Virus record (IMG/VR): IMGVR_UViG_3300013131_001394
Location: 1 to 55,206 of that record
DNA length: 55,206 bases
Direction: 5' to 3' (one strand)
DNA from: a virus
Shown here: in pieces, positions 1-55,206 of the stretch
How the letters are laid out: each line of letters begins with the position of its first letter
Numbering within the stretch: position 1 is the first letter of the stretch
Translations under genes and position numbers: made by a program
The notes under the pieces: model-generated
The model's input: only the letters and a program-made list of their open reading frames with translations
The model's database searches: none
What the model was told of the DNA's origin: nothing

Positions 1-1146
1 CGTTGGTATGCTGAACGTAAGGAAATGCAGGCTAAACTTAAAGATGCTATTAAGGCCGAAAACAAGATTGAGGAAGAATATTGGGATAAGCGCCAGTTGG
101 TTAAGAAGATTAATCTTAACTCCTTATACGGTGCTATTCTTAATGTTGGTTGTAGGTTTTTCGATGATCGTATCGGTCAATCTACCACACTTACAGGACG
201 CCAGATTGCCAAACATATGGCTAGTAAAATCAATGAAGTCGTCACTGGAGAATACGACCACGTTGGAAAAGCAATTATCTACGGAGATACAGATTCCGCC
301 TACTTCTCAGCCTATACAAGTCTCAAAAACGAAATACAAAAAGGCGAAATCCCCTGGGACAAAGAAACAGTTATCAAAATCTACGACAGTGTTGCAGAAG
401 AAGTAAATTCAACATTCTCTCAATTTATGTTGGATGCATTTCATTGTCCTAAGAGCAGAGGCGAGGTAATTAAAGCAGGTAGAGAAATCGTGGCAATCAA
501 AGGTCTGTTTATCACAAAGAAACGTTATGCTGTTCTATACTATGATAAAGAAGGTAAAAGATTAGACATAGAAGGAAGTCCAGGTAAAATCAAGGCCATG
601 GGGCTAGACCTCAAACGCAGCGATACTCCAGAATTCATGCAGAAATTCTTAGAAGAAATTCTAACCCGTGTACTAAATGGGGCAGAAGAAAAAGAAATTC
701 TTGAACGTATTCAAGAGTTCAGAACTGACTTTAAAGGTAGGCCAGGCTGGGAGAAAGGTAGTCCCCGGCGTGCTAACAACATTACAGAATACGGCGAAAA
801 AGAAAAGAAACTAGGTAAAGCCAATATGCCTGGGCACGTTCGTGCTAGTATTAACTGGAATACTCTACGTAGAATGCATGGAGACAAATACAGTATGCAG
901 ATTGTAGATGGCATGAAAGTTATTGTCTGTAAACTTAAACATAATCCTCTCGAATATGCTTCAGTGGCCTATCCCGTAGATGAACTACGACTACCTAAGT
1001 GGTTTCAAGACTTACCTTTCAATCACGAAGAAATGGAAAACGTTATTATTAATATGAAAATCGAAAACCTAATCGGAGTGTTGGAATGGGACCTAGAATC
1101 AACACAGGAAACAAATACGTTCCAGTCATTATTCAGTTTTGACTAA
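1..1146 (+). CDS. 43: DNA polymerase gp43, C-terminal part (5' end outside window)
   Basis: Family B replicative DNA polymerase. The reading frame is open from base 1, so the exonuclease domain and the first palm segments lie outside the window. Visible are polymerase motif B (KKINLNSLYG, about nt 103-132) and motif C (YGDTDS, nt 280-297) with the catalytic aspartates, followed by the thumb. The protein ends in NTFQSLFSFD, which resembles the hydrophobic C-terminal sliding-clamp-binding tail of T4 gp43, and the clamp gene follows directly. T4 gp43 has 898 residues; about 381 are seen here. Some T4-like phages split gene 43, and the window edge prevents deciding whether this one is intact. Confidence 0.95.
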   Translation, partial: RWYAERKEMQAKLKDAIKAENKIEEEYWDKRQLVKKINLNSLYGAILNVGCRFFDDRIGQSTTLTGRQIAKHMASKINEVVTGEYDHVGKAIIYGDTDSAYFSAYTSLKNEIQKGEIPWDKETVIKIYDSVAEEVNSTFSQFMLDAFHCPKSRGEVIKAGREIVAIKGLFITKKRYAVLYYDKEGKRLDIEGSPGKIKAMGLDLKRSDTPEFMQKFLEEILTRVLNGAEEKEILERIQEFRTDFKGRPGWEKGSPRRANNITEYGEKEKKLGKANMPGHVRASINWNTLRRMHGDKYSMQIVDGMKVIVCKLKHNPLEYASVAYPVDELRLPKWFQDLPFNHEEMENVIINMKIENLIGVLEWDLESTQETNTFQSLFSFD

Positions 1147-1154
1147 AAATAGTA

Positions 1155-1183
1155 TTGACATTATTACATTTTCTAAATAAACT
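1155..1183 (+). promoter_or_regulatory. sigma-70-type promoter for gp45 operon
   Basis: TTGACA at 1155-1160 and TAAACT at 1178-1183 (4 of 6 to TATAAT) with a 17-bp spacer. Predicted start near 1190 leaves a short leader with AAGGA before the gp45 ATG. A TCTAAATA at 1172-1179 resembles the T4 late element and may add late transcription. Confidence 0.55.
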
Positions 1184-1200
1184 TATATAAAGGACAAATC

Positions 1201-1938
1201 ATGAAAGATATTTTACAAGACATTGTAGCACACACAAATAAACTAGGGTTCTTAAACATAGTTAAAATCACAGGAACCGAAACAAAAACAACCATCGATT
1301 CAATGGCAGATGATCGTAGCGTTATTATGTTTTCAGAAACAAGCGACCCGTACCCGGATATGGTCGGAACATTCGGTATGCCGCAATTAGAAAAATTACG
1401 CTACCTGCTAGATGGTAAAGAATACCAAGAAGATGCTGTAATCGAAATTACAACTGCTGATCGAAACGGAGACGTAATTCCTGTAGGACTTCACTTTCAA
1501 AATAAAGACGGTGATTTTCAAAATGATTATCGTTTTATGAATCATGAATTAATTAATGAAAAACTTAAGACCGTTAAATTTCGCGGCGTAAAGTGGGATG
1601 TAGAGATTACTCCGTCTATCGCATCAGTACAAAGATTCCAATTTCAAGCAGGAGCAAACACAGAACATACAACCTTTCTGGCAAAAACAGATAATAATAA
1701 CAAACTAATTTTTACATTCGGCGATGCTAGCACACACGGTGGTGAATTTGTGTTTGCTACAGATGTTGTAGGTAAATTAAACAAAGGTTGGACCTGGCCT
1801 ATTACTCCTGTATTAAGCATTTTAAAAATTGCAGATGCTAACAATACTACAATGAGTTTTAGTAATGAAGGTGCTTTACAGATTACTTTAGACAGCGGAC
1901 TTGCAATCTACAAATACATCATTCCCGCAAAAACATGA
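1201..1938 (+). CDS. 45: Sliding clamp gp45
   Basis: DNA polymerase processivity clamp, expected to form a trimeric ring that tethers gp43 and, in T4, also activates late transcription. Its 245 residues compare with 228 in T4 gp45. Sequence style and the position directly after gene 43 fit the family; the alternating strand-rich C-terminal half ending in LAIYKYIIPAKT is typical. AAGGA precedes the ATG. The 3' end overlaps the next gene by 4 nt, starting a chain of overlapping genes that reaches dpdA and beyond, so clamp and modification genes are likely co-transcribed. Confidence 0.93.
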   Translation: MKDILQDIVAHTNKLGFLNIVKITGTETKTTIDSMADDRSVIMFSETSDPYPDMVGTFGMPQLEKLRYLLDGKEYQEDAVIEITTADRNGDVIPVGLHFQNKDGDFQNDYRFMNHELINEKLKTVKFRGVKWDVEITPSIASVQRFQFQAGANTEHTTFLAKTDNNNKLIFTFGDASTHGGEFVFATDVVGKLNKGWTWPITPVLSILKIADANNTTMSFSNEGALQITLDSGLAIYKYIIPAKT

Positions 1939-2300
1939 TAGTAAGAAATATTATAGGAGGCTCACATACCAGCGTAACAGGTTCAACTGCCTCAGATATA
2001 TACATTAATCCTAACGGAGGACCCATGGCAGGGTCAGTTCGTTACGTTAATAGCAATTTCGAAGTATATGACGGTAGTATGTGGAGAACAATAGGTAGTA
2101 GTTATGTTTCCGTTAACCTAAACGAAAATGCTATTAAGGCTATAGACTGGGTATTCAAAAAGATGGAAGAGGAAAACAGTATTCAAGAAATTGCCAGAAC
2201 GCGACCTGCTGTTAGTGCAGCCTACGAAAATTACATACGTGCAAGTGACCAACTTAAAACCACAATTATATTGAGTAATGATGAGCAATCCGCCAGTTAA
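1935..2300 (+). CDS. Conserved phage protein with fibre-like N-terminal module
   Basis: 121 residues, function unknown. The N-terminal half (residues about 1-55) has the pattern PMAGSVRYVNSNFEVYDGSMW, a short module common in phage fibre and structural proteins. The C-terminal half is helical and charged (NENAIKAIDWVFKKMEEE, then a segment ending in ILSNDEQ), a pattern I associate with small conserved proteins of T4-like cyanophages. It overlaps gp45 by 4 nt and dpdA by 23 nt. It could be a minor structural protein expressed with the replication genes, but nothing here proves that. Confidence 0.75.
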   Translation: MIVRNIIGGSHTSVTGSTASDIYINPNGGPMAGSVRYVNSNFEVYDGSMWRTIGSSYVSVNLNENAIKAIDWVFKKMEEENSIQEIARTRPAVSAAYENYIRASDQLKTTIILSNDEQSAS

Positions 2301-3828
2301 CCTTTCACCCTTACAAAGAGATTACGCTGTATTTTTACCAGCCTTAAGCAGTTTTTACAGCACCTATGTCAGTAAACAACAGCATGAAGAATTTGTACCT
2401 AAAGACAGAATCCCACAAGGGTTTGATCGTGGTATAGAAGGAATGAATTTCCTTAATCCTGAGCAAGGATATTTTACATACAAGTACGGACTGTTCTCCG
2501 CAGGCCATGCTCAACTAGATCTTAATAAAAGTGCTACACAAGAATCAATGGTACAACGTCGAAATCGTGCTAATACAATGATACTAGGAGATTCGGGAGG
2601 ATACCAGATAGGTAAAGGTGTTCTAAAGTTTGACTGGTTAGATTTTGAAGGACCTAAAGCAAATAAAGTAAGACATAGTATATTAGAATGGCTAGAACAT
2701 ACAGCCGACTGGTCTATGATGTTAGACGTTCCTACCTGGGCATGTGATCATGTACACAGTCCTAAGACAGGTCTTAAAACTTTTCAAGATTGCTTAGATA
2801 AAACTAAATTTAATAACAAATATTTTTTAGATAACAGATTAGGAAAGACAAAATTCTTAAATGTATTACAAGGAAGTGACTGGGAAACTGCCGAAGAATG
2901 GTATAACGGTGTCAAAGAATTTAGCGACCTTTCAGGAGAATATGCAGGCAGAGAAGCAGAAGGATGGGCATTCGGAGGCGCTAATATGTGTAAGATGGAC
3001 GTTACACTAAAACGTCTAATTACTTTACGCGAAGACGGCCTGTTAAAAGGAAAAAACTGGATTCACTTCTTAGGTACTGCTCAATTAGACTGGGCTTGTT
3101 TTTTAACCAGTATTCAACGACAACTTAGAAAGCATATTAATGAAGAAATTACCTTATCTTTTGACTGCGCCTCACCGTTTATCGCAACAGCAAACGGACT
3201 TGTCTACACGAACGCTCAACACACCACAAAGCGTTGGGCTGTTATTATGGACAAAGCCCCAGATCTTAAAGCCCTCGCAGGAAAAGACTTTCCTTTCCCT
3301 TTCGAAAGCGAAATAGGTAGAAGACTTACTGTAGGTGACATATGCCATTATGCACCGGGCATGTTAAATAAAATTGGCAAAGAAGGCAAAACTTCATGGG
3401 ATAGTTTTAGTTATGCTCTAATGATGGGCCATAATGTATACTGCCATATTGTTGCTGTGCAACGTGCTAATCAATTAATGGACATAGAAATAACTAAGTC
3501 GCAACCTAACTGGAAATTCTGGAAAAAAGTTAAAGCGGACGATAAGAGCGATGAGTATAGTGACTGGGTTCCTAGAAATGTGTTATACTTCGATAGGTTT
3601 GTAAAAGAACTTTTTGAAACTAAAACAAAACAAGAAGCATTCGATATGATAGATCAAGCAAAAGCATTTTTACTCAGTATGGAAGGTGCTAGAGCAGGCG
3701 GGTGGGCTGCTGAAAACACCTTTAATAAAATCTTTACCGTGGAAAATATAACTAAGTCTACAGAAATAGACCTAGAAAATCCAGAAGATCCTGAATTACG
3801 TAAACTGGAAGATTCACTTAATGCATAA
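2278..3828 (+). CDS. dpdA: DpdA-like DNA 7-deazaguanine transglycosylase (TGT superfamily)
   Basis: Probable DNA-guanine transglycosylase that exchanges guanine in phage DNA for a 7-deazaguanine base, protecting it from restriction. Seen: the DSGGYQ motif (Asp105) equivalent to the substrate-binding Asp of tRNA-guanine transglycosylases; an LNVLQGSDWETAEEW segment matching the V-Q-G region; an FGGANMC segment matching the family's IGG loop; and SFDCASPF (about Asp296), matching the FDCV nucleophile motif. A C-terminal GHN helix corresponds to the LHN of TGTs. The CxCxxC zinc motif of tRNA TGTs is not apparent; a C-H...H-N...C-H cluster stands in its place. ATG codons at 2278 and 2281 are both possible. 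The gene overlaps both neighbours. DNA rather than tRNA as substrate is inferred from phage context and length (516 residues). Confidence 0.85.
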   Translation: MMSNPPVNLSPLQRDYAVFLPALSSFYSTYVSKQQHEEFVPKDRIPQGFDRGIEGMNFLNPEQGYFTYKYGLFSAGHAQLDLNKSATQESMVQRRNRANTMILGDSGGYQIGKGVLKFDWLDFEGPKANKVRHSILEWLEHTADWSMMLDVPTWACDHVHSPKTGLKTFQDCLDKTKFNNKYFLDNRLGKTKFLNVLQGSDWETAEEWYNGVKEFSDLSGEYAGREAEGWAFGGANMCKMDVTLKRLITLREDGLLKGKNWIHFLGTAQLDWACFLTSIQRQLRKHINEEITLSFDCASPFIATANGLVYTNAQHTTKRWAVIMDKAPDLKALAGKDFPFPFESEIGRRLTVGDICHYAPGMLNKIGKEGKTSWDSFSYALMMGHNVYCHIVAVQRANQLMDIEITKSQPNWKFWKKVKADDKSDEYSDWVPRNVLYFDRFVKELFETKTKQEAFDMIDQAKAFLLSMEGARAGGWAAENTFNKIFTVENITKSTEIDLENPEDPELRKLEDSLNA

Positions 3829-4660
3829 GGCACTTGTGGTAGGCCTAGGAATGGGTCTACAGTATAAACAATGGTTAGATAAACTTTCATTTGTTGTTAC
3901 AACTGTAGATCCTGACCTAAATAAAAAGGCAGACTTTGAAGACATAGAATCATGCCTTGCTGTACATAACAAATTCGATTTAATTTATATAGGTACTCCT
4001 AACTACACGCACGAACCTATTGCTAGGAAATTGGCCAATCATACCAGAATACTACTGATAGAAAAACCAGGATTTGAAACTCACACCCACTGGTTTAATT
4101 TTGTAAAAGAATTCAACCAGACTAGAATAATGATGGTAAAGAATAATCAATATAGACCAGAACAAGATATATGGCGTGACATGGCTGCTCGCAGTGATAA
4201 AGTATATGTGGTATGGCAACGAGAAAAGGGCATACCTTCGAGCCCGTGGTTTATAGATCCAGCAAAAAGTTACGGCGGAGTAAGTAGAGACCTGATGCCT
4301 CATATGCTAAGTTATTTTACTAACTTTACAAACTATTCAAATAGCATAACAACTAGACGACAAAAAAAAGATTTACTCGACATAGGCATTGACACATGGT
4401 GTATAATGGAATATACAGCAGCAAATGATAAAAAAACTGAATGGATATTATTTACTGACTGGCAAAACGAAAGTTATGACAGTGCTAGCATCGAATTCAT
4501 AATAAACGGGCATAGTCACATATATGACTTAGGTGCGCTATGTCCTAGTGAACCTTACTTAGATATGATTACCGACTGTTTGAAAAACGTAGATAATGAT
4601 AATTTTTGGAATGAACAACTAGCACAGGATGTTTGGATACACCAACAACTAGAACTATGA
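3821..4660 (+). CDS. Gfo/Idh/MocA-family NAD(P)-dependent oxidoreductase
   Basis: A 279-residue oxidoreductase. The N-terminus shows a Rossmann GxGxxG-type turn (G8-L-G10-M-G12), an acidic residue after strand 2 (VDPD), the IGTPNYTH segment typical after strand 4, and the diagnostic EKP motif (E81-K82-P83) of the Gfo/Idh/MocA family. The C-terminal half is shorter than in typical 330-350-residue members. Substrates of the family are usually sugars or cyclitols; the substrate here is unknown. It overlaps dpdA by 8 nt, and the next gene starts inside its stop codon (ATGA), so translation is coupled. A role in tailoring the DNA base or a related metabolite is inference from gene order only. Confidence 0.8.
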   Translation: MHKALVVGLGMGLQYKQWLDKLSFVVTTVDPDLNKKADFEDIESCLAVHNKFDLIYIGTPNYTHEPIARKLANHTRILLIEKPGFETHTHWFNFVKEFNQTRIMMVKNNQYRPEQDIWRDMAARSDKVYVVWQREKGIPSSPWFIDPAKSYGGVSRDLMPHMLSYFTNFTNYSNSITTRRQKKDLLDIGIDTWCIMEYTAANDKKTEWILFTDWQNESYDSASIEFIINGHSHIYDLGALCPSEPYLDMITDCLKNVDNDNFWNEQLAQDVWIHQQLEL

Positions 4661-5577
4661 AAGTAAATTTACTAGCAACAAACGGACAAGGGCATTTTTA
4701 CGAAACTGAATACGAATGTCCAGAAACCGTTGATAATGGGATAATTGTAAAAAACATAATGACTGGCGTATGTACAAGCGATGTCGCGATGATGAAGGGC
4801 GAGTTCGGTCCTCTGCCACTGCATATGCAAGGACATGAAGGTCTGGGTCAGGTTGTAAGTGTAGGCAATAATGTTTACCAAAAAGTAAAAGTAGGAGAAT
4901 ACGTTGCTACTAGAGGAGAACCTGCCTATGCCGATTACTATCCAGTTAAAGATGGGCAGTTCGTTGTCGTCCCCGAAGCACATCCTAGGTATATTATCGA
5001 ACCTGTAGCATGTGGCATAAACATCGTTGAAGGCGAGTTAATGGAAATAAAAGGACGAAGCCTTACCTTACATAATCCTAAATTGTTAATTATCGGAAGT
5101 GGGTTTTTGTCTTATATTGCATATAAAACATTAAGGCTCAACAATATAGCATATGAAATTGATGTAATAGGTAAAAGCAATTTAGATATATGGCAAAAAG
5201 AAAATGTTATTTTGCAAGATAGTCCAGATAAAAATTATGAAGTAGTCATCGTGTTAAAAGAAGGTATAAAGTTTTTAGAAAATCCAGAACTGATTAATGA
5301 AAATGGCCTACTAGTTGATGCTGTAGGTCGTAATATATCTAAAAAAGAAAGCGAAAACATGCTTTGGAAGTCTGTTACAACTAGTAGACCAAGCCCTAGA
5401 AAACCTATGTTTGACTTATGTATGGAACAAGCAGTAAAATGGATAGAATCGGATCAATTAAATGTTGATAAATTCTGGACAAGAAGTTATAATAGAACAA
5501 CAGAATGGCAACAGGCCTTCAACGATGGTTTAAACAGACCAGTAGGTTACAGCAGAGGATATATAACATGGCCTTAA
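4657..5577 (+). CDS. MDR-family zinc-dependent dehydrogenase
   Basis: Medium-chain dehydrogenase/reductase, 306 residues. The start at 4657 overlaps the upstream stop (ATGA). The catalytic-zinc signature is present: VCTSD (Cys39, Ser41), GHEG (His60, Glu61) and an IIEPVACGIN segment corresponding to the conserved E-P-x-A. The four-Cys structural zinc loop of alcohol dehydrogenases is absent. A Rossmann-like IIGSGFLSYIAY segment follows in the middle. It probably oxidises or reduces an alcohol/carbonyl using NAD(P). Together with the upstream Gfo/Idh protein it forms an unusual pair of redox enzymes next to dpdA. Substrate unknown. Confidence 0.8.
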   Translation: MKVNLLATNGQGHFYETEYECPETVDNGIIVKNIMTGVCTSDVAMMKGEFGPLPLHMQGHEGLGQVVSVGNNVYQKVKVGEYVATRGEPAYADYYPVKDGQFVVVPEAHPRYIIEPVACGINIVEGELMEIKGRSLTLHNPKLLIIGSGFLSYIAYKTLRLNNIAYEIDVIGKSNLDIWQKENVILQDSPDKNYEVVIVLKEGIKFLENPELINENGLLVDAVGRNISKKESENMLWKSVTTSRPSPRKPMFDLCMEQAVKWIESDQLNVDKFWTRSYNRTTEWQQAFNDGLNRPVGYSRGYITWP

Positions 5578-6086
5578 ACACAGAAGAACGTCAGGAAGTA
5601 GTTTACTTTACAGGGTATGAAGTAGAGCATACTATATGTCATGGCATGTTTACATTATTTGTAGTTGGAACTCCGCCGTTAGAAGAAATTTTAGAACAAG
5701 CCAAAAGAGAAAATGTTAAACAGATTTACTTTGGCACCAGTCAAAGTTTTAATCCTAAGTCACAGAGTAGCGAAGAATATAAGCCTTGGGATACTGTAAT
5801 ATTAGGATGCTTGAATGCCGGGTACTGGGTAACTTTAGATTTTGACGTTAAGCATATTGAAGGAGTTCACGATTCTGGATATTGTGAACATAACCGCTTT
5901 GTTCCTATGATTAGTGTAAAATTACCTTATATAGAACTCTTGAACTATAACGCAACCTTAAAATTAGATGATTTGACATGGGGTAAAACTAATCCCGGTG
6001 TATGGACACATCATTTACAATCATTAATGACTAGGGACAAATATACTTATTGGGATCAGTATACCCAGGATACGCAGATTACTTAA
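5568..6086 (+). CDS. Uncharacterised protein of the dpdA operon
   Basis: 172 residues from the ATG at 5568, which has AGAGGA about 7 nt upstream and overlaps the dehydrogenase stop. No family recognised. The sequence is soluble, with an alternating pattern (FTLFVVGTPPLEEILEQAKR, then QIYFGTSQSFNP) suggesting an alpha/beta fold, and conserved-looking His/Asp/Cys positions in the stretch DSGYCEHNRF. The aromatic C-terminus (YTYWDQYTQDTQI) looks like a conserved tail. It is the last gene of the overlapping chain beginning at gp45 and converges on the small minus-strand gene that follows. Function unknown; involvement in the modification pathway is inference. Confidence 0.75.
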   Translation: MALNTEERQEVVYFTGYEVEHTICHGMFTLFVVGTPPLEEILEQAKRENVKQIYFGTSQSFNPKSQSSEEYKPWDTVILGCLNAGYWVTLDFDVKHIEGVHDSGYCEHNRFVPMISVKLPYIELLNYNATLKLDDLTWGKTNPGVWTHHLQSLMTRDKYTYWDQYTQDTQIT

Positions 6087-6352
6087 TCTCTGCTACCAGG
6101 ATAATACTTATTAGGGCCGCCGAATTTTTGACTTTTAATGTAACGGCCTCTTTGAGTTTTTCCGCTACCTTTAACACCTTGTTTACCTGTTCCGTCTGTA
6201 TGGTCACTATCATGTTTCAGCCAGCCGCGTCCTACACATTGAGCATATCTAACATTACTCAATCTAGCACGCCCAACGGAACATTCGCTTCTTTTAGGGG
6301 CAGGTAAGGTCTTTTCAGATAAAATGTCGGAAAGTAGTTCAGAAATTTTCAT
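6083..6352 (-). CDS. Small basic protein, minus strand
   Basis: 89 residues, Gly-, Arg- and Ser-rich (GKQGVKGSGKTQRGRYIKSQ), with a start resembling an amphipathic helix (MKISELLSDILSE). Two Cys (RSECSVG, AQCVG) and WLKHDSDHTDG give a look of nucleic-acid binding, but no family is recognised. It is preferred over the overlapping plus-strand frame (6050-6307) because its composition is protein-like and GATAAATA, a late-promoter-like octamer, lies 7 nt upstream of its ATG. No Shine-Dalgarno is visible. It is isolated among plus-strand genes. Confidence 0.55.
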   Translation of the reverse strand: MKISELLSDILSEKTLPAPKRSECSVGRARLSNVRYAQCVGRGWLKHDSDHTDGTGKQGVKGSGKTQRGRYIKSQKFGGPNKYYPGSRD

Positions 6353-6355
6353 AAC

Positions 6356-6373
6356 AAGTTATTTATCAAACTT
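6356..6373 (-). promoter_or_regulatory. Late-promoter-like octamer in a small hairpin
   Basis: On the minus strand GATAAATA (6360-6367) lies between a 5-bp inverted repeat, AAGTT/AACTT (6369-6373 and 6356-6360). Applying T4 spacing (last A about 6 nt before the start), transcripts would begin about 2 nt before the ATG of the 89-residue gene. Confidence 0.4.
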
Positions 6374-6407
6374 TTCACTCAAAAATAAAAATTTTACACC
6401 AGAGTGC

Positions 6408-6436
6408 TTGACAGCATAAATTATTTTAACTATACT
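6408..6436 (+). promoter_or_regulatory. Strong sigma-70 promoter
   Basis: TTGACA (6408-6413), 17-bp spacer, TATACT (6431-6436). Predicted start near 6443, followed by AAGGAG (6448-6453) and a GTG start at 6462. The 109-bp gap 6353-6461 holds this promoter plus the minus-strand late element and nothing else I can identify. Confidence 0.85.
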
Positions 6437-6461
6437 TACTATACAAAAAGGAGAATTACCA

Positions 6462-6650
6462 GTGATTACTACTAAGATTACTAAAAAAGATGCCGCAGTT
6501 TCAGGAAGCGCCGAAGAGCGTTTATTTAAATTGCTCGAAAGCATGGACTGGAAACTTTGGGAAATTTATCAAATTATGAAGGCTCAAACAGAAGATACTA
6601 AAAAACCTGCAATCAAAACTAAACTAACCAAAAAAACTGAAGAAGAATAA
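6462..6650 (+). CDS. Small conserved phage protein (GTG start)
   Basis: 62 residues, Lys/Glu-rich, with a predicted central helix (SAEERLFKLLESMDWKLWEIYQIM). The start is a GTG 8 nt after AAGGAG, directly downstream of a strong promoter; no ATG start is available. The style matches small early proteins of T4-like marine phages. Function unknown. The stop overlaps the ATG of the next gene by 1 nt (TAATG), indicating coupling. Confidence 0.75.
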   Translation: MITTKITKKDAAVSGSAEERLFKLLESMDWKLWEIYQIMKAQTEDTKKPAIKTKLTKKTEEE

Positions 6651-7030
6651 TGGAAAAATCTATGATTTGGGTTACCTTTAATAAGGAAGGTATCCATATG
6701 TATCCAGCAGCAGCATCTGATCCTAAACTTAAAACAGGTGATGAGTATGATGTTAGTTTTTTAGGAACACCACATCGTCATATCTTTCATTTCAAAGTAT
6801 ATATTGAAGTATTTCATGATGATCGTGATATCGAGTTCATTCAATTTAAACGGTGGTTGGAGAAGTTATACAGCGAAGGCACACTACAACTTAACTACAA
6901 ATCCTGCGAGATGATTAGTCGTGATCTTTACGCTACCATCACAGCAAGATATCCAGGTCGCGAGATTTGGATTTCAGTAAGTGAAGACAACGAAAATGGT
7001 TGCTTCATTAAATTTCCATCAACAAACTAA
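6650..7030 (+). CDS. Possible T-fold protein related to QueD/6-pyruvoyl-tetrahydropterin synthase
   Basis: 126 residues. The layout resembles QueD/PTPS enzymes: a His in the first strand (His16), then TPHRHIFHFKVYIEV with His42-x-His44 at the place of the zinc-binding HxH, a DIEFIQFKRWLEKLY helix like the family's DFxxLK helix, a CEMISRDLYATI segment like the T-x-E-N helix, and a final strand WISVSEDNENGC. The active-site Cys normally between the first His and the HxH is absent, so catalysis as in QueD is doubtful. With QueE and DpdA homologues in the same genome, a role in 7-deazaguanine synthesis is attractive. The fold assignment is by eye and could be wrong. Confidence 0.5.
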   Translation: MEKSMIWVTFNKEGIHMYPAAASDPKLKTGDEYDVSFLGTPHRHIFHFKVYIEVFHDDRDIEFIQFKRWLEKLYSEGTLQLNYKSCEMISRDLYATITARYPGREIWISVSEDNENGCFIKFPSTN

Positions 7031-7045
7031 TACTTAAAAACTAAT

Positions 7046-7276
7046 ATGGCACTATCTGCTAGTATTCAAAAAACCCTTCGTTTCAAACCAGAAGTTCACA
7101 AAATCTTCGATGATCTAGAAGCATGGCACGATCATTGCAGGTTTGAACTGATGGACTTTAATCCTGCCCATCTTTACAAATCTAGAGAGTGGAAAGAGTT
7201 TAACAAAACTAGGGAGTATCTAGAGCGTAAAGCAAGACGCGAGTCTAAACAAAACAAAAAGAGCCATAATGGCTAA
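7046..7276 (+). CDS. Small conserved phage protein
   Basis: 76 residues, charged, probably helical (HKIFDDLEAWHDHCRFELMD, then EYLERKARRESKQNKK). No family recognised. It sits in the run from the 6408 promoter and overlaps the next gene by 8 nt. The basic C-terminus might bind nucleic acid, but there is no specific evidence. Confidence 0.7.
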   Translation: MALSASIQKTLRFKPEVHKIFDDLEAWHDHCRFELMDFNPAHLYKSREWKEFNKTREYLERKARRESKQNKKSHNG

Positions 7277-8339
7277 AATCTTTCTAGTAGACTTAGAAAG
7301 TGTAGAGACCAGATATACAGGACAATGGAAAAGTCATGTTCCCGAAATTCTCAAGACTAAAGGACATGAGGTTCACGTTATCTCTGGTCCTACGGATATT
7401 CCTAGTGCCACTACTCCTGGCGCTTTTCTCAACTTTGGTGGCACTAACATATATAAGTCTAGTCAAGTTGAACAGATGGGCAGATTATTTTGCCAGGGAT
7501 CCGTTAAACCTGGCGACCATTTTATTTTTACTGATGCTTGGCATCCGGGGATCATAAACTTAAAATATATGAGTGAACTATTACAGACGCCTGTAAAAAT
7601 TCACGCATTATGGCATGCCGGATCATATGATCCTCAAGACTTTTTGGGTAGGCTTATTGGAGATGCTCCGTGGGTAAGACACGCTGAGAAAAGTTTCTTT
7701 CACGCTATAGATCATAACTACTTTGCCACTAACTTCCACATTAATATGTTCGGTAAGAACTTGTTAGGCAAAGGCGGATACGATCCATCAGCTAATATAA
7801 CTAACAAAGTTGTAAGATCTGGATGGCCAATGGAATATATGGAGTATACATTATCTCCATATAAGGGTATGAAGAAACGTGACCTAATTTTATTTCCACA
7901 TCGTATAGCACCAGAGAAGCAAGTTGAGATATTTAGAGATTTGGCATTACTACTTCCTCAATATGAGTTTGTAGTATGTCAAGATAACGCACTAACCAAA
8001 CATGAATACCATACCTTACTAGGACAATCTAAAATGGTGTTCTCAGCTAATCTACAGGAAACACTAGGTATTAGTTGTTATGAGGGTGCCCTAGTAAATG
8101 CTATTCCTTTTGTTCCAGACAGGCTAAGTTATACTGAGATGTATTACGAACAGTTCAAATATCCTAGCGAATGGACTCAACACTGGGATTTATATCTTGT
8201 CCATCGTTCAGATATTTGCTATACTATCATTACTATGATGAATAACTACGAGAAACACGTTCATTATATAAGTAAACAAGCACAAGATTTAACTGAACAT
8301 TTTTTTTCCGCTAACCAACTATTCGATAACCTAAACTAG
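7269..8339 (+). CDS. Putative GT-B type glycosyltransferase
   Basis: 356 residues with a two-domain layout like GT-B glycosyltransferases. The N-terminal half starts with a strand (KIFLVDLESVE) and an ILKTKGHEVHVISG segment. The C-terminal half has RDLILFPHRIAPEKQVEIFRDL, the usual start of the donor-binding domain, and an ETLGISCYEGALVNAIPFVP stretch equivalent to the E-x(7)-E sugar-nucleotide motif region. Acceptor unknown: hypermodified DNA, host envelope glycan and virion protein are all possible. It overlaps the preceding gene by 8 nt. Confidence 0.7.
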   Translation: MAKIFLVDLESVETRYTGQWKSHVPEILKTKGHEVHVISGPTDIPSATTPGAFLNFGGTNIYKSSQVEQMGRLFCQGSVKPGDHFIFTDAWHPGIINLKYMSELLQTPVKIHALWHAGSYDPQDFLGRLIGDAPWVRHAEKSFFHAIDHNYFATNFHINMFGKNLLGKGGYDPSANITNKVVRSGWPMEYMEYTLSPYKGMKKRDLILFPHRIAPEKQVEIFRDLALLLPQYEFVVCQDNALTKHEYHTLLGQSKMVFSANLQETLGISCYEGALVNAIPFVPDRLSYTEMYYEQFKYPSEWTQHWDLYLVHRSDICYTIITMMNNYEKHVHYISKQAQDLTEHFFSANQLFDNLN

Positions 8340-8348
8340 GAGTTCACT

Positions 8349-10385
8349 ATGAAACTCAAAACACTTGCAACTTGTATAGCATTGGCCTATGGTTCCCTTC
8401 ATGCACAAGTACAAACTGGAGCATGGCTAACTACTGAATATGATAGAGGTAGAACTTTAAGTTCTATTAATGCTGCAACGGCATATTCCAGAGGATTTAC
8501 CGGTAAAGGTAGCACTATTGCTATTATTGATTCAGGCATTGATTTAAAATCACCAGAATTTCAAAATAGAATTAAGGCTGTATTTGATTTTACCAGTTCC
8601 GGATCTGCTAACGATACATTAGGTCATGGCACCCATGTTGCTGGTATTGCTGCTGCTGCAAAAAATAATATAGGAACTCATGGCGTAGCCTTTAATGCAG
8701 ACTTGCTAATTGCAAAGGTTACCACAAGCGGATTAGTTACAATGGCTACAGCAAACAAAGCTGTCGCTTGGGCTAATAGTTATAATGCAGATGTAGCTAA
8801 TCTAAGTTTAGGCTTTAGCCTTAAGCAATCTACAATTGCAGCTCAGTTAGTAAGCCCAGGTGTTTACAAAACAAATGTAACTAACACAGGAAAATATCTA
8901 GGTGGACTAGACGTTAATAGTTGGAAAACTGCTACTAACGGTGAAATGGTATTAGTTGTTGCCGCAGGTAATGATTCTACACCATGGTCAAGTTCGTTGA
9001 GTCAACTTGCAACTGCTGTTGATGCGAATGGTAACCTAATGTTGGGTGGTAGAGTAATTGTTGCAGGAAACTGGAACAGTCAAGGTGTAAGAAAAACTAC
9101 TACGGTTAATGGTAGACCTGTTTTTACTACTGCATATCAAACAGGTCCTAATAATAATGGTGCTGCCCAACTATGTATGGTAATGGTAGGCACAGTGTGT
9201 CAAGACAAATTTAAGGTTAGTGATTTTTACCTACTCGCACCTGGAACTGGTATAACAAGCACTTATCCTACTACTATTAACAAAAACGGTATGTTGACGT
9301 TAACAGGCACTAGCCAGGCTGCTCCAGCTATATCAGGTGCTGCTGCTATCATTAGAGAAATGTGGCCACAAATGACTGGGTCTAATGTTGTTAAGTTATT
9401 ATTAGTTACAGCAAATAAAAACATAGAAGGTTATAATGTTGTGGCACATGGTCAAGGACTTTTAGATCTTGATAGAGCAACCAGACCGGTAGGTAGTCTA
9501 GGTATTCCTACAACTGGAAGATTGTCAGGGCCACGTAGTCAATCTGTCGATCCTATATTGGTTACAGGTGGTTCCGCTAGCACAGGTGGACTGGGTAGTA
9601 TCGTTGTTTTAGATGACTTTGATAGAGATTTTGGGGTTAAAGGTAAAACATTCACAGCGCACAAGATTAGTAAGGAATTCAACCCTAAACAAGCATTTAT
9701 GCCATATGAATCAAAAAACAACTACAGTCTTTTCAATAACTATAATCAAAGATTACATGCAGAAGCAGCGGATATTTCTTTGGCAGTTTACCAAGACACA
9801 AATTCTGCTTTACAGGTGCCTGGTATGATTGAGATGTCTTATAAGGTAAAAGACTTTAAGTTTACTACAGCACATTTTACTGAACAGGCAACATGGCTTA
9901 ATAACAGCCTGCTAGGTATGAATAGAGAAAGCAATACATTAGTATTCGGCCTAGCCTATGAAAAAGATGTAGGTTCAAATACAAAAACATTCATTAGTGC
10001 CATGCATGGAACCACTAGTATTAAATCGTATAGCGATAAAGTTTCAGGGTTGAATACTGCTTACAGTTATAGTTGGAACGCAGGGCTTGAGCACAGTTTA
10101 AATAAAACAAACTCAATAGGCTTTATGGCATATCAGCCAGTGACTGTTTATAACGCACAGGCCAATGTTAATATGCCTGTAGGACTAGATCAAAACTTTA
10201 ATGTTATTCAAGGTACTAGAGCGAATCTAGCGGCAGATGTTAAAGAAACAAGGCTAGGGCTTTATTATAAACTTAGCGAAAAGTACACACAAGCAAGTGC
10301 ATTTATTGAAACAAGGCAAAATTACAGAGGACAAGATGGCATTAGAGACCACGCAGCAGGACTACAATTTACCCGTCAATTTTGA
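8349..10385 (+). CDS. Secreted subtilisin-like (S8) protease with probable C-terminal beta-barrel (autotransporter-like)
   Basis: 678 residues. The N-terminus is a Sec signal peptide (Lys2, Lys4, hydrophobic core, likely cut after SLHA, residue 19). The subtilase domain has the full triad: Asp61 in AIIDSGID, His93 in GHGTHVAG and Ser322 in GTSQAAP; an AAGND oxyanion segment is also present. From about residue 450 the sequence changes to alternating hydrophobic/polar strands with many Tyr, Phe and Ser. It ends in AAGLQFTRQF, with the terminal Phe expected of an outer-membrane barrel. This is the architecture of subtilase autotransporters such as SphB1. TAGGAG precedes the ATG. Such a protein is unusual in a phage. 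Surface display on the infected cell is inferred; host origin of the gene is likely but untested. Confidence 0.88.
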   Translation: MKLKTLATCIALAYGSLHAQVQTGAWLTTEYDRGRTLSSINAATAYSRGFTGKGSTIAIIDSGIDLKSPEFQNRIKAVFDFTSSGSANDTLGHGTHVAGIAAAAKNNIGTHGVAFNADLLIAKVTTSGLVTMATANKAVAWANSYNADVANLSLGFSLKQSTIAAQLVSPGVYKTNVTNTGKYLGGLDVNSWKTATNGEMVLVVAAGNDSTPWSSSLSQLATAVDANGNLMLGGRVIVAGNWNSQGVRKTTTVNGRPVFTTAYQTGPNNNGAAQLCMVMVGTVCQDKFKVSDFYLLAPGTGITSTYPTTINKNGMLTLTGTSQAAPAISGAAAIIREMWPQMTGSNVVKLLLVTANKNIEGYNVVAHGQGLLDLDRATRPVGSLGIPTTGRLSGPRSQSVDPILVTGGSASTGGLGSIVVLDDFDRDFGVKGKTFTAHKISKEFNPKQAFMPYESKNNYSLFNNYNQRLHAEAADISLAVYQDTNSALQVPGMIEMSYKVKDFKFTTAHFTEQATWLNNSLLGMNRESNTLVFGLAYEKDVGSNTKTFISAMHGTTSIKSYSDKVSGLNTAYSYSWNAGLEHSLNKTNSIGFMAYQPVTVYNAQANVNMPVGLDQNFNVIQGTRANLAADVKETRLGLYYKLSEKYTQASAFIETRQNYRGQDGIRDHAAGLQFTRQF

Positions 10386-10614
10386 TTATGATACAGAATG
10401 GCCCATGTCAGATTATTATGATGACGGTCCTATTACCATCGATGATCCTATTGTAGAATATAAAACTTTTGAACAGGTAAGTTGGTGGAAACTTAAACAA
10501 ATGTTAGAACGGTGGCCTGCTATGCATAAAAGTTGGCAGGCATTTATTATTGACTATAATGTATGCTTGGCTACCTTAAGAGCCGAGGAACAACACGATG
10601 ACATCCCTTTCTAA
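10336..10614 (+). CDS. Small acidic hypothetical protein
   Basis: 92 residues from the ATG at 10336, preferred because AGAGGA lies just upstream; an earlier ATG at 10297 has no such site. The N-terminal half is acidic and Tyr/Asp-rich (DYDTEWPMSDYYDDGP), followed by a helix with Trp (WWKLKQMLERWPAMHKSWQA). No family recognised. It overlaps the protease by 50 nt and the cupin gene by 17 nt, so it is translated in the same unit. Confidence 0.65.
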   Translation: MALETTQQDYNLPVNFDYDTEWPMSDYYDDGPITIDDPIVEYKTFEQVSWWKLKQMLERWPAMHKSWQAFIIDYNVCLATLRAEEQHDDIPF

Positions 10615-11071
10615 ATTTTTTCTTAACACTCTAGAACGCATGGGTAGGAAACGTATTGTTCTAGATAGAGAAAGTTCAGAACCTTATCTAGAACGTTATT
10701 ATGTCTTTTTAAAAGATAGAGATACATTTCCTTTTAATATCTTCATTCATAAATTTTTAAAATCAGATCCAGATGATGTCCACGATCATCCCTGGTCTTA
10801 TGCTACACTTATTCTCAAAGGCGGATACTGGGAATTCGTTCCTGTATTCAACGAACAAGGAGAAAAAGTTGCAGAAACAAAACATTGGCGGGCACCTGGT
10901 CATTTTCGTATTAGTCCTGCTACTAGTTTTCATCGTATCGAACTAGAGCCTAACGTAGACTGCTGGACTATGTTTATGCCAGGACCTAAGCGTAAGGAGT
11001 GGGGCTTCCTTGTAAATAACGAGTGGATTCATAACGAACAATACTTAGAGGAGAGACGAAATGCCGCGTAA
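10598..11071 (+). CDS. Cupin-fold protein
   Basis: 157 residues. The DDVHDHPWSYATLILKGGYW stretch is a cupin motif 1 with metal-binding His residues (HDHPW), and FRISPATSFHRIEL supplies the second-motif His. This places it among small single-domain cupins. The reaction cannot be told from sequence: cysteine dioxygenase-like, sugar-isomerase-like or binding roles all use this fold. It ends in GPKRKEWGFL, a tail I associate with phage-borne cupins. It overlaps the next gene by 11 nt. Confidence 0.72.
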   Translation: MTSLSKFFLNTLERMGRKRIVLDRESSEPYLERYYVFLKDRDTFPFNIFIHKFLKSDPDDVHDHPWSYATLILKGGYWEFVPVFNEQGEKVAETKHWRAPGHFRISPATSFHRIELEPNVDCWTMFMPGPKRKEWGFLVNNEWIHNEQYLEERRNAA

Positions 11072-11321
11072 GAAAAAAGAGGTTGTAGTAGAAACAGAGA
11101 AGAAATATTTCGTAGACGGACATAATGATGTTCAGGAATATTACGAGCCTGTTAAGCAATTTGAAATAAATTGGGAAAAGATTGCTGCTGATGTTAAAGA
11201 AGCAGCAAAAATGGTAGAAGCAAAGTATGAACAGGATGAAGGTCCGTTGACTGATAGTCAAATTGCTCAAATCAAATACTCAGCACCTAAACCTAAAAAG
11301 ACTAAAAAAACTAAAAAATGA
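11061..11321 (+). CDS. Lysine-rich small protein
   Basis: 86 residues with basic ends (MPRKKKEVV and PKPKKTKKTKK) and an acidic helical centre (KIAADVKEAAKMVEAKYEQDEG). GAGGAGAG precedes the ATG. No family recognised; the Lys-rich C-terminus suggests nucleic-acid or host-protein binding, which is inference from composition. It lies between cupin and HIT genes. Confidence 0.65.
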   Translation: MPRKKKEVVVETEKKYFVDGHNDVQEYYEPVKQFEINWEKIAADVKEAAKMVEAKYEQDEGPLTDSQIAQIKYSAPKPKKTKKTKK

Positions 11322-11330
11322 GAATTTAAG

Positions 11331-11732
11331 ATGCACATGTCAAGTAACAAAATTTTTGACGGCCCTGATGAGTTGGAAGATTCACATCCGCCGTGGACAG
11401 GAATATATCGTGAAGACTTTCATGTTATAGTTTATAGAGACAAATACCCTGTAACAGAAGGACATTTACTGTTTGTTCCTAAGTATAACTCAATCAGTAT
11501 TTTAAATCAAGCATTTGAAGATGCTGTCAGATACGGTAAAAAGCAAGTTAAAGACGGCAATTGGGATGGATTCAACATAGGACTAAACTACGGAGAAGTC
11601 GCTGGTCAAACTGTAAATTGGCCTCACATACACCTTATTCCAAGACGCAAAGGTGATGTAGACGATCCTATAGGTGGCGTACGTAATATTATCCCAGGTA
11701 AAGGTAATTATAAAAAAACTAATCAAACTTAG
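11331..11732 (+). CDS. HIT-family nucleotide hydrolase/transferase
   Basis: 133 residues. The C-terminal part has the HIT signature context QTVNWPHIHLIPRR followed by GDVDDP and GGVRNIIPGK, as in HIT proteins related to Ap4A hydrolases. The catalytic HxHxH triad reads W-P-H-I-H: the first His is Trp while the last two, including the nucleophile position, are kept. The N-terminal FHVIVYRDKYPVTEGHLLFVP stretch is also typical. Starts at 11331 or 11337 are possible. The 3' end overlaps the convergent radical SAM gene by 14 nt. Probable substrate is a dinucleoside polyphosphate or nucleotidyl conjugate. Confidence 0.8.
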   Translation: MHMSSNKIFDGPDELEDSHPPWTGIYREDFHVIVYRDKYPVTEGHLLFVPKYNSISILNQAFEDAVRYGKKQVKDGNWDGFNIGLNYGEVAGQTVNWPHIHLIPRRKGDVDDPIGGVRNIIPGKGNYKKTNQT

Positions 11733-11734
11733 TT
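11711..11734 (-). terminator. Weak possible terminator for the radical SAM gene
   Basis: On the minus strand a 6-bp AT-rich stem AACTAA/TTAGTT (11729-11734 with 11717-11722, loop of 6) is followed by a run of Ts and then an A (to 11711). It overlaps both convergent stop codons. The stem is weak, so termination efficiency is doubtful. Confidence 0.3.
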
Positions 11735-12618
11735 ATTGCCTGATCTCCTTCATTGCTACAGACTATCATACCGCATTTATGGGGAGTATTAGGCGGATGC
11801 CATCCATCATGCCATATATTTCCTAATGATCTATTGTTACAAGTAGCACCAGATACCCAACCTTGATGTCCTATGTACAAGGTTTCAATTCCCATATTGC
11901 ACATCTTACCTGTATAACTAGGATTGCTATTCAACATATCTTGATATCTACCATGCCATGTTGTTTCTTCAAAATATTCTTTTTCAGACACTAGAGTTTT
12001 TTCTCTAGGCGGAGGACTATTTTTTAACCAAGGCTTAGGTTCTTCCATTAAAGTTAATTGTTCATTGGTATATGAAACAAACAACCCAGCACTTGTATCA
12101 GCATTTATGTATAATGCCTGCTTATTAACCCATATACCGTGACGTTCTTCAAAATCGCTTATTCGTTTTATATCTTGATCAAACCTAGAAGGATGTACAG
12201 GTGCATTTAGGTATATAGGCTTGTCATTTTTAACAAATAACTGAACTATATAATCCATTAGAGATTCATTTTGCCAGTAATGATAGGTTAAATGTATGCT
12301 ATCAACATTAGGTTCGATAGCCCACCAGTCCATCCATAATTTACCACCGTTAGTATGCAAAGTTAATTTGTTTTTATCTGCCTTACATGATTTTAAGATG
12401 GTAACAATATCATTTAAATCTAAAGGTTCACCGCCATCAATTGTCCATTCTATAGTTCTACCTAGGTCTAAATAATTGTTTACTATCAAATCGGCTATTC
12501 TAATATATTCTTTAGTTTCAGGAGGTTCACCACCGCCTCTAAACTTTGTAGGACAATAATCACATTGATAGGAACAATAATCATTCAAGGCCCAGGTTAT
12601 TCTAGTTATATTGTTCAT
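11719..12618 (-). CDS. Radical SAM enzyme with C-terminal Cys cluster (SPASM/twitch-like)
   Basis: 299 residues. The N-terminus has the radical SAM cluster motif Cys15-x3-Cys19-x2-Cys22, then an IDGGEPLDL segment equivalent to the GGEP SAM-binding motif and an HTNGG strand. The C-terminal third has further cysteines (KMCNMGIETLYIG, then GATCNNRSLGNIW, then HKCGMIVCS) in the pattern of a SPASM/twitch auxiliary Fe-S cluster. Such enzymes often modify peptides or small molecules; no peptide substrate gene is evident next to it. It is the only sizeable minus-strand gene in this plus-strand region and is divergent from queE. Confidence 0.85.
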   Translation of the reverse strand: MNNITRITWALNDYCSYQCDYCPTKFRGGGEPPETKEYIRIADLIVNNYLDLGRTIEWTIDGGEPLDLNDIVTILKSCKADKNKLTLHTNGGKLWMDWWAIEPNVDSIHLTYHYWQNESLMDYIVQLFVKNDKPIYLNAPVHPSRFDQDIKRISDFEERHGIWVNKQALYINADTSAGLFVSYTNEQLTLMEEPKPWLKNSPPPREKTLVSEKEYFEETTWHGRYQDMLNSNPSYTGKMCNMGIETLYIGHQGWVSGATCNNRSLGNIWHDGWHPPNTPHKCGMIVCSNEGDQAITKFD

Positions 12619-12624
12619 ATTGTG

Positions 12625-12652
12625 TTGACAAACCTAAATAATAATGTATAAT
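12625..12652 (+). promoter_or_regulatory. Consensus sigma-70 promoter for queE
   Basis: TTGACA (12625-12630), 16-bp spacer, TATAAT (12647-12652), both hexamers perfect. Predicted start near 12659, leaving a 14-nt leader with GAGGT before the queE ATG. Confidence 0.87.
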
Positions 12653-12672
12653 TACTTATCACGAGGTCATTT

Positions 12673-13521
12673 ATGAGTAAACTTAAAGTATCAGAATTGT
12701 TTTACAGTGTGCAGGGCGAAGGTCGCTATATGGGCGTTCCCAGCATCTTCCTTCGCGTGTTCGGTTGTAATTTTACCTGCGATGGTTTTGGAATGCCTAG
12801 AGGAGAAAAAACTAATGAACGAAACATTATTGCAGATCGTATTGGAGAGTTTAAGCAGTATAAAGATTTACCACTTGTTCATTCCGGTTGCGATTCTTAC
12901 GCTAGTTGGGATCCTAGGTTCAAAGACTTTTCACCAGTATTGGAAACAGACTCAATTGCGAAAACAATTAGTGAACTTCTTCCAAAGAAAGAGTGGGACA
13001 GGGAACACCTAGTTATTACAGGCGGTGAACCTTTGTTAGGTTGGCAACGCAGTTATCCAGATCTACTGGAACACGAAAAAATGAAGGGTTTGAAAGAAAT
13101 CACTTTCGAAACCAACGGCACTCAGAAATTGAGTAAAGAATTCAAACATTATTTAGGTGAGTGGACTGCTACTAATTGGGATAGAGAGATTACCTTTAGT
13201 GTTAGTGCTAAATTACCTAGTTCAGGTGAAGCATGGGAAGAGGCTATTCAACCCGACGTAGTATGCGAATATGAACAAGTCGGTTGGACATATCTTAAAC
13301 TAGTTGTAGCCACAGAGCAGGATATAGAAGATGCACTACGGGCTATAGAAGAATATAGATCAGCAGGCTTTAAAGGTGAAGTATACTTGATGCCGGTAGG
13401 TGGTGTAGAGAGTGTTTATAGTTTAAATAATAAGAATGTAGCATTAGCCTGTATGAAGCATGGGCTAAGATATAGTGATAGGCTTCAGGTGCCGCTCTTT
13501 AAGAACGCTTGGAATACATAA
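12673..13521 (+). CDS. queE: QueE-like 7-carboxy-7-deazaguanine synthase (radical SAM)
   Basis: 282 residues. QueE converts 6-carboxytetrahydropterin to 7-carboxy-7-deazaguanine, the first deazapurine of the queuosine/archaeosine and DNA 7-deazaguanine pathways. The start SELFYSVQGEGRYMGVPSIF is characteristic, and VITGGEPLLGW is the SAM-binding GGEP motif. The cluster loop is unusual: Cys32-x3-Cys36 is followed by 36 residues (including PRGEKTNE) before Cys73 in GCDSYASW, whereas canonical QueE has CxxxCxxC with CDTxYAW directly after. I recognise this form from T4-like cyanophages. It would supply precursor for the DpdA homologue at 2278. QueC, QueD proper and FolE are not seen in the window. 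Confidence 0.88.
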   Translation: MSKLKVSELFYSVQGEGRYMGVPSIFLRVFGCNFTCDGFGMPRGEKTNERNIIADRIGEFKQYKDLPLVHSGCDSYASWDPRFKDFSPVLETDSIAKTISELLPKKEWDREHLVITGGEPLLGWQRSYPDLLEHEKMKGLKEITFETNGTQKLSKEFKHYLGEWTATNWDREITFSVSAKLPSSGEAWEEAIQPDVVCEYEQVGWTYLKLVVATEQDIEDALRAIEEYRSAGFKGEVYLMPVGGVESVYSLNNKNVALACMKHGLRYSDRLQVPLFKNAWNT

Positions 13522-13528
13522 TAAAGTT

Positions 13529-13571
13529 CCCCATTTATTTTAAAAACCATAAATATTTGAAATGAATGGGG
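13529..13571 (+). promoter_or_regulatory. Late promoter inside a 16-bp RBS-occluding hairpin
   Basis: A 16-bp stem (13529-13544 with 13556-13571, two G-T pairs) closes an 11-nt loop whose last eight bases are CATAAATA (13548-13555), a T4-type late promoter octamer. The right arm ends in GGGG (13568-13571), the only Shine-Dalgarno-like site, 7 nt before the ATG at 13579. By T4 spacing late transcription would start near 13561, within the right arm, so late mRNA lacks the left arm and the site is free. Read-through mRNA from queE would fold and hide it. Confidence 0.8.
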
Positions 13572-13578
13572 CACTAAT

Positions 13579-14337
13579 ATGACAAATCCTATAAACAAAT
13601 ATTCCGAAGAAGTATTCAAAAATAAAGTAAAAGAAAAAATATCTTCTATTTTAGATATTACAGAATATAAAGGTGTTGACTACAAACTTAAAGTGCATTG
13701 TATCCACGGTATAAATGAAAGAAGAGGTTGGAGTGTTTTAAATGGTAAACATTGCTGTCGCAAGGGCTATTACGAAAGCGGCAATATGTGGAAATCAAAT
13801 ACAAATACCATTGAAGATGCTAAACAAAGAACTTTAAAACATCGTCCTAATACTGATGTATCAAATGTATATTTTAAATGGGACGGCAAATATAAAAGAT
13901 TATACGGTATTAAATGCACTATACATAATATTGAATATTCAAGTTTATTAGGAAGTAAAGTGGGCCAGTGCCCTGAATGCTTTAAAGAAGATAATAGAGC
14001 AAAACTCAGGACAGCGGCACCTAAAGCATGGGCAAGTCAATCAACAGGAAGTTTTGTAAGCAAAAAAGAAACTAAATGGTTAGATGAATTAAACATTAAG
14101 GATAGACAAGTGTGGCTTGAGGATGTAAAATACAAAGTAGATGGATACGACTCTGAAACCAACACTGTATATCTTTATCACGGAAAATTCTGGCACGGAT
14201 GTCCTAAAACATTTGATCCAGAAATGATACATCCGATTATAAAAATTCCTATGAAAGATTTATACGAAAAAACAATGTATTACGAAAATAAATTAAAACA
14301 TGCAGGTTATAACTTAGTAGTAAAGTGGGGCACCTAA
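13579..14337 (+). CDS. Zinc-ribbon/Vsr-like (PD-(D/E)XK-type) endonuclease, probably homing
   Basis: 252 residues. Two N-terminal Cys/His clusters (HCIHG ... GKHCC; and KCTIHN ... GQCPEC) look like zinc ribbons for DNA recognition. The C-terminal domain has VDGYDSETNTVYLYHGKFWH and a YEKTMYYENKLKHAGYNLVV helix and strand, as in Vsr-like nucleases of phage homing endonucleases. The position usually filled by the Glu of YEFHG is Leu here (YLYHG), so the exact metal-binding set is uncertain. It is free-standing, with no intron seen. Expression from a late promoter within an RBS-sequestering hairpin matches several T4 homing endonuclease genes. Confidence 0.75.
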   Translation: MTNPINKYSEEVFKNKVKEKISSILDITEYKGVDYKLKVHCIHGINERRGWSVLNGKHCCRKGYYESGNMWKSNTNTIEDAKQRTLKHRPNTDVSNVYFKWDGKYKRLYGIKCTIHNIEYSSLLGSKVGQCPECFKEDNRAKLRTAAPKAWASQSTGSFVSKKETKWLDELNIKDRQVWLEDVKYKVDGYDSETNTVYLYHGKFWHGCPKTFDPEMIHPIIKIPMKDLYEKTMYYENKLKHAGYNLVVKWGT

Positions 14338-14589
14338 ATGCGGCCTTTGCCGGCTCCTGAAACCTTAAACATATATCTGCTAGTAAATCAGAATGGTATG
14401 AAGTTTAGTCCAATTCAAGGTTCGACTAGCGGAAACCAGTATATAGGACTCGGATTTTATCTATCTAGGCAAGAAGCAGAGCATCAAAGAACATTAGAAT
14501 ATCTCAAATACAAAGATACAGGTGATTATAATAGGTTCCATATCTTTGAATTAGAAATTCCTAACCCGGCATATATAAATGAAAAGTAA
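14338..14589 (+). CDS. Small conserved hypothetical protein
   Basis: 83 residues starting immediately after the preceding stop (TAA-ATG). It reads like a compact alpha/beta domain (NIYLLVNQNG, then GLGFYLSRQEAEHQRTLEYL, then FHIFELEIPNP). No family recognised. It overlaps the 2OG oxygenase gene by 11 nt, so the pair is likely translated together. Confidence 0.65.
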   Translation: MRPLPAPETLNIYLLVNQNGMKFSPIQGSTSGNQYIGLGFYLSRQEAEHQRTLEYLKYKDTGDYNRFHIFELEIPNPAYINEK

Positions 14590-15196
14590 TTCTTCGGTAA
14601 TAGGATTATTTCCCATTCCTTTAGGCATATATAATATAAACAGATTATTTTATACTGAAGAGAATTCTTTTAAAGAACAGTGTTTTAAAACTAGAAGATT
14701 TATAGGAACGAATAGTATTAGTAATAATACATATATTCTAAATTCTAAAGAAATGATAGGAATAAAAACATTTATAGAAACTAGTATAAATCAATTTTTA
14801 GAAGAAAGCGATCCATTTCCTGACCACACATCGTTGTATATAACACAATCATGGTTTACATTTACCGAAAAAGACCAGCACCATCATATTCATAACCACC
14901 CCAATAGCTATATTAGCGGAGTTCTTTATTTTGATGTTGATTATCCAAAAGATAAAATATTTTTTAAAAATCCAAGAATACGCGATATGATGATAGAAAA
15001 AAATAATTACACACCGTTTAACAGTGAGGAATGGTCAATACCTATTCGTGCAGGGAGTTTACTATTGTTTCCGTCTTATATAGAACACTTTGTAAAAAAC
15101 TATCCCGGCGATAAACCACGGATAAGTTTAGCCTTTAACACATTTGTAAAAGGACAGTTAGGATCAGAACATACACTAACAAAAGTAAAATTATAA
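14579..15196 (+). CDS. Putative 2OG-Fe(II) oxygenase
   Basis: 205 residues. The segment HHIHNHPNSYISGVLYF matches the iron-binding HxH/N-P-N-S-x-x-S-G motif of the TIGR02466-type 2-oxoglutarate/Fe(II) oxygenases common in marine T4-like phages. GSLLLFPSYIEHFV supplies the distal His, and PRISLAFN the Arg expected to bind 2-oxoglutarate. The start lies inside the preceding gene. Substrate unknown (nucleobase, protein or metabolite hydroxylation are all possible). Confidence 0.8.
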   Translation: MKSNSSVIGLFPIPLGIYNINRLFYTEENSFKEQCFKTRRFIGTNSISNNTYILNSKEMIGIKTFIETSINQFLEESDPFPDHTSLYITQSWFTFTEKDQHHHIHNHPNSYISGVLYFDVDYPKDKIFFKNPRIRDMMIEKNNYTPFNSEEWSIPIRAGSLLLFPSYIEHFVKNYPGDKPRISLAFNTFVKGQLGSEHTLTKVKL

Positions 15197-15204
15197 GGAT
15201 AACG

Positions 15205-15591
15205 ATGAAAAACATACTTAAAAGAATATTCGGCATTACAGAAATGGAAAATGCCATAGCGGAAACCAGAGCAGTTGCAGAAGCGGCTGCTGAACTAACG
15301 CCTAAAGAATTAGCCACTCAAAATAAAGAACCTTGGGTAGCAGTATTGAATACCCATGTAAATAAGGATAACATCAGGAACGGCTTTTTTGAACTTGACT
15401 GGAACGAGTATTTTGTGCTACAATTAAGAAGTGCTGGATATAAAGGTGAAAAGGATGAAGACATTGTTAATCAATGGTTTACTGAACTTTGCCGAAATGT
15501 CGCAGTCGAAGAAGGTATAGACATGAACCGTAGAGGAACTGGCTATATCAATGTCAACAACTTAGGAAATGGACGCTCTGAGGTCAGTTAA
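15205..15591 (+). CDS. Conserved hypothetical protein upstream of RNase H
   Basis: 128 residues with AAGGA before the ATG. N-terminal Ala/Glu-rich helix (EMENAIAETRAVAEAAAEL), then a globular part (KEPWVAVLNTH, ELDWNEYFVLQL) and a C-terminal RRGTGYINVNNLG. I recognise the style from cyanophage and pelagiphage genomes but know no function. It overlaps the RNase H start by 1 nt, suggesting co-expression with a replication gene. Confidence 0.7.
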   Translation: MKNILKRIFGITEMENAIAETRAVAEAAAELTPKELATQNKEPWVAVLNTHVNKDNIRNGFFELDWNEYFVLQLRSAGYKGEKDEDIVNQWFTELCRNVAVEEGIDMNRRGTGYINVNNLGNGRSEVS

Positions 15592-16583
15592 TGGCTAAAA
15601 CTTATATACTAGTAGATAGTGCAAATACATTCTTTCGAGCCAGACATGTGGCACGTGGTAATCTTAATGATAAAATCGGCCTAAGCATTCACACAGTGTT
15701 GAGCAGTGTGCGTAAGGCCTGGCGTGATTTTAAAGGTGATCACGTTATATTCTGCTTAGAAGGTCGCTCTTGGCGCAAGGACTATTACGAGCCTTATAAG
15801 CGTCAACGAACCGAGGCTCGTGCGGCTCTTAGTCCTAGAGAAGCAGAAGAAGATCGTGTATTCTGGGAAACATTTGATCAGTTCAAATCTTTCATAAAAG
15901 ATAAGACTAACTGTTCAGTGCTACATCATCCGCAACTAGAAGCAGATGACCTTATAGCAGGCTGGATACAATATCACCCCAATGATAATCATGTTATTAT
16001 TTCAACAGATGGAGACTTTGCTCAATTAATTTCTCCTAATGTAAGACAATACAATGGAGTTATGGATGTCACTACAACTCACGAAGGCTACTTTGACGAA
16101 AAAGGTAAACCGGTTATTGACAAGAAAACTAAAGAAGTTAAATCTGCTCCAGACCCCGAATGGTTATTATTTGAAAAGTGTATGAGAGGTGATACAAGTG
16201 ACAATGTATTCAGTGCATATCCAGGTGTAAGGGAGAAAGGCACTAAGAATAAAATCGGTCTACGTGAAGCATTTGCAGATAAGCAGTCAAAAGGTTTTGC
16301 ATGGAATAATATGATGCTGCAACGTTGGGTAGATCACGAAGGTAAAGAACATCGTGTACTGGATGACTATAATCGCAATGTGCAATTATGTGACTTAAAG
16401 GCACAACCTGACAACATCAAAAGTATAATTAAAGATACTATTAAATCAGAAATTGATGCTAATAAAAATATAGAACAAGTAGGCATTAGGTTGATGAAAT
16501 TCTGTAATAGTTTCGATTTACAAAAAATTACAGAACAGGTTCAAAGTTACGCCGAACCATTAAACTCAAGGTATACTGTATGA
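15591..16583 (+). CDS. rnh: RNase H (T4 rnh-type 5'-3' exonuclease/flap nuclease)
   Basis: 330 residues against 305 in T4 RNase H, which removes RNA primers and flaps on the lagging strand. Metal-binding acidic residues of the FEN/5'-nuclease fold are visible: VDSANTFF near the N-terminus, QLEADDLIAGW, STDGDFAQL and RGDTSDN. The C-terminal helix-hairpin region follows (YPGVREKGTKNKIG). The start overlaps the preceding gene and its stop overlaps the next (ATGA). Confidence 0.9.
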   Translation: MAKTYILVDSANTFFRARHVARGNLNDKIGLSIHTVLSSVRKAWRDFKGDHVIFCLEGRSWRKDYYEPYKRQRTEARAALSPREAEEDRVFWETFDQFKSFIKDKTNCSVLHHPQLEADDLIAGWIQYHPNDNHVIISTDGDFAQLISPNVRQYNGVMDVTTTHEGYFDEKGKPVIDKKTKEVKSAPDPEWLLFEKCMRGDTSDNVFSAYPGVREKGTKNKIGLREAFADKQSKGFAWNNMMLQRWVDHEGKEHRVLDDYNRNVQLCDLKAQPDNIKSIIKDTIKSEIDANKNIEQVGIRLMKFCNSFDLQKITEQVQSYAEPLNSRYTV

Positions 16584-17056
16584 CATCATCTGCAAAAGTG
16601 TTAGTTCCTAATAAAGAATGGATTATAAGACAAGACAATTCTAAAGTAGGCAGTGTGGCCAAAGCAAAGCGCGGTTATCTGTTTATTAAAAACGGTAAAT
16701 CATTATTTTTTAAGAATGTAGAAGAAATCAATAATAAGTTCGGTGTGGATATTAACGAAGCAAAAGTTGTAAAAATTACACCTTCCGATCCTCAAGATTA
16801 TAAAATATACGATTATCCGTGTAGTTCAAAACCTTTCGAACCTGTATACAATATTAAGAAACGACTTCCGCTGTTTGCCAAAAGTTCAAAAAGTAGAAGC
16901 CAGTATTGTGCAGGATACTACGTGATAAAATTTACAAAAGGCTGGGTTAAAAGTTTTTGTCCTAAACTTATTACACTAGAAAGATATCCGTTTCACGGTC
17001 CTTACAAAACAGAAGTCGAAATGAAGAAAATGTTAAATATTGTGAATAAAACATGA
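16580..17056 (+). CDS. Conserved hypothetical protein downstream of RNase H
   Basis: 158 residues, basic, strand-rich (EWIIRQDNSKVGSVAKAKRG, LFIKNGKSLFFKN). No known domain recognised. The C-terminal KGWVKSFCPKLITLERYPFH suggests a compact globular domain. It is coupled to RNase H and the next gene by 4-nt overlaps, so a role with replication is plausible but unproven. Confidence 0.7.
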   Translation: MTSSAKVLVPNKEWIIRQDNSKVGSVAKAKRGYLFIKNGKSLFFKNVEEINNKFGVDINEAKVVKITPSDPQDYKIYDYPCSSKPFEPVYNIKKRLPLFAKSSKSRSQYCAGYYVIKFTKGWVKSFCPKLITLERYPFHGPYKTEVEMKKMLNIVNKT

Positions 17057-17274
17057 AGCCTCTTAATACATTACCTATAGAAGATTTCTTAAATAGAGCA
17101 AGAGTAGCAATTAAAGGAAATCAAAAAGATCTCACTTTGTCTATTAAAGAAGTTACAGATCTTCAAAATAGCCTAAGCATTGTAATGACAAGACTAACAG
17201 GAGAATTAGATCAAATTGCAACACAGGCACCCCTAGACAAAATCCAAGTTAAAATGGACGGCGGTTCCTGGTAA
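17053..17274 (+). CDS. Small helical conserved protein
   Basis: 73 residues with a predicted helical hairpin (NRARVAIKGNQKDLTLSIKE, then LQNSLSIVMTRLTGELDQIA) and a short C-terminal strand (IQVKMDGGSW). No family recognised. It ends the RNase H-linked group before a small gap with a late promoter. Confidence 0.65.
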   Translation: MKPLNTLPIEDFLNRARVAIKGNQKDLTLSIKEVTDLQNSLSIVMTRLTGELDQIATQAPLDKIQVKMDGGSW

Positions 17275-17281
17275 GATTTCT

Positions 17282-17317
17282 ACTAAATATATACGCACTT
17301 ATCGGAGAGGCGTATAT
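17282..17317 (+). promoter_or_regulatory. Late-promoter-like element with start-codon-occluding hairpin
   Basis: ACTAAATA (17282-17289, 6 of 8 to TATAAATA) overlaps the left arm of a perfect 8-bp inverted repeat: ATATACGC (17289-17296) with GCGTATAT (17310-17317). The right arm contains the first two bases of the ATG at 17316, and the loop holds GGAGAG. By T4 spacing the start falls near 17295, so late mRNA keeps only two bases of the left arm and the start codon is exposed. In read-through mRNA the ATG is paired. Confidence 0.6.
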
Positions 17318-17615
17318 GAGCAGACCCAAGCCAAAAGTATTACTAGAAGTTACAAATAAAAAGAATTATAAATCTGAGCAGGTCTTGGAGGCTGATGCTA
17401 TTTGGGCAGTATTTTATAAAGATAAGCCTATTAACCTAAAAACAAATAGTCTACTCGCTGATCAAATAGGTCCAAAATATAAAAAAGTAAGTTTTTCTAA
17501 TAGCGGACATGCTTTTAATCTAGCAGAAAAACTAAACAAATTATTTGGCACTTCGGACTTTAGCGTTTATAAATTAACCACCGGAGAAAAAATTAGAAAT
17601 GAAGATCAAGCATGA
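17316..17615 (+). CDS. Small hypothetical protein, probably late-expressed
   Basis: 99 residues, basic, mixed alpha/beta (KPKVLLEVTNKKNYKSEQVL, then AIWAVFYKDKPINL). No family recognised. GGAGAGG lies just upstream of the ATG within the predicted hairpin. It overlaps the next gene by 17 nt. Confidence 0.65.
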   Translation: MSRPKPKVLLEVTNKKNYKSEQVLEADAIWAVFYKDKPINLKTNSLLADQIGPKYKKVSFSNSGHAFNLAEKLNKLFGTSDFSVYKLTTGEKIRNEDQA

Positions 17616-17991
17616 TCTTACCAAAATTGTTTTAAACAGGCTAGGGTTGCCATCAGATTCTAAAAGTATCAAAAAATATATGGGATTATGGTGGTGGAGC
17701 CCAGTCGAAAAGAATAAAGGTGGCCTCAAACTTAGAGATGACGGTTTAGCAGCACTAGTTGATGCAGATATCAAATATCACAAAATATTAATAGAAAACC
17801 ACCCAGAACCTACCAACAAAAATATCATATATTTAGACAACTACATTGACTGTCCATGGTATATGAGCAATAGAAATTTTTTTGTTTTCGGTGAAAAAAT
17901 GGCTATACAACTAGTGTTGTATTCCGGAGATATACAAAAATTCTTGGATGCAAAAGCCTATAGAAACCGCTTGACAACTGACAAGATTTAG
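17599..17991 (+). CDS. Small hypothetical protein
   Basis: 130 residues. Notable are a Trp-rich patch (YMGLWWWSPVEKNKGGLKL), a YLDNYIDCPWYMSNRNFFVF segment and a basic C-terminus. No family recognised. The ATG overlaps the preceding gene with no strong Shine-Dalgarno, so translation is probably coupled. Its stop codon lies within the spacer of the strong promoter that follows. Confidence 0.6.
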   Translation: MKIKHDLTKIVLNRLGLPSDSKSIKKYMGLWWWSPVEKNKGGLKLRDDGLAALVDADIKYHKILIENHPEPTNKNIIYLDNYIDCPWYMSNRNFFVFGEKMAIQLVLYSGDIQKFLDAKAYRNRLTTDKI

Positions 17992-17999
17992 CATATAAT
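17971..17999 (+). promoter_or_regulatory. Perfect consensus sigma-70 promoter
   Basis: TTGACA (17971-17976), 17-bp spacer, TATAAT (17994-17999): all 12 consensus bases at the optimal spacing. It lies partly within the end of the preceding gene. Predicted start near 18006. A second element, ATTAAATA (18031-18038), may give late transcription of the same gene. Confidence 0.92.
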
Positions 18000-18005
18000 T
18001 AACAT

Positions 18006-18025
18006 ATATTGAAATTGTTCAATAT
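18006..18025 (+). promoter_or_regulatory. 5'-terminal mRNA stem-loop
   Basis: A perfect 8-bp stem, ATATTGAA (18006-18013) with TTCAATAT (18018-18025), closes a 4-nt loop. Its first base coincides with the start predicted from the consensus promoter upstream, so the mRNA would begin with this hairpin. Such 5' stem-loops protect transcripts such as ompA from RNase E. Confidence 0.55.
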
Positions 18026-18056
18026 TCCAAATTAAATATTTTTTTAGAGAGCAATT

Positions 18057-19136
18057 ATGTCAGAAAAGATTTCAGGCAATCGTACAGTTACTCCCAACGA
18101 AGCCAAACGTAGCCTTCGTAAGTGTATCAAAATTCAACGCCCTGTGTTTATGTGGGGTCCTCCAGGTATCGGTAAGTCAGATATCGTTAAACAAATCGGC
18201 GACGAGTTTGACCGTTCTGTAATTGATGTTCGACTGTCACTTTGGGAGCCCACTGACATCAAAGGTATCCCCTATTACAACTCAACGGCTAATACAATGA
18301 GTTGGGCTCCACCAGCAGAGTTACCCACTGATCCTGATAGCACGGCTATTTTATTCCTAGATGAGCTCAATTCTGCGGCTCCTGCTACACAGGCAGCGGC
18401 TTATCAACTTATTCTTAACCGTCGTGTAGGAACTTACATCCTGCCCAAAGGTGTAAGTATTGTGGCTGCTGGTAACCGTGAAGCAGATAAGGGTGTTACT
18501 TATCGTATGCCTGCTCCGTTGGCTAACCGTTTCCTTCATATTGAACTTAAGAGTGATTATGAAGATTGGCTAAACTGGGCCACTACTAATCGTGTACACG
18601 AGCAGGTGGTAGGTTACATCGGATTTGCCAAACAGGATCTTTACGACTTTGATCCTCGCAGTTCAAGCCGTTCATTTGCTACTCCACGTTCATGGAGTTT
18701 TGTAAGTGACCTGTTACATGATGACGATCTGGACGAAGGTACCCTTACAGATTTGGTAGCAGGTGCTGTCGGTGAAGGCCTTGCTGTTAAGTTTATGGCA
18801 CACCGTAAGGTAGCAAAACAGATGCCTAAGCCGGAAGACATCCTTGTAGGCAAAGTCAAAAAATGCGATATTAAGGAAATCTCTGCAATGTATTCTTTGA
18901 CTGTTAGTATGTGCTATGAACTACAGTCTTCACACCAAAAGAAGGCCAAGAACTGGGATGAAATGGCTGACTACTTCTTCAGTTTTATGATGGATAATTT
19001 CCCAACTGAGTTAGTAGTTATGGGTGCGAAGGTGGCTTTAACAAATTATGCGTTACCATTTGATGCTAGTAAACTTAAGAACTTCGACAGATTCCATGAG
19101 AAGTATGGCAAGTTCATTATCCAGGCAATGGAGTAA
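18057..19136 (+). CDS. MoxR-like AAA+ ATPase
   Basis: 359 residues. Walker A is GPPGIGKS (residues 34-41), Walker B is ILFLDELNSA (Asp102, Glu103), and a sensor-1-like SIVAAGNREAD with NR follows. This is the MoxR/RavA-type AAA+ domain, which usually works with a VWA-domain protein as a chaperone-like remodelling machine. The VWA partner is the next gene. It has its own consensus promoter with a 5' stem-loop and its own terminator, so it can be regulated separately from the partner. Target in infection unknown. Confidence 0.9.
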   Translation: MSEKISGNRTVTPNEAKRSLRKCIKIQRPVFMWGPPGIGKSDIVKQIGDEFDRSVIDVRLSLWEPTDIKGIPYYNSTANTMSWAPPAELPTDPDSTAILFLDELNSAAPATQAAAYQLILNRRVGTYILPKGVSIVAAGNREADKGVTYRMPAPLANRFLHIELKSDYEDWLNWATTNRVHEQVVGYIGFAKQDLYDFDPRSSSRSFATPRSWSFVSDLLHDDDLDEGTLTDLVAGAVGEGLAVKFMAHRKVAKQMPKPEDILVGKVKKCDIKEISAMYSLTVSMCYELQSSHQKKAKNWDEMADYFFSFMMDNFPTELVVMGAKVALTNYALPFDASKLKNFDRFHEKYGKFIIQAME

Positions 19137-19138
19137 TT

Positions 19139-19161
19139 AAGGGCCCGCAGGGGCCTTTTTT
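19139..19161 (+). terminator. Rho-independent terminator after the AAA+ gene
   Basis: Stem AAGGGCCC (19139-19146) pairs with GGGCCTT (19151 onward), one G-T pair, closing the loop GCAG, and runs into six Ts (19156-19161). It begins three bases after the stop codon and is the clearest terminator in the window. Confidence 0.88.
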
Positions 19162-19162
19162 A

Positions 19163-19191
19163 TTGACAATGGTATGCTTAGAGTGTATAAT
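19163..19191 (+). promoter_or_regulatory. Perfect consensus sigma-70 promoter
   Basis: TTGACA (19163-19168), 17-bp spacer, TATAAT (19186-19191), all consensus. It starts two bases after the upstream terminator's T-run. Predicted start near 19198, followed by AAGGAG (19209-19214) and the ATG at 19221. Confidence 0.92.
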
Positions 19192-19220
19192 AGATATATA
19201 ATGTTAACAAGGAGTGAATT

Positions 19221-20468
19221 ATGGCTGTTATGAAATCAGAAAAAACTAAAAAGGTAGAAGCACGTAATTTTACCGAAGCAGAAAAAAACAAAATTGTAGA
19301 GAAATTGATTACTGCTCGTGTTGGGTTGTTACTGCGTCATCCTTTCTTTGGAAACTTAGCAACTCGTCTTAAACTTGTAGATTCTACTCACTGGTGTCCT
19401 ACTCTGGCTACAGACGGACGCTGTTTCTACTACAATAACGATTTTGTAAACCGACTCACTCCAAAACAGGCAGAGTTCGGATTTGCACACGAAGTCCTAC
19501 ATAATGTTTTTGATCATATGGGGCGCCGTGATGGGCGTGATCCTATACTGAGTAATATTGCGGCAGACTATGCCGTTAACCAAATCCTAAAAGATGAGCG
19601 CATCGGTGAAGTGCCTGACTGGATCAAAATTTTCCAGGATAACAAGTATCGCGGAATGAGTTATGAAGAAATCTATGCAGACATTTATGAAAAATCCCAA
19701 AAAATCAACATTTGCGGGTTAGGCGAGTTGTTAGATGAGCATCTAGATGGAGACGGCGATGGAGACGGCGATGGAGACGGCGATGGCAATAACGGTAAAG
19801 GTCGTCCTAAACTTACTCCGGAAGAACGTAAGGCTATCCGTGATGAGATCAAAGAGGCTATGGTAGCCGCTGCCCAGAGTGCCGGTGCAGGCAAGGTTCC
19901 CGCAGGTGTAGCACGCCTTATTAAGGATTTCACAGAGCCTAAAATGGACTGGCGTCAACTACTGCGTATGAATATCCAAAGCATTATCAAAAGCAATTAT
20001 AGTTTCGCCCGCCCAAATCGTAAAAGCCAACACTGTGGCGCAGTCCTTCCAGGTATGTTAAATGAAGAAACCATTGACGTAGCCGTAGGTATTGACCTAA
20101 GTGGTAGTATTAGTGACGACATGGCCAAAGACTTCATTAGTGAAGTTAAAGGTATAATGGAAGAATACAAAGACTTCAAACTTGACTTATGGTGTTTTGA
20201 TACCGAAGTGTATAACTACGCCGCATTTTCAATGGATAATGCAGATGAAATCATGTCCTACCAAGTTAAAGGCGGAGGAGGTACTGACTTTGAGGCCAAT
20301 TGGACCTTTATGAAAGAGCAAGGAATTGAACCAAAACGCTTTATTATGTTTACAGATGGATATCCTTGTGGCAGTTGGGGGGACGAAGATTACTGCGAAA
20401 CCCTGTTTGTTATTCACGGCAATGAATCCATAATTGCTCCGTTCGGACAGACTGCCTACTATAAATAA
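19221..20468 (+). CDS. VWA-domain protein with metallopeptidase-like N-terminus (DUF2201 type)
   Basis: 415 residues. The N-terminal domain has an HExxH zinc motif (His90-Glu91-x2-His94, with His99 nearby) as in the putative metallopeptidase domain found with VWA domains. A DG-rich linker (about residues 176-189) is encoded by 12-bp tandem repeats. The C-terminal VWA domain has a MIDAS motif (GIDLSGSIS, Asp292) and FTDGYP at the later metal-binding loop. It is the expected partner of the upstream MoxR-like ATPase. The two are separated by a terminator and a new promoter rather than co-transcribed. Substrate unknown. Confidence 0.87.
   Translation: MAVMKSEKTKKVEARNFTEAEKNKIVEKLITARVGLLLRHPFFGNLATRLKLVDSTHWCPTLATDGRCFYYNNDFVNRLTPKQAEFGFAHEVLHNVFDHMGRRDGRDPILSNIAADYAVNQILKDERIGEVPDWIKIFQDNKYRGMSYEEIYADIYEKSQKINICGLGELLDEHLDGDGDGDGDGDGDGNNGKGRPKLTPEERKAIRDEIKEAMVAAAQSAGAGKVPAGVARLIKDFTEPKMDWRQLLRMNIQSIIKSNYSFARPNRKSQHCGAVLPGMLNEETIDVAVGIDLSGSISDDMAKDFISEVKGIMEEYKDFKLDLWCFDTEVYNYAAFSMDNADEIMSYQVKGGGGTDFEANWTFMKEQGIEPKRFIMFTDGYPCGSWGDEDYCETLFVIHGNESIIAPFGQTAYYK
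19746..19781 (+). repeat. 12-bp tandem repeat in the VWA gene
   Basis: Three exact copies of GATGGAGACGGC plus a partial fourth, in frame, encoding an Asp-Gly repeat in the linker between the protease-like and VWA domains. Copy-number change would alter linker length in steps of four residues. The acidic DG run could bind calcium. Confidence 0.9.
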
Positions 20469-20477
20469 AGTAGGTAG
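20452..20477 (+). promoter_or_regulatory. Perfect late promoter octamer in a hairpin loop
   Basis: TATAAATA (20460-20467), the exact T4 late promoter consensus, lies on the loop of a 9-bp stem (20452-20460 with 20469-20477, one G-T pair, loop 20461-20468). The right arm AGTAGGTAG contains the Shine-Dalgarno-like site, three bases before the ATG at 20481. Late transcription would start near 20473, giving an 8-nt leader without the stem. Read-through mRNA from the VWA gene would hide the site. The left arm and octamer overlap the VWA stop codon. Confidence 0.7.
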
Positions 20478-20480
20478 ATT

Positions 20481-20777
20481 ATGCCGTTAAGTCGAGGAAC
20501 AGTTAATCCATTAGGCGTTCTGGGACTAAGGAGATTATCCTTTATCCCAGAGCATTTTGCTACTTTAACTATTGAAAGTTACCGTGGATACAAAGAAATA
20601 GAAAATTGGATAAACTATAACCTTAATAGCAGATATGCAATAAAAAGGACATTAGCAGTAAACGATCAAAATAAACTTACAGAAATGTTAGAGATAGGTA
20701 TAGAAGATCCAGCAGAACTAACAATGCTAAGTTTAGGATGCCCACATTTACATAACAAAAGAGAGGATTTATTTTAA
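20481..20777 (+). CDS. Conserved hypothetical protein, probably late-expressed
   Basis: 98 residues (basic N-terminus PLSRGTVNPLGVLGLRRL, then SYRGYKEIENWINYNLNSRY). No domain recognised; the style fits small conserved proteins of T4-like marine phages. Preceded by the late promoter/hairpin element. The stop overlaps the next ATG by one base (TAATG). Confidence 0.65.
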   Translation: MPLSRGTVNPLGVLGLRRLSFIPEHFATLTIESYRGYKEIENWINYNLNSRYAIKRTLAVNDQNKLTEMLEIGIEDPAELTMLSLGCPHLHNKREDLF

Positions 20778-20977
20778 TGGAAGAACAACAAGCAGCCCAA
20801 CCAGAATTAAGTTTAACAGATCTACATAACCTACGTTCAATAGTAGATACAGCATCACGTCGCGGTGCGTTTCATGCTCAAGAAATGAGCGCAGTAGGTT
20901 CGGTGTTTGATAAACTAAACAACTTCTTAAATGCTGTAAAACCAGCACAACCACAAGAAGAAACTGCACAACAATAA
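20777..20977 (+). CDS. Small Gln/Ala-rich helical protein
   Basis: 66 residues, Gln- and Ala-rich at both ends, with a probable helix-turn-helix pair (LTDLHNLRSIVDTASRRGAF, then EMSAVGSVFDKLNNFLNAV). No family recognised. Coupled by 1-nt overlap to the gene before it. Confidence 0.65.
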   Translation: MEEQQAAQPELSLTDLHNLRSIVDTASRRGAFHAQEMSAVGSVFDKLNNFLNAVKPAQPQEETAQQ

Positions 20978-20986
20978 GGAATAATA

Positions 20987-21625
20987 ATGAAGCACGTAGG
21001 TAAGATGAAAAACAACGGAGCAAAGGTAGCAATTGTATATAGGACTCTACCTGGAGATCCGTATAGTGCTCTGGTAGTAGGCACAGGTAAGTTAGGTGCA
21101 AGTTACCACGATGCTCTAATGAGTATTATTCAAGATCCGGCTGGCCAAACTGCTAATGAGTTAGCAGACATTTTGTCTGTTCGTTCATTTCCAGACGGAT
21201 CTAATATGTTACAGTGGTTACACACTAGAGGACAACTCACTAAAGTTCCTACAAGCGGAGTATTGGTTACTCCTACTCCAAATGACAGCGTTCCTTTAGA
21301 CGAACTTAACGTATTAATTGCAGAGCAGAAAGGCCTTACAGTAGACGAACTTGCAGTTAGCGACGGTAATCGGACACCTAAAGGTTTAGATGATCCCACT
21401 AAGACAACCAGTTCTAGTGTATCAGGTGAAGTATACGAGCAGCCTCAAGAAATAGTTGCATCTATACCAGAACCTATCGTAATACCACAAAAAGAAGAAC
21501 CTGTTACCGCTGCGTCATTACGGTCAATGGCAGACAAATTGTTTAAAGAAGCACAGTTACTTCGTGCCAAGGCAGAAGAGATGGAACCAACTAAAAAGAA
21601 AGCAAAGGCACTTAAAGAAGCATGA
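20987..21625 (+). CDS. Conserved hypothetical protein with C-terminal Lys-rich coiled coil
   Basis: 212 residues. A globular N-terminal part (AKVAIVYRTLPGDPYSALVV, SYHDALMSIIQDP, SNMLQWLHTRGQL) is followed by a flexible Pro/Glu-rich linker and a charged helix (LRSMADKLFKEAQLLRAKAE) ending in a Lys-rich tail. The layout is familiar from T4-like cyanophage genomes, but I know no function. AAGGA precedes the ATG. It overlaps the next gene by 4 nt. Confidence 0.68.
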   Translation: MKHVGKMKNNGAKVAIVYRTLPGDPYSALVVGTGKLGASYHDALMSIIQDPAGQTANELADILSVRSFPDGSNMLQWLHTRGQLTKVPTSGVLVTPTPNDSVPLDELNVLIAEQKGLTVDELAVSDGNRTPKGLDDPTKTTSSSVSGEVYEQPQEIVASIPEPIVIPQKEEPVTAASLRSMADKLFKEAQLLRAKAEEMEPTKKKAKALKEA

Positions 21626-21804
21626 ATTTCAAAGTCGGTGATAAAGTAATCAAGGTATCTGGTTATGCATGGCCTGGTATCGTTGTCAGTGTATTTGATA
21701 CACTAAAAGGCGAGCGCCGAGTCGTAGTGGAATGTACAGTACCTGAAGTAGCAGGTGCTTTACACATTTATAACGAATCTCAACTTAAGTTGCACAATGA
21801 CTGA
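21622..21804 (+). CDS. Small KOW/SH3-like beta-barrel protein
   Basis: 60 residues of alternating strands (FKVGDKVIKVSGYAWPGIVV, then ERRVVVECTVPE, then ALHIYNESQLKLH). GDKV...G...V is the usual beginning of small SH3/KOW-like barrels. Such domains bind nucleic acids or proteins; the role here is unknown. It overlaps its neighbours on both sides, including the thyA start. Confidence 0.65.
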   Translation: MNFKVGDKVIKVSGYAWPGIVVSVFDTLKGERRVVVECTVPEVAGALHIYNESQLKLHND

Positions 21805-22678
21805 ACGAGTCTATCTAAATACTCTAAAAGACATTTTAGAGACTGGTGAGGGAAGACCCGATCGTACAGGTGTAGGCACAATCGGTAAGTTCGGTCTTCA
21901 AATGAAGTTTGATCTTACACTAGGATTTCCTGCTATTACAACTAAAAAACTAGCATGGAAGTCTGTTGTAAGCGAACTACTATGGTTTATCGAAGGTAGC
22001 GGTGACGAGTATAGACTTAAAGAAATTCTATACGGTTATCGTTATGATCCACGTAATACTATATGGTCTGACAATGCTAGTGCTCCTTACTGGACCAGCA
22101 AGAAAGTAGCAAGACATGCCGGGGATTTAGGTCGTATATATGGTGTTCAATGGCGTAGATGGCGAAAACCTTTGATCAGAGTAAACAAGGTTATTCTTGC
22201 TAACCACGATCAGTTATTAGAACTTGTAGACGGGTTAAAAAAAGATCCTTACAGTAGACGTCATATTATATCTGCATGGAATCCAGGTGAACTAGAACTA
22301 ATGGCATTACCCCCATGCCATATGATGGCGCAATTTTATGTAAGTAAAGCCAGAAAACTAAGTTGTCAGATGTATCAACGTAGTGCAGATATGTTTTTAG
22401 GAGTGCCTTTCAACATTGCCTCATATGCTTTATTCACCCATATGCTGGCGCAATGCTGTGACTTAGAAGTGGGAGAACTAACTATTACGCTAGGTGACGC
22501 TCACATTTATATAAATCACGCAGAACAAGTAAAAGAGCAGTTATCAAGAACTACTCTACAGTTGCCTACATTAAAATTAAATTCGGCAGTAAAAGATATT
22601 ACAAAGTTTACAATGAACGATATATCTTTAGTTGATTATACGCACCACTCTGCGTTAAAAGCGGAGATGGCAGTTTAA
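21797..22678 (+). CDS. thyA: Thymidylate synthase
   Basis: Converts dUMP to dTMP with methylene-tetrahydrofolate for phage DNA synthesis. 293 residues from the ATG at 21797, which overlaps the preceding stop; T4 td has 286. Seen: the substrate-binding RPDRTG near the N-terminus, catalytic LPPCH (Cys174), QRSADMFLGVPFNIASY with Asn206, and GDAHIYINH. Asn206 is the residue that selects dUMP; dCMP hydroxymethylases carry Asp there, so this is a thymidylate synthase, and hydroxymethyl-C DNA is not indicated. Its stop abuts the stop of the convergent virion operon. Confidence 0.95.
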   Translation: MTERVYLNTLKDILETGEGRPDRTGVGTIGKFGLQMKFDLTLGFPAITTKKLAWKSVVSELLWFIEGSGDEYRLKEILYGYRYDPRNTIWSDNASAPYWTSKKVARHAGDLGRIYGVQWRRWRKPLIRVNKVILANHDQLLELVDGLKKDPYSRRHIISAWNPGELELMALPPCHMMAQFYVSKARKLSCQMYQRSADMFLGVPFNIASYALFTHMLAQCCDLEVGELTITLGDAHIYINHAEQVKEQLSRTTLQLPTLKLNSAVKDITKFTMNDISLVDYTHHSALKAEMAV

Positions 22679-23446
22679 TTACCAAACATGAGCACTTAGG
22701 TCAATGCGTCTCCAACTGTTTGTGGCGGTACAGATATACAAATAGTCATTACCCCATACCATTTGGCCCTGTCGGCCTACGCTATTACTAGCAGTAGGTA
22801 TTGTAGTATCTGTTCCGAACTGTATGCCGCCGCTAACTTGAAAATCTCCTAGTATGTTTAAACCTGCAACTGTTTGAGTAGTTAGATTAGTAATATAGTC
22901 GTAGGCTGAATCTTCGCTAACATCAAAAGATTCATGACATACGTATCCTATGACATTATCATAATTTACAAGTAGAGTAACTTCTCTAGGGTCATCGTCG
23001 ATGTCATTTACAACAGTGCTAGGCAGTACCCAACCGTTATCACCTACGTCAGCGGGATAAGCCGGTCCTACAAGGTAAACTGTTCCATCATAATAAGTTT
23101 TTAATTGTTCATCTGTGGTATCCCACCATATATCACCTGAACTTAAATTGTCAGGCTCTGTATCTGCTGTAATTGCACCTGCCACCGGTTTAAAAGATCC
23201 GTCATAAACCTTTAGACGCTGTGCTGTAGTATCATACCATAATTGACCTATTAATGGATTTTGCGGAGGACTGTTAGTAGAAGATGCATTATTGGCAAGT
23301 AACCTTATAAGATTATTATTCCAAATCTCTCCGTACCCTGAGTAATTTTTTCCTACGAGTGTTAAACTTGTAGATAAATTATCCATAGTTTTGTCCGCCA
23401 GTGTTACTAGAATTGTTCCATCAGTGTTCAATATGGTATAAGCCAT
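22679..23446 (-). CDS. Virion tail/fibre protein with GQLWYDT module
   Basis: 255 residues, last gene of the virion operon. The N-terminal domain (about residues 20-85: SLTLVGKNYSGYGE, NPLIGQLWYDTTAQRLKVYD) is paralogous to that of the next gene upstream. A second short repeat follows (SGDIWWDTTDEQLKTYYD). The C-terminus GRQGQMVWGNDYLYICTA plus W-R-R-I resembles the C-terminus of the collagen-like protein at 25604. Probably a baseplate-attached fibre or tip protein. Confidence 0.8.
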   Translation of the reverse strand: MAYTILNTDGTILVTLADKTMDNLSTSLTLVGKNYSGYGEIWNNNLIRLLANNASSTNSPPQNPLIGQLWYDTTAQRLKVYDGSFKPVAGAITADTEPDNLSSGDIWWDTTDEQLKTYYDGTVYLVGPAYPADVGDNGWVLPSTVVNDIDDDPREVTLLVNYDNVIGYVCHESFDVSEDSAYDYITNLTTQTVAGLNILGDFQVSGGIQFGTDTTIPTASNSVGRQGQMVWGNDYLYICTATNSWRRIDLSAHVW

Positions 23447-23447
23447 T

Positions 23448-24914
23448 TTACTCGACCTTAATTATATAATATGTTTTTATACCGCCTATGTCTATGTATA
23501 AGTCAGGTATATTATAAAACGGATGCGTACCTCCGTAATCTCTATGTATGACATCATATAGATCTAAGAAAGTAGATGAACTCAAACTGGTTCCTGTACA
23601 AAACATCCATCCATCAGGCGGAACATTTGTTAATGTAGATCCGGCAAACAGTCTTAATGTACCTGTACTAGAATAATAATTGTGAGCATATACATTAACT
23701 GCATGAATGTCCCCGAACGGAGCAGACTTTGTACCTATAGAATTCGTCGAAGTTGTTGATCTAATATTGTTAACAAATAAAGTATTTGTGGAAGTCGTAA
23801 TCCCGCTAAAATTAATATTACCAGAAATGGTAACATTGCCTGCTAGAGATGTAACTCCGCTGACCATTAAGGAAGAAACTGTAGCAGTATTTGTAACTGT
23901 AAAGTTACCTGTTACTCGTGTATTTTTCTTTAGCCCTATTAAACTAAGATCTACATCCAAAATAGGATTTGCATCACCTAGCAATTTAACTAAAAACTTG
24001 CCGCCCGATTTATTGTTATAAACAACAGCGTCATTAGATTCTTTATAAAACTGAACATATTCAGTAGTAGGTGTACCATCTATACGTATTACAACTCCGT
24101 CTCTCCCTTTCGCACTAGTTTGATCTGAATTTGTAACATAAACAAAACTGCCTGTCACTAACTGCCCGTTAGTAACTGTATCATTCTTACGTAGATAACT
24201 GCTAGCAGCATAGTCTCCTAACTTATCTGCGCTAGTTGCAGTTCCTTGAAACTTTAACGGCGTACCTGATACATCGAATGTAGACGTAGATAAATTAATA
24301 CCCGGTTTAATATTGTCAAAGCCGTCATATAACGGAGTATAGGAATTAATAGAGGCAGTTGAAATTATAGAAACTACATTTCCCTGCGCCCATGCAAACA
24401 CACAATCATGTTTTATAGACGTATCACTTGCATCAGTTAGCCGTTCTACTGTTATACCTGATTGCTCTGATCCTCCTGCTGAAGGTCCTACCGTTATCCA
24501 GTCATTATCACTGAATAGTTTTATCTGATTAAAAGCAGTATCAACCCATAAATCACCATTTTTTAGAGCGGCTGCTCCGTATATTCTAGGGTCAGTACCT
24601 TGCTGATATATACCTGTAGCAGACGGCCATCTAGTTAGTGTAGACGATCCGTCCATAATACGCAAAGTTTTACGGTTCGGATCGCTAGTATCATACCACA
24701 ACTGACCTTGTATAGGATTTTCAGGTGGTATTGGTCCTGAAAAGTTTTCTAATAAACTTAAAAAGTTTTGTGCGTATTTCTCACCATAGTTAGGATATCC
24801 TCTACCTACAAGACTTAAACTGGTATCAACAGTATTAATGCCAGGAGGCATAGGTGGTACTAGCACTGTGGCAGTGTTTGTAGGATCTGAAAATCTAAGA
24901 GTATATCCTGACAT
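23448..24914 (-). CDS. Tail fibre protein with tail-collar domain
   Basis: 488 residues. The N-terminal domain (SLSLVGRGYPNYGE, NPIQGQLWYDTS) is shared with the 255-residue protein downstream, suggesting a common attachment site. The middle is rich in Ser/Thr/Val with beta-strand repeats (NFTVTNTATVSSLMVSGVTS). The C-terminus (PDGWMFCTGTSL ... YGGTHPFYNIPDL) is a phage tail-collar domain as in short tail fibre tips. Likely part of the host-recognition apparatus. One-base gap to the next gene. Confidence 0.85.
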   Translation of the reverse strand: MSGYTLRFSDPTNTATVLVPPMPPGINTVDTSLSLVGRGYPNYGEKYAQNFLSLLENFSGPIPPENPIQGQLWYDTSDPNRKTLRIMDGSSTLTRWPSATGIYQQGTDPRIYGAAALKNGDLWVDTAFNQIKLFSDNDWITVGPSAGGSEQSGITVERLTDASDTSIKHDCVFAWAQGNVVSIISTASINSYTPLYDGFDNIKPGINLSTSTFDVSGTPLKFQGTATSADKLGDYAASSYLRKNDTVTNGQLVTGSFVYVTNSDQTSAKGRDGVVIRIDGTPTTEYVQFYKESNDAVVYNNKSGGKFLVKLLGDANPILDVDLSLIGLKKNTRVTGNFTVTNTATVSSLMVSGVTSLAGNVTISGNINFSGITTSTNTLFVNNIRSTTSTNSIGTKSAPFGDIHAVNVYAHNYYSSTGTLRLFAGSTLTNVPPDGWMFCTGTSLSSSTFLDLYDVIHRDYGGTHPFYNIPDLYIDIGGIKTYYIIKVE

Positions 24915-24916
24915 AA

Positions 24917-25582
24917 TTACATCCCGTCAGTTAGACTTTGTATTCTAACCGTATAATCAATTTGAATCATTCTGTTTAGTGATTTTTGTACCGGATGAAA
25001 TATAACATGGGTAAGCAAATCACCTTGTCCTTCTCCATCTGGACTATATGAACGAAGTCCTAGTTCATCGAATACGTATGTTCCTTCACTGTTTGTAGCA
25101 TTGTCAAATGCCGCTTGCCCGCGGGGCTCACCGAAATCAAGTAGGCAACTTACAAGAATATCACTATAAGTTGTTCCTAATACATGTCTTACTTCCATAA
25201 AGTTTCTAGCAGGATCGATGCTGCTAGGCTGTTTAGCATCAACAACTTTGTAATATGTTTCATTGTATAATGCACTGTTTAGACCTATTGTATTAGGTGT
25301 TAAGTAAGTTATAATCCCTGTTTCATCTACCCTAGTGCCACCGTTTCCGAATACCATTTCACTTATTGTGCCGAATCCTTGATTACTAATACTTCTTGCT
25401 AATGCTAGGCTAAAGTTTTCATAGTGTATAGCATTACGCTTATCAATAAACACTTCCTTGGTATTAGAATCAAATATCTTAATATGGCCTTGAATCCTTA
25501 CAGAACCTTGTTCATTAGGCTTCTTTTCAGGCTGTTTTTCAGTCATATTAACTTGATTTTTGTTATCTTGATTGTTCATCAT
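24917..25582 (-). CDS. Virion structural protein, baseplate/fibre associated
   Basis: 221 residues. The N-terminus is polar and disordered (Asn, Gln, Lys); the body (VRIQGHIKIFDSNTKEVFID, then SEMVFGNGGTRVDETGIITY) reads like a strand-rich phage structural domain I have seen near tail genes of marine T4-like phages. No name known. Tandem ATGs start the gene. AATAAATA lies 2 nt before the first ATG and GCGGAA may serve as Shine-Dalgarno. Confidence 0.7.
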   Translation of the reverse strand: MMNNQDNKNQVNMTEKQPEKKPNEQGSVRIQGHIKIFDSNTKEVFIDKRNAIHYENFSLALARSISNQGFGTISEMVFGNGGTRVDETGIITYLTPNTIGLNSALYNETYYKVVDAKQPSSIDPARNFMEVRHVLGTTYSDILVSCLLDFGEPRGQAAFDNATNSEGTYVFDELGLRSYSPDGEGQGDLLTHVIFHPVQKSLNRMIQIDYTVRIQSLTDGM

Positions 25583-25584
25583 AA

Positions 25585-25592
25585 TATTTATT
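25585..25592 (-). promoter_or_regulatory. Late promoter octamer within virion operon
   Basis: Minus strand AATAAATA (7 of 8 to TATAAATA) in the 21-bp gap 25583-25603, one of three real gaps in the operon. By T4 spacing the transcript would start at the second of two tandem ATG codons of the 221-residue gene, giving a leaderless mRNA. Confidence 0.5.
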
Positions 25593-25603
25593 CCGCTATA
25601 TTT

Positions 25604-26485
25604 TTACCAGGAATTGTCTATGGTAGATCTAACCCATAAATTAGGTCCTACACAAACATATAACCAATTCGAATCATAGGCTATTTCGCCTAAAGACCCA
25701 GAACTACTATTTGTAAGAGGAACAGTAACCACAGACATAGTAGATGGTCCTGTCGCTCCTGTTGCTCCTGCCCCCGAAGGCCCGATAGGTCCAGTCGATC
25801 CTGTTGCACCTTGTGGTCCCTCGGGGCCAGTAGCACCTTGTGGTCCCTGTGGACCTGTAGCGCCTTGCGGTCCGCTAGGGCCTTGCGGTCCTGTACTTCC
25901 CGTAGCACCTCTTAATCCAGTAGCACCTGTTGGTCCTTGTGGTCCTGTAGGTCCTCGTAATCCAGAAAGCCCTTGTATACCTTGTGGTCCGCTTGGTCCG
26001 CTCGGACCATCTGGTCCTTGTGGACCTGTAACACCTTGAGGTCCTTGTGGACCTGTTGCACCACCCGGACTTCCTTGTGACCCACTAGGTCCGCTAGGCC
26101 CTTGTGGTCCTGTCGATCCAGCAATACCCTGTGGTCCAGATGGTCCTTGAGGTCCAGTTATGCTTACACCGCTAGGACCTTGAGGACCTTGAGGACCAGT
26201 AGATCCTGTAGAACCTGGGGCACCATAACCTATAGGCCCTTGTGGACCGCTTGGTCCTGTTGGTCCCGGAACCGTACTATCTGCGCCAGTAGCACCTGTC
26301 ACTCCAGTAGCACCTATATCACCTGTTATACCAGCAGGTCCAGTTGCACCTAAGAAATCATTTCCTTGTATCTGATTAATTAAGGTTTGAAATCTAATTC
26401 TTTTTGCTAGTCCATAATCGGAGACAACAAAAAATGTTTCATCAGTGGCTGTGCTTAATAATTGTATTTGCGATATTTTAGGCAT
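25604..26485 (-). CDS. Collagen-like tail fibre protein
   Basis: 293 residues. A 45-residue N-terminal domain ([20 protein letters not shown], typical of phage structural proteins) is followed by about 67 Gly-X-Y triplets (residues 46-247) with few interruptions, predicting a collagen triple helix. X/Y positions are rich in Pro, Ser, Thr and Gln. A C-terminal tip ([20 protein letters not shown]) resembles the end of the protein at 22679. Likely a thin trimeric fibre on the baseplate. AGAGGA precedes the ATG, 1 nt after the giant gene. Confidence 0.9.
25745..26350 (-). repeat. Collagen Gly-X-Y repeat region
   Basis: Degenerate 9-bp repeats on the minus strand (GGN-CCN-X type) encode the collagen-like segment. 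Interruptions occur at the [14 protein letters not shown] and GVSITG positions. Repeats of this kind recombine easily, so length may vary among relatives. Confidence 0.9.
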
Positions 26486-26486
26486 T

Positions 26487-29400
26487 TTATAGTTCCTCTA
26501 GCGGCTCATCGTCTTGATCTGTTAGGGCAAATCCTCCCTCATTAGTTAGGGCAACATCACCTCCATAGTAATACTTATCTGGTAATTCTGCAGGTCTTGC
26601 CTGTAAGAATCTAGCAGGTACAGTGGTACTGGTCATTAATGAATAGGTAGATGTCGAGTTAACTGTATCATTCCATACATCTATAGCATCAAATTCTCTT
26701 TTTACAATTACTAATTTAATGCTTTGTTGTACACCTTCTTGTAAATTTAAATTGAGATACTGGTTCTGTATAGTAAATTCTGGTGGTACATAATTAATAC
26801 CACTATACTCATACCCGTTAAATGCATCATACTTGTCTGAATTAGTATAAATCCAGACTTGATTAGTTGATGTAATTACATAGGCTGTGCCTAACACTGT
26901 GGTAGTAGGAAGATATGATACTTCGGCTAACCATCTATTATTCCTTGCTTCTTGTGAATTTTTAATATTATTAAGGATTTCGGTATCTGTATCAATTAGG
27001 TTATTATAGTTACCTACCCAATAATCTAACCCTCCTTGATCGGGATATCTATTTAAATATCTCAGATAATAATTTGTAACTGTATTTGCATATGATGCAG
27101 GATCTGGTACTGTGGGTGATAACGGTGCACCATAATCGGGCGCATTGGGTATAGGCAAGAAATAAGGTGTGTCGTAGGTGAATTCTATATCCTGTTTGAA
27201 AGTGGCATTTTTATTTAAAATACGTCCACCATAAACTACTGTAACTTGATCCTCTAACTTTATAGGATTAGGTATAGAAGTCGTTGTACTAATTTCGTTT
27301 AGTGTAATACCATCATTAGTTACAGTGCTATATGATACAGGATTACCTAAATAATCAGTCGCTAGCGTAGATGTAGTAAATGACAATGTACTAATATAAT
27401 AAGTTGTGCTATTAGCCAGTGTATAGTGTGTCTGTTTTAATATTCTTTCAGAATACGGTACTGTTTGTTGCGATCCTTGATCAATAACTTTGGTATTCTC
27501 ATGCGAATAAAAACTAGGAGCAGTTCCTAAAGTTGCTCTCCTTAACTGACTTAACACATTAGATCCTACTTTGAAAAACTCAATACGTTCACCGTCTACA
27601 AGAATTACGCCAGGAAGATTCTTTTCAATATCCGGACTGGTCAACACATCTGCATTGTCAACATGTATTTCTGTATCATATACACTTAGTGGTCTGGTTA
27701 GATATGTAGAATTTTCCTTACTTAATCTCTTAAAATGTGTTCTATGGAAAATATCATGGAATATTCTATAACCTAATATAGTTGATGCTAATTTTTCGCT
27801 ACTAAATGTTATAATTGTAATCTCATTAGTTTCATTATGATAGAATTCATCTGAAATTTCTACTGTTACAGAATCATCTAATATCTCATAATCATAATGA
27901 TTTACTAAAGGTATACCGTCAACTATTACCCATACATAATTGCTATCAAGGGCAGGTCTACTTATCACATATCTTCTAGACGGATTACCACGGAATCGCT
28001 CTGTACGCATCAGCATATCGTCGTGATTATTGTAGGTTATAACTTTCAATTCATAAGGGTATGTAAACGATCCTGGATTTATGATTGTCAATTGACTACC
28101 AACAATATCATAATCGTATGTATATGAACCTTCCTGCGCTACAGCAGCAATTGCTATCACATCATCCTTAACTAATGGAACTAAAATATTATATGTATTA
28201 GCACCTGCTGCACTGTAATCAAAACCTCTCCTTAATTCTTTTCCATTTAGGTACACTCTAACCTGACTTAATGATCCGTAATTTACACCAGTTGTATTAA
28301 GTGTGTAAGCGGTAACTAAAGAATTTATAACTTTAAAATAACTTATATCAGGAGGTCTTAGGTATCTACGGGTACCGTTTTGGTTAACTTCAACAATTGT
28401 CTGTGCTACAACAGGTTCTATTATTCCCGGAGGATTCGCCAATGTCCAAGATGTTTCCGAAACATTTGTAACTTCTATAATTTCTTCATTTATTTCATTA
28501 AAATATCTTTGTGCTGTACCGAAAAACCATGCTGTAACGGTAGAAGTAGTAGTATCTACCAAATTATATACATTAACAGCAGCCCTGTTACTATTTTGAT
28601 TGGCCACAGTAAGCATGTATCCGTAATCAGTTGTAGTGGTAACTTCACTTATCGCAATGCCATTAACAGTAACATATGCACTCTTAACTGTACCAAATTG
28701 CGCAAGACTTACTAATTGAACTGTGCTTGTGCTACCTGTAAAACTTGTGGTATCTATAACACCTGCTTCTTTAAAGTCTCTACCGCCTCCTACACTAACA
28801 ATACTCACTCCTAATATACCTTTTATGGTTTGAGGAGGAACAATTATTTCATTCAATGTCCAATTAATGTTAAACTCGGTACTGGTTGTAAAATTAGTTG
28901 TAGAGTTATAGGTCATTAACCTGTTTTCAAAAGTTACCACTAGGCTGGAACTATTAGGAGGAGTAATACTTAATTGTCTGGTACTAGTTGATCCGGGGTA
29001 GATAACATAATAACTATTAACTACCACAGGCGCACCTTCAGGATGCTTGGTATAAACATTGATACCTACGCTTTGATTAATTTCACCTGGAACTAATTCT
29101 TCTGGAGCATAAGTGTGATTGGCACTGATAAATGACTCTCCATCTATAGTAATATCTTCAGGATTTATTCCTAGGGCTGCTACTCTTGTTCCAGTCGTCC
29201 AGCCGCCACCTTCTATAGCACTGTCTAAAATAGTAGTCTGTGTATCATATGACCAAAACTCTATACTAGCGATGCTAGTAGTATTTGTATATGTTCCTTC
29301 TACGAAAATAGTAGATATTGTAGCAGTTAACGGTAATAGGGTAGCAGTTGTAAATGTCACAGTACGAGCACTAGTGTTAACAGATTGAACTCGCGGATTA

Positions 29401-32400
29401 ATATTAAAAAATTGATTATCTAATTGCTGTCTGCTGGCACTAACTATGTTAACAAGTTGCCCAGGTTTTATACCCGTAGTGGTAGTTAATGTAAGCGTCG
29501 TGGTTCCTGAACTAGCAGTATTTGCGACTTCAATGTTTGTGTAAAATGCTATATCGTCGGCCCAGTAACTAATACCATAAGCACTAGTAGTTTCATTTCC
29601 TATGCGCTGGTCTGTTAGCCAGTTAATACCCCACTTAGTTGTGTAATTAAAAGGAAGACCTTCTACCACAGTCTTAGGAAACTCTATGCCATCCATTAAT
29701 TGTGACAATTCGTTTCCTGGCATACCGTCTGTAGGGCTATAGTATTCTAAAATACGATCAACGGCATTTAATAACGCAACATTCTTTTTATAATTTACCG
29801 TTAAAACTTGATTAGTCTTAGGCACATAGTTAATGAATATTATTTTATTATATGTCTTTTGATAATCAGTATTCGCACCTATATAATCTTTATAATAAGA
29901 AACAGTGTAGTCTGAACTTAGTACCAGTTGCCCGTCTAAAGTGATTTGAATTTGTGACTTATCAGGAACTGCAATCCATGATAATATGAATTCAGTATCT
30001 GCACCGTTACATAAAAATCTATCCTCAGTATCAATATCAAGAACTTCAGGTGCTCTAGAAGTTCTATCAAATTTCATACCTAAGGTAATTTCTCTTACGG
30101 TATCATTCGTCAATACTGCATAGCCTGTGGCTACCTTTGTAGGAGAACCTCCTCCTGATATTACAACTAACGGAGGCGTTGTATATCCAGATCCGTAGTT
30201 TGTAACTTCAAATCCTACTACAGATCCTGATCTAATAAATGCCTTAGCGGTAGCACCAGATCCTAAATCACCAGTCTGTGTAACTAGCGTTACTGTAGGT
30301 GTTTCTGTGTATCCTGTCCCCGGATCGGCTACTCTAATTTCTCCTACATAATATGTATAATTGTCAAGCCAAGATTTCCATGGGTACGTCAACATCCATG
30401 TATTAGTAGCAGTGAACTCAGAGGCAGACTGACTAGCCGGTATTGTTAAAGTATTAAATCCGTTTTTAGCATCATCATAATAAGGTGGAAAATCAAAATC
30501 TGTAATATAAGTGGCACTAGGTTCTACTTGATTATACCTTGTTGTAAAGTTTCTTATTTGAGTATGATACGGTTTAACTTCCTTGATATATGATTCATAA
30601 TATTCACTGTTTTGCAATTTATAGGTAGATCTTTGATCTAACGATCCTGCATTATTTGTTACATTAATAAAAGATGTTTTAAACGCCCAGTCCAGACGTT
30701 TTTGCTCTGTAAGAGCATATTTAACTGCCTGGAAAAATAATAAATTGTAATGTACTTTTAGATCATTAACAAAAAGATCTTCTTTTACTGCTTGTAGAAT
30801 ATTGTATGTTTCTTGATAAATTTCCGCAGACTCATCATTCCAGACTGTATCTTTAATTTTTATTGTACCGTTTTCACTATATACAATATTGTATCCTAGA
30901 CTAAATGTTCCTAAAATATTATCACTTATTTTTTCAAGAATTACATAGTTACCTTGCCCGTTATCATTTATCTTGACATACTGTCCTTGAGATATATCCT
31001 CTATCGTTTTTAACTGATATATTTCATCAAGAGTATATGCATAATCCACAAACTTGTTGTATGTCGAATCCAACCAATCAATATAATCCCAGTAAAGAGT
31101 TGTGTTATAAGATTGAGTTTCAGACAGTTCCCAGCCTAGAGTATACCCCTTATACTCGTACCTTGACCATTTACCATCTTGCGTACTATCTACTTCTACA
31201 ACTGCTGCAAAAGGTCTTACCGATAAACTAGGAGCACTAGCAAACCCAGACCCTGCATTTAAAATAATCACATCAATAACTTTTCCGTTAGCATCAATAA
31301 CAGTTTTTAATTCTGCACCGTTGTTATTATTCACTGTGATTAAGGGCGCATTAATATACCCATCTCCTGGTTCAATTATTGTTACACCAGTAATTTTACC
31401 GTTAGAAACAGAACAACTAATCTGTGCCTGTACTTTAGAATTAATATCAATAAAGTCTAACCCTTCTAGATCTTCTAGAATTATATCATATAATCCATCA
31501 GAGACATGAGGTATAGGCTCTTTAGATAGTAAATTTCGTAGACTATATTGTTCTGTTATACGCTGTGAGGATAAGACAGAGTTGATATATTCAACAACGT
31601 TGCGTAGGGCAATAAACCTATCTGCAAACAATGTTTGTCTAGGTCTAATACTAATACCATAACGTTCTCTAGCAGTAAGTGCAGGATCAGGAACCGGATT
31701 GCCTAAACTATCCCTTCCAAGCAAACTATCAAACAACTTTTTCTCTAACATCGCATTAGGCATCTGATTGGCAGATCCTTCTTGCATAAGTAACCACTCA
31801 GTATGTCGAGGTATGGGGTTGTTAATTATATCAGTTGCTATATTTAGGCTTATTCTATCATCTATTAACAGTGTACCTACGTTGGCAAGCGACAATGCAT
31901 TTTGATCCATTATTTGTCCGAACCTTAGTCCGTAAGCCGCAGGGTTTTCTATTATACTTGCCAATTGAACTGCTGTAGTTCTTCTGTTCTTTTTATTAGG
32001 TAGTATTATTCGATTCTTTACCCAGAAATAATAGACATTTGTAAATCCGCCTGTGGTAGGATTATAAACCTGCTTAACACTAAGCACATCATTCAAAGGA
32101 TGTTTAGGCTGTCCGCTTATCCCGTCCGCAAGTCCTTGAGACGTATCTGCTATAACTGCCCACTCACTAGGTAATAATTCGCTACCTACCCATTCGTAAA
32201 TGTCAATTGTGGAACCGGGAAATAATCTACCCCAATTATTTTTCCTATAACTTAGTTCGCCTTGCTCATACCATACGTATTTTGCATTGCTAGTATCCCA
32301 CCATATTTCACCGACATGATCATCTAACCAATTTGTTTCAGCATCAGTAACGGTTAATTCATTGCCTATAGAATAAACAGCAGGGTCTATATTAGACTTA

Positions 32401-35400
32401 TATTTTATATCTTCTTCGGCAACACCGGGTATTTTACCTTTTAAAGGGTCTATAATATCAAGATGTTCTAAAACTTCATCATTAAATGTATCATACAATG
32501 TTAATTTTTGTATGGTATTAATATCAACTAGTTGATCTTTACTACGTAAAATGTTCCAACTTTTATCTGCTACATTTTTCTTTCTGTATTGATAAAATGC
32601 ACTGTCTGGTAAGATACCGTCTATTACAGTTTTATATGCAGGTGCACCTACATATATAGAATCATCATTTACTGCTAGGCTAAATCCGTAATTAGTTCCT
32701 GTATTAGGATCTAATAAACTCATTTCATCTGCTAACTTAAACGTGTTCAAATACCTATTATAGACGTATGCACTTCCACTAAACTTAACAGTATCAAAAA
32801 ATGTTGTCGAGCCTGAATCAAATGTTGTACTATCGGTTAAATCACTATTAACATCTTTTACATATTTTGTTCCGTATATACTTAATGAATTTAACAAAAG
32901 TGATTCATATCTATCAAAAGTTAATTGTAAGTTTCTATTTGTACCTTGTGCTGTGACAACAAGTTCAGTATTATCTGAATTAATTCCTATTGCCTTACCG
33001 AATTTCATACCGGGACTACCGACAGGGTTTTGTATTATCGAATCTAATTCAAAATGTACAGCATCAGTTAATGTATTTTTATAAACTGCTACCTTACCGA
33101 ATGATTGATCATAGTTTCTAGAATCGGGTGCTCCTACAAAAATATACTGCCCATCTTTACTAACTGCAACTGACTCTCCAAACTTAGCATTACGTTCAAA
33201 CGGACTAGTTAAAGTTTGCAGATATGTGATATCGGTAGTGGTATACACACTAACAAAACCTGTACCTGTGTAATATCCAGGAGCCGCAACAGCAGTAACT
33301 TCGGCCAGATTAGATCCTTGTATAACTTGACCCCATCGTGATCCTACATTTACATCAAAGGGCGCTGTGATCTGTTTAACATAAGTCACATTTATCTGAG
33401 TAGAGGCTGTGGTAAAATTATAAACATAAACAGATCCTGTACCTAGTGTAGATGTAAAGGGAGCGCCTATCATTAAAACCTGTGTAGATCCGGTAGACAA
33501 ATTACTTGTATAAATGCTAGAACCAAATCTTTCATAACTTGCAGGTGTAGGACTTATTAGAGCACCTTGACTAACTTCTGTACCTGTGCCTTCAAACGTA
33601 CTAATTTTTACCAAACCTTCTTCTAACCTTGCGCTGTAAGAACCTGTATTCCCGGCAAAACGTAAACCACCGGATGAATATGACTCTCTAGTAAAACTTA
33701 CTAAAGGAGCACCTGCAAAAACGGTGCCGAATGAAGAAGTACCAAGTTGATTTGTGTGATAGGCTAACCCTTGTCCGAAATTAGTGTATCCTCCGGGCTG
33801 ATAATATGTTGTAACAAGATTATTAACCGTCCAACTGGAAATTAATTCAATGTCTGTATCCGATTCATGAAATAAAAATACAGTTCCGGTATTTGTTCCT
33901 GTACCGGAAGCACTTACAACAAAATTTCCTAAATTATCTTTACCGGTTATTTTATAGCCTAATTGTGTAGTAGTGTTAACGCTAACAGTGTTTAGACCTT
34001 GACTATTATAGTTTTTGATCTTTGCTACAACTTGCCAGTTATCTGCTCCGTCATCTATCAACCAATTCTTAGCACCGTATGGTAATTTTAATAAGAAATT
34101 ATCCCTAGGTAACTTATCAAAATTATCAAACTTAGCACTTTGAAACTTGAAAACAAGTCCCTGAGTTTCAGCAGTAAGACCTGAAAAGAAGAATGTAGAA
34201 GTGGTGCTTATTACAAAAGTGTTAATTGTAGGTACCTCTACAACTTGATAAACTCCGTTAACTGTATCACTAAATTGACTAATACTAACAATATCGAACT
34301 TAGAAATGTTATGTGCTTTTGTCGTTTTAAAGATATATCTGTCTGTAGAACCTTCCTGTAAAGTTATGCTACTTAACTTGGAACTACCTAATACATACCT
34401 AAAAACATCCCAGTCATTATTATTTTTATTAGCAATCCAGACATAGTCATCGATTAACAAACTTCTGTTATTGCTAATATCGGTGATAGAATTTGTATTG
34501 TAAGCAGTGTAATCTACATCGTCAAATCTTACGAAACCTGCCGTTTCTAATTTTAATATGTCTGGGTCATTAGTTGTGATAAAAGTGCTCGACGATATAT
34601 AGCCATCATAACTTATTAATAAATCAGTCTGTGTTGTATAATAAATTAGACTTTTATTATCGATTTCAATTTCTTCATTAAATGTTACAATTTGCGGATT
34701 ATCAACAAATTCGCCTTCTTTTAACTTAACCTCGAGTTCTTTATATGTCTCAAACGAACCGAAGTGTCCTATTCTAAATGCCCATTCTTCATTGTAACTA
34801 ATTTCACCTTGTAGATTATGAATAGCAGCCTTGGCTAATTTTTCAATAGCATTACGTGTACCTTTTTCTCTAATAAACCCTTGATAGAATTTGTATTGAG
34901 CAATAGGATTGGTAAAGATATTATTAAGATATGGACGAGGAGTATAACCTACCAGATGCTGAGCCATTCTTTGTTGGGCAGAATCAAAATTGTCAATGTC
35001 TAAACTATAGAAATCTTCAAACTGATTAATCTTATAGTCAAAATTAGGTAATAATTGTGCCACAGGCTTTTCGCCTAACAATACCCATTCAGTAAATGTA
35101 AACTTATCCGAACCTATAATATTATTTTTAGCAGTGTAATATTTTCCGTTAAATCTAACAACATCACTGGCATTGTAATTTGTGAACTTTTGCCAGTCAT
35201 TAATATATGCGGTGTCATAGACGAATCCAGGGCTAAAATAATCACCGTCCCAATCTCTAGTTCTAAATCCTGTCAATCTTACCCTACGCTGTCTATATCC
35301 TGTAGCAGTATCATATATTGTATCATTGAAGATTGTTGTATTATTAAGTACTATAGCATGTTCTTTTTGAATACTGTTTAAGGTAGCAAAGTAAAGACCA

Positions 35401-38400
35401 TCTGCTAGATTCACAGTAGACACTGTGCATAGTCCATCTTCTCTATTAACATTAATGTTATTTTTAGGAATAGGAATCCCATTTGCCTGTAGTAAACTAT
35501 AGTCGTAAAAACTATTGAATATATTATCAACAACTGTATTAGGTAATTTAAACTTAAGTTTATCTGCAAAAGGACTGAGTGTTATTACATTATTGTTCGC
35601 CCAGTTCTGACTTACCCAGTACAAGAATTCTTCGCCTGTAAATGTCCAGTCAATTACACGCAGAAGGTCTGCATTATAATCATCAAATACAAATCCTCTT
35701 GTAGTTAACCATTGGCCGTACCCTATTATTATATCGTAGACCTCTTGAATTTTGTCAAACGTAGATCCATAAGGAATGATTTCTTCTTGCTTATTAAATC
35801 CGTTCCATTTTTGAACAGTAACTCCGCCCTTAATAGGTAAAGAAGGCATGCGTTGATAATAAGCATCTTCAAATTTGTTACCGCTTCTATGACGAGTCTT
35901 AACTCTATAAAAATTATTATCGTACTTTACTATTTGTCCTACTTCATAAAATATTCCGCCTGTAGAGACTGCGGCTGTGGTAATATCTCCTACTGCCGAA
36001 CTACTTGTAGGAGCATTTGAACTGGGTTTCCAGTCGACATACGGTTCACTTATACCTCCAACATTTATAGTAGGTGTATTAATATTTCTTCGAGGCCTAA
36101 ATATTGTAAAATAAGGATCTTTCTTATCATAACCTTTTAGAACAAATAAACCATTTTGTTTTTGTACAATAATACCGCTAATACTGTTAGTGCTTACAGG
36201 ATTACTTACATTTAGGATTAATTCAAAATCCTCAGGAGGAAGTATACTACCGGGACTTGTGCTTGTAGGATCTATCGCATCAATTACTACCTGAACCTTA
36301 TCCTTGCTAATAAAACCGCCAACTTTGTAAAATAAATTAAAATCAGCATAATCTAAATCTGACCTTAATTCTTTTATATAATTACTTGTTCGAGTTAAAC
36401 CTGCTTCTACAACATATACGCCGTATCCGCTCAATAAATTACTAGTTTCAGTGTGAACAAAAATATTTTTCAAACTTAAAAAGTCTAGTGTATCACCGTA
36501 TATTAATTGTCCTGCTAAATTTAAATTAATTCTATAAGGGTCATACATGTAAGAGCAATAGTGAACAGGGCTGCATAATGCCATAACCTTTTGAACTACA
36601 AAAGGCCAGTAACTACTTCTACGCCATGCTGCTTCAGCAGGTCCGATATCACCTACTTGCCAATCTTTACTTTTTTGCCCTAATTTAATATTTTCCAAAA
36701 TAATGTCAGGCTCAATTAAATTACCTTGACTATCAGACGGAACTACATTAAGCAACCCATCTCGTTTATATATTGTATCTACACCCTGTCGAGATCCTTG
36801 TCTAATTCTCCCATCAGCAAGATCTTCCCATAAAGGCAGATTTCCCGAAGTGTAGGGGGCAACTCCGTATTGACCTTCCCACCATGAGGGTTTTTCACTA
36901 AAACCTAACATCTCCCACGGATGACTGTGTGGCCTATCTGTTCCGTAAAGATATCTATATACAGCACGCCATGATCCTGTCAAATGTGTATCAATGCTAC
37001 TGATATAAGAACCAGTGTAGTTCCATGTAAAAGGATTGGCTTCATCGAAAGCACCATTAGTTTCACTGTCTATACCATAAAATCCTGCCCACCTTACAAA
37101 ATCCTTTGTAATAATCCTGTTAATGTCTACTGTATTAAAACTATTTGTTTTAAACGCACCTGGAATAAGTTCATTATAGTCTAAAAGATCCTGTCTGTAG
37201 GTAACTTTAATATTATTGTATACACGTTTTTCAAACTCTAAGATTATGTCATCTCTATAATCATCATAACTTCTTATGATGCTGCCATCATGACATTGTA
37301 TTACATAGACAGGATCTACATAAGTGTCATCAAGGTATAGTTCGGGATTATATTTAGGATATAATCCTAACTTAGTAGGAGTAGGTGGAACATATGATCC
37401 TACAGTAGACGTATATTCAACTGTCTTAAGAATATCACCTATGTTTAATGAAGTTAAAATTTGTATAGATGCATCATTAGTAACAAATTCATAATCTTTG
37501 CCAACAATTAACTGTGTATCATTAAGGTAAACTAATACACTTTTATCGGTAAGTGTATCCAATGTAAATTCATTATTGATAGGAAATTCAATATTAGCAG
37601 GGTTGGTTACAGTCCACTCACGCTCTTTCTTGTCCGGACCATATCCTACCATGTCTGAATAATAATATGAACTTAATAAATCTTTATCTGCATTTAATTC
37701 TTTAAGTATTTGATCAACTGCTTGTGCGGGCGTTAAATCATCAGCCATATCACCCGCTTTACGTAGGAAGGCTAACTTAAATTGATTATATTGATCAGCA
37801 GCCTTATCTAGTGCTGTAATAAGACTATGTTCTTTTTTACCTAAAAACATTAAACTGAAAGCGATAGGATTAAGATTTGATATTAATCTTTTTCCATGTG
37901 TTTCAATACTATCTATATCCCTTAAATTACTTTGTCCGGGAAAACTGCCTACAAATGCAGGACTACTTTCAGTCATGCTCTTTACATGATCACTTAGTTC
38001 AGTAAAGGTAAGTGTGCCGAACTTCTGATTTAAAGGATTGTTTGTCAATGCTAAAGGAGATTCCCAATGTCCCGCTGAACCTAATGAATTATAAGTGTGT
38101 ATTTTAACAAGTACATTAGATCCTGCTGAAATATCATTGTTAAATTGAACAATAACATTTCCGTTGGATTCAGATACACTATAAGTATCAGCCAAAATTT
38201 TAGCATTATTAACAAAAACTTCTATCACATAATCTGATAAAACAGGCTTAAATGATTCAAGTTTAATTATAGCAGTATCAACTTCTAGTGTTTTAAATTC
38301 AAGTATAGGTATGCTATATTCGTTAGCGACCTGCCATGCATTTTTATAAACATCACCATCTTCGTGTGCGTATTTTACAAATGCATTGCTTGTTTTTACA

Positions 38401-40205
38401 GTAGAACCTGTGTTAAGAGTAATTACTTCATTGTTTAAATAATCTTCAAAAGTAAACCCACCTATACCTTGATTAGCATAATTTACAAAAATATTTAGAA
38501 TAGGATCAAGATATGTGCCTACTTCATATCCCAAAATCTTATTACCAGCAAAACTAGTAGATTCAAAACTATTACCGTCATTATCAAATAAATCAAATAA
38601 CGGTGCTTCATTTAGTGAGTTATGATTCTGGCCCTGCGTCCATTCCGATCCGTTAAACCACCAGTTAGTTGATTTATATTTTACACCTTGATTAACAGAA
38701 CAACAGATACCTGCCTGTGCTTCATATACTTCATTTAATTCTAAACGTTTTTTACCGTTTATATAGATAAAGTTAACTTCGTATATCTTATTTCTAACCT
38801 GCTCACCTGTATCAGCAACAAATATAACACGTTGACCTTGTTCTAACCTTACTTGATCTGCAATGTGTCCTATACTTCCTTCTACTAGACTAAATGCATC
38901 TGTTATGTAGTCATCAATCAAATCAACGTTAGGAATACCTTGCGTTCCGAAATTAAACAATGTCAGATCTGCTTTAAATTCAATAATAGGTCTTTTAGCA
39001 CGCTTATCATTAGGATAAACAGGAACTAAGTTATTAGCCTCAGCACTCTTTGTTATTACATCTCTGTGAACCCATCTATTGTATCGTGTCCAAGGATTTA
39101 AATCCCTGCTACCTCTGTTTATTGTAATATATTCTGGATTGACGGGCAGAGCGCTGTAATTGTCGAAAGGGTATACATCAAAAGGACTAGCATCAAAGTT
39201 TTCGTCGTATATTTCACTTAGGTTATCGGTTGTCACAAGACTAGCAACATCTATTAACCGAATTGCATGTCCAACACCTTCAACAAAAAATTCTTTATCT
39301 ATATAGGAAGCAGGTGTTACTGTACCTCCGAACCTAATTTTCATACCGTTCGTAAGTTCTACACCTGTACCAGATGTATATGATTGCTTTCCTACTATTT
39401 CATCATCAACATTAATAATACTATCTTCTGCGATATTTCTTACAGCGATAAGTCCTTTGGCAAGACTAGATGCATCTGCTGCATAATACAATGTGTCAGG
39501 TGTATCATCGTCTATCATCATTGTAACTACACCGCTGCTGATGCCATTATTGTTGATGTTAACATTATACGCATCGCTGCTACCCAGACTAGGTTGTGTT
39601 TTAATAAAAAACTTGTAAACAGAACTTACGTTAAAATTGTATGTATTACCCCTATATAGTATTAGTAGAGGATCTTCTGTTACACCATTAGGTGTGAATA
39701 CAAAACTAGTTTCACTATCATTGTCAGATACTGTAAATGTGCTAGTCGAATTTAGTTGTGTTCCGGTAATTGTTACTGTGTCGGCTCCATTGACTAACCA
39801 GTAATATTCTTGATAATTTACAAACTTGTCAAGATCAATATGCGGATTATATGAAGCAAAATGTGACCTGTATAACTTGTCAAAGTTACTGATATTTCCA
39901 TTATTAAAACTTATTGTATTCGATAAATCATCTATACCGATTACATCATTTACAGCATCTGAATTATTCTTAATAACTAGAGCAGGTTCGAGTTGATAAT
40001 CACGACGTAACTGGCTAGTCTCTGTCAAATAATTGTCAGTATTTTTATAGTTAGGGACTAGTTTTGATCCTATATAACCGTCAATACGCTCTAGGCTAGG
40101 TGGCTGTATGAGTTGATCAATTGTACTTGATAAAAACTTACTGTTTTTTTCCGATCTAATAAATTCAGGTAAAAGATTAACAGATTTAATACTTTTTTCA
40201 GCCAT
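26487..40205 (-). CDS. Giant virion structural protein (4572 residues), probable baseplate/tail protein in the gene 7 position
   Basis: A single uninterrupted frame of 13.7 kb directly after gp6, where T4 has gene 7 (1032 residues). The N-terminus ([20 protein letters not shown]) looks like an assembly domain. Residues about 2150-2530 hold FG-GAP/propeller-like repeats with GAP motifs (VFAGAPL, LMIGAPF, IFVGAPD, IYVGAPA). Residues about 2950-3350 hold four repeats of the type GSGYxxxP ([32 protein letters not shown]). Near residues 4370-4425 lies a DUF4214-like segment ([17 protein letters not shown]). The rest is Thr/Ser/Tyr-rich beta structure. Probably a huge multidomain baseplate-anchored tail component for adhesion. 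Homology to gp7 proper is inferred from position only. Confidence 0.85.
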
Positions 40206-40206
40206 A

Positions 40207-43200
40207 TTATGTTCCGCTTGTATTGACTATACTTGTTGTGTTCAATTGATTAGCCGTAATGGCATCGATAATATCAATGTCATCTGCACTAATATCATTA
40301 ATAAAAATCTCATTACTTAGACAACTTACTTCATATAAACTACCGAAATTACTTGCACGTGGTACAATTATAAAATTAGTAATGTCCGGAGTTAATAAAT
40401 TCATAACATAAGCAGACAATTCACTAAAATAAAATGGTTGTCCGAAGTCCCAATTATCTAAATTGAAAAAATCTGTAATGGCCAAAAGTATTCTACTTTT
40501 AATTTCGTTATCGCTACTTGTTCTTGCAGGATTTTTTACTGCCTTAAAAGTTGCCTGTAGGCTAATAGGGGCTTTTTTACCGAATAATACTTTATATTTG
40601 ACAGGTTGAAATACAATCTCGTCACTTATAGTTTTGATAGGTTCAAGTATACCAGTATAACTTTGCTCTAAACTAGTGCTCGTAGGGGGTAAAGGCTCAC
40701 TACCTAGACCAGTTTGTAACCATGTTCTATACTCCGTATCATAAGAACGTGTTAGCAGATATATGTCAATTAGATTACTCTTACCTGGGTCTATTCTACG
40801 GTCTTCGCTGCTATTATGCTCATACTGAAACTTAATATCAGATCTACCTGGATATGCAAAATAATCCGGTTCATATACCCAGTCAGTACCATCATAACTA
40901 TTAACTACATCGAAACTATCATCATAAAAATAGTAAAGTTGATTTGTCAATGTACCAGTAGGAACATTATCCGGTGTTGAATAAGCAAGTATCTGATCTC
41001 TATCAATTAAATTATACCTAATACCATCTTCAGATTTTTGAAAATAAACAAACTTATCTAATTGCCAGTTGCTATCTGCTCCTACAACTGTGCCAGTAGA
41101 TTCAGGTTTAACAATGTTGATAAAAGCATCAGGATCATCTAATTCGCCTAGATTATTTTTTTCATATAAACTTACAACAACTTTTTTAGGATCTACATAA
41201 CCATCTTCCTCTACAATATTATCATCAACTTGCCATATATAATCTTTTTCTAATGAACCAGTTGTGATAGGATCTTCATTTACGCTGAGCACAGTGATCC
41301 TATCCTTTACCACAGTATTAGAAACGAAATCATAATTAACACTGTTTCTGTCTATAAAGAACGCAGTTTCTTGTTCACTTTCAAAAACTACATCAAGATA
41401 TCTACTTCGTACTCTATAGTTTTTACCTGTCCAGGTAAATGCTATTAACCAACTTGCATCAGAATTACTATCATCAAGACTGCCTTGATTAACCAGACTA
41501 AACGGATTGACTAGGTCTAGATTACTGTCAAGAATAATTTGCCATTCTCTATTAACCTGACTAAATGTAATACCGAAGTTTCTCTGTGCTAAACATAGAT
41601 TCACTAACTCATTTTCAAATTGCAGAGACAATACATTAATAAACTTAGGAATAATTTCATAAGGAATAGCACCAGTAGATACATATGTACTCAATGTAAT
41701 AGGTCCTGTACCATCGTCTAACACACCTGCTCCGGTATTACTACCATCGCCTACTACCTGTACAACCTTTGCCCATATATAATTTTTAGTAGTATTACTT
41801 TTATTAAGAACTATTTTTCCTGTTGCAGAAAAATACTTGTTAGTAGGCGGTATGAACTTTATTAATGCACCAGGTAGAAAATATTTTAAATTATTGCTTG
41901 TAAATGTGCCTACACTGTAAGCAACATTATCTACATCTTCTAAATACCCTTTAGCCTGATTAAGGACAGGAGCGTTCCAAGTTAGTGAAAGTGTTTCTAG
42001 GTTAGGTCTAGAATATTTGTCTAAGTAAAAAGATCTTAGTGTGGGAGAACTAACAACAGGTTCTACAAGTGTTTTAATAAATCCTAATATACCATTTCTA
42101 TTATTAGATTGAAATTCAAATGTCTGTTCAGATGTCTTTTTATATAACATGCCATCTGATGCAAATATGTTTGTCTTACTGTATTTGCCGCTAACATCAC
42201 TTAATTCAAAATACTTACTAACACCGCTGCTTACTCTGTTTACACTTTTAACTTTGATAATATCACTACCTAAAGTTAATGGAGCAATATTATAATCCTC
42301 GGCAGTTACCATTCTATTTTGTACATAGAATGATTGAGGTGCTTTGTTCTGTATGCTAACATTACTTTCTGTACTAGAACTATTGTTAATTGTATATTGT
42401 AGAGCAAATGTTAATGTTAGTATGTGATTTTGTCCAGCCTTACTTACATAAGGAACTTCAACAACAATACCATTCATCTGCTCAGGCTTAATTGTGTAGG
42501 TAAAACCATTGCTTTGTCTATAGAATAATCTAAATGATCCTTTAGGTAAGTTACCAAAATTGCCATCAGCAAAGTTTAAATCAATTTGATCTTGATCTCT
42601 TGTGCTTACTGAGAATATATCACGTTCATTATTTTTCAAACTATTATAGATAACATTGTTTCCTACAACATCAGGAACCTTAGTCCATAATGTTTCATAC
42701 TCTCCATCCGCACTTAATTTCCATAACCATACATCAGTTTGATTAATGTTATTAGCATTAATACCGATTATCTCATTTGCAACAGGATTATCAATGTTAA
42801 AATTGCTAGAAGTTAATTCACCTTGTCTAAAATGAACAAAAAATCCTGTGTTTACACTTCCCGATCCTTGATTATCATTCTTATAAATGAGGCTAAATGT
42901 AGAACCGGGTTTAGGTGTTTCTTCGTATACAAATGCCTTGCCTGAAAATGTACAGGGCACTATTTCAAAAGTCATTGCTGTGCCATTAATGTTCTTTAAA
43001 AAACTGTACACAGGTACATCTGTGTTTGCACTGTTAATTCTGTACTGTTCAGTCAATATACCATCAATAGTTTCTCTATTATAAGGCTTACCGAAACTGA
43101 AACTGCCGCCCATTGCACTGTTTAGAATAGAAATAAACTGTCCGTACCAGTTAGAATTTGTACTGTCGTTCCAACCTACAGTTACATTAGCAAGATTTAA

Positions 43201-43599
43201 ACCATTAGAATCTACCACACTATCAGTTGTACTAACACTGGTTAACTTCAAAAACCCGTTACCAGGTACATTTCTTGATGGTACATAACTGATTAATTGT
43301 GCTAATCTTAATATACTGTCCCTACGCTGTGCAGTTTCTATAAAGTTTTCACGAGCATTGAGGTCAATACGAAAACTTAAATTTTGTCCTAAAAAAGCAA
43401 TAAGGTCAATTAGAGCAATATACTCACTTGATTCAATAAAGTCATTAAAATCTTCAGGATAATTTTCCTGAAGATACTGTATCATTGTGCGTCTTAAGGT
43501 TTCAAAATCGTAACTTTGAAAGTCTGCATTGCGAAAAGACTGGTATATTTTCTTCCAATCTTCTGTTACTAATAGTTTTGTTGAACTGGTAGGTATCAT
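40207..43599 (-). CDS. 6: Baseplate wedge protein gp6
   Basis: 1130 residues with a baseplate-J-like layout: the N-terminal SYDFETLRRTMIQYLQENYP, EYIALIDLIAFLGQNLSFRI and ENFIETAQRRDSILRLAQLI stretches are typical of gp6 of T4-like phages. T4 gp6 has 660 residues, so this one carries about 470 extra, mostly strand-rich. In T4, gp6 dimers form the inner ring that joins the wedges. Its position between gp25 and the giant protein fits. No clear Shine-Dalgarno precedes the ATG. Confidence 0.88.
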   Translation of the reverse strand: MIPTSSTKLLVTEDWKKIYQSFRNADFQSYDFETLRRTMIQYLQENYPEDFNDFIESSEYIALIDLIAFLGQNLSFRIDLNARENFIETAQRRDSILRLAQLISYVPSRNVPGNGFLKLTSVSTTDSVVDSNGLNLANVTVGWNDSTNSNWYGQFISILNSAMGGSFSFGKPYNRETIDGILTEQYRINSANTDVPVYSFLKNINGTAMTFEIVPCTFSGKAFVYEETPKPGSTFSLIYKNDNQGSGSVNTGFFVHFRQGELTSSNFNIDNPVANEIIGINANNINQTDVWLWKLSADGEYETLWTKVPDVVGNNVIYNSLKNNERDIFSVSTRDQDQIDLNFADGNFGNLPKGSFRLFYRQSNGFTYTIKPEQMNGIVVEVPYVSKAGQNHILTLTFALQYTINNSSSTESNVSIQNKAPQSFYVQNRMVTAEDYNIAPLTLGSDIIKVKSVNRVSSGVSKYFELSDVSGKYSKTNIFASDGMLYKKTSEQTFEFQSNNRNGILGFIKTLVEPVVSSPTLRSFYLDKYSRPNLETLSLTWNAPVLNQAKGYLEDVDNVAYSVGTFTSNNLKYFLPGALIKFIPPTNKYFSATGKIVLNKSNTTKNYIWAKVVQVVGDGSNTGAGVLDDGTGPITLSTYVSTGAIPYEIIPKFINVLSLQFENELVNLCLAQRNFGITFSQVNREWQIILDSNLDLVNPFSLVNQGSLDDSNSDASWLIAFTWTGKNYRVRSRYLDVVFESEQETAFFIDRNSVNYDFVSNTVVKDRITVLSVNEDPITTGSLEKDYIWQVDDNIVEEDGYVDPKKVVVSLYEKNNLGELDDPDAFINIVKPESTGTVVGADSNWQLDKFVYFQKSEDGIRYNLIDRDQILAYSTPDNVPTGTLTNQLYYFYDDSFDVVNSYDGTDWVYEPDYFAYPGRSDIKFQYEHNSSEDRRIDPGKSNLIDIYLLTRSYDTEYRTWLQTGLGSEPLPPTSTSLEQSYTGILEPIKTISDEIVFQPVKYKVLFGKKAPISLQATFKAVKNPARTSSDNEIKSRILLAITDFFNLDNWDFGQPFYFSELSAYVMNLLTPDITNFIIVPRASNFGSLYEVSCLSNEIFINDISADDIDIIDAITANQLNTTSIVNTSGT

Positions 43600-43619
43600 G
43601 GTGGTATTATTTGATACCG

Positions 43620-43627
43620 TATTTATT
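43620..43627 (-). promoter_or_regulatory. Late promoter for gp6
   Basis: Minus strand AATAAATA (7 of 8 to TATAAATA) in the 48-bp gap 43600-43647, 20 nt upstream of the gp6 ATG. A 5-bp inverted repeat GGTAT/ATACC sits between octamer and ATG; a transcript starting at T4 spacing would lose most of the left arm. Confidence 0.65.
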
Positions 43628-43647
43628 ATGGATATAAACTGCTAATA

Positions 43648-44085
43648 TTATTGAACAACAAGACCTATCTGCTGATCAAATTGCAGTTTCATATTAGTGC
43701 TTTGATCAGTTCCGTTAAGTTGTAGCGTTATTTCTAATACATAACCCTGATCATATTCAGTTAGATCTAACTGTGTAGGGGTTACCCTAGGGTCACTTGT
43801 ACAGATATTTGTTATATCTTCTTGCAGTAATGTCCTAGTTTCTTCTGTTAGAGGTTCCATGATAAGGTCCCATATCACACTTCCGAACGTAGGATTCATT
43901 ACTCTTTCACCTTTTCGTGTACGAAAATGATTGAGAATATCCTGTTTGATTAGGTCGAAATCATATAACCGTACACTTTGATCAGCATTGGCAATAGTGC
44001 TAAAGCCCTTGTAAAAATGGCTTCGTTTAACGGGTTGATTTACTATTACCCTACTATTGTTAATAACTTGTGATTTATACGGCAT
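43648..44085 (-). CDS. 25: Baseplate wedge protein gp25
   Basis: 145 residues (T4: 132). The GPW/gp25 domain is clear: DLIKQDILNHFRTRKGERVM, NPTFGSVIWDLIMEPLTEET and a C-terminal strand set. gp25 helps nucleate sheath assembly at the baseplate. It follows gp5 by 8 nt and has no visible Shine-Dalgarno; a late-promoter octamer ends 5 nt before its ATG. Confidence 0.93.
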   Translation of the reverse strand: MPYKSQVINNSRVIVNQPVKRSHFYKGFSTIANADQSVRLYDFDLIKQDILNHFRTRKGERVMNPTFGSVIWDLIMEPLTEETRTLLQEDITNICTSDPRVTPTQLDLTEYDQGYVLEITLQLNGTDQSTNMKLQFDQQIGLVVQ

Positions 44086-44090
44086 AAGAA

Positions 44091-44098
44091 TATTTATG
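44091..44098 (-). promoter_or_regulatory. Late promoter octamer before gp25
   Basis: Minus strand CATAAATA (7 of 8 to TATAAATA) spans the 8-bp gap between gp5 and gp25 and includes the gp5 stop codon. By T4 spacing the predicted start is the A of the gp25 ATG, that is, a leaderless transcript. Confidence 0.5.
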
Positions 44099-45608
44099 AA
44101 TTAGCACTGCCTGTTAAAATGTCAGTATTGGTAGAACTAAACTTTTCTTTGTCATAATTTTCATGTTGAGGCCATGGCTCATGTGTAGGTGCCCTCTGCA
44201 TAATACTTAACAAATCATCAGTTACATAAAACTTACCGTTACTCCACCCCACTGTTTTATCTCGGTTAGGTAATTTGTAAATTTTAAGTTTAATAGGATC
44301 TTCAGGAGTAGTTGCAGCAGTTGCCTGTGCGGCAGTGGGTCCGTTCATATGTATTTGATTAGCAGTTTCTAAATGACTGCCTACAGAAACAATGTTTGTA
44401 TTTGCGTTAGCACTAAAATTATTATTTTTTCCTGCTATTATGTTGTTAGAGTTTGTAGTGGTATGATAGAAAGAGTCATTTACTCTAACGTGCATATCAG
44501 ATTCTGCCTTAAGTTTTAGGTCTGTTTTTGCAATAATACCTAAATTGTTAAAACTCAGTTTTCCTTCTTTATTCACTATTAGAGTAAAATCTGTTTCAAC
44601 ATTTACATTTACACTGTTACCTACACTAACATTTAAGTTGCGTAGTGCTTCTAAATTTATATCTCTATCTGCTCTAAAATTAAAGTCTGCCTCAGTTCTT
44701 ATGCTTACACTATCTTTAGCATAGATATCAATCTTACCGTCACTGGTCATTTCAATCCATGCTGTGCCTCTACTGTTAGCAATATAGATCAAGTCCTGGC
44801 TGTTATGTAATAAAATTTGATGACCTGTTCTAGTTCGTATTCTAACTAGTTCATTTTCACCATCTTGATCTCCATCGTCCATAACAAAGGTAGTGCCACC
44901 TAATCTACTTACAGGAAACTGTCTGTTACCCGTATATCCTAACTTACCTTTTTTGCCATCAGGGTCTACTGGTCCAGGTGTGCTAATGCCGAATACCATA
45001 CTAGGTATTTCCCTACGACTACTACTAGATGTAATACCTCTCGCAGTATCTAATAGTAAACCCTGTGCTAGTAACCTGTCTGCAAATGGATGCACTGCTT
45101 TAGGTATGCGGCTAGGATCTTTCAATACATTTAATGTTTGACTACCTCTATGTATCTCAGCCACAGGCACATTTGTAGTACCGTATTTCCTAATCTGCTC
45201 CTGTGTCATATTAGATGCTAGGCTGGCTGCTATCCCAGGAACCATGTTATTCTGAAACTCGTCAGACACACAACCTATCCAGTATCCTTGATTAGGGTCA
45301 CCTTCAATAAAAATTACTAAAACAGTAGTTCCTATGTCAGGAGGAACCATCCACATACCATAACTTTTTTGTACATCATTAAAGTCACTGCTATTGTTAC
45401 CTTCAAACTTGATACTAGTGACTCCATAAAAAGGACTAAGATATCTAACAGGATGTGTTAAACTTTGTAAATCATCCGGAATGGCCTGACTTTTTCTAAG
45501 CACAACTTCAAGCAATCCCATTCTAGTAGGATCTAAGTTGTTAGCGATTTCAGCAAGATAGGGACCTGATGAATTAAACCTGCTGCCTGTTCTTTGTTCT
45601 ACTTTCAT
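44094..45608 (-). CDS. 5: Baseplate central spike protein gp5 (no lysozyme domain)
   Basis: 504 residues (T4: 575). The N-terminal part is an OB-fold-like domain (YLAEIANNLDPTRMGLLEVV, then VPPDIGTTVLVIFIEGDPNQ). The middle to C-terminal part has the repeated short strands of a gp5/VgrG beta-helix (GHQILLHNSQDLIYIANSRG, then KDSVSIRTEADFNFRADRDI). The lysozyme domain inserted in T4 gp5 is not present, so cell-wall cutting must be done by another protein or not at all. Confidence 0.88.
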   Translation of the reverse strand: MKVEQRTGSRFNSSGPYLAEIANNLDPTRMGLLEVVLRKSQAIPDDLQSLTHPVRYLSPFYGVTSIKFEGNNSSDFNDVQKSYGMWMVPPDIGTTVLVIFIEGDPNQGYWIGCVSDEFQNNMVPGIAASLASNMTQEQIRKYGTTNVPVAEIHRGSQTLNVLKDPSRIPKAVHPFADRLLAQGLLLDTARGITSSSSRREIPSMVFGISTPGPVDPDGKKGKLGYTGNRQFPVSRLGGTTFVMDDGDQDGENELVRIRTRTGHQILLHNSQDLIYIANSRGTAWIEMTSDGKIDIYAKDSVSIRTEADFNFRADRDINLEALRNLNVSVGNSVNVNVETDFTLIVNKEGKLSFNNLGIIAKTDLKLKAESDMHVRVNDSFYHTTTNSNNIIAGKNNNFSANANTNIVSVGSHLETANQIHMNGPTAAQATAATTPEDPIKLKIYKLPNRDKTVGWSNGKFYVTDDLLSIMQRAPTHEPWPQHENYDKEKFSSTNTDILTGSANS

Positions 45609-45609
45609 A

Positions 45610-48567
45610 TTAAGAATTAATTAATTTTGTCAATGGACTTTGTGCCTTACTGCCGAAATTTACACTGAGAGATGTGCTTAGATCTGCGCTATTAACTGCG
45701 CCCGAATTTCTCAACTTTGTTTCCTTACTGCTTGTGTCATTTGTTAAAATACTTAATGCTTGATCACTGCTTATTACAGAATCAACTGTACTCTTAGCAG
45801 AATTTTGACTGGTTAACGGATTAACAAACCGACTAGATTGCTGTAATAAATTTATTGTGTTAGATCTATCAACACCTGTTAAACTTGTAGGCGTTACCAC
45901 ACCATAGGCGTTTGCTAAACTTGCACCGCCACCTAACTGCATAATATCTGCCAGATCAACTGTGTTAATTTCAGCAGCAGGTGCTCTTTGTGCAGGAGCA
46001 TATGGAGGAATGTTTACAAGGTTAGCAACAGGAATATTGTTTACTGCCAGACCTTTTTCTGCTGCTGCTTTAGGATCTACTCCATCAGGAAATACCTTAG
46101 CCAATGCACCTAACTGTAACAATGCTAGAGGACTACCGGATTGTAATTGTTCAGGACTAATACATAGTTTATTAGCCAGTTCGCTGATACCCATGCCTAC
46201 AGCACTGGTAGCATTTGTTATAGCAGCATTAATTTCTTGTGCAGTTTTAGCAATAGGGCTAGTTAATTGATTTACACCTTGCTGTATCTGCCCTGCCACA
46301 GCATTTATTCCCTGTGCCAAAGGTGCTGTAATACTGTTTACAACCTGAGCACCTAACTGATTCAGCCTGCTTAATTCTGATATAGCAGACTGTATCTGTC
46401 CGAAAATATTAATACCTATGCAAGGATCTCTCGGTCTAGCAACGGCCTTAGTAATATCTCTTACAGGAATAGTTTTAGGATCAGGTTCAACAAGAAAACT
46501 ATCTTCAGGCCTAGTTTCTTCAATTGTAGAATCAGGCAGTATTTGTCCTGGAAGTCTTGTAATTTGTATACGTTGTTTAAACATACCATCAACAAACATG
46601 TGAGTGACTTCTCTAATCCAGAATATTCCGCCGAACTGTGCTTTGTTACTATCAAATATATAAGCACCGTTAGGACCTATATCAACAGGGTTCCTAAAAT
46701 TAATCTTAATGAATACCTGTTCAGTGAGATAATTCATCTCACCTTCAGTGGTAAATCTATTATCTTTTTTGTAAACTTCATTAAATGAATTGCCGTGACC
46801 GCTGGTTCCTAGATATAGCGGATCTCCTATAATTTCTATTTCACCGTTAATACCGTTTACTACAGAATTAATAATACTTTCATGAAGTTGTTTAGCCATA
46901 ACATCAAATGCACTAAGACCAGGAGGACCAGCATTCGGTGTATTGCCAACATGTGTCTGTAACGAAGGCTGTACTAGACGTTGACTAGTTCCTGCTCTAT
47001 CTTTTTTAGCATTTTCTACATCTGTTCCTCGCTCTTTTACACGATTTTTAGCATCCTGAGCAAGACTGTTTTTATTCTCATCAAAATTAGACTGTCCTTT
47101 AAACACACTAATATTTTCAAATACTAGATGTTTATAATCTAATTTCATACTAATTAGATCTGAATTATTTCCTGTGTAAACATAATTGTATTCTCTTAAA
47201 ATACGATCTTCTAGATCTTCTGCGGGCCACTTTTGTGCTGAAAAGCCAGGAATCTTTGTATAATGAACTGCATAAGGAACTACAATGTACGTATATTCTG
47301 TATAATTCTTATTAGAGACAGGGTCAATTTTAGGTTTGAGTTTAGTTCTAGGATGAATCATAAACCAATCAACCATACCGTTTTGAGGAATTTCTCCTTG
47401 ATGCATCTTTTCTAGTAAACGTCTACCGTATTCACTGTCACGAATTACTGCTTCAATAACAGAAGTAACATTAGTATTTTCATTGAATACACTAACACTA
47501 GATTGATTCTCCCCTTCTTTGACTCTACCGGTATCATCTACTCTGTTAGGATCGCCTGCATCAATACCTCTAGGTAACACATAATCTTTGCCTGGGGTTT
47601 TTAATTTAGATTTTGAAAAATAATTGTCTTTTACTGTAAGATCTATATCACCTTTACTATCCACATCAGCAAACAGTATTTCGTAACTGTCAGATTCTGC
47701 TGCTGCTTCTTTATCTTTACTGGTGTTATTATTTTTCTTTACCTGTTCATTAAGATTTTTAGTTAGATTACCGAGTACTTCACCTACCGTGTTACCCTGA
47801 ACACTAACCGGTATTTTTAATTTGTTAGGATTACCGAAGGCGCTCTCATGAAACGGAAATCCTTTACAGGCATATTTTGTACCACGTTCTGTAAATTCTT
47901 GTTGAATGTCGTTAAATCTAACTACAAAGTATCTATCAGAAAAATCAATAGTTTCCGGTTCTGTAATATCTAAGCCATCAGGATATCCCTTAAATTCTAT
48001 TTTAAATAAGAAAGGAGTTCCTATAGGACTTATATAACCTGCGCCTACACTGGCAACATGTAATGCTTCGATAAATCCGTTTATACTATAAGGTTCAAAT
48101 ACATCAAAACTTATTGTTTGCCCCAGTGTAGCACCTAGAGCATATGTTGAAATAGTTTTTATCTCAATATTATTGATATACATATCGAAACGACCGGGAC
48201 TTTTTAAATTAAAGTCTCTGACAATATCCCCTGCTTCTTTCGCAGATATTATTGTTGTAGTCGACTGCCCTAATTCGTTTTCATTAATAGTTTGTCTTGT
48301 TACATCTACAGATGCACTAGCCCGTAGTTCATTAATATCTTTGCCTGCTGAACTGAGTACTATTAAATCAAGTTGGTCAGTACTTACTTTCCAACTGTCA
48401 ACATTATCTAGTTTTTCTTGACTGAGTGCTGCTAGAGTAATGTTATAGGTATAAGATCGATATTTGTCTAATACATTGCCCTTAATAAAATCAGGAATAG
48501 GATCACTAGGCAATCTGGTGCTAGTTACTGTAACAGCCTCAGTTTTTCTTTCAACTTCTTCAGCCAT
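45610..48567 (-). CDS. Large virion protein, probable baseplate hub
   Basis: 985 residues between gp53 and gp5. The N-terminal 300 residues (RYFVVRFNDIQQEFTERGTK, SAFGNPNKLKIP) look like strand-rich tail hub domains. The middle (TEQVFIKINFRNPVDIGPNG, FGGIFWIREVTHMFVDGMFK) reads like a contact domain of a hub protein. The C-terminal 250 residues are Ala/Gln/Leu-rich and probably helical or disordered. The neighbour relation to gp5 suggests the gp27 hub role (391 residues in T4), but sequence similarity is not obvious, so this is inference. Confidence 0.75.
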   Translation of the reverse strand: MAEEVERKTEAVTVTSTRLPSDPIPDFIKGNVLDKYRSYTYNITLAALSQEKLDNVDSWKVSTDQLDLIVLSSAGKDINELRASASVDVTRQTINENELGQSTTTIISAKEAGDIVRDFNLKSPGRFDMYINNIEIKTISTYALGATLGQTISFDVFEPYSINGFIEALHVASVGAGYISPIGTPFLFKIEFKGYPDGLDITEPETIDFSDRYFVVRFNDIQQEFTERGTKYACKGFPFHESAFGNPNKLKIPVSVQGNTVGEVLGNLTKNLNEQVKKNNNTSKDKEAAAESDSYEILFADVDSKGDIDLTVKDNYFSKSKLKTPGKDYVLPRGIDAGDPNRVDDTGRVKEGENQSSVSVFNENTNVTSVIEAVIRDSEYGRRLLEKMHQGEIPQNGMVDWFMIHPRTKLKPKIDPVSNKNYTEYTYIVVPYAVHYTKIPGFSAQKWPAEDLEDRILREYNYVYTGNNSDLISMKLDYKHLVFENISVFKGQSNFDENKNSLAQDAKNRVKERGTDVENAKKDRAGTSQRLVQPSLQTHVGNTPNAGPPGLSAFDVMAKQLHESIINSVVNGINGEIEIIGDPLYLGTSGHGNSFNEVYKKDNRFTTEGEMNYLTEQVFIKINFRNPVDIGPNGAYIFDSNKAQFGGIFWIREVTHMFVDGMFKQRIQITRLPGQILPDSTIEETRPEDSFLVEPDPKTIPVRDITKAVARPRDPCIGINIFGQIQSAISELSRLNQLGAQVVNSITAPLAQGINAVAGQIQQGVNQLTSPIAKTAQEINAAITNATSAVGMGISELANKLCISPEQLQSGSPLALLQLGALAKVFPDGVDPKAAAEKGLAVNNIPVANLVNIPPYAPAQRAPAAEINTVDLADIMQLGGGASLANAYGVVTPTSLTGVDRSNTINLLQQSSRFVNPLTSQNSAKSTVDSVISSDQALSILTNDTSSKETKLRNSGAVNSADLSTSLSVNFGSKAQSPLTKLINS

Positions 48568-48568
48568 G

Positions 48569-48868
48569 TTATATACCGATATCCCTACGCAGAGTAGATA
48601 ACTTAGGCAAGTATATTCTTAACCCTGCCTTAAAATCAAACACCGGATCTTTAATTACATTTTTATTGCGTTGAGCAAATACCCACCATAAATTAACATC
48701 GCTATATAAGTCAAAGGCCAACAAATCAGGCCTATATTCATATTCTTTTGTTACACTATAGTACACATCATCAGTTTGAAACTCAAAATCACGATGCGTC
48801 ATTACATCTAAGTAATTAGGCGTGGCTGATGTAGCATAATAAGGACTAGTTTTAGAATATACAGCCAT
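48569..48868 (-). CDS. 53: Baseplate wedge protein gp53
   Basis: 99 residues, shorter than T4 gp53 (196). The core motif is intact: EYRPDLLAFDLYSDVNLWWV, then FAQRN and DPVFDFKAGLRIYLP, as in gp53 and the related wedge proteins of many contractile tails. AAAGGG precedes the ATG. One-base junctions on both sides indicate tight coupling in the operon. Confidence 0.9.
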   Translation of the reverse strand: MAVYSKTSPYYATSATPNYLDVMTHRDFEFQTDDVYYSVTKEYEYRPDLLAFDLYSDVNLWWVFAQRNKNVIKDPVFDFKAGLRIYLPKLSTLRRDIGI

Positions 48869-49641
48869 TATAGATACCCTTTCTTCCTATGATCTTCTGT
48901 ATTGTTTAACCATTTATCAACACTGTGATTCTTAATTTCATTTCTGCTATACATAATAATAGCACCTAATGTAATTGTACTAAGAGTAGGCACAGCATTT
49001 AACCCATAACCATTAATTAATTTATTAGTGAAATAATCAACTCCTTCAGGCAGATCTATTCTAAAATTTGTTATAGCAATAGGCACATTTTCTAACATAA
49101 ATTGTCCATAAGCAAACAATCGACAAACTGGCGGCGGACTGCCTGCATTAAGATCCTTGCCCACACGCATTTTAGTCAATGCTTTCAGCAGATGAACAGT
49201 TGCTAGATAATTCTGTGCTTCTTCTGTATTCTGCACAGTAAACTTACCTGATATATTAAGCGGACCTACACTAGATCTTGCGTAAAATGCCTGCTGATAA
49301 TTGCTGTGTACAGTTTGTATAGGACTGTAGTCTGCCTTATTTTCGTAGTTAATTTGTGGTGTGTAGGGAAAAACTATTCCACCGAAATGACTTAGTCTAG
49401 TATCAACTGTGGTATATCCTGTTAGATAACTAGAAGGTACCTTGATACGCACACGCATGTCAGGCTGTCTGGCGCTGATCTGAGGACTGGTTATGTTTAC
49501 CTGTGCAACATTTACCTGCGGACGTTCTGCTCCCGGGGCTACGAAATTGAAAATATTTTTTACAGACTGAAAACCGCTAGAGAAAGCAGAGCCTACTCTG
49601 TCAACTATTCCGCTAGGTCCTAAAACATCCGAATCAGCCAT
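48868..49641 (-). CDS. 48: Baseplate tail tube cap protein, gp48-like
   Basis: 257 residues (T4 gp48: 364). The central region (FGGIVFPYTPQINYENKADY, then ARSSVGPLNISGKFTVQNTE) is characteristic of the tube-cap family that starts tube polymerisation, with later CRLFAYGQFMLENVPIAI. gp54 is a related alternative. It is the first gene of the 27-kb virion operon, with AAAGGGA before its ATG. Confidence 0.82.
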   Translation of the reverse strand: MADSDVLGPSGIVDRVGSAFSSGFQSVKNIFNFVAPGAERPQVNVAQVNITSPQISARQPDMRVRIKVPSSYLTGYTTVDTRLSHFGGIVFPYTPQINYENKADYSPIQTVHSNYQQAFYARSSVGPLNISGKFTVQNTEEAQNYLATVHLLKALTKMRVGKDLNAGSPPPVCRLFAYGQFMLENVPIAITNFRIDLPEGVDYFTNKLINGYGLNAVPTLSTITLGAIIMYSRNEIKNHSVDKWLNNTEDHRKKGYL

Positions 49642-49661
49642 AAATATATTTCCCTTTACCT

Positions 49662-49676
49662 TATTTAATATTTAAA
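49662..49676 (-). promoter_or_regulatory. Late promoter region heading the virion operon
   Basis: Minus strand ATTAAATA (49662-49669) and TTTAAATA (49669-49676) overlap in an AT-only stretch; the first ends 20 nt before the gp48 ATG, the same distance as at gp6. It is back-to-back with the plus-strand gp55 promoter in the 110-bp gap 49642-49751. Confidence 0.55.
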
Positions 49677-49699
49677 TAAACTACGCACTTAACAGACGG

Positions 49700-49727
49700 T
49701 TGACATTTGATTTTTTCATGTTATACT
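49700..49727 (+). promoter_or_regulatory. Sigma-70 promoter for gp55
   Basis: TTGACA (49700-49705), 16-bp spacer, TATACT (49722-49727). Predicted start near 49734. This lies downstream of an in-frame ATG at 49707, supporting the later start at 49752. Confidence 0.85.
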
Positions 49728-49751
49728 GTAACAAAGGATATAAAAAACATA

Positions 49752-50675
49752 ATGACAACAGGATTAATAACAACAAGAAAAGTAAAATACCTAAATAACA
49801 GAGATCTATTAGCAGAGATACACAAGAGTAAGTGCAGTTTTTCCAGTTTTGTCAAACCCGATTATCAACAATACGACATCATATTAACCAGTTTAACCAA
49901 GGTTAACATCAGAACAATAGCGGAAGCCAAGCGTAATCGTGCCAAACGATTAGGCATACAGGCGTTTATTGCCGCAAGAAATAACGGGGATAAAAAAATA
50001 AAACTGGCAGAATGCACTCCGGATTATAAATCAATAGCAAAAACAGATGTTATTATTCGTATAATGACATTTGATCATGTTCCTCTTGCACCGGGCAGAA
50101 AGAAAACTACCAAAACCACAGCCGATAGTCATGAAAAAGTAAACTTTCCTCCCTTTCAACATTGGAAGTTCAATGATAATGAAGAACTTGTCTGTGTGGG
50201 TAAGAGCCACTGGCGTGGAGGCATGAAGACTGGCAAGTTTAATAAGGAACATGGACGTATCACCGAAGGTCTAGGACGTATGTTCATTAAACTTTCAGAA
50301 CGTTATGCACAACGATCTAACTGGAGAGGCTATACCTATATTGACGAAATGAAGGGACAGGCTATTCTGCAACTTAGCCAAATTGGTCTACAGTTTGATG
50401 AAAGTAAATCAGAAAATCCATTTGCCTATTATACAGCCGCAGTAACAAACTCATTTACACGTATACTAAACATTGAAAAGAAAAATCAAAATATTCGCGA
50501 TGACATGTTGGAAGAAGCAGGATTAACACCCAGTTCAACTCGTCAAAACGCACATGAATACGCAGAGGAAACTGCAAGACAGGCAGAACTTTATAAACAA
50601 ATACGTATGCCTAAGAGCGAAGATGGTGAAGTTTCGGAAGAAGAATCGGACATTGAGGAACAAACAGAGACTTGA
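49752..50675 (+). CDS. 55: Late-transcription sigma factor gp55
   Basis: 307 residues from the ATG at 49752; T4 gp55 has 185. The N-terminal KYLNNRDLLAEI matches YVNNKELLQAI of T4. About 125 inserted residues follow, before the sigma-2-like region (about residues 158-240: GRMFIKLSERYAQRSNWRGY, then NPFAYYTAAVTNSFTRIL) that recognises the late octamer. The C-terminus is acidic (SEEESDIEEQTET) and lacks the SLDFLYE-type clamp-binding end of T4 gp55. It should direct host RNA polymerase to the NATAAATA promoters noted here. Confidence 0.88.
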   Translation: MTTGLITTRKVKYLNNRDLLAEIHKSKCSFSSFVKPDYQQYDIILTSLTKVNIRTIAEAKRNRAKRLGIQAFIAARNNGDKKIKLAECTPDYKSIAKTDVIIRIMTFDHVPLAPGRKKTTKTTADSHEKVNFPPFQHWKFNDNEELVCVGKSHWRGGMKTGKFNKEHGRITEGLGRMFIKLSERYAQRSNWRGYTYIDEMKGQAILQLSQIGLQFDESKSENPFAYYTAAVTNSFTRILNIEKKNQNIRDDMLEEAGLTPSSTRQNAHEYAEETARQAELYKQIRMPKSEDGEVSEEESDIEEQTET

Positions 50676-50700
50676 CTTATTGTTCTAGAACATATACAAT
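50672..50700 (+). promoter_or_regulatory. Sigma-70 promoter for gp47-gp46
   Basis: TTGACT (50672-50677), 17-bp spacer, TACAAT (50695-50700), overlapping the gp55 stop. Predicted start near 50707, leaving a short leader with AGAGGAG before the gp47 ATG at 50720. Confidence 0.7.
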
Positions 50701-50719
50701 TTAAAGAGGAGAACTTTAT

Positions 50720-51733
50720 ATGAACCTTTTTAAAAAGGTAGCGTGTTTTACGGATATTCACTTCGGCCTAAAGTCAAACAGTTCTACACATCTTAAAGAT
50801 TGTGAAGACTTTGTAGATTGGTTTATAGACACTGCTCAGGCTAATGGTTGTGAAACCGGAATCTTTCTAGGAGACTGGAGTCATAACCGTAATAGTCTTA
50901 ACCTAATCACACTAGATACTAGCCTAAGATGCTTAGAAAAACTGGGAGCAGCATTTGAACAGTTTATATGGTTTCCAGGAAATCACGATCTGTTCTACAA
51001 AGACAAACGTAATATCCATAGTAGTGCGTTCGGACGCCATATTCCTGGCGTTACTGTCGTAGACTCTGTCACCACTCTAGGCGATGTTACACTTGTTCCT
51101 TGGCTAGTAGGTGATGAGTGGAAGTCTATGAAATCTGTCAAGAGCAAATACATATTCGGACACTTTGAACTGCCTCAGTTTATGATGAATGCCATGGTGC
51201 AAATGCCTGATCATGGTGAATTACAATCACAAGACCTTAAAGGTCCGGATTATGTGTTCAGCGGACATTTTCATAAACGTCAAAACAAAAACAATATATG
51301 GTATATAGGCAATGCCTTTCCTCATAACTTCGCAGATAATTGGGATGATGAGCGAGGCATGATGATTTTAGAATGGGGTGGCGAGCCTGAGTTTGTAGAC
51401 TGGGCAGATTGCCCTAAGTATAGAGTAGTTAAACTTAGTGATTTGATTGATGATCCGGATCGTATTATCAAATCTAAAATGCACTTAAAGGTAATATTAG
51501 ACGTGGATATCAGTTTCGAAGAAGCAAACTTCATCAAAGAAAACTTTGTAGCACAGTATAATATCCGTGAAATCAGTTTGGTGCAGGATAAAAACAATTT
51601 AGACAACGGGTTCGATGATAATATAGATACAAAGTTTGAAAGTGTGGATCAAATTGTAATAGAACAGTTAATCAATATTGATTCAGCACAGATAAACAAA
51701 AATACATTACTAGAAATATATAAAAATCTATGA
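50720..51733 (+). CDS. 47: Recombination nuclease subunit gp47 (Mre11-like)
   Basis: 337 residues (T4: 339). Metallophosphoesterase motifs are in order: FTDIHFG, FLGDWSHNR, FPGNHD, FGHFE and SGHFHKRQ, which supply the two-metal site. With gp46 it forms the nuclease that resects DNA ends for recombination-dependent replication. Its stop overlaps the GT17 start (ATGA), so the inserted gene is translationally coupled. Confidence 0.94.
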   Translation: MNLFKKVACFTDIHFGLKSNSSTHLKDCEDFVDWFIDTAQANGCETGIFLGDWSHNRNSLNLITLDTSLRCLEKLGAAFEQFIWFPGNHDLFYKDKRNIHSSAFGRHIPGVTVVDSVTTLGDVTLVPWLVGDEWKSMKSVKSKYIFGHFELPQFMMNAMVQMPDHGELQSQDLKGPDYVFSGHFHKRQNKNNIWYIGNAFPHNFADNWDDERGMMILEWGGEPEFVDWADCPKYRVVKLSDLIDDPDRIIKSKMHLKVILDVDISFEEANFIKENFVAQYNIREISLVQDKNNLDNGFDDNIDTKFESVDQIVIEQLINIDSAQINKNTLLEIYKNL

Positions 51734-52551
51734 TCATTGATAGTTTTATTTTCTTCAACGAGTACGAAATATTAGAAGGCAGGCTAGAATATCTCTATCC
51801 TCATGTAGATTATTTTGTAATTGTTGAATCAAATATGACTTTTAGCGGTAAGCCTAAACCTATGTATTACATGCAGAACATGCCTAGGTTTAAACCTTAT
51901 CTTGACAAAATATTATATTTCCCATATATTACAAGAGCAGAACGATACGACTATAGCAGGTTGCCTACACATGATAGGGACTACGAAACAGGTCCTTGGG
52001 CTGCTGAACATGCACAGCGTAGACACATGGCGGCTTGTATAGACCTGTTCAAGGATGAAGACATTATAATGTTTAGTGATGTAGATGAAATACCTCATAA
52101 GGATTGTATTCCAATCATACAACATAGTCTTAACAATGGTATTCATGCACTGACAATAGAACAGGATCACTTTTCTTATAACTTTAGACAGAAACAGGTT
52201 ATACCTATTAGAGGAACCACAGTTAGTAAAATAAGTTTTGCTAAACAGCGTGATCCTCAAGAACAGCGTAATGAAAAATACGGATATCAATTCATTGCTA
52301 GGGGAGGATGGCATCTAAGTTATTGGGGAGATACTGAAAAAATCAAGTATAAAATAGAATCATTCAGTCATATGGAACTGGATAGAGATGAATTTAAAAA
52401 TCCTGTACATATAAAGGAACGTATTAGATTGGGCAAGGATTTATTCAATAGAGAGAACCCTTATGTATCAGTAGATCCTTCAGAGATACCAGAGGATGTA
52501 ATGAGAATTTTTGGCAAATATAACGACTACTTAATCAAGGCAAATGTTTAA
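51730..52551 (+). CDS. GT17-family glycosyltransferase
   Basis: 273 residues. The start (IDSFIFFNEYEILEGRLEYL, then FVIVESNMTFSGKPKP) and later FSDVDEIPH (D-x-D metal site) and GGWHLSYWGD are characteristic of GT17, the N-acetylglucosaminyltransferase III-like family, which also has bacterial and phage members. It lies between gp47 and gp46 with 4- and 8-nt overlaps, the place where T4 has small gene 47.1. Acceptor unknown; host surface glycans or phage structures are possible. Confidence 0.87.
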   Translation: MIIDSFIFFNEYEILEGRLEYLYPHVDYFVIVESNMTFSGKPKPMYYMQNMPRFKPYLDKILYFPYITRAERYDYSRLPTHDRDYETGPWAAEHAQRRHMAACIDLFKDEDIIMFSDVDEIPHKDCIPIIQHSLNNGIHALTIEQDHFSYNFRQKQVIPIRGTTVSKISFAKQRDPQEQRNEKYGYQFIARGGWHLSYWGDTEKIKYKIESFSHMELDRDEFKNPVHIKERIRLGKDLFNRENPYVSVDPSEIPEDVMRIFGKYNDYLIKANV

Positions 52552-54325
52552 AATAAAAACACTGACAGTAAAGAACTTCATGAGCGTGGGCAATCAAACC
52601 CAGGCTGTAGATTTTAGCAAACAAAATCTTACCCTTGTGCTAGGATCTAACCTAGACCTAGGCGGTGATGACACAGGATCACGTAATGGCACAGGTAAAA
52701 CTACGATTATTAATGCTCTAAGTTATGGCCTATACGGACAGGCACTGACTAACATACGAAAAGAAAATCTTATCAATAAGACAAACGGTAAGAACATGCT
52801 GGTCACTGTGGAGTTCGAGAAAGGTAAGAATAGTTATCGCATTGAAAGAGGACGAAAACCCAATGTTTTAAAAATGTTTGTTAATAATAACGAACTAAAA
52901 ACAGAAGACAGCGATGACGAAAGCCAAGGTGATAGTAGAGAAACACAAAAAAGTATAGAAGACATGCTAGAGATTAGCCATACCATGTTCAAACATCTCG
53001 TGGCCTTGAACACTTATACAGAACCTTTTCTATCAATGAAGGCTGCGGATCAGCGTGAAGTGATTGAACAACTGTTAGGTATTACTCTGCTAAGTGAAAA
53101 AGCAGAAACATTAAAAAACCTAATCAAAGATACTAAAGATCAAATACAACAAGAGAGCACAAGAATAGATGCTGTAAAGAACGCTAATGAAAATGTGCAG
53201 AAAAGCATAGACAGTCTGAAGATTAAATCAGCAGCCTGGGATACAAAACATCAACAAGAACTAGAAAACCTCGGTAAGGCCATTGTCAACCTAGAATCTG
53301 TAGACATCGAAGCAGAATTACAGGCACACTCATCACTTAAAATATGGTTGGATAATAGCGCAAAGTTATCTGGACTAAGAAAACAGCAGGCTACACTAGA
53401 GACTGCTATGGGTCAAGCAGAAAAGACTGTTAAAAAATACACAGCAGAAGTAGAAAAGTTGCTAGATCATAAGTGTCATGCCTGTGGACATGAACTTCAT
53501 GACAGTCTACACGAGGCCATGCTAGCCGAAGCACTACAGTATAAAGTAGAAGCCGAAACATATGCTCTAAAAGTAGTAGAGGATTACGGACTTGTAGTAA
53601 ATGAGATTGAAAAAATAGGCAAGCAGGGTCCAAGACCAGATACATTCTACGATACTGAAGCAGAAGCATTGGCACATAGAAGCAACCTTGCTAACTTAGA
53701 AAAGTCTTTACTAGATAAAGCAGATACACGCAACCCATATGAAGAACAGGTCGCAGAATTGACTACAACTGCTATACAAGAAATAGACTGGACTGCGGTA
53801 AACGAACTTACTAAGTTAAAAGACCATCAAGAATTCTTGTTGAAATTGTTAACAAATAAAGATAGTTTCGTACGAAAGCGTATTATTGATCAAAACCTAA
53901 GTTATCTTAACAAGCGTCTTGGCTACTATATTGATAGACTAGGTTTACCGCATAAGGTTCTTTTTCAAAACGACCTATCAGTAGAGATTACACAGTTAGG
54001 ACAGGAACTAGACTTTGATAACCTAAGTAGAGGCGAACGAAACAGGCTAATATTAAGTATGAGTTTTGCCTTCAGAGATGTATGGGAAGGCTTATATCAA
54101 AGTATAAATCTGCTGTTCATCGATGAACTTATCGATTCGGGCATGGATTCAGCAGGTGTAGAATCAGCACTAGCTATGTTAAAAAAGATTGGAAGAGAGC
54201 GCAGTAAGAACATTTACCTAATCAGTCATAAAGATGAACTGATAGGCAGAGTAAACAACGTATTGAGAGTTATAAAAGAAAATGGATTCACCAGTTATTC
54301 CAACGACGTCGACTACGTTGAGTGA
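52544..54325 (+). CDS. 46: Recombination nuclease subunit gp46 (Rad50-like)
   Basis: 593 residues (T4: 560). Walker A is GSRNGTGKTT, the zinc hook is CHAC in the middle of the coiled coil (KCHACGHEL), the ABC signature is LSRGERNRL and Walker B is LLFIDELIDSG. Partner of gp47 in end resection. The segment after the first strands (LVLGSNLDLGGDDTGSRNGT) has a short acidic insertion. Overlaps the GT17 gene before it and the next small gene. Confidence 0.94.
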   Translation: MFKIKTLTVKNFMSVGNQTQAVDFSKQNLTLVLGSNLDLGGDDTGSRNGTGKTTIINALSYGLYGQALTNIRKENLINKTNGKNMLVTVEFEKGKNSYRIERGRKPNVLKMFVNNNELKTEDSDDESQGDSRETQKSIEDMLEISHTMFKHLVALNTYTEPFLSMKAADQREVIEQLLGITLLSEKAETLKNLIKDTKDQIQQESTRIDAVKNANENVQKSIDSLKIKSAAWDTKHQQELENLGKAIVNLESVDIEAELQAHSSLKIWLDNSAKLSGLRKQQATLETAMGQAEKTVKKYTAEVEKLLDHKCHACGHELHDSLHEAMLAEALQYKVEAETYALKVVEDYGLVVNEIEKIGKQGPRPDTFYDTEAEALAHRSNLANLEKSLLDKADTRNPYEEQVAELTTTAIQEIDWTAVNELTKLKDHQEFLLKLLTNKDSFVRKRIIDQNLSYLNKRLGYYIDRLGLPHKVLFQNDLSVEITQLGQELDFDNLSRGERNRLILSMSFAFRDVWEGLYQSINLLFIDELIDSGMDSAGVESALAMLKKIGRERSKNIYLISHKDELIGRVNNVLRVIKENGFTSYSNDVDYVE

Positions 54326-54596
54326 AAACTTAAAAATATATAATGAATTGTATTCAGAATATATTAGTCTAGCCGTAGATTTGCATAATTATCATAGAAC
54401 TTTTCAAACTCATTACGGTTATAGAACCTGCCAGGGAGTTAAAAAAAGCGGAAGGCGTATTAATGTGGTCTTAAAAAAACTACAGAAAATTGCTAGAGTG
54501 ATATATCTACAACATAAAAAAGCCAACCCGTTAAAGAGGGGGCCTAAAGGGAAAAAGAATGGAAACAACAACAGCACAACTAAAAAAACTATTTGA
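54282..54596 (+). CDS. Small basic helical protein
   Basis: 104 residues overlapping the gp46 end by 44 nt and the next gene by 38 nt. Polar N-terminus, a helical middle (YSEYISLAVDLHNYHRTFQT) and a strongly basic C-terminus (PLKRGPKGKKNG). No family recognised. The basic tail suggests nucleic-acid binding. Large overlaps make the start uncertain; no good Shine-Dalgarno is seen. Confidence 0.55.
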   Translation: MDSPVIPTTSTTLSENLKIYNELYSEYISLAVDLHNYHRTFQTHYGYRTCQGVKKSGRRINVVLKKLQKIARVIYLQHKKANPLKRGPKGKKNGNNNSTTKKTI

Positions 54597-54756
54597 AGAA
54601 TTTACAAAAGAAGATGAAAAATTTACCAGCGGTAATGCTGCTGCAGGAACTCGTGCTCGCAAGGCTTTGGCAGAAATGTCTAAGGTTATTAAGAGCAGAC
54701 GCAATGAAATTACAGCAGAAAAGGCTGCTCGTAAGGAAGCCAAAACTGCAAAATGA
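54559..54756 (+). CDS. Histone H1-like (Hc1-type) small protein
   Basis: 65 residues. The core NAAAGTRARKALAEMSKVIK is like the chlamydial Hc1-type histone H1 domain seen in several marine T4-like phages, with Lys/Arg/Ala-rich ends. It probably binds DNA nonspecifically, condensing or coating phage or host DNA. AAAGGGA precedes the ATG. Confidence 0.7.
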   Translation: METTTAQLKKLFEEFTKEDEKFTSGNAAAGTRARKALAEMSKVIKSRRNEITAEKAARKEAKTAK

Positions 54757-54759
54757 TCA

Positions 54760-55194
54760 ATGACATGGTCATATGAAGGTAGAATTATAGAAGAATTACC
54801 CGAGGACTGTATTGGTTTTGTGTACCTTATCACTAATACAGTCACAGGCAAAAAATATATAGGCAAAAAACTTAGCAAGTTTTCAAAAACAACATACAAA
54901 GTAATAAAATTAAAAAACGGCAACAAGAAAAAGAAACGCATCAAATCAAAAATAGACTCAGACTGGCAGACATATTACGGCTCAAACGATCAACTTAATC
55001 AAGATGTAGCAGCATTAGGCCTAGATAAATTTATAAGAGAAATACTATACTTTTGTAAAAGTAAAGCAGAATGCAGTTATGTCGAGGCACGCGAACAATT
55101 CACAAGAAAAGTATTAGAATCAGACGAATATTATAACGGACAGATATCTGTTCGTGTACATGGCTCACATATCAAAGGCAAATTACTCGGTTAA
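54760..55194 (+). CDS. GIY-YIG-type putative endonuclease
   Basis: 144 residues. IGFVYLITNTVTGKKYIGKK has the layout of the GIY-YIG motif (GFVY for GIY, KYIG for YIG), followed by a Lys-rich linker and a helix/strand region (DKFIREILYFCKSKAECSYV). Related small GIY-YIG proteins are common in T4-like phages as homing or host-DNA-degrading nucleases. The conserved Arg and Glu of the fold cannot be placed with certainty. Starts 3 nt after the previous stop. The last 12 bases of the window hold nothing identifiable. Confidence 0.72.
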   Translation: MTWSYEGRIIEELPEDCIGFVYLITNTVTGKKYIGKKLSKFSKTTYKVIKLKNGNKKKKRIKSKIDSDWQTYYGSNDQLNQDVAALGLDKFIREILYFCKSKAECSYVEAREQFTRKVLESDEYYNGQISVRVHGSHIKGKLLG

Positions 55195-55206
55195 CGGCTA
55201 GCGCAG

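What the first reader, a model, noticed from the sequence alone, without database searches (positions are those of the whole stretch)
8349..10385. Phage-encoded subtilase autotransporter-like protein
A signal peptide, a complete Asp/His/Ser subtilase triad and a C-terminal region that looks like an outer-membrane barrel ending in Phe together form an autotransporter layout. Phages rarely carry such proteins. It could process host surface proteins, block superinfection, or help lysis or nutrient access, and it sits among early/accessory genes, not virion genes.
Basis: partly seen in the sequence, partly recalled or inferred. Interest (0 to 1): 0.75.

Follow-up and report, generated by a model that had tools for sequence, protein, structure and literature searches.

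The report
Phage-encoded outer-membrane-anchored subtilisin protease
This uncultivated phage, like at least a hundred other environmental virus contigs, carries a gene for an exported protein-cutting enzyme joined to a predicted barrel that would anchor it in the outer membrane of the infected bacterium, probably so that the virus can trim proteins on the surface of its host.

Summary
Window 8349-10385 (+) is an intact 678-aa gene with its own ribosome-binding site. It encodes a signal peptide, a complete S8 subtilase domain (D61/H93/N208/S322) and a C-terminal domain that AlphaFold2 models with twelve long strands ending in Phe. The model resembles outer-membrane barrels, including autotransporter translocators (NalP, EspP).

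I found no convincing barrel-bearing copy in 50,697 phage records, but one scan of uncultivated viral contigs found 112 relatives. The 51 viral rows examined form one family with an invariant catalytic set, under purifying selection. About half carry a plain signal peptide and half a lipobox.

In this phage lineage the gene sits in a variable cargo slot: nine close relatives have the same flanking genes abutting, with nothing between them.

By sequence the barrel is not the classical autotransporter domain (PF03797). It belongs to an unnamed domain also found on bacterial S8 proteases. I therefore call the protein autotransporter-like, not an autotransporter. The most likely role is a surface-displayed protease that cleaves exposed host proteins, with receptor removal or superinfection exclusion the leading candidate. 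Surface exposure and substrate are inferred, not shown.

The parts
8338..8342 (+). Shine-Dalgarno-like AGGAG, 6 bases before the ATG; overlaps the stop codon of the upstream glycosyltransferase-like gene
   Evidence: sequence
8349..8405 (+). signal peptide, residues 1-19 (MKLKTLATCIALAYGSLHA), likely signal peptidase I site LHA|Q; no lipobox
   Evidence: sequence; no signal-peptide predictor available
8406..9503 (+). Peptidase S8 (subtilase) domain, residues ~20-385
   Evidence: PF00082 E 2.3e-36; structural Z 38.9 to subtilisin, 267 residues, 1.7 A
8529..8531 (+). catalytic Asp61
   Evidence: invariant in 52 sequences
8625..8627 (+). catalytic His93
   Evidence: invariant in 52 sequences
8970..8972 (+). 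oxyanion-hole Asn208
   Evidence: invariant in 52 sequences; role from knowledge of subtilisins
9312..9314 (+). catalytic Ser322 (GTSQAAP)
   Evidence: invariant in 52 sequences
9504..9746 (+). linker region, residues ~386-466, including the conserved V-L-D-x-F-x-R-D-F motif
   Evidence: Asp/Arg/Asp of the motif invariant in 42 sequences
9747..10382 (+). predicted 12-stranded outer-membrane beta-barrel, residues ~467-678, C-terminal Phe
   Evidence: AlphaFold2 pLDDT 88, pTM 0.84; outer-membrane barrel matches
7269..8339 (+). left border of the cargo slot: glycosyltransferase-like gene (named from its sequence; no Pfam match)
   Evidence: conserved neighbour; abuts the cupin-like gene in 9 relatives that lack the protease
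10598..11071 (+). right border of the cargo slot: cupin / cysteine-dioxygenase-like gene
   Evidence: phrog_4786 E 1.8e-39; slot analysis

Best explanation
The gene makes a serine protease that the infected Gram-negative host exports through Sec. The C-terminal 12-stranded barrel is inserted in the outer membrane, presumably by the BAM machinery, and the subtilase domain is displayed on the cell surface in the manner of a subtilase autotransporter (NalP, SphB1, Ssp). There it cuts exposed host proteins. The likeliest benefit to the phage is change of the infected cell's surface: removing receptors so that rival phages cannot superinfect and newly released progeny do not stick to debris. Shown by sequence or model: export signal, intact conserved catalytic set, barrel fold, C-terminal aromatic residue, accessory cargo position, purifying selection. 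Inferred: BAM insertion, translocation of the protease domain to the outside, proteolytic activity, substrates and benefit.
For: S8 domain with invariant D/H/N/S and Z 38.9 to subtilisin; the Ssp autotransporter passenger also matches at Z 37.0. C-terminal model pLDDT 88 and pTM 0.84 with twelve long strands; its best matches are outer-membrane barrels, including NalP translocator Z 12.5 over 195 residues and EspP Z 12.3 over 214 residues. C-terminal Phe/Trp in 40 of 50 non-redundant viral relatives. Plain signal peptide in about half the relatives and lipobox in about half. All 80 barrel hits in a second viral scan also carry S8, so the two domains go together. Gene lies in a slot that is empty in nine close relatives. 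dN/dS about 0.11, like its neighbours. One copy in each of 10 virus records searched whole. Lipidated subtilase autotransporters NalP and SphB1 cleave surface proteins (PMC9977779).
Against: The barrel has no detectable sequence kinship with the classical autotransporter domain, and generic barrels (FapF, KdgM, COG4313) match as well as NalP does. No lumen-spanning linker helix is evident in the secondary structure of the model. With an even number of strands the protease domain could also stay in the periplasm. No isolated phage or host is known, and nothing here tests timing, activity or substrate.
Confidence: 0.5

Rival explanations
1. Periplasm-facing enzyme: the barrel only anchors the protease, which faces the periplasm and degrades envelope proteins during takeover or lysis.
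For: Sequence family differs from PF03797; fold matches include ordinary barrels; an even strand count puts the barrel's N-terminal edge on the periplasmic side by default.
Against: The NalP and EspP superpositions begin at model residues 8-11, inside the linker segment; known subtilase autotransporters act on the surface (PMC9977779).
Confidence: 0.2
2. Lysis or release aid: the protease loosens outer-membrane proteins or matrix at the end of infection so that progeny escape.
For: An exported, envelope-anchored protease would suit late release; the family is found in large phages (contigs up to 335 kb).
Against: Gene lies among replication and nucleotide-metabolism genes and no lysis cassette was recognised beside it; optional in close relatives.
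Confidence: 0.13
3. Nutrient or fitness cargo: the protease releases peptides for the host during a long infection.
For: The slot holds metabolic genes in other relatives (sugar-nucleotide dehydrogenase-like, FolE-like); bacterial homologues exist.
Against: A protease tied to one infected cell would share its product with neighbours; no uptake genes were seen beside it.
Confidence: 0.1
4. Virion component, for example a receptor-degrading enzyme on the particle.
For: One clade (L006, L038, L046, L062, L067, L072, L075, L078) has the gene beside a possible structural gene (my reading of the neighbour).
Against: Signal peptide or lipobox and a C-terminal barrel signature are features of cell-envelope proteins; in the window the virion genes are a separate minus-strand block.
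Confidence: 0.04

Closest known systems
Subtilase autotransporters NalP, SphB1, Ssp, EprS
   Same: Export signal, S8 protease domain at the N side, 12-stranded outer-membrane barrel at the C side; lipidation in NalP and SphB1 as in about half the viral family (PMC9977779)
   Different: Barrel has no detectable sequence kinship to PF03797; linker helix not evident; encoded by viruses; EprS family model scores 74 bits against a cut-off of 1700
Bacterial S8 proteases with the same unnamed C-terminal domain (Gammaproteobacteria and other Pseudomonadota, L087, L094-L102, L183-L192)
   Same: Same two-domain layout; C-terminal profile match probability 99.9%, E 6.3e-33; 13 of 274 genomes of the class of L087 carry the domain
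   Different: All but two fall outside the viral clade
BFVD A0A6J5TBB6, 'Peptidase S8/S53 domain containing protein' of an uncultured Caudovirales phage
   Same: Same barrel fold, Foldseek E 8.8e-15, TMq 0.70; protein of 689 aa
   Different: Known only by its database name; sequence not available here
Subtilases of Bacillus phages (SP-15, Goe3 and others)
   Same: S8 domain in phage genomes
   Different: Match the S8 domain only; hosts are Gram-positive; the C-terminal domain has no match in the phage collection
Phage-encoded outer-membrane proteins (for example Aeromonas phage phiAS5, cyanophage OMP-like)
   Same: Outer-membrane barrel encoded by a phage
   Different: No protease domain noted in their annotations

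Membership tests
Peptidase family S8 (subtilases) | PF00082 domain over the curated cut-off | tested here: met
   126 bits against 21.8, E 2.3e-36
Peptidase family S8 (subtilases) | Asp/His/Ser triad with oxyanion Asn | tested here: met
   D61, H93, N208, S322 invariant in 52 sequences
Peptidase family S8 (subtilases) | proteolytic activity | not testable with these tools
   needs the expressed protein
Classical (type Va) autotransporters | Autotransporter beta-domain PF03797 | tested here: not met
   no match for this protein; 1 of 42 relatives at E 0.0027; hhalign probability 1.3% against 13 PF03797 domains
Classical (type Va) autotransporters | N-terminal export signal | tested here: met
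   read from the sequence; signal peptide or lipobox pattern found by script in 42 of 50 relatives, and visible by eye in 6 more
Classical (type Va) autotransporters | 12-stranded C-terminal barrel | tested here: met
   twelve long strands counted from the DSSP string of the model; NalP Z 12.5, EspP Z 12.3.
Classical (type Va) autotransporters | linker helix through the barrel lumen | tested here: inconclusive
   superposition includes the linker segment but no long helix is predicted there
Classical (type Va) autotransporters | passenger displayed on or released from the surface | not testable with these tools
   needs accessibility assays
Lipidated subtilase autotransporters (NalP, SphB1) | lipobox at the signal peptide | tested here: not met
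   window protein has no lipobox; 21 of 50 viral relatives matched a lipobox pattern and 2 more show one by eye
EprS equivalogs (NF051851) | NCBIfam curated cut-off | tested here: not met
   74.2 bits against 1700

The most novel reading that the evidence does not exclude
A widespread family of large environmental phages displays its own protease on the infected cell and uses it as a receptor-destroying enzyme, comparable in role to the receptor-destroying enzymes of some animal viruses; the S8-barrel layout uses an export barrel that does not belong to the known autotransporter family.
Probability: 0.27. Interest if true: 0.85.

Novelty: new variant of a known kind. Interest (0 to 1): 0.62.

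Why it matters
It shows that many uncultivated, probably Gram-negative-infecting phages carry a protease built to sit in the outer membrane of the infected cell. No paper describing this was found in the searches made. If it acts on the surface, it would be a new way for a phage to remodel its host's exterior and exclude competitors, and it would add an autotransporter-like family to viruses. It is directly testable in a laboratory strain.

Tried and rejected
Genome-collection scan with A1 found nothing and with A3 only L087, so bacterial relatives were sought with a profile instead. Swapped passengers: every one of 80 barrel-bearing viral ORFs also has S8, so no other cargo on this barrel was found. 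T4-type late promoter: one TATAAATA in the window, against 11 expected by chance, and not near the gene, so timing is not inferred. Pseudomonas phage Y5 match: an UNVERIFIED, unannotated record whose stretch encodes an EprS-like autotransporter beside a molybdopterin oxidoreductase-like gene; judged likely bacterial DNA. Faecal scaffold MT835913 has only a weak C-terminal match and is also UNVERIFIED. PADLOC models (subtilase, IetS) match only through the S8 domain and a defence role was not pursued. Model coordinates are not exposed, so lumen occupancy of the linker and closure of the barrel could not be measured. About half of the PF03797, porin and OMP control loci gave no usable frame in my extraction, so the profile comparison used 13, 14 and 12 sequences. 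VIA-align and Foldseek give no confident family assignment for the barrel beyond outer-membrane barrel.

Full report
Observation. The ORF at 8349-10385 (+) is real: 678 aa, ATG start, AGGAG six bases upstream. The window is a 55,206-base virus record of a T4-like or jumbo-type myovirus: DNA polymerase, baseplate wedge and hub proteins, and SbcC/SbcD, with the closest SbcD relatives in PA5oct-like jumbo phages. The virion genes form a minus-strand block at about 22.7-49.6 kb; the protease gene lies on the plus strand among replication and nucleotide-metabolism genes.

Protease domain. PF00082 matches residues 52-370 at E 2.3e-36. The modelled domain superposes on subtilisins at Z 38.9 (267 residues, 1.7 A) and on the passenger of the Serratia autotransporter Ssp at Z 37.0. 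D61, H93, N208 and S322 are invariant in 52 aligned sequences. The S8 domain follows the signal peptide almost directly in this protein, leaving no room for a typical propeptide (sequence; inference).

C-terminal domain. No Pfam family matches it in this protein. AlphaFold2 with 42 aligned sequences gives pLDDT 88 and pTM 0.84, and the DSSP string shows twelve long strands: 78-84, 87-93, 102-111, 114-123, 135-151, 156-172, 176-194, 199-224, 230-237, 245-254, 258-268, 277-287. The Foldseek matches with the lowest E-values are outer-membrane proteins. VIA-align puts FapF (Z 13.1), KdgM (12.8), COG4313 (12.8), NanC (12.7), NalP translocator (12.5) and EspP (12.3) within a tie. So an outer-membrane barrel is well supported, but an autotransporter barrel specifically is not singled out. 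By sequence profile the domain is not detectably related to PF03797 (probability 1.3%) or porins (0.3%) and clearly related to the C-terminal domain of bacterial S8 proteases (99.9%, E 6.3e-33).

Family. A first scan gave two contigs at 75% identity. A five-sequence alignment then found 112 viral contig relatives, 80 retrieved; in each the matched frame is open, some being cut by a contig end. Of 50 non-redundant members, 40 end in Phe or Trp and 2 in Phe plus one residue; the 8 others are one clade with a short tail. Signal peptides: a script matched a plain type in 21 and a lipobox in 21; of the rest, four show a plain signal and two a lipobox by eye, one is truncated and one unclear. Each of ten virus records searched whole has one copy, including a 335-kb contig. 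In a tree of 71 sequences the 51 viral rows group together with two bacterial ones: L087, nested inside, and L094, near the base; 18 other bacterial rows lie outside (long bacterial branches, so the base is unsure). L087 lies on a contig with rfb-type genes and an Omp85-like gene (my reading of the ORFs), so it looks chromosomal, which suggests at least one transfer between phage and bacterium.

No convincing member was found among 50,697 phage records: the C-terminal domain has no match at E up to 1, and S8-only matches are mostly to Bacillus phages. The Pseudomonas phage Y5 record is UNVERIFIED and looks bacterial. A protein of this kind is already in the BFVD library under the name Peptidase S8/S53 domain containing protein.

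Position. Using the flap-exonuclease gene as an anchor, relatives of this phage lineage were fetched. In nine (L283, L291, L293, L294, L303, L304, L312, L314, L315) the glycosyltransferase-like and cupin-like genes abut; in L328 and L334, as in the window, the S8-barrel gene lies between them; others hold sugar-nucleotide-dehydrogenase-like, FolE-like, 2OG-oxygenase-like or membrane-protein genes there (names from my reading of the sequences). The gene is therefore optional cargo in a variable slot. Across the wider family the commonest neighbours are QueE-like, phosphoribosyltransferase-like, FolE-like, QueD-like and flap-exonuclease genes (names partly from my reading of sequences). dN/dS between the window and L001 is 0.11, with 0.08 for the S8 domain and 0.16 for the barrel, like the neighbouring genes (0.11-0.15); synonymous changes are near saturation in this pair, but closer pairs give 0.06-0.13.

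Function. The layout matches subtilase autotransporters, of which NalP and SphB1 are lipidated and cleave surface proteins (PMC9977779); autotransporter anatomy is taken from PMC3297439. A review of 224 jumbo phages does not contain the words subtilisin, subtilase or autotransporter (PMC7824862), and the paper searches made found no report of phage-encoded subtilase autotransporters (titles and abstracts read, not every paper). I favour surface display and cleavage of exposed host proteins, with receptor removal the likeliest benefit; export signal, catalytic set and barrel are shown by sequence or model, the rest is inferred.

Verdict. Observation confirmed; interpretation partly supported; a new, virus-borne variant of a known architecture; interest 0.62.

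Noticed in passing
window 7269-11071 and L283-L352: The interval between the glycosyltransferase-like and cupin-like genes is a variable cargo slot in this phage lineage: empty, S8-barrel, sugar-nucleotide dehydrogenase-like plus FolE-like, 2OG-oxygenase-like or Bax-inhibitor-like membrane protein.
   Followed up: partly
window 26487-40205 (-): A 4572-aa ORF takes up a quarter of the window inside the tail/baseplate block.
   Followed up: no
window 12673-13521; 2278-3828; family neighbours: QueE-like radical SAM gene here, with FolE-like and QueD-like neighbours in relatives, hints at 7-deazaguanine DNA modification; the gene at 2278-3828 looks like a tRNA-guanine transglycosylase relative by eye, with no Pfam or PHROG match.
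   Followed up: no
window 10405-10614 (+): Small ORF between the protease and the cupin-like gene, absent at that place in L001/L002; L334 has an ORF of similar size there, similarity not tested.
   Followed up: no
L087 4218-6989: A Gammaproteobacterial MAG contig with rfb-type genes and an Omp85-like gene carries an S8-barrel gene that nests inside the viral clade.
   Followed up: partly
L353 (OQ572407.1, Pseudomonas phage Y5): UNVERIFIED phage record contains an EprS-like autotransporter and a molybdopterin oxidoreductase-like gene; probably bacterial contamination.
   Followed up: partly
L006, L038, L046, L062, L067, L072, L075, L078: One clade of the family has about 60 residues after the barrel and lies near ClpA-like and Cu/Zn superoxide dismutase-like genes.
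   Followed up: no
window 20460-20467: TATAAATA occurs once in the window against 11 expected from shuffles: the T4 late-promoter motif seems to be avoided.
   Followed up: no

Follow-up and report, generated by a model that had tools for sequence, protein, structure and literature searches.

A hairpin located just upstream of a predicted Vsr-fold endonuclease gene very probably serves as a time switch for translation of that gene and belongs to a mobile cassette inserted at the 3' end of queE. In the window, that is, the whole 55,206-nt stretch of viral DNA that was analysed, early and middle transcripts running through queE would fold a 16-bp stem, in which the GGGG preceding the gene is paired with CCCC and initiation at 13579 would be blocked. 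A polymerase programmed by gp55 would start about six bases 3' of the octamer CATAAATA, at about 13561. The resulting short late mRNA, devoid of the left arm, would leave GGGG single-stranded and would be translated, so that the endonuclease would be made late. The elements of this leader are as follows:

13529-13544, + strand: left arm of the hairpin, CCCCATTTATTTTAAA (pairing and covariation)
13529-13532, + strand: anti-Shine-Dalgarno CCCC, in the left arm
13545-13555, + strand: 11-nt loop between the arms, AACCATAAATA
13548-13555, + strand: candidate late-promoter octamer, CATAAATA (position, and TAAATA core in 41 of 42 homologous leaders)
13556-13571, + strand: right arm of the hairpin, TTTGAAATGAATGGGG (pairing and covariation)
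13561, + strand: predicted late transcription start, from T4 spacing (octamer at -13 to -6)
13568-13571, + strand: GGGG, Shine-Dalgarno-like site inside the right arm (opening-cost and leader analyses)
13579-14337, + strand: Vsr-fold endonuclease gene (252 aa), with a Cys/His-rich N-terminal part and a Vsr-like C-terminal domain

The arms form 16 pairs, two of which are G-U, and the octamer fills exactly the 3' eight bases of the loop, as the first-pass annotation of this DNA had described. GGGG, a mediocre Shine-Dalgarno match but the sole such site in the leader, lies 7 nt 5' of the ATG and is fully paired. The claim that a 16-bp hairpin hides the ribosome binding site was thus confirmed at these coordinates: its minimum free energy of -20.6 kcal/mol (z -4.9) was equalled by none of 200 dinucleotide shuffles, and a second folding set-up gave a z of -6.0, again with 0/200 shuffles. 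When TAAATA sites across the window and 240 kb of a relative were scored, this one had the strongest enclosing hairpin (z -6.75). The late start had been placed one base inside the right arm and needs correction, since T4 spacing gives 13561, the sixth base of that arm. The logic of the switch is unaffected because the entire left arm would be missing from that transcript as well. With 3 occurrences in the window against 6.6 expected, CATAAATA shows no enrichment, and its significance rests on position and conservation. An Rfam search matched no known RNA family, and the exact stem pattern found no match in 85,000 species genomes.

Homologues of the endonuclease were drawn from IMG/VR, giving 42 distinct leaders on viral contigs, the window counted among them. 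The first-pass annotation had held that homologous loci lacking a conserved stem would speak against its proposal; all 42 leaders keep a stem-loop 5' of the ATG, and 36 of them fold better than all 200 of their shuffles (median z -5.1). Where queE is present on the contig, it ends just 5' of the leader. TAAATA was found in 41 leaders, compared with a mean of 8.2 and a maximum of 15 after shuffling, and the sole other strong preference is for A, then C, immediately 5' of it. The Shine-Dalgarno site falls within the right arm, except in L018 and L083, where the arm probably covers the start codon instead and the automatic fold returned a structure that was weak or different. L041 and L043 have the motif so near to the Shine-Dalgarno site that an mRNA starting at T4 spacing would begin within it. 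Covariation of the stem, proposed earlier as a check, was counted on a 24-sequence alignment and is clear: compensatory double changes occur at 12/16 stem pairs, with 39 double-change cells against 14.3 +- 3.0 in shuffled alignments and 3-14 in slid registers. The clearest example of the switch logic is L025, where a change of GGGG to GGAG is matched by a change of CCCC to CTCC. A covariance model built from the leaders retrieved only leaders of this endonuclease family when run on 543 kb, including 240 kb of one relative.

Covariation alone is equally compatible with a DNA palindrome. The inverted repeat could then be mainly a DNA element (operator, endonuclease binding site or insertion feature) whose folding as RNA is incidental, a reading that we consider unlikely. 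The repeat is indeed nearly palindromic and scores on both strands, it belongs to the inserted cassette, it is cleanly inverted in one phage (L048 compared with L046), and I-TevI represses its own late promoter via an overlapping operator (PMC2988022). However, similar endonucleases have leaders whose stems differ widely in their letters yet still pair, the right arm overlies a Shine-Dalgarno site or a start codon throughout the set, and the predicted start always disrupts the stem. Furthermore, non-Watson-Crick transition pairs comprise 37 G-U and 20 A-C, in stems picked without bias to either. This excess argues with moderate force for selection on the sense RNA, its weight being reduced by the relatedness of the sequences.

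The inversion itself concerns the entire hairpin, which is exactly inverted in L048 (L048:980-1036) relative to L046 (L046:343-399), two phages about 98% identical. It puts the late octamer on the opposite strand, and may be either a real inversion via the arms or an assembly error.

The time-switch reading predicts that the ribosome site differs in accessibility between the two mRNAs. The predicted cost of opening the region from the Shine-Dalgarno site to the ATG is 15.6 kcal/mol on the long mRNA and 3.4 kcal/mol on the late mRNA for the endonuclease of the window, in agreement with the earlier claim that read-through mRNA hides GGGG and late mRNA exposes it. Medians over 39 leaders are 13.2 (long) and 2.8 kcal/mol (late), the difference reaching at least 5 kcal/mol in 35/39; the median for the other genes of the window is 3.7. 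L041 and L043, by the position of their predicted start, and L048, by its inverted loop, depart from this pattern. The analogy previously drawn with T4 lysozyme, soc and I-TevI was examined with the same script. The same contrast was obtained for the positive controls T4 e (14.7/4.6, long/late) and I-TevI (12.9/4.9), and a weaker one for T4 soc, also a known case, whose values of only 8.7/6.3 indicate that the energy contrast is no sharp classifier. As in leaders of the T4 type, the ribosome site is paired in a stable stem on transcripts initiated upstream and, by consensus and spacing, the putative late promoter is sited so that its transcript would lose the 5' arm.

The window also encodes the sigma factor that such a promoter would call for:

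49707-50675, + strand: gp55-type late sigma factor gene (phrog_12791, E 3e-84)

TAAATA occurs on the same strand 14-60 nt 5' of genes 11 times in the window, against 0.9 expected, and 37 times in a 244-kb relative (G001), against 5.2 expected; the antisense counts are 2 and 10, respectively. This enrichment of about 7- to 12-fold concerns genes that include those for the portal, tail tube, baseplate wedge and virion proteins. The gp55 gene and the position of TAAATA before structural genes support the assignment of this motif as a probable late promoter, and together with the enrichment they point to a gp55-type late system that uses TAAATA. The nearest gp55 matches in phage records are those of Pseudomonas jumbo phages, which lends no support to the first-pass description of this virus as a marine phage.

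A reading in which the hairpin blocks the ribosome site but TAAATA is merely an AT-rich loop, release being due to an RNA-binding protein, an upstream ribosome or another factor, appears very unlikely. The motifs of L041, L043 and L048 are misplaced or inverted, as such a reading would allow. Against it stand the presence of TAAATA in nearly every leader, far above the shuffled mean, its use before structural genes alongside a gp55 gene, and the preference for A, then C, immediately 5' of it; ATAAATA and [AG]CTAAATA both fit the T4 and Aeh1-type late consensus (PMC2988020).

The time switch also requires a long mRNA. A candidate promoter for it precedes queE:

12625-12652, + strand: sigma-70-type promoter TTGACA-16-TATAAT (12/12), 5' of queE (consensus match only)

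No terminator was found in 12500-14700 on either strand, and thus none between queE and the endonuclease gene. Given this perfect promoter and the lack of a terminator, read-through mRNA is likely in this phage, and we presume from the consensus match that the promoter at 12625-12652 is the source of the early read-through mRNA. Only some relatives have a clear sigma-70 promoter immediately 5' of queE, so that elsewhere the source of read-through is assumed. A CTAAATA late-type motif lies within the spacer of the 12625-12652 promoter, as would be the case for overlapping early and late promoters. Being very stable and situated between two genes, the hairpin might instead terminate the queE message or mark a site where RNase processes its end, but this is extremely improbable. 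No leader has a U-tract (a T-run after the stem) and the terminator search detected no terminator, so that the terminator version was rejected; moreover, the hairpin lies 7 nt from the start codon and includes the Shine-Dalgarno site.

Pfam and PHROG searches of the endonuclease gave no significant family match. Its AlphaFold model (pLDDT 83.8, pTM 0.40) was compared with all PDB chains by Foldseek; the top two, and the only convincing folds, were 1vsr (E 7e-3, probability 1.00) and 1cw0 (0.99). This model-based match supports a Vsr-type fold for the catalytic domain and is consistent with the earlier label of a Vsr-like endonuclease. Residues E164, D188, H201 and H206 are invariant across 11 homologues, and we take them to be possible counterparts of the Vsr catalytic residues. 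No sequence-profile match to Vsr was found in the PDB, and the C-terminal profile of the endonuclease matched no PDB sequence. Membership of the EDxHD family (I-Bth0305I), presumably also of Vsr-type fold, is unsupported: searches of PDB chains up to E 1 and E 5 gave no sequence match, and I-Bth0305I is not named among the 50 Foldseek matches listed. We presume that the protein is a free-standing homing endonuclease. In eight contigs (L058, L059-L061, L063-L065 and L085) the endonuclease gene has a shared frameshift at an A-run about 15 codons into the reading frame. The hairpin and octamer of these contigs are intact, and the frameshift may reflect decay, phase variation or slippage.

The surroundings of the gene are those of a mobile element. 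Its neighbours are:

12673-13521, + strand: QueE-like radical SAM gene, 5' neighbour of the endonuclease and site of insertion (phrog_2076, E 5e-52)
14338-14589, + strand: downstream gene (83 aa) beginning right after the endonuclease stop; a similar gene lies directly 3' of queE in the empty allele L106

Occupied and empty alleles exist at this one site. The endonuclease is missing from 78/80 of the nearest queE relatives; in the empty ones the following gene usually starts at the queE stop, and among those listed neither hairpin nor TAAATA was found within 110 nt of queE. Its presence on the queE tree is patchy, with at least 10 changes, and the window, L023 and L024 sit among empty relatives. 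An insert of 815 bp (L024:2931-3745) distinguishes an occupied allele (L024) from an empty one (L106). In L024 the endonuclease gene closes with 12 nt identical to the end of queE in the empty allele, and the cassette thus seems to carry a replacement queE end. Both genes have nearly the same ending, W-G-T-stop (window 13510-13521 and 14326-14337; L024:2931-3759 vs L106:3041-3055), apparently because insertion hit the last codons of queE and supplied a replacement terminus. The matching of the two termini was clear against control 9-mers and was rejected as locus-specific (p 0.08). The pattern of presence and absence suggests that hairpin, promoter and nuclease move as one unit. The hairpin would thus belong to a mobile endonuclease cassette for which homing activity is predicted.

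Two further candidates were noted in the window:

17288-17318, + strand: second candidate hairpin, with TAAATA (17284-17289) at its left arm; opening cost 10.9 long, 4.6 late
20452-20477, + strand: third, weaker candidate, CTGCCTACT-ATAAATAA-AGTAGGTAG, hiding AGGT before a 98-aa ORF (20481-20777)

The former pairs the start codon of a 99-aa ORF (17316-17615); in the latter the predicted start would land within the Shine-Dalgarno site. Both have starts sequestered in hairpins beside TAAATA, and both ORFs (99 and 98 aa) are of unknown function. In G001, the leader of a GIY-YIG endonuclease (L187:16532-17236) forms a hairpin that hides GGAG, with TATAAATA in its loop (16.1/0.7, long/late). A homologue 40% identical on another contig, L195, has a different stem in the same layout (8.4/6.0); the two loci are L187:16470-17236 and L195:1940-2300. 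The HNH endonuclease L191 shows the same leader design less clearly. Promoter-in-hairpin leaders may conceivably be a modular late switch in this jumbo T4-like phage group, repeatedly gained by unrelated homing endonucleases (Vsr-fold, GIY-YIG and possibly HNH) and some resident genes, maintained by selection together with the cassette and able to be turned off by arm-mediated inversion of the promoter (L048); we put this forward only tentatively.

Elsewhere in the window, a single open frame of 4572 codons lies inside the tail gene cluster (26487-40205, minus strand). A 678-aa ORF (8349-10385) has the look of a serine protease of the subtilisin type, signal peptide included, which is unusual for a phage, and an ORF at 54760-55194 matches phrog_447 as well as the homing-endonuclease families phrog_7363 and phrog_314.

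The late switch by escape from a hairpin is textbook knowledge for a handful of T4 genes, based on a small number of sequences. By analogy, the mechanism proposed here would be the one already known from T4 lysozyme and I-TevI; new are its association with this nuclease family and phage lineage and how widely it is conserved. The switch is backed here by 42 diverged leaders that show compensatory changes, from another lineage and another nuclease family. As it travels with the gene, it lends itself to testing why homing endonucleases must stay off early, and TAAATA inside a stem over the start site provides a simple signature for late-switched genes in uncultured phages.

The C-terminal domain of the phage protein resembles in fold the Vsr endonuclease (1vsr, 1cw0), from which the protein differs by its extra Cys/His-rich N-terminal part and by having no mismatch-repair context. 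It also recalls I-Bth0305I, a phage homing endonuclease of multi-domain build (PMC3943268) with which it shares no sequence match. In T4 e, the long mRNA is silent and the late mRNA is translated, and GAGG is hidden by a hairpin with the late octamer TATAAATA in its loop region (PMC3014915). The present leader likewise has a late-type octamer in the loop of a hairpin hiding the ribosome site, and it shows the same contrast in opening cost. The two differ in phage lineage, in that e is a lysis gene rather than a mobile endonuclease, and in that T4 possesses another late promoter further upstream. Other close parallels are I-TevI, I-TevII, I-TevIII, segB and Aeh1 mobE, homing endonuclease genes within early or middle units, whose ribosome site is held in a hairpin on long transcripts and whose late (or middle) promoter gives a short mRNA that escapes it (PMC2988022). 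The hairpin and, by prediction, the escape promoter are common to them and to the leader described here, but those nucleases are GIY-YIG or HNH proteins, partly encoded in introns, whereas the present gene encodes a presumably free-standing, probably Vsr-fold nuclease at the 3' end of queE.
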